From NCBI GenBank assembly GCA_032622095.1, contig CP136064.1, positions 50,908,073-50,972,072 of the forward strand: a stretch of 64,000 bases of DNA, read 5' to 3'. The stretch comes from Siphonodentalium dalli. Taxonomy: Eukaryota; Mollusca; Scaphopoda; Gadilida; Siphonodentaliidae. This document shows, one piece after another, positions 1-64,000 of the stretch. Position numbers and translations under genes: made by a program. How positions within the stretch are numbered: position 1 is the first letter of the stretch; each line of letters starts with the position of its first letter. A model generated the notes under the pieces. The model was not told where the DNA came from, did not search any database, and saw only the letters and a program-made list of their open reading frames with translations.

Positions 1-330
1 AACACATACTGTATACAACATTGTATAATGACATTTTTATTATCCATCTGCATGTTTATCCAAATTTTGAAAATATAACTTTTCTGGTTATTTTGGTATT
101 TGTCGGCACTTAATTCTCTATAAAAGCCTGTATTTGATCATCAGAAAGTATGATTTGGAACAGTAAACACGGAAGTGAATAAAAAACTCTATGCGGAAGT
201 GAAACGTCGGCTAAATCCAACAGTGTTGCGCGCGCATCACAATTTCACCGATTCATTTCGCAATAGAGTTAATGCGTGACGTCACGGAGTCCCGATAATA
301 AAAACTCGGGAGTCCAATATTATAAAGTTA

Positions 331-482
331 TTATACAATGTTGTGTACAGTATGTGTTTTTCTTGTACGAGTCCAGGTTGTGGTGAAAAGTCATATTGGA
401 CGGAGTGTTTCGTCCAATATGACTTTTCACCACAACCTGGACGAATACAAGAAAAACACATACTGTATACAACATTGTATAA
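331..482. repeat. Long hairpin, first tandem unit
   Basis: Arms at about 331-401 and 412-482 are near-perfect reverse complements around a 10-base loop (GGAGTGTTTC). The inner arm contains CCAGGTTGTGGTGAAAAG and its complement. The structure recurs at 785-936 in the next unit, so it amplified with the tandem unit. Confidence 0.85.
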
Positions 483-784
483 TGAATTTTTATTATCCAT
501 CTGCATGTTTATCCAAATTTTGAAAATATAACTTTTCTGGTTATTTTGGTATTTGTCGGCACTTAATTCTCTATAAAAGCCTGTATTTGATCATCAGAAA
601 GTATGATTTGGAACAGTAAACACGGAAGTGAATAAAAAAACTCTATGCGGAAGTGAAACGTCTGCTAAATCCAACAGTGTTGCGCGCGCATCACAATTTC
701 ACCGATTCATTTCGTAATAGAGTTAATGCGTGACGTCACGGAGTCCCGATAAAAAAAACTCGGGAGTCCAATATTATAAAGTTA

Positions 785-936
785 TTATACACTGTTGTGT
801 ACAGTATGTGTTTTTCTTGTACGAGTCCAGGTTGTGGTGAAAAGTCATATTGGACGGAGTGTTTCGTCCAATATGACTTTTCACCACAACCTGGACTCGT
901 ACAAGAAAAACACATACTGTACATAACATTGTATAA
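785..936. repeat. Long hairpin, second tandem unit
   Basis: This is the second copy of the hairpin at 331-482, with arms about 785-855 and 866-936 and the same GGAGTGTTTC loop. It lies 454 bases from the first. Confidence 0.85.
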
Positions 937-1400
937 TGACATTTTTATTATCCATCTGTATGTTTATGCAAACTTTGGGAACAAAACTAGTGTGGTTATT
1001 TTTGGTAATTGTTGGCACTTAATTCTCTATAACAGCCTCTATAACATTGTATAATGACATTTTTATTATCCATCTGTATGTTTATCCAAACTTTGGGAAT
1101 ACAACTAGTGTGGTTATTTTTAGTAATTGTCGGCACTTAATTCTCTATAAAAGCCTGTATTTCATCATCAGAAAACATGATTTGGAACAGTAAACACGAA
1201 AGTGAAAAAAAAAACTCAATGCGGAAGTGAAACGTTTGTTAAATCCACCACTGTTGCGCGCGCATCAAAATTTCACCGATTCATTTCGCAATAGAGTTAA
1301 TTCCTGACGTCACGAAGTCACGATAAAAACAAAAGTCATATTGAACACTCTGGAGTCCAATATGACTTTCGGGAGTCCAATGTGACTTGTTCTAGGATTA

Positions 1401-2474
1401 TCACGTGACGGCTTTTGGCCAATCAGAAAGATTGTTAGTTAAGGGATGAATAATAATATTAATTTGAGTTACATGTATACATAACCTTATATGTGGCATT
1501 TCATGATGCGAGTTCTGTGTCACTGGCAAATTTGGTTACGCCCATCAAATGCACGGAACACACATTTGTTGAAAGAATATGTGTTCTTAAACGGACAGGG
1601 CCCATTCGAGCTACAAAATTCTGACATGTAAATTCGAAGGAGGTATACGATAGGTTGACAAATACACGAACTATTGATATATCGGCTTCATATGCTCTGC
1701 AAATTACTTGCCATGGTCACTGCCATTTCCCGGCTGTTTTCAATTTGTCGTACATAAGTGAAATAAACGCTCTTTATTATCACCATATCAGGAATAGACA
1801 AATACGGAACGCTCTTTTCTGTTCCATGTCGTGCAAATGGCTGATTTTTGTTAGGGACTCAAACATCGTGTTCACATTTCTGTTGTTATGTCTTCAATGC
1901 GCCTGTCTGGGACATATAATGCTCGTAGGAAGGTAGTTCAAGTATTTATCAACCTATCTCGTCACCGGTGACAATTCAAAAGCGAATATTATAAGGTGTA
2001 TTTTGGAGCTCATTATACAATTAATCATTGTTTGTGGACAATCTAGTTGGAAGATAACTAAAACAATGAAAAAGCACTTCCATTGTCTCAAGTCTTTAAA
2101 ATAAATTCGCAATGTGAGCGCTTCAAAACAACATTTATGAATGAACTGTGACGTCACATGGAATCGCGTGCAAACATTCCAACGTATATTCATGCGCACT
2201 ATAACAAAATATTTCCTAGTTTGTATCATTATTTGATTGCCTCCCATGGTAGATAATATGGTAAAACATACCAGAAAGTAACTAATATATATGTTGAGTA
2301 TTGTTGGAGATTTTGTCCATTGAATTCAATTTTCGTTAGACATAATTATGCGCGTGCCATTGCGGGTTAGGAGAATTTAGCAAATCGAGTTAATCGTGTG
2401 ACACAAATAAACTTACAGGTTGGGACAATTTACTCAAGAAAACTAATCGTCTAATTTGTCTTTTAAAAAAACTC
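1401..2474. other. No recognised gene
   Basis: The longest open frames (1655-1936 plus, 1954-2247 minus) have no domain or composition that I recognise. No clear repeat structure was seen beyond the end of the 454-bp array. Confidence 0.5.
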
Positions 2475-2811
2475 TTAACCTCTTCGCTGCTATGACGTCC
2501 GTAACTATTACGGACGTAAAAGTGCACGCTGTGTGCTATATGGTCCGTAGGTACTACGGACCTACTTCAGCACACTAGAAGTAGGCCATTATACATAACT
2601 GGAACTCAGAGATTGGTGCATCGGAATAACTGTATCTCCAAGTTTCTAACAGTGTATGATGTTCCACGATTGTGAACGATAATAGCCTTTCAACCGAGTC
2701 AGTTTTATAGTTCTTGTGGTATTCCCGTTATAGTTTCCCATTGGAAAATGGCAATAACGTCAACAGCCCAGCACACGACGTCATAACGTCATTTAGCAGC
2801 GAAGAGGTTAA
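2475..2811. mobile_element. TTAA-flanked MITE (piggyBac-like)
   Basis: TTAA at 2475-2478 and 2808-2811 brackets a 329-bp element with inverted ends CCTCTTCGCTGCT. Counting the TTAA, 17 bases match perfectly, and looser similarity continues into a TATGACGTC-like stretch. Internal palindromes include CCGTAACTATTACGG and GGTCCGTAGGTACTACGGACC. TTAA target sites are the hallmark of the piggyBac superfamily. There is no coding capacity, so it is non-autonomous. The superfamily name is inferred from the TTAA and TIRs alone. Confidence 0.75.
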
Positions 2812-5284
2812 ATGAAATTGATGTGGTGGGTTCTGTCACACGAATGGTAGATAACGTGTAATATACACAGTGTGTTTGTACCAAGAATCTCCGCCACAGG
2901 TTCGGTAGTGATGTTCGGGAATCATCGGCGGATCTTAGCACCGAGTGATGTTCGGGAATCATCGGGGGATCTTAGCGAGGGAAGAATTCTATTTTTGCTT
3001 AATATTGATTTCCTTATCACAACCAAAGAGGAAGTATAGACTCCTTCAAACACAATATAGCTCCATTTTAAATATTTCTTTTCGTGTTGACAAAATTGTT
3101 GAACCACCCATATCACACATGTTTATCTTCCAGTAAACACTAAATAACCCATCACAAATTGAATATTCTAATTATATTCTAATTAACATAATAACATTGA
3201 TCGATATAATTACGCTAAGCTCTTACTTCACTGCGCATGACTTACTAAAAATATGAGGCCGGGTTTAGGGTGGATACACACATGCATGTAATTTCTGTAT
3301 GTAAAATACATGTATCTTACATGGCCACACCACTAATTGACAACATTAATCACTTGCACGCGAGCGGTTCATTGTCAACAGGCCAGACAAGTGAGTAGTG
3401 GTTAGCGAGGTCAAACTGTCTGCTATCAGGACATTTAAGGCCAGCCCAAAACATGTTTTCTCTTACGGATGCGGAAATTAATCAAGTCTGTGTGATATCT
3501 GGCATTTTATTAATGCACGAACACCAGAAGCGACACGTCTGGCACATACAGGCTAGATATAGAATATTTTCGACCACGATGCTTGTTTGGCGTGGGGTCT
3601 CGAAAGCTTCAAATCGCCAAGGGACTTAGTTGAATGTATCGGTCGGAATAATCTGGGCAAGAAGGTAAATTATAATATGTTTTACTCAAATAGCTCAGAG
3701 TTATCCACCCCGCCTGGTAGCTTTTCGGGATCATATATAGCCCCAATTCGGGGATCATATATAGGCCCTGCGTCGGGGAAATCCTGATCCACCACTGCTA
3801 TAAATATCAAGAGAGGACTGGTAATTATTTAAATAGAACGTCCACCATATGGGTTATCCCACGAACAATTATTTTAAGTGGCCAGGCGACTGGGTCCAAG
3901 ATAGCGGTTTCTCTACATTCCGACTTAATTGGAACTAGAACTCAGTGCGGTCAACACGTCGGCAATGATTGGGTTGTCAGTGGACACATATTACATTGTC
4001 TGTATGATCCATGTAAAACGCCAAATACACGACAATTACAAAGATTACATGCATGTGTCCACCCTTAATTATGTGATAAAATTGATTTATGTAATTATCC
4101 CTGCAGAGAAAAAAAAAAGATGGTGCAATTAGTTCCAGGCAAAACAACAAAGGCACTGGACTATTAATTGAATGATCTAGAACTCTGTGCTTGTATATAT
4201 AGGGACTGCATGCTGGTGGCCTAGGTATCTGAGATTATTACATTTATCTGAAGCTAAAAAAAAAAAGAGAAGCCTGGGTGAGGGTAAAACCAACCATAAC
4301 AACTCAACTCAATAATATACTCTAAAAACATTGTTATATCCGCCCGTCAGTATAACTCCGTCACAATCAAACACGCGGAGGCGAAATGGTGTGACCACGC
4401 AAACGGGACGACAATAACAAAATAAACTCCACATTCGATGGCAACAAAATGGCGACGGCACACTGTCAACACTTTCTCTGTCGCTCGGACAATGGTGGTC
4501 GATTCACAATTAGACATATGCAAACACCATTCGGTCAGTAAATATGACACACACATTTGGCTAATGGAAAATCTGTTTGCATTCAGTCGGAGTTTGACAT
4601 CGTAACAGCGTAACCGTTAATTGAGTGTTGATTCGCTCATGATAACGACTGAATATTTCGTCCAGAATTATGGAAAGTAATATTCATTTGGAGCAAAATG
4701 ATTGTGCCTGTGCCGACAAATTGAGATTATGTCCTTCACCATTGCTGCGCGATATGTAATATGCTGGTTTAGATGTGACCACTTCAAACTTTCTGCTTCA
4801 GGCATTGATTATATATAAGATTAGATCGTCATAAATCACACGATATTATAGTTCTTATTATATGCGACCGAGATAACCCTGCGAAGCAACTCACACTTGG
4901 ATGATGTGCTGATATCGACATTTGTTAGTAATATTAGTTGCAACTGGATACTTTTTTTTTCTTACCACATATATTATTAGGCGGTTTTGCCGGCCCCCAA
5001 ATTATCGACAATTTCAGGCGGGAAATTCACGGTTTTGTTTCTACATGTAGAGCGTATAAATGTTACGATAGTTTGTCAATGCATAAATTCTCTAGTGACA
5101 ATTGAACCATGCGACACATTCGAGACCTTACACATTCGTTTTACACAATCCTTTCGCTGTCAGCCATATATATTTATTGTATGCCTCCAATGTGGAGAAG
5201 AATATTTATAACATGGTAATAATATATACATGGTTGTTACACAAACTTAGATGTATACACAAGGAAGTGTATTATGCGTTAAGA
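2812..5284. other. No recognised gene; small local repeats
   Basis: A 38-base unit beginning GTGATGTTCGGGAATCATCG is repeated in tandem at about 2908-2983. GGGATCATATATAG is repeated at about 3726-3762. Open frames here (for example 4347-4556 minus) resemble nothing I know. Confidence 0.5.
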
Positions 5285-5735
5285 TCATTTTGATTTTCCG
5301 CGAATGCATCGACACATGATGAAAAGGTAGGAGGATGAGTCAATAATAATGTGGTCCATGTCTTGAATTACCACGTCGCGAGGCGTCATAACCACAGTTC
5401 CAAGCAAGAAGGCACATAGGGTGGAGTCATCAATTGCATCAAGGTAGAGGTATGTTGTCACTCCATATTTATTCAGAATGTGTTCCAAGTAGCTATTCCG
5501 AAGTTTGACCATGTGGTCTGAGATACAATAACGTATCGCATGAAGGAGCTCATTGTCATAGTTTTTAAAACAAACATGACACACGGTATTATTTACATAC
5601 GAAGTTTTGTTTAGCAGCAGTGCAAGATTCTTCAATTGTTCGCCATAAGCAGGGTATTTCCTCAGTAGAGACCATATGCTCCAACTTGTTGAAGGGTCGT
5701 TGTGTATTTTATGGAAGATATTAAGGCTAGCATCA
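5285..5735 (-). pseudogene. LINE reverse transcriptase C-terminal fragment
   Basis: Reading from about 5735 down to 5285 on the minus strand gives one open frame that resembles the C-terminal tail of endonuclease/reverse-transcriptase LINE proteins of marine invertebrates. It has a short Cys motif (TVCHVCFKN), then a decayed Cys/His-type segment around YCISDHMVKLR, a KYGVTTYLYLDAIDD stretch and an LLG terminus, in the order usual for such tails. No RT catalytic motif is present, so this is a 5'-truncated copy. Family assignment is by recognition of the pattern, and the clade cannot be given. Confidence 0.55.
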
Positions 5736-5867
5736 ACCTAAACTGAAGCCGACCACTGTTGCACATAGTGTTGCCACACTGCATGCTGAAATATCGATTT
5801 CCATGAAGACTTTGAGGGAAAAGTACCATTTTTCACGAATGAGTCGAGGTAAGAATAAGGCCATAGT

Positions 5868-6442
5868 CAGGGTCCGCGCTGGACCGAAATTTACTTTTGC
5901 CAAATAATTTGCCAAATGAAAATATTTTTTGCCAAATTATTTTAGCAATTGCCAAATTATATCCCCGATAGTATCTTTTTCTGCAACCTTAAGTCTTATG
6001 TTTCAACACTCGCAGGTTGAAAGACTTTTGATATCGACAGAAAAGCAGTTTGTTCCTAATTAATTATACTCGCATCTCCATTGTGGATTATCATCAACAA
6101 TAAGCCAATCATCGAACAAGACCATGGTAGAAGGGTTTCTCCATCAGAAAGGCACATCACAGGAGGATTAGGAATCCCTCCAACCATCAGTACTAATTCT
6201 ATGAGATTAACTGCATCTTAATAGAAGTGTTGACTTTCCATAAACCTTATAAAACACCACTAAAATAATTATGTTGCAAGAGCTTCCTCAAACGAATGGT
6301 ATTGATTGACCAATATTTTTTTCAAATTCCTTGAGGATTTAAAAAGTGACTTGCCAAAACTTTTGCCAAATGAAAATATTTTTTGCCAAATGTGAATTAT
6401 TTTTGCCATTGGCAAATTTGGCAAGTGGCAGCGGGAACCCTG
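5868..6442. mobile_element. Candidate CAGGG...CCCTG inverted-repeat element
   Basis: CAGGGTCCGCGCTGG at 5868 and GCAGCGGGAACCCTG ending at 6442 are imperfect inverted ends. The inner flanks on both sides carry multiple copies of TTTGCCAAATGAAAATATTT and TTGCCAAAT. CAG...CTG ends suggest a hAT-like element. However, the bases outside the ends (GCCATAGT and GTTCTAAG) do not match, so no target duplication supports it. Confidence 0.4.
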
Positions 6443-9400
6443 GTTCTAAGCAGAATCATCATGGCACGTCACAAGCTGTTATTAACTCCAACTATTACTT
6501 CACATTGTGTTGTAAGAAGTTAGTGGACTACGTTGCCCTATTATGTCATTCAGTATTCAGAACCTGGATTCCAGAGTACATTGGACATAATAAATCAAAT
6601 TGATGACATGACACCAGAAGACCCATCACTACCAGTTGATTCTTTACCCGTTTCCCATCGTGTGGTAGTACATTTCGTCAAAACGCGGGAATTAGTAATA
6701 TAATAAGTATCGCCTACCATTTTGGCTCGTATATAATTCACATTCTTTCGTCATTTAAACTGCATGGTTGGATATGCAGAGAAGTTGCGTAGTCACTGTT
6801 GATATAGATAACTTCAAAATAATCATTAATCAAGTGGGAGTGGCAGCACAAGCATAACCATTGCCAAGAACCACTTTCACGTTGAACTGATGCACAAATG
6901 CAATGCACTGTCCCAGTAAACTCTTCATACGCCTAAATCATAGAAATCAATATGGGATATCATTTTGTGTATCCTGTCAATGGTCCATATAATACCAGCC
7001 TACTGTGTTCATATCAAGACATATTTCGTATGTTGGGCGAATCACTTTGTGTGGCTACCACCGATTAACTGAACAATATGAAAGCCAAGAACCAGACACA
7101 CACACACAACTTCGTCTGGTGTCGGGGATCTAGCCTGGTGTATGATAATGTTCATTTCAACAGAATAAACGTGCCATTGGTGGTTAATAACGTATAGTAA
7201 CTGCACAAAATGACTCCATATATGTTATGAAAGTGGTGGAATACTTTGTTGAATATCATCATCCAGATTTCAAAACCTGATATTCACAATATATCACTGT
7301 AATCTTGACACGGACGCTACCCGTTATATGAATATATTATCCACCCATGGGGTCTATTCTATTTTATTCTGCCGTGGTTATCAATAAGATTGAAACCTGC
7401 TCAGCTAAAGTTCAGCTAAACGAGGTTCAAATGGTGTTACCATGCACATTTAAACCAAGGTTACAGCGCAACTAACAGTGAGAGAAGCAGGCCAAATGAC
7501 AGTCATATAATTTATTATACTATTGTTGTATTTTATAAACAAGAAGAATTTGTTGTTTCTTGCTTGCCAAGAATCGTGGTGTAGCTGAGAAGTACAATAC
7601 CCACTTCATAGCTATCACAATAAAAAAAACTGTGTTTTGTTATCTTCTAGTATACAATATAGACATTTTCTACTGAGGAGATGTCATGTAAAATGAAAAA
7701 ACTAACACCAACGCTTATCTGCATCATCGATTGGCATTTGATATGGTAACCACCAATATTTCTCAATTAGTACTCTGGCTTAGAGTATAGCTCAGGAGGC
7801 TAGACCATCCTCAAGCTGAGATGGAGGTATTTCTAATTTCACATTGAGAGTTTGATTTTCTCTACAACACCCTCCTCCCTTAATATCATGAAATTTGAAG
7901 ACATGACGCGTATGTAGTATAGGACACCAGGTTAATATGTATAAGAAATTAAAGCTATGCGCATTTACTTAAAACTAGCTGACTAACCTAATTCCCCATG
8001 ACGGTATGCCAGGACGACATTTGTTGTTGTAACGAACACATACTTTTGTATTTTGACTGCCATTTTTGTAGCCATCTTGGATGAAATTCAACAGTTCTGT
8101 TGAAATGTGATAATAATTCCGTATGTGGCACGAATATCTCTTTCCCCTTACTGAATTCCAGTCATTTCTTTAAAGCTATTACTAGAATATCAGAATTGAT
8201 TTTTAACAACATGCTATTGTCTAAAGTTAATTTTTGACAGATCGAACATGTTTTGTACAATACTATTGATGCACTATACTGCTGAAGAAATCCGTAAGCA
8301 CTGAATTTTCACAATTCGCAGTCGCTACCAAAACTGAAAGTCATCTACATGAAATTCTAGAAAATCGCAAAGTTGTTGATTTTCTTGTGCCATTTTTGGC
8401 AGCCATCTTTGAATGGAATCATATTTTCCCGTGAATTCGGGCACTGTCCTTTGAGAACTACTATTTCTGATTTGCCCTTACTGAAAAAAAGTATACAATT
8501 AAGAAATATGCGCAGAATTCATCAGTTCTTAGGACAACCCTACATCTGGACTGAACTGACAATGACGTCATCTTTGTGACGTCATAATTCCCTCCAGTCG
8601 CGGACCCATGAAGTCTAACAAACTTTTTCCGACAAAGTAAGTGATACCCTATCATAATATCATAGTCTCTACATTTGTTCAAACCATTCCCATCGAAGTA
8701 CATAAGCGACTCTACTAATGGTGAATATTTCACAGAAGTGCAAATGGAAATTTATAAGCAGGGATTCGACCTAAACTGAAATTGACCCAGGCCACGAAGA
8801 CATCACCCAAACATAGTGCTACTGATGTTGTCATCAATCATGAATTGGTAAATAGGGACTCCACCCGTACTATGAGATTGAGATGGACCCACTTTTTCAG
8901 ACTCTGAGGGAAGAAAACTGGTGTTAGAAATTTTCGCTTCAGCACTAATAAAATTTATGATTATATATTTGCACTTCTGGGAATAAATGTGACAAAGGCT
9001 TCCCATACAAGGCATGCTAAATTGCCAAATTAAATGTTGCGCACTGACAATGTTATTATAATCCATGATGTGAAAAAAATAATTAGGAACGCAATTTTCT
9101 GCTAAATGGGTGCGAAATTGCTACTCATATTTCTTTCTTTTAGCCAATATTTTCAATCATTTTAGAATGTCTTTTAAATGCAAATAACCTAGTACCCTAG
9201 TATATACGGTATATAATTGTACATCGACCTTGCATAAAGCTGATTACAAGGCTCATCCTGATTGGTCAGAATTTGTTACCATGGCTATGTTGACGTCGTT
9301 TTTTAAATAAAAAAAAACTGGCCCTCAAATTATGATTCTCTCTATAAAGGTGATATTTAACCCTTTCTATACAAAATACTCATGGCCAAGTTGTATCCTT

Positions 9401-10022
9401 AGGAGATGTTCAGATAAAAAGTTCAGCAAAACGACCATAGGTCGTATATTAACTTATTAACCGAACAATTCCCACCAAAAGGGCGTTTGTTGAACTTATT
9501 AATTGAACATTTCCCATTAATGAATATGAATCATTCTGCTCTTGTGTTATCTTTTTTCTGTCTGTCGTCAGCTTTTATTATCTGAACACCCCTCTAAATG
9601 AATAATATACCGTCCCAATGTATACATTTAAAAGTGGATGGGAGAGAGTTGTGGTCCATGTCTTATCAGATGAAGTTGTTGGATCATTGATTCATTGTGG
9701 TAGTCAGGCATCACTTGTTTAACCTCAGATTTGACCTGTCGGATGACGAAACAATAGCATTAGCTTAAGGGATATACATTTAGCACAAAAACATGGGAAT
9801 TTTTTCATGCCAGAAAATTACCATTTGTTTCCGAAATGTTTTTTATGCGTACCTCAAGTATTTTGCAAACAGAAGTAGAAATGAGAGGCACCTCCATGTA
9901 GAAATGATCATGTTCAAGATTACCTTTGACTTATATGTTTCTGACAATATTTGTTGACGTTTACGTTGCATGACAACATTGCAGGGATGACGTCAGGTTC
10001 CAGGGGACACGCTTGCAGTCTC
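6443..10022. other. No recognised gene
   Basis: Open frames at 8373-8579, 8461-8733 and 8803-9066 have no recognisable family. A loose, diverged duplication is visible around GCCATTTTTGTAGCCATCTT (about 8060) and GCCATTTTTGGCAGCCATCT (about 8391). TG/CA and A-rich runs are minor. Confidence 0.45.
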
Positions 10023-10146
10023 GTACCTGCATGGACTAGACGCTGGCTCTATGAGGCTACGTCGTTACACTATGCACGCCGTCATGACGAACAGAGCAGA
10101 GCGTCGGAGCGTCATAGAGCCAGCATCTAGTCCAGTACCTGCATGG
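10023..10146. mobile_element. Small hairpin between 12-bp direct repeats
   Basis: The 12-mer GTACCTGCATGG occurs at 10023-10034 and 10135-10146. Between them, GGACTAGACGCTGGCTCTAT (10033-10052) pairs with its near-complement at about 10112-10134. A foldback flanked by a perfect direct repeat looks like a small inserted element with a target duplication, although 12 bp is longer than most DNA-transposon duplications. Confidence 0.5.
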
Positions 10147-10620
10147 CTCAGACAATCCGCTCACTGTTCCGTCCGACTCCATGACGTAACGCTTCCACTG
10201 GGACATTGCGCCTTATAGCGTAAAGGAGGTTGAGCGCTAATAACAAGTCCAAGACGCTCGCACACCCATGGAAGTATAGTTGGTACTTAAAGTGAATAGC
10301 GCGCACCATACGGCCTTCCGCTACCCCACTCCCAACACTAGCCTAATTTAAAATCGGGGCTGAGTGTATTATTTTATTTATAGGTCAAATTGTAGGCCTG
10401 CACACGTTTCTGGTAATAAACCTCTCCAAAATACATTGGGGCGTCTGTTGGATTTTCATTTTATTTTGCAAAATATCTTGTTAACTGACTTAATGAACCC
10501 GATGCAATCAGAAATTCAATAATGTAGCCCTATAGATCCATCTAAATGAAATGCACACAGCTTAGATAAAACCTTCATGAGAGTAGTATTATGTACAGCA
10601 TTATACACTGAAAAACTTTT
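10147..10620. other. No recognised gene
   Basis: No open frame of note and no inverted ends were seen. Confidence 0.4.
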
Positions 10621-10643
10621 CCGTGTCATGTAGTCAATTAGGT

Positions 10644-10830
10644 GTGTCAAACGACACGTATAGCGACACGGCAGCTCATTATTTGGTTTCAATTAGTGCA
10701 GGTGTGTCATCTGACACGCTATATGTATCCGATTGTGTCGCTCTGTGTCGCAAGTTTCTAAATAAAATTACCAATATCATGGCCAAAACACGGAACGTGT
10801 CGTTTTTTCGTCTTATGTGTCATATGACAC
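10644..10830. promoter_or_regulatory. Cluster of GTGTC-N4-GACAC palindromes
   Basis: Three copies of GTGTCnnnnGACAC occur at 10644-10657, 10704-10717 and 10817-10830. The first two are preceded by AGGT. Extra half sites (GCGACACGG, TGTGTCGC, ACGTGTCG) lie between. The regular palindromic motif suggests either binding sites for a dimeric factor or a decayed microsatellite-like array. No gene is identified nearby. Confidence 0.3.
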
Positions 10831-10980
10831 GTTTCTGTGGAAATATAAAATAATTCTCACCCCCTCGGAATCGAAGTAGTAACGTTTCATATCATGACAT
10901 ATAAGTATGTATATGTCTTTTAGTAGTTTATTTGTGAAATTTGGAACTTTTCAAGCCGAGGTTTATCGCTGTGTCATACA

Positions 10981-11250
10981 CTGATCATCGATGAGATCAT
11001 TGACTATAGAAATAATGTTCGGCGACAAACATAGGGCAAAAACAGGAAAATTAGTTTTAGGTTTTCTTGAATTTGGGGCTGGCGGGTTAACCATATATTT
11101 GGATTACTACTGATTACTACTGATTACTACTGATCAACGATAAGATGATTGACGAAAAATAATGTTCGGTGACAAACTTAAGAGCAAAAACGAGAAAACT
11201 AGTTTTAGGTTTTCTTTAATTAGGAGCTGGCGTGTTACCCATATATTTGG
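10981..11250. repeat. 149-bp tandem duplication
   Basis: The segment starting CTGATCATCG at 10981 is repeated, with about 80% similarity by eye, from 11130 (CTGATCAACG). Both copies contain TTAGTTTTAGGTTTTCTT and end in CCATATATTTGG. Three copies of TGATTACTAC separate them. Confidence 0.7.
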
Positions 11251-11544
11251 GGCATATGCTAACCCTTTTTCGTGAAAATTTAAACTTCCTAGATACCCTA
11301 CGTGGTTCAACTGACAAGTTTCGAGGGTTATCCAAAACATTCCGCTTCTGGCGGAGAGGGTCCGAGAATTTGATCCATTTATTGTGATATATTGGTACGC
11401 TTCTCCCAACTCTCAATGATTTGGTTGCCGATTTGGTAGGTCGTATACATGTATAAGATCACCATCGTCTCTCCGTATAGCCGTGCATCCATCCGATTCA
11501 CTGTCCGGACGTTAACCATATAATGCCATTTAAATACGTTTCAG

Positions 11545-12250
11545 AACAGCATTTCGGTGTATTCGCCCGAACGCAGTTTAACCAATTTATAACGAAGATA
11601 TTTGTTTAGATGGTGTGAAAATTACTATAATCGATGTGCTATATATACCCAGATACAGGGAGTGGACACCAGTTGACTGACAGCCATGCCAGTTCAGCAG
11701 TCCGAACTCTCGTTCAGCAGTTCGTGTGCTGAGTTATCTAGATTCGTCTGAACGTAGTTTAACTCATTTATTACGTAGATATTTGGCTGTGTGTTGTGCA
11801 AATCACTTGTAATCGATGTGTTATACCCAAATACAAGGAGCGGACGCAGTTTGACCGACCACCATGCCCACTCATCATTTCAAAATCCCGTTCAGCAGTT
11901 CATAGGCAACAGTTCAGCATTTTTGCCCGAACGCATGGAATATCATTTAAATATCGCGTAGATAGTCGGTTGAAGGTTGCACACTGACTTGTAAACGATG
12001 GATCATATCCAAATTCAGGGAGGGGACACCATTTGACCAAACCCCATGCCCCTTTAGCCAGCAGTTCAAAATCCCGTTCAGCTGTTCATCGGCTAAAGTT
12101 GTGCAGATTCATCCGAACGTAGTTATAACGTAATGTAGAGAGTCGGTTGTAGATTGTGCAAATGACATGTAATCGATGGGTTATACTCAAAATATAGGGG
12201 GGGGGGGGGTACATAGTTTAACCGACCATCATGCCAGTTCAGCATGCACA
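11545..12250. repeat. ~180-bp satellite-like array
   Basis: The landmark CAGGGAGNGGACNCAGTTTGAC recurs near 11656, 11834, 12016 and 12195, at spacings of about 178, 182 and 179 bases. Each copy contains CATGCC, CAGTTCAAAATCCCGTTCAG and TGTAATCGATG-like segments. Copies differ by many substitutions, so the array is old. A fragment of the same unit reappears at 13570-13810. Confidence 0.75.
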
Positions 12251-12259
12251 CCCTAGTTG

Positions 12260-13310
12260 GATTCATAGTCAAGATATTAATGTAGTGTGTTTTTAAAATA
12301 CTTTCTGTCAAACTGTCAATCGCGACCTGCATGAAAAATGTTTATTTTTTTTAAACCACTATTTTCATAATTCGAACATATCTCTGATATTGTGAGGGTA
12401 AAAGTTGTTATAGTACTATACTATAGCATACATTGGTTATAATGAACAATGATTTTTTACTTCAAATTGATAGCTATTGTGTTTATTATATTTTCCACAA
12501 CAGTTTGTCACGACACAACTCTAATAAAATGCATTGAGAAGATGTTCCGATTCTGAATATTGACCTAAATGTTTCCGTTAAATTACGCGCAATGATAAGA
12601 TAACAACCAAAATAAGGTAAATCGATTTCGTCACTCATTCATGAATTTTTTACTATAGCCGCGCGCCATAGTATTTTACCCCGTATAAGGAACGTGACGT
12701 CATTTCATTGACTGATTTCTCCTATTGCCACCAACTTCAAAGGGGATTTTTCGGAGGAATTTTTCAAACAAACAACACACATTATTGATTAAATTAGTAA
12801 CTGTTTGGAATGTCACTGTGTGGATAAGCGTTCCTAGTTCTATGAGATATCACTGTTTTCATTTTCTTGGTGCGAATGCACTTGTGGGAACAATTGTTTA
12901 TCGCAATTTCGATCTTTGGATTCCGAACTGTAGCGTAACCAAAAATGTTTCCCAGATGGTGTTGATCCTGCAAATTCACCGAGCTGGAATTTGATGTCGA
13001 TAACACATTGGTGGTCTGTATTTTTGGTGATGTATTTTGTGTTATCTGACTATGCACTGGAACTGAGACAATTATTTTGGTGTAAGGGGAGTAACACAAA
13101 ACGTGCACTTCGAATTACGTAATTCGGAATGTGCGAGGTTGGGATAAATAGTCCGTCATCGCTGGGAGTAGGATAAACCTCTGGGAGTAGGATAACATCG
13201 TGGCACTTCCGGGAGTGGGGATACTATTATTATTTTTTGCAGAAAAAGTTACTGAGAGGGAAAGTAATACAGGATGGAGCTACTTGAAAAATGTGATGCT
13301 CGCGGGAAGC
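12260..13310. other. No recognised gene
   Basis: The frames at 12725-12994 (plus) and 12794-13108 (minus) overlap one another in opposite directions and match nothing I recognise. The short duplicated phrase CTGGGAGTAGGATAA occurs at about 13161-13195. Confidence 0.4.
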
Positions 13311-13314
13311 TGCT

Positions 13315-13557
13315 ATGGCAGAATCATTGGACACAGCCAAACAAGTAATAAATTACGCATCCAATGGTATGATCCAAATTATAGCCGATAATTTTGACTG
13401 TGATATCAGTTCTCCAAATGGGAAATCGTCGACGCACTCACTCGCAATGACAATGACCCAGGCAGCTTTTGATGTTAGTCTTGGTGATCGGACACTTCCT
13501 CGTTTGAAGAAAGATGACCTTCCAAATACCACGATAGATGGAACAAACAATTGACGG
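13315..13557 (+). pseudogene. Coding fragment with IIADNFDCDISS motif
   Basis: A 79-residue open frame contains IIADNFDCDISSPNGK followed by STHSLAMTMTQ. I associate similar ADNFD-x-(D/N)ISS...STH phrases with multi-copy uncharacterised proteins in marine invertebrates, but I cannot name the family or function. The frame is closed by a TGA just upstream, so this is an exon or a gene fragment. It sits between two blocks of the ~180-bp satellite. Confidence 0.35.
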
Positions 13558-13569
13558 ATCTCAATTCAA

Positions 13570-13810
13570 AATTACTAAGGACTCAATATATACAGGGAGG
13601 GGACATAGTTGACCAGTTCATCATTTTTACTCAAGTATAACGTATATATAATCGGTTGCATTTGGCCAACCGCCATGCCCGTTCAGCCAGCATATCAAAA
13701 TCCCGATCAACAGTTCATCGAGTCGGCAACAGTTCAAATACAGGGAGGGGACACAGTTTGACCGACCGCCATGTCAGTTCAGCAGTTTATAGGCAGATCA
13801 GCGTCTTGAC
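13570..13810. repeat. Remnant copies of the ~180-bp satellite
   Basis: CAGGGAGGGGACA occurs at about 13594 and 13740 with the same CATGCC, CAGTT and TTTGACCGACC context as the array at 11545-12250. The two blocks are separated by about 1.3 kb of unrelated sequence. Confidence 0.65.
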
Positions 13811-14194
13811 ATTGACTTGGATGAGAGATTATATCATTATACTTATTACTTTTCGTCGACGAAAAAAGCTCTGACATTGATGTCATGGCTGAATTTATTA
13901 CCAATATTTTCATGGAGATAGCCGATATATATGCACACGTATTTCTATAATTTCCTAATTAGGCGACGATTCGTGCCAAATCTGTCAATGCGTTTGATCC
14001 GACCATTTCGACTAGCATTTTAAACTGTGAATACAGTCTAAATCACAATTTCGTCATCGTCTCCGCGGTGGTTATAACATTGGATTATTCCTCTTTGCTA
14101 GAAGTTCTTGTAGTGGACCGTTGTATACACGTTGGGCACGAAGCTTCTAAACGGAATAGAGATATTCCTCGTGGCGATTGGACGGAGTGTTGGG
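13811..14194. other. No recognised gene
   Basis: Nothing identifiable lies between the satellite remnant and the hairpin at 14195. Confidence 0.4.
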
Positions 14195-14277
14195 CAGTTC
14201 TGATTAAAACCACACTCAGACTCTAAAAGTACTTTTAGAGTACTTTTAGAGTCTGTGTATGGTTTTAATCAGAACTG
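14195..14277. repeat. Hairpin with ~37-bp arms
   Basis: CAGTTCTGATTAAAACCA at 14195 pairs with TGGTTTTAATCAGAACTG ending at 14277. The inner arms AGACTCTAAAAGTAC and GTACTTTTAGAGTCT also pair. It lies just outside the Harbinger-like palindrome. Confidence 0.75.
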
Positions 14278-15335
14278 AGTGTAGAGTTTCTACATGTGTA
14301 TAAGTATCCGCGGTAACTGTGTGCTACGTAGATATTCATGTGTATCATAACTGTGGCTGGGGCGAGATGCCGATAATCTTACACTTGTAATAGAGACCTT
14401 TCGCAAAACTCACGTTTACGATTACGGATACGGATAGGGTACTACGTCACCAACCTTTGTGTACTTTCTAATCGTTCTCGTATTTTACTATCCGTAATAA
14501 CGTTTACGATTTCATGGTTTCTAATAAGCTCAAATAACACCTGAAATTTATTTTCTGCAATATATCACTTTGTTCCGTTCGAGACTGTATATGTATATCA
14601 TGTAAACCATACAGCTATATTGAGCTACGACCTCAATATGCTGTTTAGATTGTCAATCACCGTACTCGTCGTCGTGAATCACGAGCTTCCCGCGAAATAA
14701 GATCGCCATTCACAACGGATAGCCATCGCTGGCTGCGACACAAAACGTTACAGTAAGAGGAGTGCACTATGAAACCAGTCGCCAAAAATACAGTATATAG
14801 TGTGCGATGCATGAGGAGTTTTGAGTGATTATTATGGGCAAGATAGTACACAATATATAGTGAAATTCAACAATTATTTAATTCAACAACCCATGGCGGT
14901 GTCCTAACGTGTGCAGTTATAGAATGCCTCAGGAGAGCCTAAAGAATGGCATAACCATATTAATGAATAGTGAAAGATTCTGTGTTCTCTTCCCCTTTCC
15001 CGAATTGAATAGTTCATTCAATTTAATAATATTCGGTTTTCGGTAGAAGTTGGGTTTTATACATCTCTCTCGTAGAGTCTGTAATGCAGGGCATTTTAAA
15101 ATTACATGAAATTCATAACCGAGTACTAAGTTACATAAAGTACTCTTTCTATCTAAGTAATCTGAACCTACCCTATAGATCCCGATTCAACTGGTAAGTA
15201 GTGATTTCTGTTCCTGAACCGTAACTAAAAGAATATTTGGCACACCCACCGACATCACCATATAAATCAGCAGTCTCTGTCAGGTTTGTTCTTAGCATTT
15301 ATTTTTAATTTAAAAAACACGCACAAATGCGGCAT

Positions 15336-15555
15336 TTAAAGGTACTCAATCCGATTAGATGTCCCCATATCATCAGATTCCAAAAACAATTTTTTTTATT
15401 TAATGCCGCTGTTAACAGACTCCAGGAATTGCTCAAAATTAATGCTAACCACAGTCAACTATATCATAAAATTGCCCAAAACCTGTTATTTATCAACATT
15501 TTGTTCAACGAACTTTTGCCGGTTTGTCAAATATCTGACAAAAAAGCAACTTGAT
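15336..15555 (+). mobile_element. Partial TTAA-type MITE, family X
   Basis: TTAA followed by AGGTACTCAATCCGATTA at 15340 is the left end of a family also seen at 18350, 36149 and 55490. Its interior (ATGCCGCTGTTAACAGACTC, then TCAACATTTTGTTCAACG) matches 18425-18540. The right end is missing. It lies inside the left arm of the Harbinger-like palindrome and interrupts the transposase fragment. Confidence 0.6.
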
Positions 15556-15797
15556 GCACATCGCTTCTACCGTGTCGACTTTGTTTCGATTTGGTAGTAA
15601 CAAATCAGAAGTGATGCACATCAGCGAGCTCACCAACCTTATGTCGGATTTCCTAAACCAAAAAAGGTGAAGCCGAAATCGCATTGAAATCAAATCGCGG
15701 ACTTGAAGGGGCTTGAACGATGGCGTCGTGGTCGATGTGAGGTCCAAATTCTGGAACCCCTCTTCCCCATCAGCATAACGTCTATCTGGTCATCCAT
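15505..15797 (-). pseudogene. Harbinger-like transposase N-terminus, left arm
   Basis: On the minus strand this arm reads MDD...DVMLMG near 15797, is frameshifted, and then continues in frame as FRKSDIRLVSSLMCI, followed by a NRNKVDTVEAMCI stretch. The FRK-x-DI-R-L...NR-x-KV-x-(S/T)-x-x-A-x-CI pattern resembles the N-terminal segment of PIF/Harbinger transposases. The frame stops where the TTAA-type MITE begins (about 15555). No DDE residues are present. Assignment rests on this pattern only. Confidence 0.5.
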
Positions 15798-16533
15798 GCT
15801 AACAACGAACTGAATTTCCACCACATACATTTATACCTGTATTGCCACAATATATCACGATAATCCCGGGTCGTACGTTGTGACTGGTCGAATTATTGAC
15901 AAAATTAACATGTCATGATTATCGCATTGTTTCATATGAGACGATAAGTGAAGTATTAATAGAGACCTTTCGCATCCTCACGTTTACGATTACGAATACG
16001 GACAGCTATTCGTAGTCGTAAGTCTATCCGTATGGCCAAAAAGTCCTTTCGCAAAACGACTACGCGTAAGAGTTTTGACGAACACGTACCATTATTATTT
16101 TGAACCACTTTTACAACTCAAAGCGTGTGTTTGGTATACAGTCCCTTAATACTTCACATATCGTCTCATTTGCAACAATGTGATAATCATGACCTGTTTA
16201 TATTGTCAATAATTCGACCAGTCACAACGTACGACCCGGAATTCTCGTGATATATTATGGCAATACAGGTATAAATGCCAGGTCATATGCGGTGGAAATT
16301 CAGTTCGTTGTTATCATGGATGACCTGATGGACGTTATGCTGATGGGGGAAGAGGAGTTCCTAAATTTGGACCTCACATCAACCACGACGCCACCACTTC
16401 AAGACCCTTTCAGTCCGCAATTTCATTTCTTTTCAATTTCGGCAGGAAGACAGTCTTGCCAGGTTATGCCATCCCCCAAAATTTACTACAGAATTATCCA
16501 TAAATGTCATCATTATTATGTAATATGTATGTG

Positions 16534-17399
16534 CAGGGGCGTAGCTAGAGGGTTTCTGTTGGGGGTGTGCACACGACTACGGGAAATAGACCAGGACCCA
16601 CCGGGCCGACCATGGTTGTTCGGCCCGGGGTGAGAAAAATTTGAAAACTAAACAAGAAAACCACAAATGCTAGCATCTATAGATGCTAGCATTTGTGGTT
16701 TTCTTGTTTAGTTTAGTCTATAGACTGACCTCAAGCTTTCCTAGTGTTGGAAATTTCAAACCTCATACTCTCCCTTAGTTTGGAAATTTTCAGTCAACGA
16801 TTTTAACCAAATGTAGTAAAATATTGTTTTCTTAAACTCATTAGCAATTTTTTATTGGCCACGGGGAGGGACCAGGACACACCGGGCCGACCATGGTTCG
16901 GCCCGGTGTGCGAATTTTTTTTTGAAACCTGAATAAGAAAATCGCAAAATCCTGGCATCTAGACTTCAAGCATTCATAGAGTTGGAAATTTCCAACTGAT
17001 GACAATTCCAGTGACAATTTTGACCAAATGTAGGACAATATTATTTTCTTAAATTAACTAGAAGTTTTTGACTGGCCACGGGGAGGGACCAGGACACAAG
17101 CTTTCCAAGTGTTGGAAATTTCCAACCTGACACCCCTAAGGTTGGAAAATTTCTAACTGATGACCATTTCAGTCCAAATTTTTATCAAAAGAAGGAAAAT
17201 ATCCAAATATTGGTCCAAAAACAATAAATCCCCCCCACAATAAATTGTTTGAAAATCAAACTACAAGAACATTTTCAACCTATTGTTGGTGTGAAATTTC
17301 CAACTAATGATGTGTCAGGTATGAAATTTCCAACTGTTGAAAATTTTGACCAAAGTTGGGGGGTGAGACACTCCCAACCCCCCTGTCGCCACGTCTCTG
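16534..17399 (+). mobile_element. hAT-type MITE with perfect 8-bp target duplication
   Basis: The ends are CAGGGGCGTAGCTAG (16534) and CGCCACGTCTCTG (to 17399), which are imperfect inverted repeats in the hAT-typical CAG...CTG form. TGTATGTG occurs immediately outside on both sides (16526-16533 and 17400-17407), a perfect 8-bp duplication, which is the hAT signature. The interior repeats GTTGGAAATTTCCAAC-like motifs and two CGGGCCGACCATGG / CCGGGCCGAACAACCATGG-type palindromic phrases. It has no transposase frame. A reverse-oriented sister lies at 26378-28506. It is inserted in the right arm of the Harbinger-like palindrome and is therefore younger. Confidence 0.85.
16645..16714. repeat. Perfect 35-bp-arm palindrome
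   Basis: AAACTAAACAAGAAAACC... from 16645 folds perfectly on ...GGTTTTCTTGTTTAGTTT to 16714, with no loop and the centre at CTATAG. It lies inside the hAT-type MITE. The sister copy near 28120-28160 has only one arm, so the palindrome arose within this copy by inverted duplication. Confidence 0.85.
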
Positions 17400-18349
17400 T
17401 GTATGTGTATTGGAAATAAAATATCCTATCCTATCCAGGCCTATCACCTCTTTGGGTTTAGGAAATCCGACATTAGGTTGCTGTGCTCGCTGATGTGCAT
17501 CAGTTCTGATTTGGTACTATCAAATCGAAACAAAGTCGACACGGTGATGTCGGTGGGTGTGCCAAATATTCTTTTAGTACCACCAAATCCATGTCAGTCG
17601 TGTATTTTTGGCGACTGGTTTCATAGTGCACTTCTATATATATTACTGCAAAGTTTTGTGTCGCAGCAGCGATGACTATCCGTTGTGAATAGCGATCTTA
17701 TTTCGCGGGAAGCTCAAGATTCACGACGACGAGTAGAGTGATTGCCAATCTAAACAGCACACCGAGGTCGTAGCTCAATACAACTGGATGTTTTTCATGA
17801 TATACATATACAGTCTCGAACGGATTAAAGTGATATATTGCAGAAAATAAATTTCAGGTGTTATTTGAGCTTATTATGGAAACCATGAAATCGTAACCGT
17901 TATTGCGGATAGTAAAATACGACAACGATTAGAAAGTACACAAATGTTGGTGACGTAGTACCCTATCCGTATCCGTAATCGTAAACGTGAGTTTTGCGAA
18001 AGGTCTCTACTACTTGCTTGTGAACGACGACAGTTTCAATAAATCAGAATGAAAGCAATATAAATGTTGAATTATTAACACAAAAAACCGCTGTGTGTGT
18101 CACCATGCATTTTGCTTATATAGGCAGATGCGACATTACTTCAATCCTGCGCGGGATTTTGCAGGTTTGTCACCGAATATAACTATTTCAGAAAACACGA
18201 CATCTGAACCACACATGAATGTAATGTAAATTGTATGTTCCCTCTTGGTTTGAGTCGAGGCTCTCTATAATCGTACACAATTAACATTTATTTTTTACCA
18301 CTAAAATTTCTACGTGAATCCAACTGCAACTTGGAATATACATAATCCG

Positions 18350-18759
18350 TTAATGGTTCACAATCCGATTCGATGGTCCACATATCATTGTATTCCAACA
18401 ACAATAGAAACAACAACAACAGTTCTTGAAATGCCGCTTCAGTTATCAGAATCGATTAATTGCCAAAATAATATTGCTAACCGCTGTCAACTACAGTATA
18501 ATATTGCCCAAAAAGTGTTATATATCAACATTTTGTTCAACGCAATTTGGTATCGAAAGTATGCATGTCGGTCGGCATTCGTCGAATATTTGCCAGGACT
18601 CCAAATATTCCATGTGGTGAAAAATAACAGATATCAAAAATCTATATCTGATAACTCTGAGCTTTGATGAGTGGGTTCCTCGACTCGAATCAAATAGTTT
18701 TACCCCGAAGCCAAAGAAATAGTAATTTACGAGCGTTTAATCGGATTATGGATCTTTAA
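18350..18759 (+). mobile_element. TTAA-flanked MITE, family X
   Basis: TTAA at 18350 and at 18756-18759 brackets a 402-bp element. Its right end reads, on the complement, AGATCCATAATCCGATTAAA, and is followed inward by TTACTATTTCTTTGGC and TTGATTCGAGTCGAGGAACC, as in the copy at 36149. The left end (TGGTTCACAATCCGATTCG) is more diverged. Short open frames within have no protein meaning. Confidence 0.65.
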
Positions 18760-21055
18760 ATATAGTTCAATGTTCACTTGATTCTAAAACTTGCAGTCAT
18801 CAGTGTCCAGACAGTACAACTATAGTATGTGCACAATCATAAACGAAACCTCGGGCATGTTGACAGAAATAGGGCACACACGTGGCAATTAGAAGGGAAC
18901 ATCTAAGATTTATGCCGTATCCGCAACACACCCACCCACTGCATACATTTCTTATATGTATATTTAGCTTTTTGGTGATTTATTCCCATAAAAAAGCTGA
19001 GTGTATATCTTATTTATTTTCAAAAAATCTGCCTAGAATTTGAGATTAACACCCGTGGCACATTAAGTCAGCCCAATGTACGATTTCCAAGCACTTAGCA
19101 GCGATAACGTGATCCATATACATGACTTGCTTCAGATGAAATTCGACTTAACGTGGAAAACCACCGTCTAATTATTCTGCTGACCACTTGTATTGATTGG
19201 GTCAGATTAGATAAAAACATTTTGACGTCGTGTTCGTGTTACGGTCTATGTGTTATTGTGGTATAAAACTGGTGACAAATTCGCAGTTGACCAATCACCG
19301 AACAGGATTTAGTGTAACACAAACGGGCTATGCAAATATATAAGAATATTCGTTTAAATGAGGCTTATCATCGTTTAAGCTGTTAGGCCATATAACGACC
19401 TTCAACAAGACCTCTTCCCGTTTTAAAATTAAAACATGCGGAAATATGGCGCCATATCTGGTTATGCATCCATTAATAGCAGAAGTCAAGTTTTCAAGGG
19501 ATCATCTTTAACCCGGATTCCGGATCCGGACTTATGTAGTTATCAGTGCCTTTAAAATGATGACCCCAGTCGGCGATTATTATCAATTGCGAAAACAACG
19601 GATGCATGTCCCAGAATTAAAGCAAGATGTCTTGTATATACGTTCTTCATTCTTTTTGTTATGATGAGCGAGTTAATGGGACGGAGAGAGAAAGAAAGTA
19701 ATATTCAGAACGACAGGAAGGTGTAGGAAGAGAAGGATAAGAATCGCCTTAAACCTGGACCCCAGTCGCCGATCATTATTTATCAAGAAAAACCCGGATT
19801 CGTATCCGGAAACTCAAGCTAGAGGTCTTACACATGTTCCACATTCATTTCGGCATATGCATGTGTGCTATGTTAGTGGCTATTATAAACTACTGTATCT
19901 ACATGTACTATACTGCATAACCCGCGTTTTCTTCAGACGAAAGTCACCCAAAACTGTGGCAATAGTCAGCGTTATGCGTCTACAGCCTGGTCGATGGCAA
20001 TGTTTGGTTATATATAGGCGGTAAGATAATGCGAAAATACCACAGAATAGTCAATTAAAGAAATTTTAAATCCGGAATAGGATTCTGGAAAAAATAACAT
20101 TTTCGGACACATCCGGATTATCATGCGAAAACAAAAAGTTTGCAAACTTTCATGTCGAATAATTTAGTTAGTATAGTCAAACTATACTGAATAAATCACC
20201 GACGGAACATTCAGTGCATTTGAAATTCCAGCGCTAAATTTGACAAATCTCAAGAAAACAAAAACAAGAGTTGTAAGAAGGAGTCCATTGAGAACTTGAA
20301 ACTGTTTTCGGGTTCCAGTCTTGCAGACATTTTCCAGAACACTCCCCCCGCTCCGGTGGGAAAAAAACACGCTATTTACTTCCAGGAAAAACAAATTTTA
20401 ATTAATATATATGCTTACAAAAACATATATAAGTCACTTGATATTCTAATTTTGATTTAAGAACTTGCAGTTCTGTAAACGAAAAAAAAAGCAATCAACC
20501 GATAACCTTATGTGCGTGATGCCGTGCACTCTTGGTCGCCATGGGGAACTTATCCCCCGTGAGCAATGCTGGGGATATTTTCTTGGTCGGACCTGTTTGT
20601 GCTGCGTCGAAAGTAATTAGTATATGTCGAAAGTTCCCCGTTTCCAGTAATCATGATTAAAGGGCTATTCAGGAATAGGCGCAAGATGGCACAAACTCTT
20701 CAGAGGCACTCGATCAGTGAGACAGATTTCATTACATTGTCTCGATTGTTCTGTCCAAGTTTATTTGGTTCTCCAGAATGGACATCAGTGACAATTGTTT
20801 GTCGTCTATATTGTTGACATATGACAAGAAGCCAAGTCGGTGCATGGGAGTTTTACAATAAGGCACTGATTTGCTATTCTCATTTCACTGTATCAATCAA
20901 TGGTTGACGATTATATTTTATACTAATCTATTTCCTTGTGTCGTTAATAATTTATATCAATATCTCTCGTATACATTTGGTGACAATGATAATGGATGAG
21001 AAATCATACGAGAGCATTTACAATTTCTATCTATATTTGCGAATGTCTGTCTGTC
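18760..21055. other. No recognised gene
   Basis: A diverged repeat of ACCCGGATTCCGGATCCGGA...GACCCCAGTCGGCGAT is visible at about 19510-19580 and 19750-19820. Open frames such as 20182-20394 (minus) have no identifiable family. Confidence 0.45.
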
Positions 21056-21059
21056 TGAG

Positions 21060-22120
21060 TTCTAAAGAAATTCACGGGTATTTTTTTACGAGAAAGATAA
21101 TGGTGCGGGCTAGAATGTTCTAAGGTGACGCTGTTGTTGACAGGGGCAGACAACGAGAGTGGCAGCAAAAAATCGTCGCCGATTTCCACCAAACGTTTAC
21201 ACAATCATCTCCATGATATGAAGAATCTAATGGTGTGGTTTAAAGATGTGAAAAGTTCGAGTTAGGGGTGCGCTGGAGGGGAAAGGGGCACCAACATTGA
21301 TCCAAAAAACCCACCCATTTTATCGCCGATTTCCACCAAATTGATACACATTCTTCTCCATGATATTAGGAATCTAATCGTGTGATTTAAAGACGCCAAA
21401 TTGGTGCCATCTGGGTGAGAGATGGGGGGGGGGGCACTAAGAATTTTGTTGGTCGTCGATTACCACAAAACTTATACATAATCATCTCCATGATATCAGG
21501 AGTCTAATGGTGTGGCTTAAAGCTTTCGAATGGGTGCACTGAAGGGGAGAGAGCCAGTAAAATTGATAAACATAATTATTTTAGTGCCGATTTTCACCAA
21601 ATTGATACACATTCTTCTCCATGATACGAAAAATTTAAACGTGTGATTTAAAAACCAAATTGGTGATGTCTGAATAAGAGACATGGGGCACTAAATATGA
21701 TAAGAATTTGTTTAGTCGCCGATTTCCATCAATTATATATATAGTCATCTTCGTCATGAGTTTTATTGCGTGGATAAAGTTGTATGGTTTAAAGATGTCA
21801 AAAGTGGCGTCGCTTGATTGAGGGATAGGGCGTGGAATGTCAACAAAACTTATAGAAATATATGTTTAGCGCCAATTTCCACTAAATTCATGCGCGTTCT
21901 TCTCCGATGATACGAAGAATCAAATCGAGTAGGTTAAAAACGCGACACTTGGTGCCTTTATTTCTGAATATCTGTCTGTCTGTATTCTATATAGCTTCAC
22001 GGGATACCATCTAGATGGCACAACAGGGGTCTAACAGGGGTATCTTTTCACGAGGAAGATAATGGCGCTAAAATTTTCGGAAGTGACGCTGTTGTGTCAT
22101 GGCCAGAACAGGGGAGGGGC
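21060..22120. repeat. 130-150-bp tandem array
   Basis: The landmark CGCCGATTTCCACCAAA, followed by CATTCTTCTCCATGATA and AATCTAATNGTGTGNTTTAAA, recurs at about 21178, 21328, 21458, 21589, 21721 and 21874. Adjacent copies are diverged, and alternate units seem more alike (21328 with 21589), which suggests a two-unit period. Both edges of the array share an outer phrase (TGTCTGTCTG, TTCACGGG, AAGATAATGG, GACGCTGTTGT) at 21045-21150 and 21970-22120. Confidence 0.7.
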
Positions 22121-23600
22121 AGCCTTTCTAAATGAAAATAATCATTAAATTTCACGAAACAAGAAAAATTAAGTCTCCTATCATGATCTTGAGCTTTTGA
22201 AAAAATATATTTTACAGAAGTTCTTGGTACCTTAAAACAGTGAAAGTTTAAATATTGTTCATGCTATAAAAGTAAAGTAAATGAAGTTATAATATGCAAT
22301 GGGTCGATGGTTCTTAAATATTGTGTCACACTCATCGCCTGTACCAAATTTCACAAAGAAATTCCAGGCAGATTTTGAGAAAACCCATTTTGAAATACCA
22401 GGAATTGTTTGGTAAAACGTGCATCTGACCCTTAATCTTGCCCACACGATTCAATACCCAACATATAAACGTTGTATTTGAAGACAAATTGAGTATTGAT
22501 TTCAGTCAAAAAATTACAACTCCGATTATGGAATGTTCACAACGGTCTCGAGGCAGGAATGTTCAACTCTACTTTTATGTGCTTGGTGCAGAATTGTGTA
22601 AGTATGCATGAGTAACGCCACCTAACAATCAGTACAGCGAAAACCATTTCGCTGACGCTGATAAAAAGAAAATAACGACACCTTTTCCAGTCATCGAATA
22701 GAAATTTCATAGAGGTGTACGTTTTTCGCACAACACGGAATCTACATGCATATATATGCTCAATTTATGGCGAAAAAACGATATGACTGAATATCCGGCC
22801 TACTTGATAACGTGGAGACATAATATGAATACTTAGAAATTACTTGTTGAAATTATGTAGCGTTGAGAAATACACACCCAGAACGGGACATATAACTACA
22901 GAGAACGTGACGTGACACCGAACGGAATTTATGTAATTAACACCCATCGGGTGTATATTGTGGTACATATTTTTAGAAAGCTGTGGTTCGCTGGGCATTT
23001 TATAAATAGATAATGGGTTTTTCCAGTTGTGATAATTCTCAGTAGGTCGCTATTTGCGGACGTCTATTTGCGGATGTCCCCGAATTCGCGGAGGTCCCCT
23101 AAAATTGTCGAAATATGTTGATTTTAATTAGGAAACGGGCGCGTATTATATGTCAATTGATACGTATTTTAAACAAATAACGACACGATCATCATTAGAA
23201 AGTGTCGATGGCCAAGTTCGTGAAAGTTCTGTTGACTATGCCCGGTATGCCGATGATTTGGGAAGCTTTATTGTTTTAGGATATTGTAGGAAGGCTAATC
23301 TGGCCGTGTCAAATTGAGCTATAGCGATGGGATTTCTCGCAGGACAACACATTTCGGGTTTTCGTGGGGTGTGTATTCGCATACATGTATGACCGCGTTA
23401 ATTGCTTTCGATGTTTAGGTATGAACAATGGCTGGGCCATCACTCTTGGCGGGAACACAATGCCTCCGATTTTTGATCCGCATTTAGAAGCTTTCTGGTG
23501 TGGTGAATGAGAAACCTGCAGTAATAAGCCGTAGTTTTTTGTAATAATTTGAAGGATTAGTTGTTTTAACGGAATTCTGAGGCGATGCATTCATGTAACC
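22121..23600. other. No recognised gene
   Basis: The minus-strand frames at 22259-22447, 22537-22731 and 23309-23590 have no family I can name. TATTTGCGGACGTC and TATTTGCGGATGTC form a short tandem at about 23050-23080. Confidence 0.45.
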
Positions 23601-23607
23601 AATATAT

Positions 23608-23760
23608 TTTATATTATAATTTATATTTATGGCTAATAATATGATCTTGAGGGCGTTACCATTTATGATTATGGTTTTCCTGTTACGGAGTGTGGTATAC
23701 CTACCATGGAGCACACAGAGTACCAGTCTGAGTGAACCCAGACTATTGAAAAGCTATATA
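23608..23760 (-). pseudogene. LINE C-terminal scrap
   Basis: About 85 bases (TTTATATTTATGGCTAATAA onward) match 30190-30280, where they form the 3' end of the decayed LINE at 30190-32408. In the minus direction the matching translation contains NGNA-x-KIILLAININYN in both places. The match identifies this piece as another truncated copy of that LINE tail. Confidence 0.5.
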
Positions 23761-23769
23761 CACGTTCGA

Positions 23770-24050
23770 CGGTCTGAAGCATTGCATTATACTTCGTATC
23801 ATCACCGCTATACAGGGATTCCACCGAAATATGACATCACCACTCACGCTTCGCGTTAAAATTCTACGCAACTATCTTCACAGGGTGTATGGCCACATCC
23901 GAATATCTGATATGTCGGACGCGTTCCATTTGTTTCCGGTGCCCAAGATATCGACATGTGCAGTAGTCGAAAGAACTGCTAAGTAAAATGCATAAAACAA
24001 CACAAACAAGAGGTGTGCACTCGAGTGCTAGCATACCCCTACCGTGGCAA
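23770..24050. other. No recognised gene
   Basis: No supported feature. Confidence 0.4.
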
Positions 24051-24655
24051 ATTCAACCCGCATTATCCGTAAACCCAACAAAAAAGATTTTTAACTTTAA
24101 AGAAAAATTCGGACTAATTATATCGATATGGTGTCACAAGAAGCTTGTACAGAAAAAATTATTCAAATTGGTTCATATTTGTTAAAGTTATTAAGTCAGA
24201 CAGAATTTTCTAAGTCAAAATAAGTCGAAAATGAAGTGTAATATTACGAAAAACAGTTTGAGCCAATCCCTAGCCGCATCATGTAGAGAGGGTATTGTGA
24301 GAAGCATGTATACCAAAAACTATTGAAATCGGTTCATATTTGTTAAAGTTATTAATTAAGTCGGACAGAATTTTCTAAGTCAAAATAAGTCGAAAATGAG
24401 GCGTAACTTGAAAAACAAAGTCCGACCGAACCGCAATTATAGCATCATGCGTAGAGACCGTCCTAAGGAGATTGCATACAAAAAGTTATTGAAATCGGTT
24501 CATAGTTGTTCGAGTTATGAGGTCGGACGGACGGACGTCATGACGGACGGACGGACACACGGAGGGAGAAAGCGTGACGGACGGATGGACAGACGGACGG
24601 ACAGACGCAGTCAATCCAGTATACCCCCATTTTCTTCGAAAGTGGGGGTATAATT
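24051..24655 (+). repeat. ~167-bp repeats ending in GGAC-rich tract and hairpin
   Basis: GAAATCGGTTCATATTTGTT recurs at about 24157, 24325 and 24492, with AAGTCGGACAGAATTTTC and AAAATAAGTCGAAAATGA between. The block then runs into a GGACGGAC-rich tract (24530-24605) and ends with the hairpin ATACCCCCAT...AGTGGGGGTAT (24621-24651). A GGAC tract followed by a C5/G5 hairpin is an ending I associate with a widespread invertebrate dispersed repeat. I cannot assign its class. Confidence 0.55.
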
Positions 24656-24865
24656 ATTACAATTTTGCTGAACAGTGATAACCACATGCCTTTCTTATTC
24701 AAATATGTTTTAAACGATCAAGTCAGTTTGAGAAAACAATTCTTTTCTGCACGCAAATCCTGCATGACAATGGTCAATATAACCCACAACATATTGCCTT
24801 CAAATTGCATCTTGCGCGGGTTAATCTGATAGCCAGTCGACACAGAAGCGTGCGTTTTGGTTGCC

Positions 24866-26279
24866 TTAGGGTCTATTCTCATTGCACACGCGCGTGCGAT
24901 TAACCGCAACGTTTTTTAAGGTGCGTGTTCACATAACACAGAGCGATTCGTGATCAATTACCTTCATCAAACAACCACGTCCTATTCGTGACCAATCATA
25001 TTATGCAATCAACCTCGTCACCGAGATAGCCGTTACAGAGAATGGCATGGTTCACTCGGTCACATATAATATCCGGGTACAGTCATTCTCATAACTGATG
25101 GGCGATAAAATAATAAATGAAGTACGGAAAGGAAATGGCTTGGAAAGAAGTTTCCAACGAATAGCTAGCATCAGTGGTGATTTTTGTAGAATTCAGTCGA
25201 ATTATATTACCTGTCAGTCTCGCGCAACACTGTACCCAAGATTGTGAATATATAGATTGATAGTAATGTGCCGTTTAGCATGTGCGATCACTGATGATAA
25301 GCCGCCAATGGCGATCAAATTGAAATCAATCGCTCATGCATGCGAACAGCGTCCTGGCGACAGAATTCGACCTGAAACGATGCGTGTGTGACTCTTAAGG
25401 TCGAATTCTGAGTCCCATCACTTATTCTATTTGAATGGTGGTTCGTCAATCATAGTACCGCGTTGTCGCTGTTGCCAGCGGCTATACAAATGAGCACTCG
25501 ATGATGGGGGAGGGGGTCTAAAAAAAAACGTTCATACACAGGGTTGAACATAAAAATCCCTCCCAACCATGGGTCTACCATCCTCCCTACATGCAAATCT
25601 ATTTGTTTTTCTCCCAACAAATTGGGGTCTCATCCCCTCTTTCCCCATAATTTTTACTGGATATCATATGTTTGAGTACAAATGTTTTAAATGAGCTTTA
25701 TTCAGAAAGACGATTTTTGTCAGACCTAGCTAACTATAATGTAAAATGTTGAAAGATCTAATTCAACCACTTGAATCGTACACTTTTGATAATCTTGAGT
25801 GATAATAACAATTATATACATAAAACTCCTGTAATCTGGGTTGTGATCGTACTATATAGTGTTATATACGTTTCAAGCTGGAATAAAATATGCATATTTA
25901 TGCCCAACTACATGGAATTGAACCCTCTATTTCTAATTATAATTAGCTAGATATAATTGTGTCCTCAAAACCTATGTCATTTTGATGGCATGGCTCGTTA
26001 TACTCAACTTATACCTGAGTAAATCTAACTGAGGAAAATTAAAGTTAATGTGTCAGCATATATAGGCCTGTATGTGGTCACCCCCAACCGAAAGTACTTT
26101 ATCATCCTCCAACCTACCCTATACCTGTGTATGAATGTGTTCGTCAGACCCCCACCCCTATTGGGGGAACTCTTAGCAGTGGGAGGAAGGAATGCCATCG
26201 AACACGCATATAGAGCCGCTCGACCTTAAAAAACGCTGCGATTAATCGCACGCGCGTGTGCAATGAGAATAGACCCTTA
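24866..26279. mobile_element. 1.4-kb TTA-flanked inverted-repeat element
   Basis: GGGTCTATTCTCATTGCACA starts at 24869 and its complement ends at 26276. The inverted match continues through CACGCGCGTGCGATTAA and the GCGTTTTTTAAGGT-like segment, about 55 bases in all. TTA lies directly outside both ends (24866-24868 and 26277-26279). A 3-bp TTA (TWA) duplication with GGG-starting ends fits PIF/Harbinger. There is no transposase frame, so the element is non-autonomous. The interior contains CGACCTGAAACGATGCGTGT and AT-rich sequence without structure that I can name. Confidence 0.75.
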
Positions 26280-26377
26280 ACACGCTTCCATCGAATAAAG
26301 GAGCGATATCGTTTATGGCGGGTGCAGGACGTTTCGGCACCTGGTTTTCGGGACGATTCGGCAGGTTGTATCAGAAC

Positions 26378-28506
26378 CAGAGACGTGGCGACAGGGGGGG
26401 GGGGTTGGGGGGGGGGGGTGTCTCACCCCCTCTCAACTTTGGTCAAAATTTTCAACAGTTGGAAATTTCATACCTGCCAAAACATTAGTTGGAAATTTCA
26501 CACCAACAATAGTTTGAAAATGTTCTTGTAGTTTGATCATAAAACAATTTATTGGGGGGAATGTATTGTTTTTGGACCAATATTTGCATATGTTCCTATT
26601 TTTTGTCAAAAATTTGGACAGAAATGGTATTCAGTTGGAAATTTTCCAACAGGTTGGAAATTTCCAACACTTGGAAAGCTTATGTCCTGGTCCCTCCCCC
26701 GTGGCCAGTCAAAAACTTCTAGTTAATTTAAGAAAACAATATTGTCATACATTTGGTCAACATTGTCATTACGTGCGCTCGCGCAACAGTATGGCGATCA
26801 GACAGATTCGTAGGTTGGTGTCACCCTACTCCGTTTCACTCCATGACGTCACCAAAAACGACGTAAAACCTCGTGGCGTTCTGACATTTTTACTGTGCCG
26901 CGTTTTTGCTATGTTTATTTTATGTGTTGTTTCGATTATTTGTTTGTCGCCGATATCGCCATTTGTCGGGATTCCCTGTTTCTATATTTAAAACTGGCAT
27001 GCTCGTAGTGAGCCTTTATTTCGATTTTTTCTCCCAGGTCAAAATACGTCAGAGTTATGACAAAAATAGATCGACCTACATTTTTTCCATCAGAACTCTA
27101 CATCAAAGAGTCTATAGACTCCTTCGGGACCTACATAGACTCCCTTCATTTGGGTATTTTTACTTATAATTGGGAAGTTTTATCATTTTTGGTTTGTGCG
27201 AAGACCCCTTTTATCGTGCGGGAAAAGAGAGACATTCAAAACGCGATTTCGTCATTCGACGCAATAGGCTGAATAGCCTAACCTTCAGCCGAGTTCCGGG
27301 TCAAATACGACGAATGACGTAACACAAAACAAAACGCATTTGTTGACACAAACACCGTTTGAAGAGTTTATTATTACATAAAATGATCGTTATTGATTAA
27401 TTATCGATATTTATTGTTGCATATTGGCTGCTATCAATATTTACACAAATAGTATTAATTATTTCTTATAATTGCTCCTTTGGTCAACTTTGACTATCGG
27501 AAAATGAAAATGAAAATATGCCGCTGAAAAAAATGTAATCGATATTAAAGTCTCATCCTTTCGGCAACATGGAATTGGTTTTAATTACTTAAATGATTAA
27601 TATAGTAATTTGCCTTTTATCTGTGATGAAATGAGAAATGGTAATTGTATTTTTTCACTAACATTAAATTAAATTAAATAAATTATGTAAAATACAGTGA
27701 AATTATTTTTTTAATTATTGTTTATTACATTTTTGCGCACGTTGGCATCTCTCTGAGTGCATTCATTGGAATTGTCATCAGTTGGAAAATTCCCATCCTA
27801 AGTGGGGGTGTAGCGTTTGAAATTTCCAACAGTAGGAAGGCTTGAGGCTAGTCTAGATGCTAGGATTTTTCGATTTTCTTGTTCAGATTACAAAAGTTTC
27901 GCACACCGGGCCGAACCATGGTCGGCCCGGTGTGTCATTGCCCCATCCCCATGGCCAATACAAAACTGTTAATTAGTTTAGCAAAACAATATTTTACTAC
28001 ATTTGGTCAAACTTGTGGACAGAAGCGGTCATCAGTTGAAGCATTTTCCAACCTGAGGGGGAGCATGGGGAGTATGAGGTTTGAAATTTCCAACACTAAG
28101 AAAGCTACAGTTGAGGCCAGTCTAGATGCTAGGATTTGCGATTTTCTTGTATAGTTTTCAAAATGTTCTCACGCCGGGCCGAACAACCATGGCCGGCCCG
28201 ATGTGTCCTGGTCTCTTGTTCGTAGCTGTGTGCATTTGTCTGGAATTAGGCCATTAGTTTTTTTGTTGTTGCAATTTTCAGGTTAAAATATCTTAATGTT
28301 TTCTCATACCGGGAATATAGAACCATGGCTTATGAATATATAGGAAACTTAGGCCTGAGCATTGAGGTACCAAGGGGGGTGCAAATGGAATTATACAAAA
28401 ACTTGTGTTGGTCTGATTCTGATTCTGACTCAAGGGGGGGGGGGTGCAGTTGGAATTTCCCAAGGTGGACACCCTCCCCAACGGAGACCCTCTAGCCACG
28501 TCCCTG
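26378..28506 (-). mobile_element. Second hAT-type element, perfect 8-bp target duplication, with insertion
   Basis: In reverse orientation this is a sister of 16534-17399. CAGAGACGTGGCGACAGGGG begins at 26378 and CCTCTAGCCACGTCCCTG ends at 28506. ATCAGAAC flanks both ends exactly (26370-26377 and 28507-28514). The interior follows the sister copy in order (GTTGGAAATTTC motifs, the GGGCCGAACCATGG phrase, TGGCCAATA...) but is broken by a ~1-kb block at about 26771-27762. It has poly-G tracts near 26394-26420 and 28434-28446. No transposase is encoded. Confidence 0.85.
26771..27762. mobile_element. ~1-kb insertion inside the hAT-type element
   Basis: Comparison with the sister copy shows continuous sequence (ATTGTCACTGGAATTG) where this copy has 992 extra bases. 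TCATT precedes (26766-26770) and follows (27763-27767) the block, consistent with a 5-bp target duplication. ACGTGCGC near the start and GCGCACGT near the end are the only inverted similarity seen. The first third contains open frames (26533-26991, 26906-27169), while the rest is AT-rich. The class is unknown; a solo LTR is possible, but TG...CA ends were not seen. Confidence 0.55.
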
Positions 28507-29565
28507 ATCAGAACAGAGAGAATTGTGTGAATATCCCTGGGCTAAACTACTCGTCAAACAAGCCCAAAATTTTGTTCGTTTTGTTTCATACGAATGGTAG
28601 GAAAGTTTCTAAGAAAAGTGTATGTTCGCTAGAAAGCCTATCTTGATATTTATTTGCATTTTACTGCAGGAGAAGTATGCATGTATTTCAGTGCACATCC
28701 TGCAATTTCAATTCAAAAATAGAAGCACAATATAACTAGACAATCCAATCGTATGCATCAGTCAGCTAGCTACCGGTAATCCCCCTTCCTTCCATACCCG
28801 GTTACTCGTGTGAGTACTGTGGAACAATTTTTCTAATATCAAAAAGGCTTGAAATGGCAAACACATCACACTGAAGTGGTAAATTACGTGACTTGACTTG
28901 AAACGTATTTTATTTGCATATAATTATACAAAAGGGATCGGGGCACAAGTTTTTTTCAACTTATCTCCCATCTCCCAAATACAAACAATTAAGGATACAA
29001 CATGTTTTGTGATTTTATGGTGCTTAGTGTAGTGCCTTCCAGAGCTTATTTGCTGCATGGTTTATGGTTGATTTGGTAGCTATAACACTCGGTGGAGTTT
29101 ATGTGATTATTTGTTCGTTTTAACTAATGTCGGAACATGGATTTGTTCAAAGGGGCATTTTCTTCATGTATATATGTCATTCTAGTGTTAGGCAGCTACT
29201 CTGGAAGGCAGTACACACGGTAGATCAACAATAGAGAACTGGTGGTTGAGTAGGGAGCAGGTCCATAAGTGAGGAGTCAGTAGATCACTAAACATCATAT
29301 TTTATATTTAGTAAAGCAATTTTCAGTCCTTCCTTGTGAATATATTTTTGTTTTTAATTCATTATCGAAACGCTTAGTTGCTACAATATATTGCTGGATT
29401 ATTTCGTGTAAATTACGTGAGTGAGACACGTGGGCTGTATTTTAATGTGAGAATAGTTTGATAGTCACAAGGTTACTATATGGTACGGGGAACAGCCGTT
29501 TTCAGTGCGACATATGCGTAACGTCCTTCGCACACCGAAATAGTTCAACTTTTCCATGATTGGAG
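28507..29565. other. No recognised gene
   Basis: Nothing identifiable was seen between the hAT-type element and the hairpin element at 29570. Confidence 0.4.
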
Positions 29566-29569
29566 CTTC

Positions 29570-29824
29570 CTGAAGTTTTGCAAAAACCCTGTGCCAATGC
29601 ATTTTATATATATATGTGAATCCCCCATATAGGGAACTTCGCATATATAAGAGAATACACTGGCCTAACAATATGTACATTGACCTTGTAAACCAGTGCA
29701 TTCTATTATATATGATAGGCTCCCTAGTCCCTATGGGAGACTCGCATATAAGAAAATGCACTAGCACATGATCTTTAATGCTGCACCAGTGCAACTCCCG
29801 CCAATAATCTCATTAAAGGGTTAA
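29570..29824. mobile_element. Diverged relative of the two-hairpin TTAA MITE
   Basis: CCCTGTGCCAATGCATTTTA at about 29588 is followed by two imperfect hairpins (about 29595-29665 and 29692-29765) built from TATATATGCGA-like arms. The right end is AAAGGGTTAA (29815-29824). This is the same architecture as the 400-bp element at 35059-35459, but far more diverged. The left TTAACCC end was not found. Confidence 0.5.
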
Positions 29825-30189
29825 TACTTCATAAAAGAGACAGTATTGTAAATGTTTATTGGTTGGAAAAATTAAAGCCACGTGGCGACTGGGAGCCTAG
29901 CTCAAATTATACCTTATGTCACATTATATCAGTAAATGTAAATGGAGGTCTTCACTCTCGAAAAAACAGAAATCAAGCACACATCGATTTTTAATATCAA
30001 GTTTTCTAAATCTGCATCAGGGGGAGGGGGTCGGACAAAATTTTCAGGCACGTATGCTGATTTTTTCCTTACGACCCTTGTTGGGACTCACCTACACCCA
30101 CAGCTGCATATGAATTTATGTGCATACTATTTGTCATGGATGTTAACATTGACATGTAAATAGGAACGAGTCATTGAAAGCTAGTTTAT
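29825..30189. other. No recognised gene
   Basis: Short overlapping frames without recognisable content; a GGGGGAGGGGG-like tract lies near 30020. Confidence 0.4.
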
Positions 30190-30337
30190 AGAATAATTGT
30201 ATTATAATTTATATTTATGGCTAATAATATGATCTTGGTGGCGTTACCATTTCTGACTATGGTTTTCTTGTTGCAGTTTGTGTATCTGTCGCCTTCTATC
30301 GAGAGAATGCCACCCCACTTCCTGCAGAACTGTGTTA

Positions 30338-31690
30338 TTAGACGCAGAGCGAGTGATGCCACTGACAATCCGCCCATTCGATGTGTAGCCGATCGAGTTT
30401 ATCTAGGAGATATTGTGGAGCGCTGTCCCACACTACATCTGAGTAATCAAATAGGGGTAGTATATACGTTTTATAGATAATTTCAATTATTTTTCTGTCA
30501 AGTTGGTACTTCAGGCGCCTTAGTTGGGCTAATCGAGATGCAATCCGATTTACCAGGCCGTCGATATGGGCATTCCAATTGAGGTTTGACTGTAGTTCTA
30601 GACCAAGGTGTTTATGCGTGTCAACAAACGTTATTGTTTCATCAGCGAAATTAAGATCTGGGTGTTTAGTTTTCGGGGGCATTAATGAGAAGAAAATTCC
30701 AACCGTTTTTGTCGGGTTAAAGCTGACCAACCATTTTCGGGACCATGCGGATATTTTGTCAATATCACTATTCATAGCGGTTTCTAATAATTTGATGTCA
30801 TAATGGCTGTTCGTAATGAAAGTGTTATCGGCATACATTCTAGTATCAGATTCTATGTTGTCAGCTAAGTCATTGATATAGACCAGGAACAGGAAGGGTC
30901 CAAGGATTGAGCCCTGTGTGACACCGGAAGGGATGACCTCGTATTCGGAATAAGCATCATTAACTAGTACTCTTTGTTTTCTATTGTTTAAGTAGTCTTC
31001 GAGCCAATATAATGTGTTTCCTTCTAAACCATACGCGCTCAACTTATGAATCAGTCCCCTGTGCCAAACTCTTTCAAATGCTTTAGAGATATCGCAAAAT
31101 ATAGAACATGTAAATAGACTTTTATCAAGGGATTGGCACAGGTTATGATATAAATCTACTAACTGATATGTTGTGTTGTGACCGGGGAGAAACCCAGATT
31201 GATGGAAGTACAGGAGTTTGTTTTCAATAAAGAATTCGCTCATCTGTTTAAGAACCACTTTCTCGAAGATTTTAGCGAGGCACGGTAAAAGGGAAATTGG
31301 GCGATAGTTTTTCGATTCTACGTCGGTTTCTGTAAAAACCAAATTTGGCATTATTTTTTTGCAACGCTTCGGAAAGGTTGCGATGCTATGTTTGGAGTCA
31401 TTAATGGTTGAATTTGCAATACAGCTCTTATTTAGTATTACAGCTTTTTTTTCAGCATCATTTGTTGCATATGTGTGACCGTTTGCTATTATACTGCCTG
31501 TGGGGCTATATAGTGGGGGGATAGTCTTAAATCTTTTCTTATTCAGGAGGTAGTTTATTAGTCTCCAGAAGTCTCTCGGGTTTGAGGATTCTCTTATTCG
31601 CTCTTCCAAATTTTCGTCGAATTTGATTTTCGCGTGTTTTTTCATGTTGTTAATTTTATTTCGGATATTTTTGTAATTTTTCCATAATAT
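30338..31690 (-). pseudogene. LINE reverse transcriptase with YADN active site
   Basis: The 435-residue frame from 31645 (open upstream to about 31700) holds RT motifs in order: NYRPISLLP (113-121), SGFLPGHNT (150-158), FCDISKAF (183-190, catalytic Asp 185), SGVTQGSILGP (240-250) and MYADNTF (270-276). The catalytic YADD is YADN here, a GAC-to-AAC type change that should abolish polymerisation. About 70 residues are missing before NYRPI (between KKIMPN and DVESKNYRP). The C-terminus is frameshifted after LDRLHIE. It is a dead copy. Confidence 0.8.
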
Positions 31691-31704
31691 CGGTTTGTTA
31701 GTTT

Positions 31705-32400
31705 TCAGAGCCTTTTGTCTGAATTAAACCAAATTTTGTCAGATGTTCTGACTGTTACAGTTGATTGTGGGATTGTTTTCTCCATTATAGACAAGAATTC
31801 CGTATGGAAGTTATCGACTGCTTTATTTATATCTGTTGTGTGATTTATTAGGTCATCCCAGTCTACTGATTCGAGTAAGCTATTTGCATGTGAAAAATTA
31901 GCCTTTCTATAATTCCATACCTTTCTTTCGAATGAAGGTCTCCGGGTATTATCGAAAGAGATAGTTGCATAAACACCTAAATGGTCTGAAACTCCGAGGT
32001 CTAAAGTATCAGCGTCTAGAACTTGCATAATCTTGGAGGTAATGATGGGATCGAGGAGAGTACTTGATGTGCTAGTTACTCTAGTGGGAACCGTAATGAC
32101 ATTTTTCATACTGAGACCATCTGTTATTTGTTTGATCTTCGAGGAGCTGTCAAAAAACTTGGAATTGAAATCGCCAGTGATGACTACATTTTCAAATTTA
32201 TCAAGTGCGTCCGAGATTTTGGATTCAAGTAGTTCCCAATAATTTGTGGCACAGAACTGTTCAGATCTATAGGATACACCGAGTATAATGCGGGTTTTTC
32301 TAGAGTGAATTTCAAACCACAAACACGATGAATCAAATTCTAGTTCGGGTTACCGATTGAAAATGAGATGATCCGCAAACATTACGCAAATGCCACCTCC
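31705..32400 (-). pseudogene. LINE endonuclease domain fragment
   Basis: An APE-type endonuclease fragment. Numbered from ATG 32322, GDFNSK lies at residues 50-55 and SDHLGV at 112-117; these are two of the active-site blocks of the exonuclease-endonuclease-phosphatase fold. Reading upstream past an in-frame TAA (about 32351) gives a further in-frame DSNGGGICVMFADH stretch, so the N-terminal catalytic Asn/Glu region is lost at the boundary with repeat A. In this family the domain nicks target DNA for target-primed reverse transcription. The frame ends at a TGA, one base out of frame with the RT that follows. Confidence 0.7.
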
Positions 32401-32449
32401 ATTTGAGTCATGGGACGCTTCAAAGACGTATCATATAATAAACGCTTTC

Positions 32450-32605
32450 TCGATACAATGAAGTGATATGGGCCGTGGTATCACGTCTCGTTTGCGAGGT
32501 CAGATCGCCCCATCAAACTCGCTTCCTGTGGCAACTCGTTTGACACGGCGATCTGACCTCGTCAACTCGGCGTGATACTACGGCCCATATCGATTCACTG
32601 TACCG
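32450..32605. repeat. Imperfect foldback
   Basis: GATATGGGCCGTGGTATCACG and CGAGGTCAGATCGCC are mirrored by GGCGATCTGACCTCG and CGTGATACTACGGCCCATATC. The structure is conserved at 61435-61590 in repeat B. Confidence 0.7.
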
Positions 32606-32912
32606 ATGTATATATAAAGCATCGTGTACAAAACCATCCTAATTTAATACATCCTCTTATAAAAATGTTCTCGATTCATCAATGCGTTCCCAAAGAGAAT
32701 ATATCAATGAACAAAAAGGTGACATTTTAAAGTTGTAGGTCCATCTCCAGCGCACTCGACAACAACTAGACTTATACGTACGATGCTAATGTACGGCGAA
32801 TGAAAAATAACAATATATTTACTGTCGTGCGAATTGGATAGAATCGGGTTGGCAACATGTGTAGATGCCCAAGCGGAAGACGAAGTTTCGATGTGTGGAC
32901 ACAGACCACATG

Positions 32913-33110
32913 CAGGGGCCTGTAAAGCGCTCCGCTGTCCGCCCCCTTTTGCGCTGCCCATATACGCCGCTTCTATATACACGCCTGCTTCACGTTAATG
33001 GTAGGATAATAGGACTATATACCATTAACGTGAAGCAGGCGCGTATATAGTCGCGGCGTATATGGGCAGCGCAAAAGGGGGCGGACAGCGGAGCGCGTTA
33101 CAGGCCCCTG
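32913..33110. repeat. 91-bp-arm GC-rich hairpin
   Basis: Arms 32913-33003 and 33020-33110 run from CAGGGGCCTGTAAAGCGC to the complementary end GCGCGTTACAGGCCCCTG, with a 16-base loop. The arms differ at only a few positions and contain GCGCAAAAGGGGGCGGACAG. The identical structure lies at 62403-62600. It stands out as GC-rich in an AT-rich window. Confidence 0.9.
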
Positions 33111-33269
33111 TGACACAGACTGATGATAAAACATTTCCATGGTGAGATTATACGGGATTTTATACACTATAGCTCAATGTTCTTATTGTTTACTAAAAAA
33201 TGGCGCATTGCTCTTTACAATTAATTTCTTTATGTAAAAAGCCTTATATTTTGTTCACCTTGTATATAT

Positions 33270-33546
33270 AATTTATTGATTGATTGATTTGGGGTTTAAT
33301 GTCGCTTTCAGCAACTATAAGGCCATATCACGACATGTCCAGTTTTAGCGGTGGAAGAATCCGCAAACTTACGGCTAATCCAACAGTGATTTCAATGGCT
33401 GATAAACCATGTGTGGCAACTCCACCAGATAACAATTTCGATTTACAAAGTACATGATGGAAACTTCTGGATTTGAACCCTCAACACCAGCGCTGGAGTA
33501 CGAGACGGTTTGGAGTTGTACCCATAACCGACTGAGCCACCGAGCA
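33270..33546 (-). mobile_element. tRNA-derived SINE
   Basis: On the minus strand a tRNA-like head (A box TGGCTCAGTCGG at 33539-33528, B box GGTTCAAATCC at 33479-33469) is followed by a body. The body ends GTTGCTGAAAGCGACATTAA and CCCC, then (ATCA)n. RNA polymerase III promoter boxes plus a short-repeat tail define a tRNA-type SINE. The CGACATTAAACCCC end is one I associate with mollusc SINEs, possibly RUDI-like, which is inference. The A-to-B spacing (about 49 bases) is longer than in most tRNAs. A second copy lies in repeat B. Confidence 0.75.
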
Positions 33547-33848
33547 CATCGTGTGTATATATACAATTATACACAAAAGTAATATACCTTATTCTATCAT
33601 ACACACGATTCAGCAATATATAAAGGTTTGGTGTGGGTAGTTGGTTGTGCAACACACTCTTTCGACTATAACATAGTCTTCGTTTGATTGATAGAAGCTG
33701 TATAACGAAAGCAATATAGCTATCAATTCAGTTTATATATATTTGATATTGAAGCCATACATGTAACACGATTCACAAACTCAGTTAATCTCGAAATATG
33801 TGGCATAACCAACTTCTGAGATTAATTAGCTTTCGAACGTTCTGTTGA

Positions 33849-35156
33849 CTTGTTCTTCCAATATCCCGAAGGAATTAGATTTTGACAAAAGCCTCTTCAG
33901 AAATGAGATAGTATCAAAGCACCCCACGTCGATTTATTAACCGCCCCGAACAATGACAGCGTCTAGCGCAGTTTAATTGGACAATTTTGAATGGGTCTTC
34001 CGAGTAGACTCTTTGCTATATAGAACTAGATCTTAATTACGAATATGTCAGAATATGCTGCGAGTTCTTATATCTGTCGAGGATATAATGACACCAAATG
34101 CTTTCAACTGCAAAGAAAACTAGGTCAAGTGACTTTTGCATCTTTCGCTCGACCAGCACCCAGCGCAATATATACTATTAGCCTAAAAAGGTCACTGACA
34201 ACACCCCATCCCCTAGTGAGACTTCTACCTTCTACACTGTGCGCACAGTGAAGGTGGCATTTCCTCTATGCAGTAATTCCGTTGATAATCAAATGGGGAT
34301 TATGTGTATGATCAAGCTATTTTCGATATAAGAGTATAATTTAGAACCACATTCCAAACTAGGTCGGTGAGTAGAGCTATTTATGTCTACAAAATATATA
34401 AGGATTAACCCTTTACCCAACAGAACGGCCCTGTGCCGATGCATTCTCTTATATATGCGAGTCGACCATAGGTCGCCTCGCATATATAAGAGAATGCATT
34501 GGCTTGTTCTTCCAATATCCCGAAGGAATTAGATTTTGACAAAAGCCTCTTCAGAAATGAGATAGTATCAAAGCACCCCACGTCGATTTATTAACCGCCC
34601 CGAACAATGACAGCGTCTAGCGCAGTTTAATTGGACAATTTTGAATGGGTCTTCCGAGTAGACTCTTTGCTATATAGAACTAGATCTTAATTACGAATAT
34701 GTCAGAATATGCTGCGAGTTCTTATATCTGTCGAGGATATAATGACACCAAATGCTTTCAACTGCAAAGAAAACTAGGTCAAGTGACTTTTGCATCTTTC
34801 GCTCGACCAGCACCCAGCGCAATATATACTATTAGCCTAAAAAGGTCACTGACAACACCCCATCCCCTAGTGAGACTTCTACCTTCTACACTGTGCGCAC
34901 AGTGAAGGTGGCATTTCCTCTATGCAGTAATTCCGTTGATAATCAAATGGGGATTATGTGTATGATCAAGCTATTTTCGATATAAGAGTATAATTTAGAA
35001 CCACATTCCAAACTAGGTCGGTGAGTAGAGCTATTTATGTCTACAAAATATATAAGGATTAACCCTTTACCCAACAGAACGGCCCTGTGCCGATGCATTC
35101 TCTTATATATGCGAGTCGACCATAGGTCGCCTCGCATATATAAGAGAATGCATTGG
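33849..35156. repeat. 654-bp perfect tandem duplication
   Basis: Bases 33849-34502 are repeated at 34503-35156; the identical frames starting MSEYAASS at 34045 and 34699 give the 654-base offset. The junction reads GCATTGG-CTT-GTTCTTCC. CTT is shared by the donor (TTGACTTGTTC) and the MITE (GGCTTAACAC), so the break used microhomology next to a MITE hairpin. Repeat B has one copy. The small open frame has no known family, and its identity among copies reflects recency rather than selection. Confidence 0.9.
34405..34505. mobile_element. Truncated two-hairpin TTAA MITE (first copy)
   Basis: TTAACCCTTTACCCAACAGA and the first hairpin (to GAATGCATTGGCTT) are present. Then the tandem-duplication junction cuts the element off. 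The full element is at 35059-35459. Confidence 0.85.
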
Positions 35157-35459
35157 CTTAACACATTAAAAATTATAAAATTGTGAAAGAATGTAAGGAA
35201 AAATGGTAAAAAGTGTTAAAAAAAGAATATTTTTTAGGCCAATGCATTCTCTTATATATGCGAGGCGACCTATGGTCGACTCGCATATATAAGAGAATGC
35301 ATTGGCACAGGGCATAACTGTAACTATCACAATGTGGTCAAGGAGCCGATTCCAAAGATATCCATATTTGTATGGTTTTATTGAGACAGTCCCAAGATAT
35401 TTTAGGCTGTTGAAGCTTTATTTGGCCGGTTTTGGCCGGTTTGTCGGGTAAAGGGTTAA
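35059..35459. mobile_element. Two-hairpin TTAA MITE (piggyBac-like), full length
   Basis: TTAA at 35059-35062 and 35456-35459 brackets 393 bp with inverted ends CCCTTTACCC(A/G)ACA. Inside are two near-palindromes of about 66 bp in opposite orientation (about 35092-35157 and 35238-35306), each made of CCAATGCATTCTCTTATATA, a TGCGAG core and GACC-TAGGTCG. The right end also carries a GGCCGGTTTTGGCCGG repeat. A second complete copy is at 47941-48340. Superfamily assignment rests on the TTAA duplication, which is supported by the clean frame interruption at 47941. Confidence 0.85.
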
Positions 35460-35460
35460 C

Positions 35461-35578
35461 AGTCATGTGGACTGTTTTTATGGAGATGTAACGGTGAGGT
35501 AAGTGGACATAACTTACATACAAGTTATGACCACTTACCTCACCGTTACATCTCCATAAAAATAGTCCACATGACAGT
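35461..35578. repeat. Hairpin with ~55-bp arms
   Basis: AGTCATGTGGACTGTTTTTA and onward (35461-35515) pairs with 35522-35578, ending AATAGTCCACATGACAGTT. It directly abuts the right TTAA of the MITE and is followed by another TTAA, so it may be a separate TTAA element or part of a composite. Confidence 0.75.
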
Positions 35579-35814
35579 TAATCCTTATATTTATATACAT
35601 TTAGCGAGAAAGCCACTTTTGTAAATATATTTAAATCGAAAAGTGTATCGTGACAAGATCAGCCCAAAATACCCAATAGCACCCTTGCCAAAAGTTAATA
35701 GGAACAATTTCTCTTCATATTGAAACCCGATGATGTATTAAGTCAATCCTGCGCGAGTCCAAATGCGCCCAAAACATTACGCGTTCGTCTTTCCAAACCT
35801 AATGACGTATCAAA

Positions 35815-36060
35815 GTTCAAAGTTCAAATGTTTATTTCTCAAGTAAATCATGTTACATGATATTATGAGAAGTTAAAACCCACCGGCGTGTTATCCCTTT
35901 GTCCGGACAGGGCTCTTATCTGGCAGAACGCTCAAGCGTTTTGATCGCATGAGCATTATTTTAACGCCAACAGTCATTCTTTTTTAAGAATGCCCGTGGG
36001 CATTATTTTTTAAGAATGCCCGGCATTATTTTTTACGAATACACGAGGGATTAAATCGGC
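35815..36060 (-). mobile_element. LINE 3' tail fragment (CR1-like)
   Basis: On the minus strand the sequence ends AATAAACATTTGAACTTTGA with a repeated TTTGAAC. This is the AATAAA plus short tandem terminus typical of CR1-like LINEs. Upstream it has AAGAATGCCC-type duplications (GGCATTATTTTTTAAGAATG). No coding part is seen. Confidence 0.4.
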
Positions 36061-36148
36061 TGAGGGACGTCATAGAGTGGCTCCTCCCCCAATCATGTAA
36101 GTTGAGTCAATATAGCGTGTCGGCAAGCTGCATTAAATATCGGAACAC

Positions 36149-36580
36149 TTAAAGGTACTCAATCAGATCAGGCCCTTATACATTACTATTTCTTTGGCTT
36201 CGGGGATAAAAAATAATTGATTCGAGACGAGTAACATATCTATCAACGCTCATAGTGATCAGATTGTTTTTTGATGTTTTGTTATTTCTATTGTTTCTGG
36301 CCCAGAAACACGCCGTCAAAAGGATGGTCTCATTGCGTTATTAATACACTTGATTTTAGAGTTATCCAGCTTCGCCTGTTTGAATAAGTGTTTCTGTGAA
36401 AATTATACATCTCGAGAAAATTACAAACTTAGGGGCAATAATTGCAAACTTTAAAAATTAATATCTAATAACTCTGAGCTTTGATGGATGGGTTCCTCGA
36501 CTCGAATCAAATATTTTGTTTACCCCTGAAGTCACAGAAATAGTAATTTAGGGGTGCTTAATCGGATTGAGTACCTTTAA
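36149..36580. mobile_element. TTAA-flanked MITE, family X, full length
   Basis: TTAA at 36149-36152 and 36577-36580 brackets 424 bp with ~110-bp imperfect inverted ends. These start AGGTACTCAATC(A/C)GAT, continue with TTACTATTTCT-TGGCTTC and GGGGATAAA, and then TTGATTCGAG-CGAG. It is the best-preserved of four copies in the window (others at 15336, 18350 and 55490). Confidence 0.8.
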
Positions 36581-38058
36581 TTTGCTGAGCTAATTAAAAC
36601 TCACAAATATTTAGCGATTTTGATTTTATATTGCCACGCCAAAAAATAAAATAAAATTTCTTCAAACTTTGATACAAAAACACCAACAGCTCTTTGGACT
36701 ATTTAGAAAAGTCCGCAGACAGGCTAAAACACATATAGATAACATCTAAATACGTCCCTAAGTCGGTCAAATAAACACAAAACCGTTTAACACAGATTTT
36801 AACTATACGTTACTTATTGAACGAGAAAGTGCTCACATGGTTATTTTTAATACAATGGGGAAGCACAGAAAAAATATAACATTTCCAGTATCAAATTGAA
36901 ACAGAATAGCGTATACCCATGTGTATAGACATGTCATGCATATCTACTCTGGCTTCGCCAAGATATCATACTCCACTAGTTCAAAACATGATAACTTTCT
37001 GTTGCTCTGACAGGGAAGTTTTATAACATTGAAAAAAAATGCAGTTAACATAATGCTCGGTTATAACTGTTCCGTAATAACATTGTATTTTATAGCAGGT
37101 AAAGGTCCTAACTCGAGTTTGCATGGTTTGGGGGACTTTAATTTAATTAATCGATTGTACTATGCGTCGCTTGGAAAGTTGGAATTTCATTGATGTTGGC
37201 TCACAAAGCTACACAAATCTTGCAACCTCGAGCTGGGAATTTATATTCAAGGAACAAGTATTAACACAGAAATATATTCCCTGCATGGTTTGTTCAATCT
37301 TCAATCCCATCAGAAGATAATAGAAAAGGCTCCCAGGGTTTGAACATATGGGAAATGATATATACGGGGGTACGGGAGCCTGATAAATTATTATGGAATG
37401 TTAACGTATTTGATGTCGAATTAGATGGGGCATCTTTAAATCAAGAAAGAAATATAGTAAGATATTGCTCACATACACTGTCCGAATCCAAAGCGCAACG
37501 ACAAACTTTGGAAGAAACATCCCTCAACTGGCGAGTCCTAATTCGAATTAAATAATAATTGAAATGTGTTGCTTTTCATCGTGGACATCACAAACTGTCC
37601 GTGCTGAACTGTGGGCGTGTACTCAGGTAATCAAGGCAGAGCTTTGGGCCAGACACAATTGATAGTTGGCTCCAACGACAATTCAATGAGTGGGTTTTAA
37701 GTCAGATAATATTCTCAGCGTCGGGAATTCGGTAAAGAATAGACTCGGGCAAGCCCTCGTCTATTCTTTTACCGAATTCCCTCTGCTTCGAACATTATCC
37801 TTTACATAATACATAATTATACAATACAGTACATGGTGTGCAACAGTGGAAAAGGGTTTTTCAGTGTGAGGGGGGGGGAGCTATTAAATATTTATATTAT
37901 ATTATAGGGCATCACAATGTTGTTTGATGACATGCATCACTAAATCGCGCTATCTCCTCGAAACTGTTGGAGATATCGTGACTGAGTGCAGATATAATGC
38001 ATTATTCGTAATTAACTCTTGCGTTTTGTATAAATGTGGAGAGTTTAATCAATATATT
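36581..38058. other. No recognised gene; one hairpin
   Basis: The plus frame at 37340-37555 has no family I recognise. A hairpin with 22-bp arms (GGGAATTCGGTAAAGAATAG from 37723, partner to 37781) stands alone. The poly-G run at about 37871 is minor. Confidence 0.45.
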
Positions 38059-38470
38059 TTAGTTTTTGGAGTTAAACAATTTAGTAAAATTAACTAAATT
38101 CGGATAATTTCGAAAGAATTTGGGAATATATTTTTTTCTCAGATAATCAAGCGAAGAGCATTGTAAAATACAATGATATTCATCTCCAAGTAACCCTGTA
38201 TTACATCTCGTACATACTCTATCTTTCCGATTGGTATCATTCCATGATCCAGTTTCAATGGGAAGTCTGTGATTGGACAATCGAAATCTAGTAAGGATAT
38301 TTGCATCCTTGCGATTCAAAATTTTCAGATAGTCTTCAAGGCCAAATATTGTTTTCAATTTTTTGTATGTGGTACATTTACTTGATTGTTCCATATTAAT
38401 TTTCCATTGCAGTACGTAATGGTCCTTCAGTGTTTGTTGGACAATATTATTCATATTTACAACATTCCGC
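38059..38470 (-). pseudogene. LINE C-terminal Cys/His domain beyond nested insertion
   Basis: The frame reads NNIVQQTLKDHYVLQWK, ILTRFRLSNHRLPIETGSW, CTRCNTGLLGDEYHCIL and LRKKYIPKFF, the conserved C-terminal tail (TRFR-S-H-LPIE, then a C-x2-C...H...C knuckle) of endonuclease/RT LINEs. It continues the protein broken at 42387, so the plus-strand LINE lies between the two halves. The first ~15 residues of the open frame (from 38505) come from the inserted element. Confidence 0.8.
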
Positions 38471-38513
38471 ACCGCCCCCTCCATACCCCCCCCCCATACA
38501 ACCACATTACCAT

Positions 38514-39312
38514 GCCTCTAAAATACCCATGCTCTACATGCAACAAATCAGTGAGAAAAAATCAAGATGCGTTATGTTGTGACCTGTGTGATCAATGGAA
38601 TCACCTCCGCTGCTCTAAATTACTAAAAACAGATTTCATGAAGCTAGCTAATGATGATAGCCCATGGTTTTGCTACCATTGTAATGAGACGTTATTTCCA
38701 TTTAATCACATGGAGGAAGAGGCACTGTTTCGACTGGCATTATTTGACATGAAACAAGAATATACTCACACAAATTCAAATAAATCATTTTTAATGAACC
38801 CATTCACTCTAAATGATGACTTCCGTGAAGAACATCAAATGGATGATGATGACTACAATTTAAACCCAGTAAATCCTGAAAACTCCTCTAACTATACCCT
38901 CCTTGATGAATTTAACGATAAATTGAAAATAATAAACCAAAATGTGTCATCATCAATGATACACTTCAACATACGTTCACTATTAAAAAATATGGACAAG
39001 TTATCCACTTTCCTGTATACCTGTAGACACAGATTTGATCTAATAGGCGTTACTGAAACTTGGCTTAAGGATGAATCTCCTGTGGATCTAACAAAAATGG
39101 GAAGCTATAGCTTATATGAGAAACACAGTAGTGATAGAGGTGGGGGTGGAGTTGGACTTTATGTACATGAAAGCATTGAAGCACAGGTACGATCAGACTT
39201 GTCTTTGTTCAGTGAGAACTTTGAGAGCTTATTTATTGAAATTCCTGACAAAAAAAATAAATTAAAAAAAATAAGTAGTAGGATGTATATATCGAAGCCC
39301 AAATTCTAATGT
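38514..39312 (+). pseudogene. PHD finger and endonuclease N-terminus
   Basis: From ATG 38514 the protein has a Cys/His PHD-type finger (YPCSTCNKSV, CCDLCDQWNHLRCS, PWFCYHCNE), an acidic linker, then the APE endonuclease start (MIHFNIRSLLKN, LIGVTETWLKD with the catalytic Glu, RGGGGVGLYV). ATG 38514 is preferred because upstream codons derive from the interrupted LINE's antisense strand. A frameshift in the A-rich run near 39250-39275 ends the frame; the endonuclease continues in another frame with GCIYRSPNS. Confidence 0.8.
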
Positions 39313-39634
39313 CGATGACTTTCTTGAAAAACTTGAAACAGTATTAACCCAGATACATAAAGAGAAAAAAGATTGTTTCCTAATGGGAGACTTTAATATA
39401 AACATAAATACTAATAACACCAGCGGAAACAACTTCCTTAACTTACTAAAGTCATTTATGTTCTTGCCATCAATAACGAAACCCACTAGAATAACTGAGT
39501 TCAGTGCAACCCTTATTGACAACATATTCTCCAACTGTCTCCTCTCCTCATCTATCAATGCTGGTATATTCGTGGAAGACATTACAGATCACATGCCTAT
39601 CTACCTCCTTTTGAGCAATGGAACTAAACAATGA
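39276..39634 (+). pseudogene. Endonuclease C-terminal half
   Basis: From about 39276 this frame reads GCIYRSPNSNVDDF, FLMGDFNINI, TLIDNIFSN and ITDHMPIYLLL. The GDFN, D-x-I-F and DH blocks complete the active site begun in the preceding frame. It ends at a TGA that overlaps the ATG of the next frame (ATGA at 39631-39634). This is probably a decay stop rather than a translational coupling signal. Confidence 0.75.
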
Positions 39635-40068
39635 ATAAGAAAGACGTATTTATATGGCAAAGAGACTATTCAAAAAGAAACAAAGAAAATTTTATAACCG
39701 AAATATCCAAAATTGACTGGACTATGGTGTTAGACAACCAGGATTGCAACAAAGCCTACAATTATTTCCACGAAACATTAACAAACATTTACAATAATAA
39801 TTTTCCAAACATCAGAAAGAAAATCAAACCTTCTAATCATTGCAATCCATGGATAACAGCAGGTATACTGAATTCCATTAGAAGAAAGAATAAACTATAT
39901 AAAATATTCATTAAGAACAGAACATACTATAATAATGATCGATACAAGAAGTATAGGAATAGACTAAATTCAATTATCCGTACTGCTAAACAACACTATT
40001 ATCATAGGAAATTCCAACAATATGAAGGTAATATCAATGGCACAAGAAAAAGGGAAGCAAAAATGTAA
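39631..40068 (+). pseudogene. LINE linker between endonuclease and RT
   Basis: A 145-residue frame with the endonuclease-RT linker pattern: WQRDYSKRNKENF, KKIKPSNHCNPWITAGILNS, RRKNKLYKIF and RNRLNSIIRTAKQHYY, which resembles the pre-RT segment of CR1/L2-like LINEs. It runs into a stop after EAKM, while the RT frame (FFYENK...) starts one frame away at 40074. A single frameshift near 40068 therefore separates them. Confidence 0.7.
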
Positions 40069-40073
40069 CAGAG

Positions 40074-41153
40074 TTCTTTTATGAAAATAAATATATTAAT
40101 AACAAAGAGGAAATTGCTACCAAATTCAATGAATTCTTCACCAATATTGGACCAACCCTTGCTTCAAAAATTAAACCTAACAAGAATCCAGCAGATTACC
40201 TTAATCAACCTAAGTGTTCTTCATTCTTTATCCAACCAACAGATGAACTTGAAGTCAAAGAAATTCTCAAAAATATCAGTGCAAAAAAGGCGGCCGGTAT
40301 TGATGATCTCAAGTGTTCAATATTGAAACATTGTAGCTCATTTATTATTAAACCCATTACACATATATGCAATCTTTCTCTTGCTAAAGGAATATTTCCA
40401 GACCTCATGAAGATAGCAAAAGTTGTACCTATTTTCAAAGCTAAAGACCCAACCACATTAAGTAACTACAGGCCAGTATCTGTGCTACCTGTATTTTCCA
40501 AAATCCTAGAAAAAATGATGTACAACCGACTGAACAAATACTTAACCAAATACAATATTCTATATAGAAGTCAATATGGCTTCAGACAGAATCACTCAAC
40601 TATTCTGGCACTAACTGATCTCTTAGAGAAAATTACCCAAGCCCTAGATAATAGAGAACACACCATTGTGGTATTCCTTGATCTATCAAAGGCATTTGAT
40701 ACAATAAAGCATCATATAATGCTAAATAAACTTGAAAACTATGGATGTCGTGGGGTTGCACTGAACTGGTTCCAAAGCTATTTGACTAATAGAAAACAAT
40801 CTGTACAATATGAAGGCCACTTGTCTTCACAAACAGACATAATATGTGGAGTTCCACAAGGATATATACTTGACCCTCTACTCTTTCTGATATATATGAA
40901 CGATCTTCCAAATATTTGTAAGGACCTGAATCTAATATTATTTGCTGATGATACAAATGCATTTTACTCTAATAAAGATATAAATAAGGCATATGATGTA
41001 GTCAACAAAGAAATGGAAACAATGAGCAAATGGTTTCTTGCTAATAAACTATCTCTAAACCTAGAAAAAACTTATTACATGATATTTACGAATACAGATC
41101 TATGCAAAAAAATAACTGTCCTACCCGAGCTCAAGATCAATGAAAAGTCATGA
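40074..41153 (+). pseudogene. LINE reverse transcriptase (FADD)
   Basis: Continuous from about 40074; ATG 40323 is internal. RT motifs: KKAAGIDDLKCSIL, NYRPVSVLPVFSKILEK, QYGFRQNHST, VFLDLSKAFDTI (catalytic Asp), CGVPQGYILDPLLFLIY (canonical SGVPQGSILGP altered at several positions) and LILFADDTNAF with both aspartates. The frame breaks off at INEKS and jumps to MRKISDFIP, skipping the usual KFLGI-x-ID-x-x-L-W stretch, so roughly 40-50 codons are deleted near 41150. Confidence 0.85.
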
Positions 41154-41680
41154 GAAAAATCAGTGATTTCATACCCAGAGATACAATGAAAACAATCTAT
41201 TCTGTACTGATTATCCCACATCTCACATATTGTAATGCCATATGCAGTGCAACAACAAAGAAAAACCTTGAAAATCTTGAAAAAATACAAAACAAAGCTA
41301 TCGCCACACTATCTTACAAAAAAAAAGCATACCAGAAATATGTAGGGACCACAATTTGCTATTGATGAATGACATTGGAAACATGCAACTAATACAAATT
41401 TTACATGATTTCCATCAAAAGAAACTCCCCAAATCGCTGTCTTCAATATTTACTAATATACATGATATCCATAACCACAATACCCGGTTCAAAGCAAATT
41501 CAAATCTGTATTGTGAATTCAGAAGAACAAAAAAAGCAAGAAGTGTCATATAAACCAGAGCCAGATGTCTATGGAATGAACTCCCATGTGATTGTAAGCT
41601 TCGCGTAGAAACTAGTGACAAATATCATAAGTACCTAAAATCACATTTCATTAATAAATACACCCCAAATATCAAATAAC
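41150..41680 (+). pseudogene. LINE C-terminal region
   Basis: Reads SVLIIPHLTYCNAIC, NLEKIQNKAIATL, then (shifted frame, from about 41353) LLMNDIGNMQLIQI, HNHNTRFKAN and, past a TAA, ARCLWNELP and a LKSHFINKY end before the TAA near 41678. This is the normal C-terminal order of CR1/L2-like RT proteins (YC...W, IQ-KA-R, NT-R-, WN-LP, K-HF). It carries at least one frameshift and one stop. Confidence 0.75.
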
Positions 41681-42386
41681 AATCCAGTTTGTATGTATTC
41701 TCTCCCCTATTATATATACTAAGGCAATACCAGCCAGCAGTCCCTTACGGCAGAGACTGTCCAGAAGAGGGGGCAGAAATTAATGAACTTCTCTTTATTC
41801 TCATAGTATAATCCTCCCTCTCCTGGCCAGCTCTCCCGGTGAGGAACAGGCCAACCAAATTTATGCCACTTTTCCTCCATGTGTTACTATTTGTCACTCA
41901 TCTGAACAACAATGCAAAAATAATCAACTTGTCTATAACCTTAACCAATTCCTCAACCAAATCAAGCAGTATTCACACCCATATTTCATTGATCACCTTA
42001 AATACTGGTATTCCCCACATTATTGAAAATTGCAAGACGATCGCGCAGGTCTCAGCATAAAGACATCAAGATAATCATATTGGCTACCAGATAAAGCATA
42101 ACAACTAAAAAAAATGACTATAATCACCATCTCACAACCCGACCCCCCCCCCCCACCCCATGCCCCCATCCCTTCTTGCCCATCTCTATACAATAATACA
42201 CACATTGTAAATACGCACCCGCACTATATACACCCAATATACGTACACATAACACTGTATCATTATACAAGCATAAGGGCCCTGCCCTTACAAGTTTAAC
42301 TTTTTGTGGGGTCCTGTTGATATATATGTATTATAATTATATTGAATACGAAATAAATCTTATTGAATCTTGAATCTTGAATCATC

Positions 42387-42605
42387 AATGGTAATATTAT
42401 CCTGGTCCCACCATAGAGACGGTAGCCCCGATTCAATTAGAATTTTATGGATATATGATAGCCATGGATGCTTATATTCACCATTTCTATACCATTTTAA
42501 CAGAAGGGAGTACATCATCCTACTCATTCTGCTATCATTACAATTAACTAATTTTGCCCAGTAGGATACCATTCGACATTTTACATCCAGCTCTAATGGG
42601 AACAT
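42387..42605 (-). pseudogene. LINE C-terminal segment up to nested insertion
   Basis: In frame with the RT beyond a single TGA, it reads FPLELDVKCRMVSYWAKL and later ESGLPSLWWDQ, the helical segment usual between RT and the C-terminal Cys/His domain of this LINE group. It is cut where the 3' end of the plus-strand LINE (TTGAATC repeats) begins. Confidence 0.75.
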
Positions 42606-44117
42606 TCATGTCTCGCCATATACCATTAGCGATGTTGTACTTGTTTTTACATTTAGGATAAATTTAAAAAAATTTAATTGTAATTTTTCTAGGGATTCTA
42701 GACATCCATAACCCCATGTTTCTGTCCCATATAGTAGGATAGGTTTGACAGTTTTATTGAACATGTCTAACTGACATTCGAATGGCAAGGACAATTGGCG
42801 TATTTTATGGATAAGACCATACATAGATCGGGTAGCTCTTGTAATCAGGTCATTTTTTGCTTTGGTAAACGTGTTTAATTTAGTAAAAATAATTCCAAGA
42901 TATTTGTAATGAGTGACATATTCAATATGTGTTCCATTAATGTATAACTTACGTCTTGGGGTACGGCCTTTTCCGAATACCATAATCTTTGTTTTCGACG
43001 TATTGACATTTAATTTCCAAAATGAACAATAGTCGTCAAAAATGCTCAAATATTTTTTCATATCATTTGTACTTTCTGCAAATATTACAGTATCATCAGC
43101 ATAAAGCATTAAATAAAGTTTTACATACGTTTTAAGTTCATCAGTAATTATCGTTTGCAATCGGTGTAGGCCTGGGACATTATTAGTTTCAAAGAAACTC
43201 TCTAAATCATTGAGGTAGATCGAAAATAAAAAAGATGATAAATTTTCACCCTGGAGCACTCCAGAGTACGTTCTGTAAGTATCTGATGTGTCGCCATTGA
43301 TTCTAACCAGGGATTTGACACTGCTGTACATGTTTTTAATAAGTCTGAAACATCTTCCGTTGATACCAGACGTCAACAATTTTTGCCATAGGCCAGTATG
43401 CCATACAGTGTCAAATGCCTGTTTAAAATCAATGAAGGCACAAAAGAATTTCATTTCGCATTGCTCCATTATTGAACACAAAAAATGTAATGCAACAATG
43501 TTATCAGATGTAGAAAAGCCTTTTCTAAATCCAGCTTGATTACTTTGGAGTAAGCATATTTCATCCGCGTACGCAGTTAATCTAGAGTTAATAATTTTGG
43601 TGAAGAGCTTGCCAAGGCAACTCATTATAGTTATAGGACGATAATTTTCTGGACATAATAAGTCGCCTTTCTTTTTATAGACAGGTACTACGATGCCGGT
43701 TAACCACTGTTCTGGCATAATACCACTTTCAAGTATAATATTGAATAAAAGTACATATACTGGTAACATATCGTCGATAGTCGATTTGATATGTTCGTAT
43801 TTTATTTTGTCAATTCCACTACTTTTATTCCCTTTAAGGCCACGAACGGCATTAATTATTTCATGCTCAGTTATGGGTTTATCTAATGTATCGTTATACA
43901 AATCTATCATGGGTAATTCAATGTCTGCGCAATCTTGTAGATTATTTTCAGACGAGTTTTTCTTGAGATAATCATACATTTCCTCGAGTGGTACTTGTGT
44001 TGGCGTACGTTCTACATTTGAGTTTAAGATTTTCCAGTATTCAGAAATATCATCAGTTTGAACCTGTCGAAGTCGGTTTGCAATATTGTTTTTATAAAGA
44101 GCGACATTTTTTCTCAA
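42606..44117 (-). pseudogene. LINE reverse transcriptase, catalytic residues intact
   Basis: A 503-residue frame with RT motifs: GIDKIKYEHI (101-110), NYRPITIMSC (158-167), QAGFRKGFST (194-203), AFIDFKQAFDTVW (227-239, Asp 230), SGVLQGENLSSFLF (285-298) and LYADDTVIF (338-346) with YADD intact. Thumb and connection sequences follow (KTKIMVFGKG, YKYLGIIF). The GV-x-QGENLS form is typical of a LINE group common in molluscs and cnidarians. A TGA after MVYGE ends the frame. The same frame resumes at once with FPLELDVK, showing a recent nonsense change. Confidence 0.85.
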
Positions 44118-44156
44118 AGTTTTTCTATAAAATTTACTTTTCTAAGTGAGTTCGAC

Positions 44157-44960
44157 TTAAAAATATTGAGAACTGTCTTTGTGGAAGTCACGTTGGGCCT
44201 TTTTTAAATCGCGCCTAGCTTTCGCGCATTCACTGTTAAACCATGGTTTATTATTTTTCGTTCGATCATTCGATTTATTTTGTGCACCAAAAGTTCTGTT
44301 TGCTGCACAACTGAAGAGAGTGCAAATGTTTTCGGAGACAGTTGTAGCAGCATCTTTATCAAATATGTCCGGTTGATCAGAATAAGTGTGTAAAATATCA
44401 ATTAGACTGTTTATATTATCTTTATCCAAGTTGTTTACAAAACTTTCGCGTTTATCCGATAGCCATCTGATTGGTCGATTATTGTTGTGATCAGCACTTG
44501 TCACATTCCGAGTAGCGCTCACTGCACTCGTCACTGGCGAGACACCAAGTGTAACTGTAACGGGTGAATGCACATCGGAATAAACAGCGGAAAAATCTAG
44601 TACATCAAATTGACATATATAATCAAACAATTGAGGCGTGGCAATCACATAGTCAATCACACTTACATTGTTACTTGTTGTCTTACCAATATTTTTGTCA
44701 GCCCCAAGTCGTCCATTTACGATAAAAATACCTTTATTTGCACACATTTCAATGAGCTTTCTGCCATAACTGTTGATTGTGTGATCCAAACTGGATCTTG
44801 TGTCCATAAATAGTTGGGATATGTTAGTAATATATTGTGTGGTGTCAACTGGGACCAGATGGTTAATTTCAGGAGGTGTAAATTCAGGGAGTATACCGCT
44901 TCGAGAATTAAAATCTCCCATTAAGCATATAAGGTTGGAATTGTGGAATCTATCTATCAT
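44157..44960 (-). pseudogene. LINE endonuclease C-terminal half and linker
   Basis: This continues directly, in the same frame, after the TAA at 44961-44963. Endonuclease blocks are LMGDFNSRSG (residues 14-23), SVIDYVIATPQ and SDVHSPVTV, the Asn/Asp/His blocks of the fold. The C-terminal part (WFNSECAKARRDLKKAQRDF) is the linker that precedes RT in LINE proteins. In-frame TAA and TAG codons then separate it from the RT frame by 42 bases. Confidence 0.8.
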
Positions 44961-46308
44961 TTATGATTCTATTTCAACAAAGGCTTCATCTGAGGCATAC
45001 TTGCTACTTTCTGGGGGAATATATACAGTACCAAGTATTACATCTTCGTTTGTAGATAATACAAATTTCGAAATCCGACACCACAATACGTGCTTGCTAT
45101 CAGATTTAATTACATTTACAAATTTTGTCAGTGTGTCTCTTATAAAGAGTGATATTCCACCAGATCTAACTTTACTTAATGACTTTCTGTTTTTAAAGTA
45201 GGAAGTAAAATTTGGTAATACAAGATTATCAGCATCATCAGTTTTTGTTTCACCAAATCCAATTATGTCATATTTATTAATAAAATTGCAAAATTCTGGG
45301 CATACTAGTCTGCTGGCTAAACCACAAACATTCAATGACAAAATATTAACATTATTAGATACACAACAATTTTGCTGGTTCCCCGACCTGTCCCATGGCG
45401 TTGAATTAACTCGTCGTCTCTTTCCTTTCTGATGCCTGTCACTCTGACCATCTGTAACAACCTTGACCTCTGTCTCATCCTCGTCTACATGTATATCTTC
45501 AAGTGGTTCATACAGTCTGTTGTTGATATACAGTTTGTCTTTGACTAATCGCACATTATGTCCTGCTTTCTTTGCGTCTTTTCTAACCGGATACAATTTT
45601 CTCCTCCGTTCTTCTATGGGTGCTGGAAATTGTTCATAGATGAAAAACATTTTGTGCTCAAGTCTATAACTTATTTTTCGGATAAAGTCGCGATCCTTAG
45701 ATCTAGTGAACTTTGCGACGATTGTACGAGGTTTCCCCATCTTTCTTTCACCACAACGATGCACTCGTTCAAATTCAATCTCCTCTGGTCTGGTTAGACC
45801 CAAATCATTGCTCAGAAAACAGTATAATAGTTGCTCAGTTGATCTCTTCGGATCTTCAGGAATTCCAGCAAACAGTAAGTTTTCACGCATGGATCGACAT
45901 TGAAGATCAATAATGGTATCGTACATTTCTTTGTTATTTTTTCGCATTAAGTCAAGCTCTTTTTTAAGCTCGGAATCATTAACAGGAAATGACATCTGGG
46001 GTATTTGGTCACCATTATTAAGTTCAGCCAATGTTTCTTTTATATCATCGTAGTCATTGGATAAGAATTCCATTGCGGTTTCAAGTTTCACGATTTTGCT
46101 CACCGCATCATCAGTAGAAATTTTGAAAGTTTCAACTAAGTTTGAGTTATTTTGTAGCGCAACTGCATTTAAACTGACGTTGCTCTCCAAATGGTCCAAT
46201 TTAGATATTTTTTCTTCTATCGATGTTAATCTATGTCCAATTCGTCTTTCCAAGTCATTTATGTTGTCAATTTTTCTCTCAATTACATCCTCCCTTCTCC
46301 GAACTAGG
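44961..46308 (-). pseudogene. L1-type ORF1 protein fused in frame to endonuclease start
   Basis: Counting from codon 46253: a heptad-like coiled coil (about 1-115), then an L1 ORF1p (Transposase_22-like) RNA-recognition region (about 116-210: CRSMRENLLFAGIPED, EFERVHRCG, TIVAKFTRSKDRDFI) and its basic C-terminal domain (211-250: ERRRKLYPVRKDAKKAG). After an acidic and then a basic linker (KGKRRRVNS) the same frame enters the APE endonuclease (NILSLNVCGL at 303-312, catalytic Glu in GFGETKTD near 335, SGGISLFIRD). L1 normally encodes ORF1p and ORF2p separately; here they share one frame. A TAA ends it. Confidence 0.75.
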
Positions 46309-47001
46309 GCATGAGGTCAAGGGGTTCCCTATGTCAAATGTAGGGATAGCTTAGGGGTGTAATTATAGTCGAAACTGGTGCAGAAATGTACATAATTTAT
46401 TAAGGCATATTGTCAGATTGTATACGTTACACATGCATACCACACCACTCGCATACCGCAGTCACACCTACACAATAACTTAGAAGCAAACATGCAAACA
46501 GAATATGAACACACAAATAACAAAAATGATAAATTACAAGACATAACATCACAAGGCATGCAATGGAGAAAACATATAGGATGACGTAAGTTTGGCACCG
46601 ATGAGGAAACGGTAAAACTGGCACACCCCAAGCATGCTGAAATCTCTGTGTGCGTCGACAAAGAGTTACGTTTAAGGGAATTAGCCCCCAAGCCGAAGGC
46701 CCGCCAAACGGAACGTGAGAGGGGGAACCAAACCCGACGTTAGCAAATGATGCGTTAAATTCTGATGGAGGCAACTAGGTAGGTAGCAACTCACCAACGG
46801 AGAGAAAGAGGGGAATTTTTTTTTTGGACTTGCAGCCTCACAACAGTAGTGAAACAACACAAATCCGTTCCTAGGGCAATAGAAACGATATCAATCACCA
46901 GCAAATAAACAAAATCCCCCACCGACGTAACGAGAACATCGGTGACAGGGCAGACCTCTAACTCACCGATAACGAGTTGCCAACAGCCACTTCTGTAGGA
47001 C
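46309..47001. other. Unassigned sequence between two retroelements
   Basis: A minus-strand frame (46427-46774) with CRRTQRF and ending in a hydrophobic, Cys-rich stretch is open, but I cannot place it. The stretch could be the 3' part of the tyrosine-recombinase element or 5' sequence of the LINE. Confidence 0.35.
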
Positions 47002-47530
47002 TCACTTCAAATGGGCGACTCTTCTATGAAAATTGGATGCCAGTTTTTCTGTCCCGGCGTGATTAAGGTGTAACCCACCGTCCTTGTATGCACACAGCTC
47101 CATCAAGGATGCCCCTGCATGTACCATGTACCTATAGGATTGAAAGAACAATATATTATATTTTGTACAAAGTGATTGTAATTCAGAATTGACATCCCGA
47201 ATGATGGAGTCTGATAGACTGTGATCGACAGGTCTAGGTATTATGGCTGACATGCAAATATTGGCATGCTTGAATGTTTTCTTACACAACGAAATCAGAT
47301 TACAGTAGGCGGATTTAAATTTCTTAATGTCCAGATTGAAAACATCGTTGGTGCCCACGTGAATAATAATATTTCGGAATGTTCCGATGTACTTCGCCTT
47401 CTTCCCGACCTGCCAGGTTATATCTCCAATGCTTGCCCCACGAAACACTAACATTTCGGTCCTTGCTATCTGGACGTATTTGGCAATGGAGTCGGAAATG
47501 ATAACCGTATCACTGTCAGGAAAATGAGAA
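47002..47530 (-). pseudogene. SGNH hydrolase domain of a retroelement
   Basis: The frame is open from about 47530; the first ATG is 47454. Upstream of the ATG it reads VIISDSIAKYV (block I Asp-Ser), then FRGASIGDI, IIIHVGTNDVF (residues 31-39 from the ATG, block III GTND) and KDGGLHLNHAG (124-134, block V with the catalytic Asp/His pair). This is the SGNH/GDSL esterase fold. SGNH domains are known from vertebrate Ngaro-type tyrosine-recombinase retrotransposons. It begins 10-20 bases after the recombinase tail at 47549, on the same strand in another frame. Block I has Ser where Gly is usual (SDS rather than GDS). Confidence 0.7.
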
Positions 47531-47548
47531 AAAAGGGGCGTATATTAC

Positions 47549-47940
47549 TTAAGGGACTAACCCACTAATGATACCGCGACGCATAGCTAACGCGACTCGC
47601 ATATTTTCCTCGGTGGAAAAATTAAGATATTCCTTATACGCGTCACTACGCCAATCTATGATACTGTTGTGAGATAATTCTTGACTAATGTAGTCCCTCA
47701 CGTGTAGTGGGAAGTCTCTGGCTCCTGCATGGTTCCTATGTTTTACTGGGTTTTGTAATTGATCACCTATGAAACCAATTGGAAAACCAAATTCCAGAAG
47801 ATCGCACAAGACAGTGTTTCCATAATTGGTATCCTGTAGCATGGATCTCCAGAAGTCAATATTCAAATTAACCGAAGATTTCAGAGGGAATCTACACCCT
47901 TGATAATTATGTAACCCGGATTGCTTTATTTGCTCATGCA
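47549..47940 (-). pseudogene. YR-retrotransposon pol: RT N-terminus fused by deletion to recombinase C-terminus
   Basis: From the MITE boundary (47940) the frame reads GLHNYQGCRFPLKS, NLNIDFWRSML, LLEFGFPIGF, HRNHAGARDFPLHVRDYI and SQELSHNSII (to about 47657), which resembles the start of the RT region in DIRS-like elements. It then switches directly to DWRSDAYKEYLNFS...VALAMRRGI, which resembles the C-terminus of their tyrosine recombinases (W-x-SDAYK-x-Y with the nucleophilic Tyr). The whole RT core, RNase H and the recombinase body are missing, yet the frame is preserved across the join. The SGNH frame follows at once. Confidence 0.65.
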
Positions 47941-48340
47941 TTAACCATTTACCCAACAGAACAGCCCTGTGCCAATGCATTCTCTTATATATGCGAGTCG
48001 ACCATAGGTCGCCTCGCATATATAAGAGAATGCATTGGCTTAACACATTAAAAATTATAAAATTGTTAAAGAATGTAAGAAAAAATGGTAAAAAGTGTTA
48101 AAAACAGATTTTTTTTAGGCCAATGCATTCTCTTATATATGCGAGGCGACCTATGGTCGACTCGCATATATAAGAGAATGCATTGGCACAGGGCATAACT
48201 GTAACTATCACAATGTGGTCAAGGAGCCGGTTCCAATGATATCCATATTTGTATGGTTCTATTGAGACAGACCGAAGATATTTTAGGCTGTTGAAGCTTT
48301 ATTTGACCGGTTTTGGCCGGTTTGTTGGGTAAAGGGTTAA
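47941..48340. mobile_element. Two-hairpin TTAA MITE inserted in a retroelement gene
   Basis: A full copy of the element at 35059-35459, with TTAA at 47941-47944 and 48337-48340. Both hairpins and the CC(A/C)TTTACCCAACAG...TTGGGTAAAGGG ends are present. It interrupts the tyrosine-recombinase retroelement frame precisely at a TTAA, which establishes TTAA as the duplicated target. Confidence 0.9.
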
Positions 48341-48757
48341 TATAAAGTTAGTCATATCATCATTAGTTTGCTCAGATGCAGAGTATTGTTGAAGACTACA
48401 AATATCACAATTCTGGTGTTTGAATAAAAATTGTTCTATATCCAGAATATCTGATTGTGATAATGCTTTGTCGCAAACATTAGAATTGTTAGAAATGTTA
48501 GACATTTGATAATTATACAGTGCTGCCTGGTGGTTGGTGCCACAAGAATGTTGTGGTGATGGTGAGATGCTACCATTACTAGTAATAATAATAGGTTCGA
48601 TATTAGGTTGAGTGGTCGAAGAATTATCTACATTTAATTCAGGGACGTGACTAAAGGTCAGCTCTTCAGGTAGCATCCATTGAGGTATAAGCTTAATCTC
48701 ATCCGGTTCTGATATGCGATTAACTTGGTTAAAGTGATGTGAAACGTAAATTGAACC
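48341..48757 (-). pseudogene. YR-retrotransposon pol, segment upstream of the MITE
   Basis: Open from about 48757 (after a TGA) through ATG 48676 to the MITE edge at 48341. It contains IPQWMLPEELTFSH, a Ser/Asn-rich stretch, HQNCDICSLQQY and NDDMTNFI. The reading frame is the one used at 47549-47940: removing the MITE and one TTAA joins the two without a shift. This part has no named domain and is probably the variable N-terminal part of the pol (or gag-pol) protein. Confidence 0.55.
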
Positions 48758-48760
48758 TCA

Positions 48761-49539
48761 CAATTGAGTTCCCTGCGTTATTCTGTGGAAAGACTGAATA
48801 AAATAACCCCCATACACGAAATGCCCTAACCAGTTATCAGTTTGTACTAATTATACGGCCACGTAACTAACTATTTACTTTCCCTCAATCGGGACGAATA
48901 ATTCCACTGTAAACGCGAAATAAATACACAAACGAGTTGTCGTGTGCAGTCGCGGAAACACCCGAACACTTCCGACTTGGTCGGGATTGAGTCGGCTTTC
49001 GTTCTCAGAAAATAGCTTCCGTGGAGGGAGGCCGTTTGCTGGAATAGCGTAACATCAGCTTAATAAAACGAAAAACAAGCGGTATAGTCAATTCGAATGG
49101 GAGGGATATAAAAGGAATTATTGCCTGAAATCACCAACGGAAGAACATTGACCGAGTTATGAAAGAATTATAATCAAAGTAGTCATGATCGAGCAATGAA
49201 CAACGGTAACAGTTGAAAATGTTACTATTTATAGAAATTTGTAATCGTTGACCGATTTTATGATCGAACTACAGCAGGTACAGTCTCGTGCAGAAAGAGT
49301 TGTCTTACATGTGTATTTCAAACTGTTTAATTACCTGTGCAATGCTACATGTGTGCCATATTGCTATTCACTATTCTAGTACAGACCGTATTTGTTTGGG
49401 ACAGCGATAGTGGTATAGATATCCATGTGGAATTATGTTTTCTTCAATTTTTGAGTTTATATAGGCCCAAATAAATATACCATAAGATGGACTCAATCAT
49501 TGACAGTTAAAATTGGATGGAAGTAAAGAAGTGTTGTGT
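48761..49539. other. No recognised gene
   Basis: No supported feature was seen between the YR element remains and the palindrome cluster. Confidence 0.4.
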
Positions 49540-50785
49540 ATTTGCACTAAGTAAGCGCAATTGCTTTATGCTTAAGCGCAAATATTTGTATGCAAATAAA
49601 TAATAAATGTAAAAAAGACTCCCATGTGATTTGCTCTAAACTCAAATTAACTCAGGCCACAAAACATTACTCAAACATAGGTGAGGACTCCACCCAGATC
49701 CCATACTAAGATGGATGTTCAGACTGAGGAAACCAGTTGGAGATAGGTACATGTATTTGCTTAAGCATAATTCATTTCAATTACGCTTAAGTGTAAATGA
49801 AATCCACTTAAGCGTAAATGAGTTGCGCTTAACCGTAATTCATATACACCCCCATTGAACTCCACATACTCAAGCTGAAATGGATGCAACCACATTACTA
49901 ATGCCAGTAAGTTAACATACATCAGATTATACAAATATACATATAAGGTAAGACAGCCGATGAAATTATTGCTCTTAATATAATTCCAATGTATTATGAT
50001 AACGCATAAGTCAATTATGCTTAAGCGTAAATGATTACATTAAGCGTAACTGATTTACGCTTAAATGCAATTAGTTAATATAAAATGTGAAAATGAATCA
50101 TTTGCGCTTAAGCGCAAGTATATGTCTATCAATATATTTGCGCTTAAGCGCAAATACCTAACACTCCCTTTATACTTCCCTCTGATTGTGAATGATAGAG
50201 TCCATCTCATAGTATATTATCATGGACCCATAGTAGTAGCCCCATATAATACTGAAACATTGAAGAAAAAATATTTCCATATGCATATATCAGCATCTCT
50301 GTCCCTGGTGTCCCAAGAATTGGTGCTTCACTACCAGAGCTCTAGTATATTTTATTAAAGGGACATCTCCTACACAGATATATACCATTTCCATGGCCAT
50401 AAATATGGAATTCGGGGTTACTGGGGACTCGCTTCCCTCATATGGTGTACTTATTGACTTGAAATTGGGGAAAACCCCAATTTTCATATTATCAGCATCC
50501 CTGTCCCCAAGAATTTGTGTCTCCATCCCAGGGATCTAGTATATTTTATAAAAGAGATATATCCTGCACATATCTCTACCATTTCCATGGTCATAAAAGA
50601 GATATTGGGGTTACTGGGGGGGGGGGGGGGGTACTTCCCTCATATGGTGGGTCTGTGCCATTTAAAATTAATTCAGGGGGGGTGATATCAATGCATATTA
50701 ATTTTTATTTGCGCAAATGATTTACACTGAAGCGCAAATGATAGATGTTATTTTGCGAAATATTTGCGCTTGATCGTAAATGAAT
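49540..50785. repeat. Cluster of TTGCGCTTAAGCGCAA palindromes
   Basis: Perfect or near copies of ATTTGCGCTTAAGCGCAAAT occur at about 49569, 49755, 49781, 49803, 49821, 50014, 50035, 50052, 50098, 50134, 50707, 50725 and 50762, alternating with TACGCTTAAGCGTAA and ATGCTTAAGCATAA variants. The two best are 50100-50117 and 50137-50156. Spacing is irregular, often 17-26 bases within groups. This is either a decayed palindromic repeat or a binding-site cluster. Confidence 0.65.
50291..50690. repeat. ~202-bp tandem duplication
   Basis: CAGCATCTCTGTCCCTGGTG at 50291 and CAGCATCCCTGTCCCCAAG at 50493 begin two copies. Both continue with TCTAGTATATTTTAT, ACCATTTCCATGG and CTTCCCTCATATGGTG. A poly-G run (about 50617-50631) sits in the second copy. 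Confidence 0.8.
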
Positions 50786-50805
50786 AATAAATGTGAAATG
50801 GGTAT

Positions 50806-51228
50806 CCCATACATGAAATGCCGTATCTATAATCTATATGCTATAGCGCGTATATCCTACAGGTCTGGGTGAACCACCGATCAATCAATAACAGCCCGAT
50901 CGGGCTAAAGTAGACCGATCAGGCTAAAATAGACCGGTCGTTCTTTCACAGCCAGCTTGAATCTTGCATAAAGGGAGTAGGCCTACTCTAAATTGTTCTT
51001 TCAAGTGAAATAGGCCTCCCATACATGAAACGCCTTATCTATATACTATAGCGCGCATACCCTACAGGTCTGGGTGAACCACCGATCAATCAATAATAGC
51101 CCGATCGGGCTAAAATAGACCGATCGGGCTAAAATAGACCGATCGGTCTTTCACAGCCAGCCTGAATCTTGGATAAAGGGAGTAGGCCTACTATAAATTG
51201 TTCTTTCAAGTTACAACCATTTTTTTGT
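50806..51228. repeat. ~212-bp tandem duplication
   Basis: CCCATACATGAAA at 50806 and 51018 starts two close copies. Each contains CTATAGCGCG, CAGGTCTGGGTGAACCACCG, several GATCGGGCTAAAATAGACC subrepeats and AAAGGGAGTAGGCCTACT. The second copy has three subrepeats. Confidence 0.85.
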
Positions 51229-52173
51229 AAAAAAATTATTCTTATTCATTTTGAAACTAATGAAAGACAATTTTTAAACTAATGAAAGACAATGTATAAT
51301 TTTTTGCTGGTATATTCATCATAAATTTGAACAAATCTTCAAGCAAACAAAATTTCAATATTCAAGAAATCTCTTACAACAGTGTCAGGAAGACCAATCG
51401 ATCTAGCTCAGCACGATTGGTCTATTGTGATGTCAAATATTATTGAAATATTGCTTATAATTTACATTTACAGAAGTCAATAATTCGCATGCAGATAACT
51501 TCACCTTGTATTCCGCCAAATATGTTGACGTTAGATTAGAAGGCAGAATTCCCAGATTTGTTTATTATTGGTGAACCTGGATAATTTCGAAGGTGTGCCA
51601 ATCGTCTTTTGCATCTGTGAATACGTACTCATTCTCTCCTAAATTTGCAAAAATTCCATATATATATAAATATATATACAGAGTGTGAAAACTTTGTTAG
51701 TTGCCAAATAATTGTCGACATTTTACTTAGAAAACTTGAATGCAAAAACTATGATAGGCCCCCTATTATTATTATTTTTTTTTTTTCTTCTCTTTTTGTT
51801 GAATCTACTTTCGTTATCGACATGCCGGCCTTTGTTTTGGCTGTTCTCCCAGTCGTGCGTGCCAGCCGATCGTCGTTATTCGGGTGGTTCCGATTTCCTC
51901 CGAATATAATTCCATGAGACTCCGCGCGCTGATTCGCTCCGTAAATGTGTTAGTATCTGAGAAGATTTCTTACTCTGATCGCAGTTTTCAACAATTTAAT
52001 ACAGGGCGAGTACCGCACTAATAATATGCCACATTGGGGTTTTCTTTCTAGTTTTTTATGACCTTTCTTGTGGTATATCGGGCACAGTTCTGTCTGACAT
52101 CAAATATATGCCCACCGGGAGTGAAGCTAATGACTTTAAGCTTGTTAATTGCCTGATGAATATCTTTGCCTAG
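51229..52173. other. No recognised gene
   Basis: Open frames at 51645-51917 lie over a TA-rich and T-rich tract and have no family. Confidence 0.4.
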
Positions 52174-53362
52174 TCAAACGACCGCGTTTGGGCAGGCCGA
52201 AGAACATTCAGGGTGGTTTTGCTTTGATCCATCCTTTTTGAAGCACACTGCGCAAATATGGTGCACAAGTGTCTCTTTTCCTTTTACAAACACAGTGTGG
52301 GGGTCTATGAGTGTGCACCGGTTTCGGTTAAATAGCGTGCAAAACCAAATTGCATGCATTTCCTCCTTTTCTCTACTATAATTACTCTTGTTAAATCCTG
52401 ACATTGAATTTGAAAAGGAGGGTCTATCATCAGGGCGAGATGGAAAAGGTTTCTTGGAGTTCCTGCCCATGAGCATTCGGACTTCCAAGTTTGTTGTTTC
52501 ATCTCCCCATTTTTTCTCACCTCTCTCTCTATCAGGCTTAGCCAGGCAGCATAAAATTTTAAAAGGATGGGCCAATCAAATTCATTGCCATTATCAAATT
52601 TAAAAATTCAATCCTTCCCTCCCTGTCCTGCTTTGGAGTAACAGGATCACGAATGATCTCAAGTTCTCCTGCTACGAATTGAAAAACATTCAATTTTGCA
52701 AATTTCGGTGGATCTTTGCATATAAACTCAAACTTGAGTTCTGACTGTGGCCAACGACATCTATTCAAAACTATATCGTTTGGTGTCAATGTGATGCCAG
52801 ATCTCACTGGTACTGGTAGCTCCGAGCTGTGAATCACTTTCATCGTACTCGGAATCGTCATCAAACTGAACATGATCTTTCTCGCCCTGTCGGCGTTGTC
52901 GGGAAATGTGGAGGTTTTTCAAATAGTTATCAACCTCGTCATTTAAATGAGTCAAATCAGGGCCTTAATATCGACATGGGCACTATCTTGTTTGTGCTCA
53001 CCTTTTCCCTTCGGCTTCGGTTTAGATTTGTCACCTGAAGTGGATCTGAGCCGCTCCAACTCGGCCGCCAGCTCACGTTTCTTTCTGCTTTTATTGTCCG
53101 ACTTGATCTTTCTTTTCTCATCGTCAATAAGTTTCTTCAGATCTAGGATCTCATCGTCCTCAGAATCGTCACTCGAACTGCTTGTCGTTGGTTCTTCAAT
53201 TTCGTCATCACCATCGTCATCGATATTTGCCTTTGGCTTTTCACTTTCGTCATCGGATTTTGTAGACATCTCCGGGCAGCTTTCTTCTTGGCTTTTCCCG
53301 TTAGCAAGGCGTCTATAGTCTATTCTGGGTTTCCTCCGACTTCTCGCGTTGCCTTGGCTCAT
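52174..53362 (-). pseudogene. Gag-like retroelement protein with Cys/His cluster
   Basis: Four overlapping minus-strand frames together encode about 390 residues: a charged, acidic/Ser-rich N-terminus (53362-52952), HLNDEVDNYLKNLHISRQRR (to about 52830), a middle region (ELPVPVRSGITL, CRWPQSELKFEFICKDPPKF, GRIEFLNLIMAM) and a C-terminal cluster FCTLFNRNRC, VHHICAVCFKKDGS, HPECSSACP. The Cys/His spacing resembles the zinc cluster at the end of gag-like ORFs of DIRS/YR-type elements. Frameshifts lie near 52960, 52850 and 52565. It is on the same strand as, and upstream of, the YR pol remains at 47.5-48.8 kb. Confidence 0.55.
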
Positions 53363-53592
53363 TCATAACAAGTGGACGTTTTCTAACAAACTTTCTCCAC
53401 GTCTACACTGGTGTCAAAAATGTCAAAAATGTCAAACAATCAAAAATGTCAAACAATAAATATCAAACAATAAAGAAATTCCCGCGTCGCTATCGACGAT
53501 GTATGGGCCGTTATGATTGGAGTATATGGCGTTAGCCAATCAAATTATGTCTAGGATCAGTACTGCAGAAATTCTAATGAACGGAATACCAA

Positions 53593-53817
53593 TTAAATGA
53601 AACGGAATGTATATGGTCGGTCATAATTAATTAGTTTGAGAAAAACTATCCGAACTATATCCAATTTATCAAGACGTGCAGTGATGCCTTTCAACATATC
53701 CATGATCATGTTACAACTATTTGGCGGCGGACTCCCTGGTAGCGCTGGAGGAACACTGTCGTCACCGTTTTGAAACATAGTCTCGCGCACTTCACCAAGC
53801 ATATGCGATGTGGACAT
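53593..53817 (-). pseudogene. Possible first segment of the gag-like protein
   Basis: The frame starts MSTSHMLGEVRETMFQNGDD and contains MLKGITARLDKLD, a coiled-coil-like phrase common in retroelement ORF1 proteins. It precedes the gag-like frames at 52174-53362 on the same strand, with about 230 bases between. Its membership in the same gene is a guess. Confidence 0.35.
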
Positions 53818-55489
53818 TGTTGATATTGCGGTTTGTTTACATTCCGATCAATCAGCAAATGCATGAACTGGACAGCCAGGTGTGAGATGATTAGCTGGCA
53901 ATTGCTCACCAATCAGTCAGGATAAACAGTGCGTGCAAGTCACATTTTGGGCTAGAGTTATAGCACGTGGGCAGTCTCTGGTCACAGCCAAGGATGGTCA
54001 ATTGGGCGTACATAACTGGACTTTCGGATTTGTGACGTCACGTTAGTTCGAAATTATGCAAGGGAAAACATTGTCTTCAAATTTCTCGTAATTTATCGGG
54101 TGATGAAGTTACCTTGAGTCACTGAGAAATAAACAATATAATGTCCCCATTAGATGAAACTATGATGTATCCTTCCCAAATCCCGGAATTCACAAAGAAA
54201 GCCGCTAATTATGGAGCTCCTTTCTGCGCGGTTCCCACTGTCGCACACCACGTATCGATGGTGTTATTAGCTTGGTGTTATGAGGCGTTGCGCATTCACC
54301 GAGAAATAACTGCAACTAGCCACGTGGGCGCCGACCAATCAGAATGCTTGGATTTAGTGATGACAACACTTAGTGTGTAAATATACACTTATAACACACG
54401 TATATATATACTTGTTTACAGAAACCTGAGGATTCCCCCAATTTCACATGATGCAATCGTGTTTTGACCATATGACACGATTACCAAACAGCAATAAAAT
54501 CGTAAAGTGAAGCACATTTAGCCAATTGGTAAGCGCACTGGTGAACAGATAAAACTCGTTTGACTGATTGACATATGGCACCACGTGACTGTGAATAGCA
54601 CGACTCCGCTTCCGTCATCTTGCTGGCTGTTTTATTTATATTTGTAAAATGTTTTATACATGTTCGGGAGACCGATGATTAACAGATTGAAGACATACGT
54701 TAACATTTAACTATATTTTAATGGATTTTCTCGACGTCAAGTGGGTATCACATGAGCATTTTGAGTATTTTGTATATATGCTAATTGTAAATAATAATCA
54801 ACGGGTCAACTCCAGTAATGATAGTGACTATGATGCAGTTGTCGTTTAACTACCCCATCCCCCGACGGGTGGACAATTTAAATTATGTCTATATAAGTCG
54901 ATTAAAGCAAGAGGGACAACTAATATATTCCATGCATATACGTGTATGTAGGCGGTGGGTAATGGACGGCCATGTACCAAACAGTCAGCCGTCGTTAACT
55001 CGAGAAAAATGTATAAAAATGTGTTTGATCAGATTATATTTTTAATTTTTATCCAGAAATCATGTATGTCCGCGATGGAAATAGAGACAACAAAAAACAA
55101 TTCCGTCATTTAATTCTGAACACATGTGGGAGCTTGTAACACGCGCTGCAGTCTACAATTTCACAAATCATTTTACCCAAATTTCACAATTTCACAAATC
55201 ATTTTACCCAAGAGCCAATCTCTATAAGACACGTTCTCGGGTCACGGATTTCGACTCTGTCAAAACGTCAAGTGAAGAATGCTGGGATAGCTTGACCACG
55301 TGACATTGAAGGGTCTTTCCTGGTCTAAATATAGGTTCAATGTCCATGCAAGAATTGACAACACGAAATATAGCTTCGCTCACGACTGAATCTTACAATA
55401 AAAGAACGATTTACAATATATGCGAGGCGGTAAGTTGCTTATTGTTACAGCATCTTAATTTAATTATTACAAGCAACAATATTTCGTGA
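53818..55489. other. No recognised gene
   Basis: A 79-codon plus frame (54141-54380) has no family I can name. CAATTTCACAAATCATTTTA is repeated with a ~31-base period at about 55156-55213. Confidence 0.4.
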
Positions 55490-55861
55490 TAAAGGCCCCC
55501 ATAAGGATGAATAATCCGATTGAGCGCCCTTCAATTACTATTTATTTGGATTCGGGGGTACAAAATATTTGATTCGAGTCGAGTAAACAACCTACATGTA
55601 TCAAAGCTCAGAGTTATTAGATATCGATTTTTGACATCTATTATTTTTCACCATCGAGAATTATTAGTGGCCCAGTAAACAGTCGACGAACCGGCGATCT
55701 CGGACCAAATTGCGGATGAAGATGGATAAGTCTACTTCAGGAGGCTTTCTGTTGGTAATAAGGCCAGATTTCGTCGAACAACATGTTGTAAAATAACATG
55801 TTTCTGGCAATTTTATACTATATTTGACAGTGGTTAGCATTATTTTTGGGCAATTAATGAA
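55490..55861 (-). mobile_element. MITE family X, incomplete copy
   Basis: AATCCGATTGAGCGCCCTTC (about 55517) followed by TTACTATTTATTTGGATTCG, TTGATTCGAGTCGAG and AAAGCTCAGAGTTATTAGAT matches the right half of the copy at 18350 in reverse. Then GCAATTTTATACTATATTTG matches its interior. The copy ends against the LINE fragment at 55862. Confidence 0.6.
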
Positions 55862-56160
55862 ATGATTTACTTATCTATTTCGTCAATGAAACGGAGACGA
55901 ATGCTTTTGTAAATAGGACATTTTAAAATAAAATGTTCCTCGGTTTCCGTTTCCAATCCACATGCACTTTCTGCATATTCTCTTGTTTACAGGAATCTTC
56001 GGTTGTTTTATGGCGCCCTTTTTCAATTTCTAGAGTATGATTGCTAATCCGCAATTTTCTGAAGATCTTTCTTACTTCGATATTTTTTACTATGTCCAAA
56101 TATAGCTCTAATCGGTAATCACTTATTATTTCTCTATACATTCTCAATTTGTTCTTACCT
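55862..56160 (-). pseudogene. LINE C-terminal Cys/His tail
   Basis: Reading on the minus strand: IEVRKIFRKLRISNHTLEIE and KGRHK, then (after frameshifts) ICRKC and LETETEEHFILKCPIYKSIR and LRFIDEID. This is the C-terminal tail pattern of endonuclease/RT LINEs: KLR-S-H-L-IE-GR, then C-x2-C...EEHF...CP-Y...R. Frame breaks lie near 56000 and 55965. No RT core is attached. Confidence 0.7.
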
Positions 56161-56312
56161 GATAAGTCAAGGCAGAAACAAATCGAATAATAATTAGTAA
56201 CAGTTAGGTTTGGTTCGGAGTTAAGAAGAAGGGAATCGCAAAAAATATGTTAGGTGCAGGTGTGTAAAGGTTACTGAGTGATATTATGTTGGTTCAGCTG
56301 CATTGATCCAAT

Positions 56313-56681
56313 TTATTTCATCATTGCCGAAACCTTTCGATGATATGATATAGTTTTGAACAGCTGAGTATGAAATAACGTGCGTTTCATTGGTAACGAT
56401 GGTGATCCGCATAGCAGCTCATCAATGTTTACTGCACAAGCACGATTTGGACTAGTTATCAAATGATTTTGAAATGTGTCGCCGTTTAAGTAGCTACAAT
56501 TATTCCGAAATCTACGTAATAAAATGTTGCTTTTTCTGCGACCATTACATTCAAAACGAGGCGGTTTTAGAATTTGATGCATATGATTTGTGAGATTAGA
56601 ACAAGTCTCTATAGATGCACAATATTGGGCTATCTTATCAAGGCTATTCCACATTACCACGATGTGTACGTCGCTTGGCAT
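56313..56681 (-). pseudogene. Possible LINE C-terminal fragment
   Basis: A 122-residue frame contains LLRRFRNNCSYLNGDTFQNH and LITSPNRACA, which resembles the LR-x-x-C-S-L-N-x-x-LF-x-NH-I-x-SP-x-C-x-C motif of another LINE tail type. The expected downstream HFF-x-CP is not seen. Only the motif supports this, and the start ATG has no special context. Confidence 0.4.
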
Positions 56682-56741
56682 TGAGTAAATGTTTTGATAT
56701 TGTTGACCGAATGTAAATATAAGCCTACTTTACATGAATGA

Positions 56742-56861
56742 GTGTTTCTCTCATATGATATTTATGAAACGAGTCTAAGAATTTTCAGTTTTCTCGAGCC
56801 TCCGGCGAGAGAAAACTGAAAATTCGTGACGAGTTTCATAAATATCATATGAGAGAAACAC
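56742..56861. repeat. Hairpin with ~50-bp arms
   Basis: GTGTTTCTCTCATATGATAT from 56742 pairs with ATATCATATGAGAGAAACAC to 56861. The inner arms ATTTTCAGTTTTCTCG and CGAGAGAAAACTGAAAAT also pair around a short GC loop. The flanking phrase GAATTACATATTCTATTTAT follows it and recurs at about 57103. Confidence 0.85.
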
Positions 56862-57375
56862 GAATTACATATTCTATTTATCATATGACACCTATAAATT
56901 GATTATGATGTCCAAAACGCACACAAATCACTAAATAGCTATATGACATCGGCAGCAAAAGGTTAATGTGACGTCACTTCATTGCACCGGAAGCCCAATT
57001 ACACCTGGTGAAGTAGCAGAAATAATATGCACGCGAAGATATAGTGCGCTATTCTGTTCTCAGTTTGTGACATTATATCGTATGTTTATTAGATAAATAC
57101 GAATTACATATTCTATTTATCGTATAACAATGTCCAAAACTATATATTTTAAGATTATAATTGCGAGAATTTCGGCATCGCGTTGATTGACGCGCACGAA
57201 TTTGACCTGCATTTAGTTAAAGATGCGGCTCGGCTCAGGCTGCCATTCAGCCAATCAGAACACACTTTTTGTCAACAAACCAATCAATTTATCGGAAGGT
57301 GATATGAACTAGTAGTTCATATGAAATTGATTTATGACATACTTTCCAAAGTAAATAATGATTGAGTCATATGAT

Positions 57376-57395
57376 AAATATATATATATATATAG

Positions 57396-57451
<56 letters not shown>

Positions 57452-57480
57452 ATATCTATCTATATCTATATATCTATCTA
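57376..57480. repeat. (TA)n and (ATCT)n microsatellite
   Basis: A (TA)n run of about 75 bases passes into an ATCTATCT tract. It is a simple repeat without further structure. Confidence 0.95.
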
Positions 57481-57675
57481 GCTATAATTTAGTCAAAATT
57501 TGCCTCAATTTGTGTTGCAGAGTGAGAGAAAGGCGCCATAGCCAAGTCTGATAAACAAACACTAGCTTATTATAGATTCTTGGACTCATAGTCTTCTTGA
57601 TTTTAGTGTTTTCTTGGGCATCTTGAACAATCATGACAAATCAATCAAACTCAAAGAATCAATATCGATAACCAT

Positions 57676-58020
57676 CACGCAACATTTTACAAACATACGG
57701 ATTCTCGCCAGCTTCTTCAACGTAAATCTTTTCATCCGCCAAAACATTGCAATGGATTGATTACATCTCAAATTATGCGATACCACCGGAACTGCACGAA
57801 CAGAAGCGACCTAAATCAAGCGTGTGCTGTGCTTTTCCAGGCTTTACGATCGCGCGGCTATTCTAATAGATTAGTGCGCCAAGTAAAGTCCGAAACTCTC
57901 AGAGAATTGGAATCGTTAAGCTATGACCCAACATCGACTGAGCCAACAAAAATGCGGCACAATCGGCCGGTGTTGTGCGATGGTTCAGTTTCATTTTGTC
58001 ACCAAAAAAAACCGATGTGA
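57676..58020 (+). pseudogene. Penelope-like or related RT fragment
   Basis: The open frame from 57676 reads HTDSRQLLQRKSFHPPKH, GLITSQIMRYHRNCTN, RSDLNQACAVLFQALRSRGY, then a basic KSETLRELE stretch. The order D-(T/S)-(H/R)-QLLH-x-x-SFHP-x-H...G-I-x-SQ-x-x-R-(F/Y)-x-R-x-C...RGY is one I know from the region after the RT core in Penelope-like elements. It is a fragment without catalytic Asp motifs. Assignment to Penelope rather than another RT family is tentative. Confidence 0.5.
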
Positions 58021-58152
58021 CATCAATACAATGGTATATCTCAATATTGGTAAAAACGTTCACCAGCGAACAAACACGCATATCGTATCAAATACATTAC
58101 GTTGGACAAACAAAAAACGCTCTCACAGTTTAATCATTTTCCAATACCCGCC

Positions 58153-58544
58153 TACCTTACTCGTATTTAAATTCGCGCAGTACTATTTTTCGCTCAGTTT
58201 TTAATTCGCGCACTTTAAATTCGCGCACCTAGCTGAGCGAACTCATAATATTTCCGTGATATTTTCGTATATCTTGGAGCTAATGACAGTTTCTGTTCTT
58301 AGTCATTGCAATGGTTTTGATAGCGGTTGGCCAAATGTAAATATTTGCATACATGTATATGCGTAATTGTCTATTCAACCGTTCATAATATATGTAAAAT
58401 CAGCAACACAACCCTCTTGTATTACCTATGGACTGTAGTTTAGATTAAACTTGGGAGTCGTACTATTTTTCGCTCAGTTTTAAATTCGCCTACCGATGTG
58501 TGCGCGAAAAATAGTACTGCGCGAATTTAAATACGAGTAAGGTA
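58153..58544. mobile_element. 392-bp inverted-repeat MITE, possible TA target
   Basis: TACCTTACTCGTATTTAAAT at 58153 begins an essentially perfect 41-bp inverted end whose partner (AGTACTGCGCGAATTTAAAT to GAGTAAGGTA) ends at 58544. If the outermost TA pair is the target duplication, the element fits the Tc1/mariner pattern, but TA is weak evidence. The interior has extra AAATTCGCGCA repeats. It has no coding capacity. Confidence 0.7.
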
Positions 58545-59103
58545 TACAACTTTACACCGTTGTTTCGAATCATTTCAACTCACCTAACCATGGCATTAAA
58601 TCTCATTTCAGCTATCAGCCAATCGAACAGACACCAATTCTAGCCGACGAAGACCGAACAAATGCAATAGGCCTAGAACGCGAAAATCATTGGATGGGCG
58701 TACTTAAATTTCTTTTGCTTTCCTCTATACTAGTCTACAATCGTAGAAATGTGGAAATCCCATGCATTTTCAGAAAATAACTTTGCACTCTTAAACACTA
58801 AATTGACCGAGTCTATTGACAAACGGGTGATTATTGCCTACAATAAAAATCCCAGTTTGCGCGATATCCTCGTTCGATCGAGACTCATGCAGACCTTGAT
58901 TAACACGCCGTTTAATAATCTTTAGCAATTTCAACATCAGCATCATTATCCTTCGTTTGTGCCCAACACATTATTTCATGTCAATTTCCGACCCAACCTA
59001 ACAAAATTTAGCTAGTTCCAGAGAAATAATTACATAAGAAATCGGATTCCGACCTGTGCCCCTATACTTTTCATAATTATCAAATATCTATATATCTATA
59101 CGC
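58545..59103. other. No recognised gene
   Basis: No supported feature. Confidence 0.4.
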
Positions 59104-59775
59104 GAACACTCATACTGATTCCGTGCCGCCACAACTATGACATACATATCCGAGATTGTGCCCTCTCGTATCAGAATATGTAGCTTTCTTGAAAAGTTCA
59201 CCTGTGTTAACGTTATAATGATTATGTAAATACTTGTATGTCTCTATTAAATCACCGCACAGACGCCTGTACTTTACGGACATTACGTCTGCATGGTTGC
59301 GCCACGCTGCACTTTCTCTGCAGCGATGAAACCAGCCATTCTGTGGATTGTTATATCCAATATAAACGACGTGAATTTTGTCAGAATTAAACTTGAGCTG
59401 CCAAATATTTTACCACTTGTATAGGCGGCATCTATATTTGTTTGTAAATTATCGTTATTTGGGTCTCCAAGAAATTTGTTGTCATCTGCGACAAATTCAC
59501 AAATTCCTTCCACACATTCAGGGAGGCCGGAAATAAATATAACGAACAATATACATGCAGGACCTAGAACACTTACCTGAGGCACACCGCTTGTAACATC
59601 CTTCCAGGCTGAATAAGCAGAATTACACACACCCTTTGATTGCTGTCGTTTAGAAATTCCTTAGTCCAGTCAAGACATTTTACTCCATTGGGTCCGAGTT
59701 TTAGTAAAGTTTCTCACGAGGAACTGAGTCAAAAAGCTTTTCTAAAATCTAAATATATGGTATCGACTGTGGTTG
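59104..59775 (-). pseudogene. LINE reverse transcriptase fragment (internal deletion)
   Basis: From about 59775 downwards on the minus strand: DTIYLDFRKAF (motif A), a GPNGVKCLDWTKEFLNDS-like thumb phrase, KDVTSGVPQVSVLGP (ATG frame 59630-59283), FVADDN in place of FADDT, DNLQTNIDAAYT, then in another frame WQLKFNSDKIHVVYIGY, and directly YRRLCGDLIETYKYLH and DTRGHNLG. The YRR-RGDLIETYK-L end is the C-terminus of a Jockey/CR1-like RT, so the middle is deleted. Frameshifts lie at several points. It is non-functional. Confidence 0.75.
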
Positions 59776-59799
59776 GTGTTCGTCCAATTTGGATTTGAT

Positions 59800-61393
59800 G
59801 TACGGGAGGCGTTTGACTAATTGTATCTTACAACGTTTCTGCCCAAATCATTGCTGACAGTCTGTGAGTAGATTATTTTCTTACATGTGTGCCACCAAAG
59901 AATCGGCAACAAACGAGTCCAGAAATGTACATAATACGAATGTAAGACTTGTATGCAATAGAGTATTGCCATCAGAGGTGTAAGCGAGATTAACACCAAC
60001 GTCAGGAAATGGTGTTTTGTTTTTGCAGTTGTTTCAGCAAATTTTCAAAATTTCTGCTCAGAGAGTTGGGATTAGCAACGATAAAGCAAATATGTCACAT
60101 GCTACGGGATAAGTCCTATAGAAATTAGGCAATTTTCTCTACGACGGAGACGGACCCTTATATGCATGTGTGTTTCTCCTGCATAATCGAAGAAAACTCT
60201 CATTTATGAGCATCATTGAGAAAATATGCAAGTTCACCAGAGTTCACAGGTTATTTCTCACCTCAGCCATTTTATTTCCGGCTTGGACACCGTCTACACC
60301 ATGTGATATCCAATTTGACTCCTGCTGGTGCGATTTTGTGGTTGGCTGACCCTGACGACACAAGTTTTGAAAGTAATGGGACCATCTGTTATTTGTTTCA
60401 GACCGTCTATAGCTGTTCAGTCTTGGTTCACTCAAACTGATCGACTGCATAATATACTTTAGTATATGACTACCACTATAATAGCCTACAAATATATACC
60501 ACTATTGTTTGGCAATATATTCCTAGCTGTCGGAAAACGCTTGTATGATCCTGAACCGCATCAGTATCCTTTGTAATTGTATCAGTATGGTTTGAAATTA
60601 GGTCACCGGAAGTTTCGGAACTATCTGTCAGGTGTGTTCGTGTGAACCGTCAGCGGGTGCGTTCTATTGCCGGAGTGACTTCGAGATCGGCTGCCGCTAG
60701 TTGCAGCCGGAAGTGGGACCTCGAAGTACCGATGACCAGGATATGTAACGTCACGTTTCCACCATAACCTGGTTGCGAGTTCCCGTAATACCGATCAAAT
60801 CCAAAATGGCGGACACCGAATAAATGAAAAAGGCGGACAATGATTGAATGAATGAAAAAAGTTAATGTGTGGTTGATACATGTATATTTTTATCTTTGGG
60901 TTCGATGGTTGTTTTACGAAAACACATATCTATCTAATTTTATGAAACTATTTTCGAAAAGTGGAGTTATAGTAAATTCGATGATTTTGTTTATATTCCT
61001 AGGCCTATAAGGATATATAAACTAATGTTTATTAGTGCTCCTAAAGTAAAAAATATACAGCATTGGTTCTGATCAACAGATAACCCTATATAGTTTATGA
61101 GACCAGACCCTCAAATTCGATTATTAAATTGCAGGGAATTCATGTTGTTTACTGAACGTGAATTGCAGCATTCGTTATGGCTGCAGCCACGGTCATCGTC
61201 ATTCGGGATTCCTCGGATATGGACATGCGCAGAAATATTTCTGATATCTGCAGCCGATCTCGAAGTCCATCAGGACCAACCGCATAGCGCATTATCGTAT
61301 ATTCATGACAAACGGAAGTAACTTTTCGTTTGTCGGTTCGAAAGTTTCGGACGATGGCATGGGATGGAGTAATGAAGTAGTTTTCCCATGAGG
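59800..61393. other. No recognised gene
   Basis: A few short frames (60216-60440, 61097-61321) lack recognisable content. GCTGCAGCC/AGTTGCAGCC phrases near 60695 and 61180 hint at a diverged repeat. Confidence 0.4.
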
Positions 61394-61836
61394 CATGGGA
61401 CGCTTCAACGACGTATCATATAATAAACGCTTTCTCGATACAATGAAGTGATATGGGCCGTGATATCACGTCTCGTTTGCGAGGTCAGATCGCCGCATCA
61501 AACTCGCTTCCTGTGGCAACTCGTTTGACACGGCGATCTGACCTCGTCAACTCCGCGTGATACTACGGCGCATATCGATTCACTGTACCGATGTATATAT
61601 CAAGCATCGTGCACAAAACGCCCCTAATTTAATACATCCTCTTATAAAAATGTTCTCGATTCATCAATGCGTTCCCAAAGAGAATATATCAATGAACAAA
61701 AAGGTGGCATTTTAAAGTTGTAGGTCCATCTCCAGCGCACTCGACAACAACTAGACTTATACGTACGATGCTAATGTGCGGCGAATGAAAAATAACAATA
61801 TATTTTTTCACTGTCGTGCGAATTGGATAGAATCGG

Positions 61837-62336
61837 CATCCAGAACGAATCAGCATTGTTTTCAAGGGATCGAACAAAACTGCTTTTTGCCTATAAAAGA
61901 CAACTAAACAAGATAAATACAATTGACTAACTAAATATGAGATGAAATACTTTATGCCACAATCCATTTGTAGTTTCGCTACAATAAAAGCAACAAGAAA
62001 CTATAATTAAACTAGGACTAAGTGTGCGTTCATACAATCGAGTTTGCACGGTATGTGTTGCAGGCATTTAGTCGCAGAAAACGATATGGTGCCAGAATAT
62101 GAACGGAAACATGCATGGATATAAAATGAAATTGTACCACAGATAACTACTTGAGAAGTAAAATATATGTTGTTCCACCTGTAGCGTCGCTACTGAAATT
62201 TGCCTGTAATTGTAAATAGCCTGAAATTATCTGACAATAATCAATCATACAGGTGTTTGAAGAAAAATGTCAGTAGCACGATTACATGCATGTGGAAGTA
62301 CAGAAATTTTAATTTGACCATAGTTTCTGTCCAGCG
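61837..62336. other. Extra 500 bp present only in repeat B
   Basis: In repeat A the flanks AGAATCGG and GTTGGCAACATG adjoin. In B they are separated by 500 bases without recognisable coding content, inverted ends or target duplication. It is either an insertion in B or a deletion in A. Confidence 0.6.
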
Positions 62337-62402
62337 GGTTGGCAACATGTGTAGATGCCCAAGCGGAAGACGAAGTTTCGATGTGTGGACACAGACCACA
62401 TG

Positions 62403-62600
62403 CAGGGGCCTGTAAAGCGCTCCGCTGTCCGCCCCCTTTTGCGCTGCCCATATACGCCGCTTCTATATACACGCCTGCTTCACGTTAATGGTAGGATAAT
62501 AGGACTATATACCATTAACGTGAAGCAGGCGCGTATATAGACGCGGCGTATATGGGCAGCGCAAAAGGGGGCGGACAGCGGAGCGCGTTACAGGCCCCTG
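62403..62600. repeat. 91-bp-arm GC-rich hairpin, copy B
   Basis: A near-identical copy of 32913-33110, with one visible difference (TATATAGACGCGG here, TATATAGTCGCGG in A). Confidence 0.9.
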
Positions 62601-62759
62601 TGACACAGACTGATGATAAAACATTTCCATGGTGAGATTATACGGGATTTTATACACTATAGGTCAATGTTCTTATTATTTACTAAACAATGGCACATTT
62701 GCTCATTACAATTAATTTCTTTATGTAAAATGCCTTATATTTTGTTCACCTTGTATATA

Positions 62760-63030
62760 TAATTGATTGATTGATTTGGGGTTTAATGTCGCTTTCAGCA
62801 ACTATAAGGCCATATCACGACATGTCCAGTTTTAGCGGTGGAAGAATCCGCAAACATATAAGGCTAATCCAACAGTGATTTCAATGGCTGATAAACCATG
62901 TGTGGCAACTCCACCAGATAACAATTTCGATTTACAAAGTCCATGATGGAAACTTCTGGATTTGAACCATCAACACCAGCGCTGGAGTGCGAGACGGTTT
63001 GGAGTTGTACCCATAACCGACTGAGCCCAT
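62760..63030 (-). mobile_element. tRNA-derived SINE, copy B
   Basis: The same SINE as 33270-33546 at the same place in the repeat, so it predates the duplication. It has lost the first bases of the tRNA-like head (GAGCCCATCG where A has GAGCCACCGAGCACATCG). B box GGTTCAAATCC and the GACATTAAACCCC tail are intact. Confidence 0.7.
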
Positions 63031-63836
63031 CGTGTATATATACAATTATACACAAAAGTAATATACCTTATTCTATCATACACACGATTCAGCAATATAT
63101 AAAGGTTAGGTGTGGGTAGTTGGTTGTGCAACATGCACTATTATCTTCGCAAGCTTTCGACTATAACATAGTCTTCGTTTGGATTATAGAAGCTGTATAA
63201 CGAAAGCAATATAGCTATCAATTCAGTTTATAGATATTTGATATTGAAGCCATACATGTAACACGATTCACAAACTCAGTTAATCTCTAACTTTGTGGCA
63301 TAACCAACTTCTGAGATTAATTAGCTTTCGAACGTTCTGTTGACTTGTTCTTCCAATATCCCGAAGGAATTAGATTTTGACAAAAGCCTCTTCAGAAATG
63401 AGATAGTATCAAAGCACCCCACGTCGATTTATTAACCGCCCGAACAATGACAGCGTCTAGCGCAGTTTAATTGGACAATTTTGAATGGGTCTTCCGAGTA
63501 GACTCTTTGCTATATAGAACTAGATCTTAATTACGAATATGTCAGAATATGCTGCGAGTTCTTATATCTGTCGAGGATATAATGACACCAAATGCTTTCA
63601 ACTGCAAAGAAAACTAGGTCAAGTGACTTTTGCATCTTTCGCTCGACCAGCACCCAGCGCAATATATACTATTAGCCTAAAAAGGTCACTGACAACACCC
63701 CATCCCCTAGTGAGACTTCTACCTTCTACACTGTGCGCACAATGCGCACAGTGAAGGTGGCATTTCCTCTATGCAGTAATTCCGTTGATAATCAAATGGG
63801 GAGTAGAGCTATTTATGTCTACAAAATATATAAGGA

Positions 63837-64000
63837 TTAACCCTTTACCCAACAGAACTGCCCTGTGCCAATGCATTCTCTTAAATATGCGAGTCGACCA
63901 TAGGTCGCCTCGCATATATAAGAGAATGCATTGGCTTAACACATTAAAAATTATAAAATTGTGAAAGAATGTAAGAAAAAATGTTAATTTTTTTTTTTTT
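63837..64000. mobile_element. Two-hairpin TTAA MITE, cut by window end
   Basis: TTAACCCTTTACCCAACAGA at 63837 and the first hairpin are present; the rest lies beyond the window. The last bases are a T run. Confidence 0.85.

Follow-up and report, generated by a model that had tools for sequence, protein, structure and literature searches.

Probable remains of an SGNH-bearing, Ngaro-like tyrosine-recombinase retrotransposon with an internal deletion

We propose that a minus-strand locus in a 64,000-nt stretch of DNA (the window, meaning the whole stretch that was analysed) is probably what remains of an SGNH-bearing, Ngaro-like tyrosine-recombinase (YR) retrotransposon, a dead copy with an internal deletion. 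The intact parent would have consisted of gag, reverse transcriptase (RT)/RNase H and YR, followed by an SGNH frame. Roughly 2.2 kb from the start of RT to the end of YR is missing by comparison with four relatives, and the reading frame would have been kept across the gap by chance. Later, a MITE jumped into a TTAA site of the frame that remained. All retrotransposon parts lie on the same strand (Table 1). As a decayed copy the locus is ordinary; the position of its SGNH frame and a possible intron ahead of it are moderately interesting.

Table 1. Parts of the retrotransposon copy and of the element inserted into it, in window coordinates
Feature	Coordinates	Strand	Basis
Upstream part of retrotransposon frame (linker before RT, or gag end)	48341-48757	-	open, no recognised domain
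MITE within retrotransposon frame	47941-48340	.	inverted repeats, palindromes, TTAA ends, further copies
RT N-terminal region, ending exactly where the RT core would start	47657-47940	-	profile of 5 relatives
Join of internal deletion	47656-47657	-	spacing in 4 relatives
YR C-terminus with catalytic Tyr region, stop TAA at 47551-47549	47549-47656	-	profile of 4 relatives
Predicted 49-nt intron	47513-47561	-	frame check and splice-site ranking
SGNH (GDSL) hydrolase frame, 180 codons and stop	47002-47544	-	Pfam, PDB sequence, Foldseek

Retrotransposon remnants and the inserted MITE

An earlier, sequence-only reading of this DNA had described RT-side sequence running into a YR end within one open frame, and this description is borne out. 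The frame 48097-47549 (minus strand) holds the RT-side peptides LLEFGFPIGF and NHAGARDFPL as well as the YR end DWRSDAYKEYL, with no stop and no frameshift between them, and profiles built from relatives back both pieces. That the whole of this long frame belongs to the retrotransposon proved true only from 47940 downward; approximately its first 53 codons are not retrotransposon, because 47941-48340 is a separate MITE. This MITE has imperfect terminal inverted repeats, two inner 69-nt palindromes and TTAA at both ends (47941-47944 and 48337-48340), an arrangement that we take to be piggyBac-like. Another full copy is present at 35058-35459 (96.3% identity over 402 columns, matching 47940-48340), along with partial copies at 34404-34505 and 63836-63987; remote kin were seen at 29587-29768. 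When the flanks of the MITE are fused at a single TTAA, one open frame of 270 codons results; it takes in the upstream frame and then the RT-side stretch, and closes at the YR stop. The upstream part belongs to a stop-to-stop frame (48757-48299, minus strand) of which the portion 48340-48299 is MITE; the remainder continues in frame into the RT-side stretch once the MITE is removed. A Pfam search with the upstream part gave no match and a PDB search nothing better than E 0.12.

The window contains several other repeats. A 661-nt tandem duplication with 99.8% identity (33845-34505 and 34499-35159) is either recent or an assembly artefact, and a two-part duplication of about 96% identity (448 and 1,486 columns) links 32404-34302 to 61389-63805. 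The left edge of the window, at 1-1332, is a tandem array; its unit is about 454 nt long, and it also has a 118-nt repeat. Short imperfect palindromes around CTTAAG are clustered at 49551-50156, with inverted repeats at 49419-49505 and 50187-50288, and perhaps represent another non-autonomous element.

Pfam and PHROGs searches recognized neither the RT-side nor the YR-end piece, and their identification comes from relatives. A YR-end pattern found 42 loci in genome contigs, and YR retrotransposons are present in two of them, L061 and L063; the translated surroundings of the other 40, read by eye, showed none. Judging from their gene content, L061 and L063, with gag-like, RT and YR frames, are evidently eukaryotic DNA in bacterial MAGs, L063 being a contig of a Flammeovirgaceae MAG. 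In both, the YR-end motif stands after HSLRRGGA. Genome searches with the RT of L061, L063 and L076 yielded the new relatives G206 (2/395, one being the seed), G520 (2/398, one being the seed) and G841 (1/369), and further RT searches of genomes added nothing (1/398, the seed; 0/148; 0/4). No relative emerged from protein scans of viral contigs with both frames, or from a protein scan of genome contigs. Degenerate RT-side patterns matched 22 and 4 stretches of the viral contigs, all by chance, degenerate RT-core patterns one chance stretch and none, and a degenerate YR-end pattern none. Neither phages searched with the SGNH frame nor plasmids searched with the RT-YR frame gave a match.

A profile search of the translated pieces had been suggested as a check, and it matched the RT-side and YR-end pieces through the relatives' profiles and the SGNH frame through Pfam. 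The RT-side profile of five relatives reached 18.8 bits (E 1.2e-4) and the YR-end profile of four relatives 17.4 bits (E 2e-4). None of 10,000 shuffles did as well in either case (6,719 and 5,800, respectively, were scored at all), and each piece ranks best under its profile among the 693 window frames of 40 aa or more. These results argue for the retrotransposon reading, as does the support for the SGNH domain from Pfam, PDB and fold comparison described below. Counting against it, a first RT-side profile made from L061 and L063 only was unsuccessful, at 0.1 bits, a score equalled or bettered by 493 of 3,906 scored shuffles. The score was 11.7 bits with L076 and L078 added (0 of 3,497 scored shuffles as good; 5,000 made), and rose to 18.8 bits once the G841 relative had been added too. 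The three added relatives were picked by likeness of their RT to L063, L061 or L076, not to the window. Pairwise comparisons of the RT-side piece, which likewise weigh against this reading, were weak for L063 (38/1,000 shuffles as good), L061 (136/1,000) and L078 (72/1,000), and clear with L076 only (0/1,000).

Origin of the internal deletion

Four relatives have both places, and in them the RT-side piece ends 2,207, 2,210, 2,243 and 2,262 nt before the YR motif, while in the window the two touch; hence about 2.2 kb is missing at the join. What the window copy has lost comprises the RT core, RNase H and most of YR. That an internal deletion also occurs in L061 favors the proposed history. There, within L061:1-5234, a complete YR retrotransposon copy lies beside another one, offset in register by about 4.2 kb, which has lost around 670 nt, so that RNase H runs into mid-YR, out of frame, at a join marked by a short repeat. 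Since one of these two joins is in frame and the other is not, and one third would be expected in frame by chance, the frame at the join says little. On the other side of the balance, 270 and 180 codons are still open, and a dead copy might be expected to show more decay.

The deletion could instead have arisen in RNA, by splicing or by template switching before reverse transcription, and not in the chromosome. We consider this unlikely, if worth keeping in view: a strong acceptor-like sequence in another part of the element (see below) indicates that splice signals may be used, and there is nothing direct at the join.

It is less probable still that the locus belongs to a family of short non-autonomous derivatives, descended from a deletion product that retained both ends and the frame and was multiplied with the help of full-length elements. 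The sequence-only reading had suggested that the in-frame join could mark such a derivative, and both sides of the join are indeed open. However, this interpretation found no support, given that chance alone would put a third of joins in frame and that the deleted copy in L061 has a different join, out of frame. Moreover, a search of the window for other copies joined at about 47657, also suggested earlier, found no second copy of the retrotransposon. Terminal repeats were sought in several forms, and that none were found speaks against the family and against the preferred reading alike. For split direct repeats (A1 ... B1-A2-B2), the best match between 46300-47002 and 48200-49600 had an E of 0.19, and within 45800-50500 no long direct pair and no inverted pair was found flanking the element; in both respects the copy may be truncated. 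A search for inverted pairs, such as those of the inverted terminal repeats and internal complementary region in DIRS-like elements, returned nothing beyond chance.

The SGNH frame and its possible link to the recombinase

Returning to the deleted YR retrotransposon as the preferred reading, the SGNH frame had been placed directly after the recombinase, and the analysis bears this out at 47544-47002 (minus strand), with support from Pfam, PDB and fold. The motifs DSIAKYV, HVGTND and DGGLHLN all fall in this frame, and the chance of 180 open codons at the base composition of the window is about 5e-6. Pfam Lipase_GDSL_2 matches at E 2e-7 and 32.1 bits, just under its cut-off of 32.9, and in PHROGs the frame is matched by phrog_14008, whose function is unknown (E 2.9e-8). 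By sequence, the best solved structure is PDB 4c1b, a zebrafish LINE ORF1 esterase (E 1.3e-6). A single-sequence AlphaFold model was of low confidence (mean pLDDT 52.0) and Foldseek aligned it to no chain at E 0.001 or better (best E 2.4e-3; 4c1b_B 1.2e-2). A two-sequence model, also of low confidence (mean pLDDT 53.3), matched 12 chains at that level, the PAF acetylhydrolase 3dt6 being the best (E 1.5e-4). As predicted structures, both models resemble GDSL/PAF-acetylhydrolase folds. Of the residues typical of SGNH hydrolases, Ser, Gly, Asn and His align with 4c1b, but Asp is offset by one, standing four residues before the catalytic His where three are expected. With Asp displaced in this way, the sequence makes esterase activity of the window copy doubtful.

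We also asked to which element the SGNH frame belongs. It could be part of another element, for example the LINE at 46316-42606 on the same strand, whose kin may carry an esterase in ORF1. The best PDB sequence match is indeed a LINE ORF1 esterase, and this LINE has an RT (RVT_1, E 5.2e-38). However, the SGNH frame opens 4 nt past the YR stop and falls 685 nt short of the LINE frame. The first LINE frame presumably encodes an L1-type ORF1, a reading without Pfam support, which also counts against this origin. In addition, SGNH is paired with YR retrotransposons in L063 and in Xenopus (PMC9210276). Taking the gap, the adjacency to YR and these pairings together, we rejected the LINE origin as very improbable. 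The LINE itself spans 42606-46316 (minus strand) in three consecutive frames, with an endonuclease matched only at E 0.009; by eye, other LINE-like frames were seen on both strands at 30338-32349 and 38386-41153. A host gene built from retrotransposon pieces is the least plausible explanation of the joined frame and was discarded, since despite the open stretches of 270 and 180 codons a 400-nt MITE brings stops into the frame, the head of the upstream frame has no ATG and the Asp of the triad is displaced.

For the YR-SGNH pair, the expectation that the two frames stand side by side holds as to strand and spacing; the SGNH frame is nevertheless offset and not continuous with that of YR. It opens only after a second stop (47547-47545), which follows the YR stop (47551-47549), and it has no ATG ahead of the catalytic Ser. 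The two frames do not overlap, and a plain ribosomal frameshift therefore cannot link them; this route was ruled out. The minus-strand stretch 47561-47513 opens with GTTAGT and closes with CAG after a run of pyrimidines, and dropping it joins YR to SGNH in frame. Ranked among the 6,179 AG sites of the window, its acceptor falls in the top 0.18%; its donor, set against 7,285 GT sites, reaches only the top 9.3%. In-frame donor/acceptor pairs of equal quality were present in 17/20,000 random segments and 3/5,000 dinucleotide shuffles, in a test that was designed after the candidate site had been noticed and that used approximate splice score tables. For an animal intron, 49 nt is short.

These observations are suggestive of an intron, in which case the intact element may give YR from unspliced RNA and a YR-SGNH fusion from spliced RNA. 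The plain alternative is that decay removed the ATG and changed the frame. Tentatively, and with the odds somewhat against it, we suggest that the parent made SGNH only as a YR-SGNH fusion, by way of a retained 49-nt intron: unspliced RNA would serve as genome and as message for a YR ending at its own stop, and removal of the intron would provide the message for a membrane-acting fusion, comparable to the splicing by which retroviruses express a downstream gene. In the intact parent, whether or not fused to YR, the SGNH domain would aid the RNA-protein complex at membranes, as has been argued for LINE esterases. If the predicted intron is real, it offers a simple route to two products from one RNA.

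Comparison with known systems

How closely the window copy can be classified depends on what the deletion left. The YR that characterizes the DIRS order is represented by a C-terminal piece only (17.4 bits), and RT/RNase H by only the stretch before RT (18.8 bits with five relatives, with the failure of the two-relative profile noted above), the core and RNase H being deleted. The region between RT/RH and YR, where a methyltransferase would lie, is gone as well. Since this region is deleted and split direct repeats were not found, the term 'Ngaro-like' rests on likeness. Part of that likeness is the order of the frames, with SGNH after YR as in Xenopus Ngaro-like elements. As regards the genome in which the copy resides, the observed/expected ratio of CpG is 0.95 over the window and ranges from 0.73 to 1.15 in eight 8-kb blocks; vertebrate genomes are CpG-poor. 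This lack of CpG depletion makes a non-vertebrate host likely, which falls short of establishing the invertebrate one assumed in the sequence-only reading. Searches of the window for tRNA genes and for Rfam families at gathering cut-offs found neither.

Among the relatives found, L063 resembles the window copy in combining gag, RT and YR with a similar SGNH frame, and the recurrence of this combination favors the proposed parent. In L063, however, the SGNH frame precedes gag, whereas in the window copy it follows YR. The contig begins inside this frame, whose C-terminal part lies at L063:3-331; the last 96 residues of the frame end 37 nt ahead of the first gag ATG. The Pfam match of this SGNH piece (E 2.9e-6) is below the cut-off and its best PDB match is E 0.058. 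Compared with the window SGNH, 23 of 87 residues are identical, with E 4e-8 as a single comparison, a value that falls to E 0.0155 when a whole genome is searched. The kilobase that follows the YR of L063 showed no SGNH. The L063 lineage may have captured or relocated the domain separately; alternatively, the frame may be the last part of an element in front of gag, truncated by the contig end. The position before gag, and the lack among the relatives found of any full-length copy with SGNH after YR, both count against the proposed parent.

The closest published counterparts are the Xenopus Ngaro-like elements DIRS-53_XT and DIRS-54_XT, which, as far as their published description was available to us, are YR retrotransposons with an SGNH frame directly after YR (PMC9210276). 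They bear out the statement of the sequence-only reading that SGNH is documented in vertebrate Ngaro-type elements. Both have complete gag, RT/RH and YR in overlapping frames, whereas the middle of the window copy is deleted. DIRS-53_XT has split direct repeats, in contrast to the window copy, for which none were found (PMC9210276). Unlike the overlapping frames of the Xenopus elements (PMC9210276), the YR and SGNH frames of the window copy are apart, with stops and a predicted intron between them.

SGNH domains also occur in retroelements of unrelated types, namely LINEs, LTR elements and Ngaro-like elements (PMC3905857, PMC5408684, PMC9210276). The esterase of ZfL2-1 ORF1 (4c1b), which has been assayed for esterase activity and for binding of lipids, is like the window SGNH in its fold and in its aligned Ser, Gly, Asn and His; unlike the latter, it is part of a non-LTR element, and its Asp stands three residues before His (D279 and H282) instead of four (PMC3905857). 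Bdelloid LTR retrotransposons carry a GDSL domain as an extra ORF3, which is another instance of a GDSL/SGNH domain acquired by a retrotransposon (PMC5408684). These are LTR and not YR elements, and they are likened to the window copy by domain type, sequences not having been compared (PMC5408684). Ngaro elements themselves have been counted in invertebrates, with 53 in a mollusc and 114 in a cnidarian, in a paper whose main text, as available, is without the word 'hydrolase' (PMC4157794). Among the matches listed from the open-licence literature, none describes an SGNH domain in a YR element outside amphibians, the group for which the Ngaro-like case was reported (PMC9210276). Set beside these published accounts, as far as they could be consulted, the window copy, from a genome without CpG depletion, and L063 together suggest that SGNH domains in YR retrotransposons are more widespread, and occupy more than one position.
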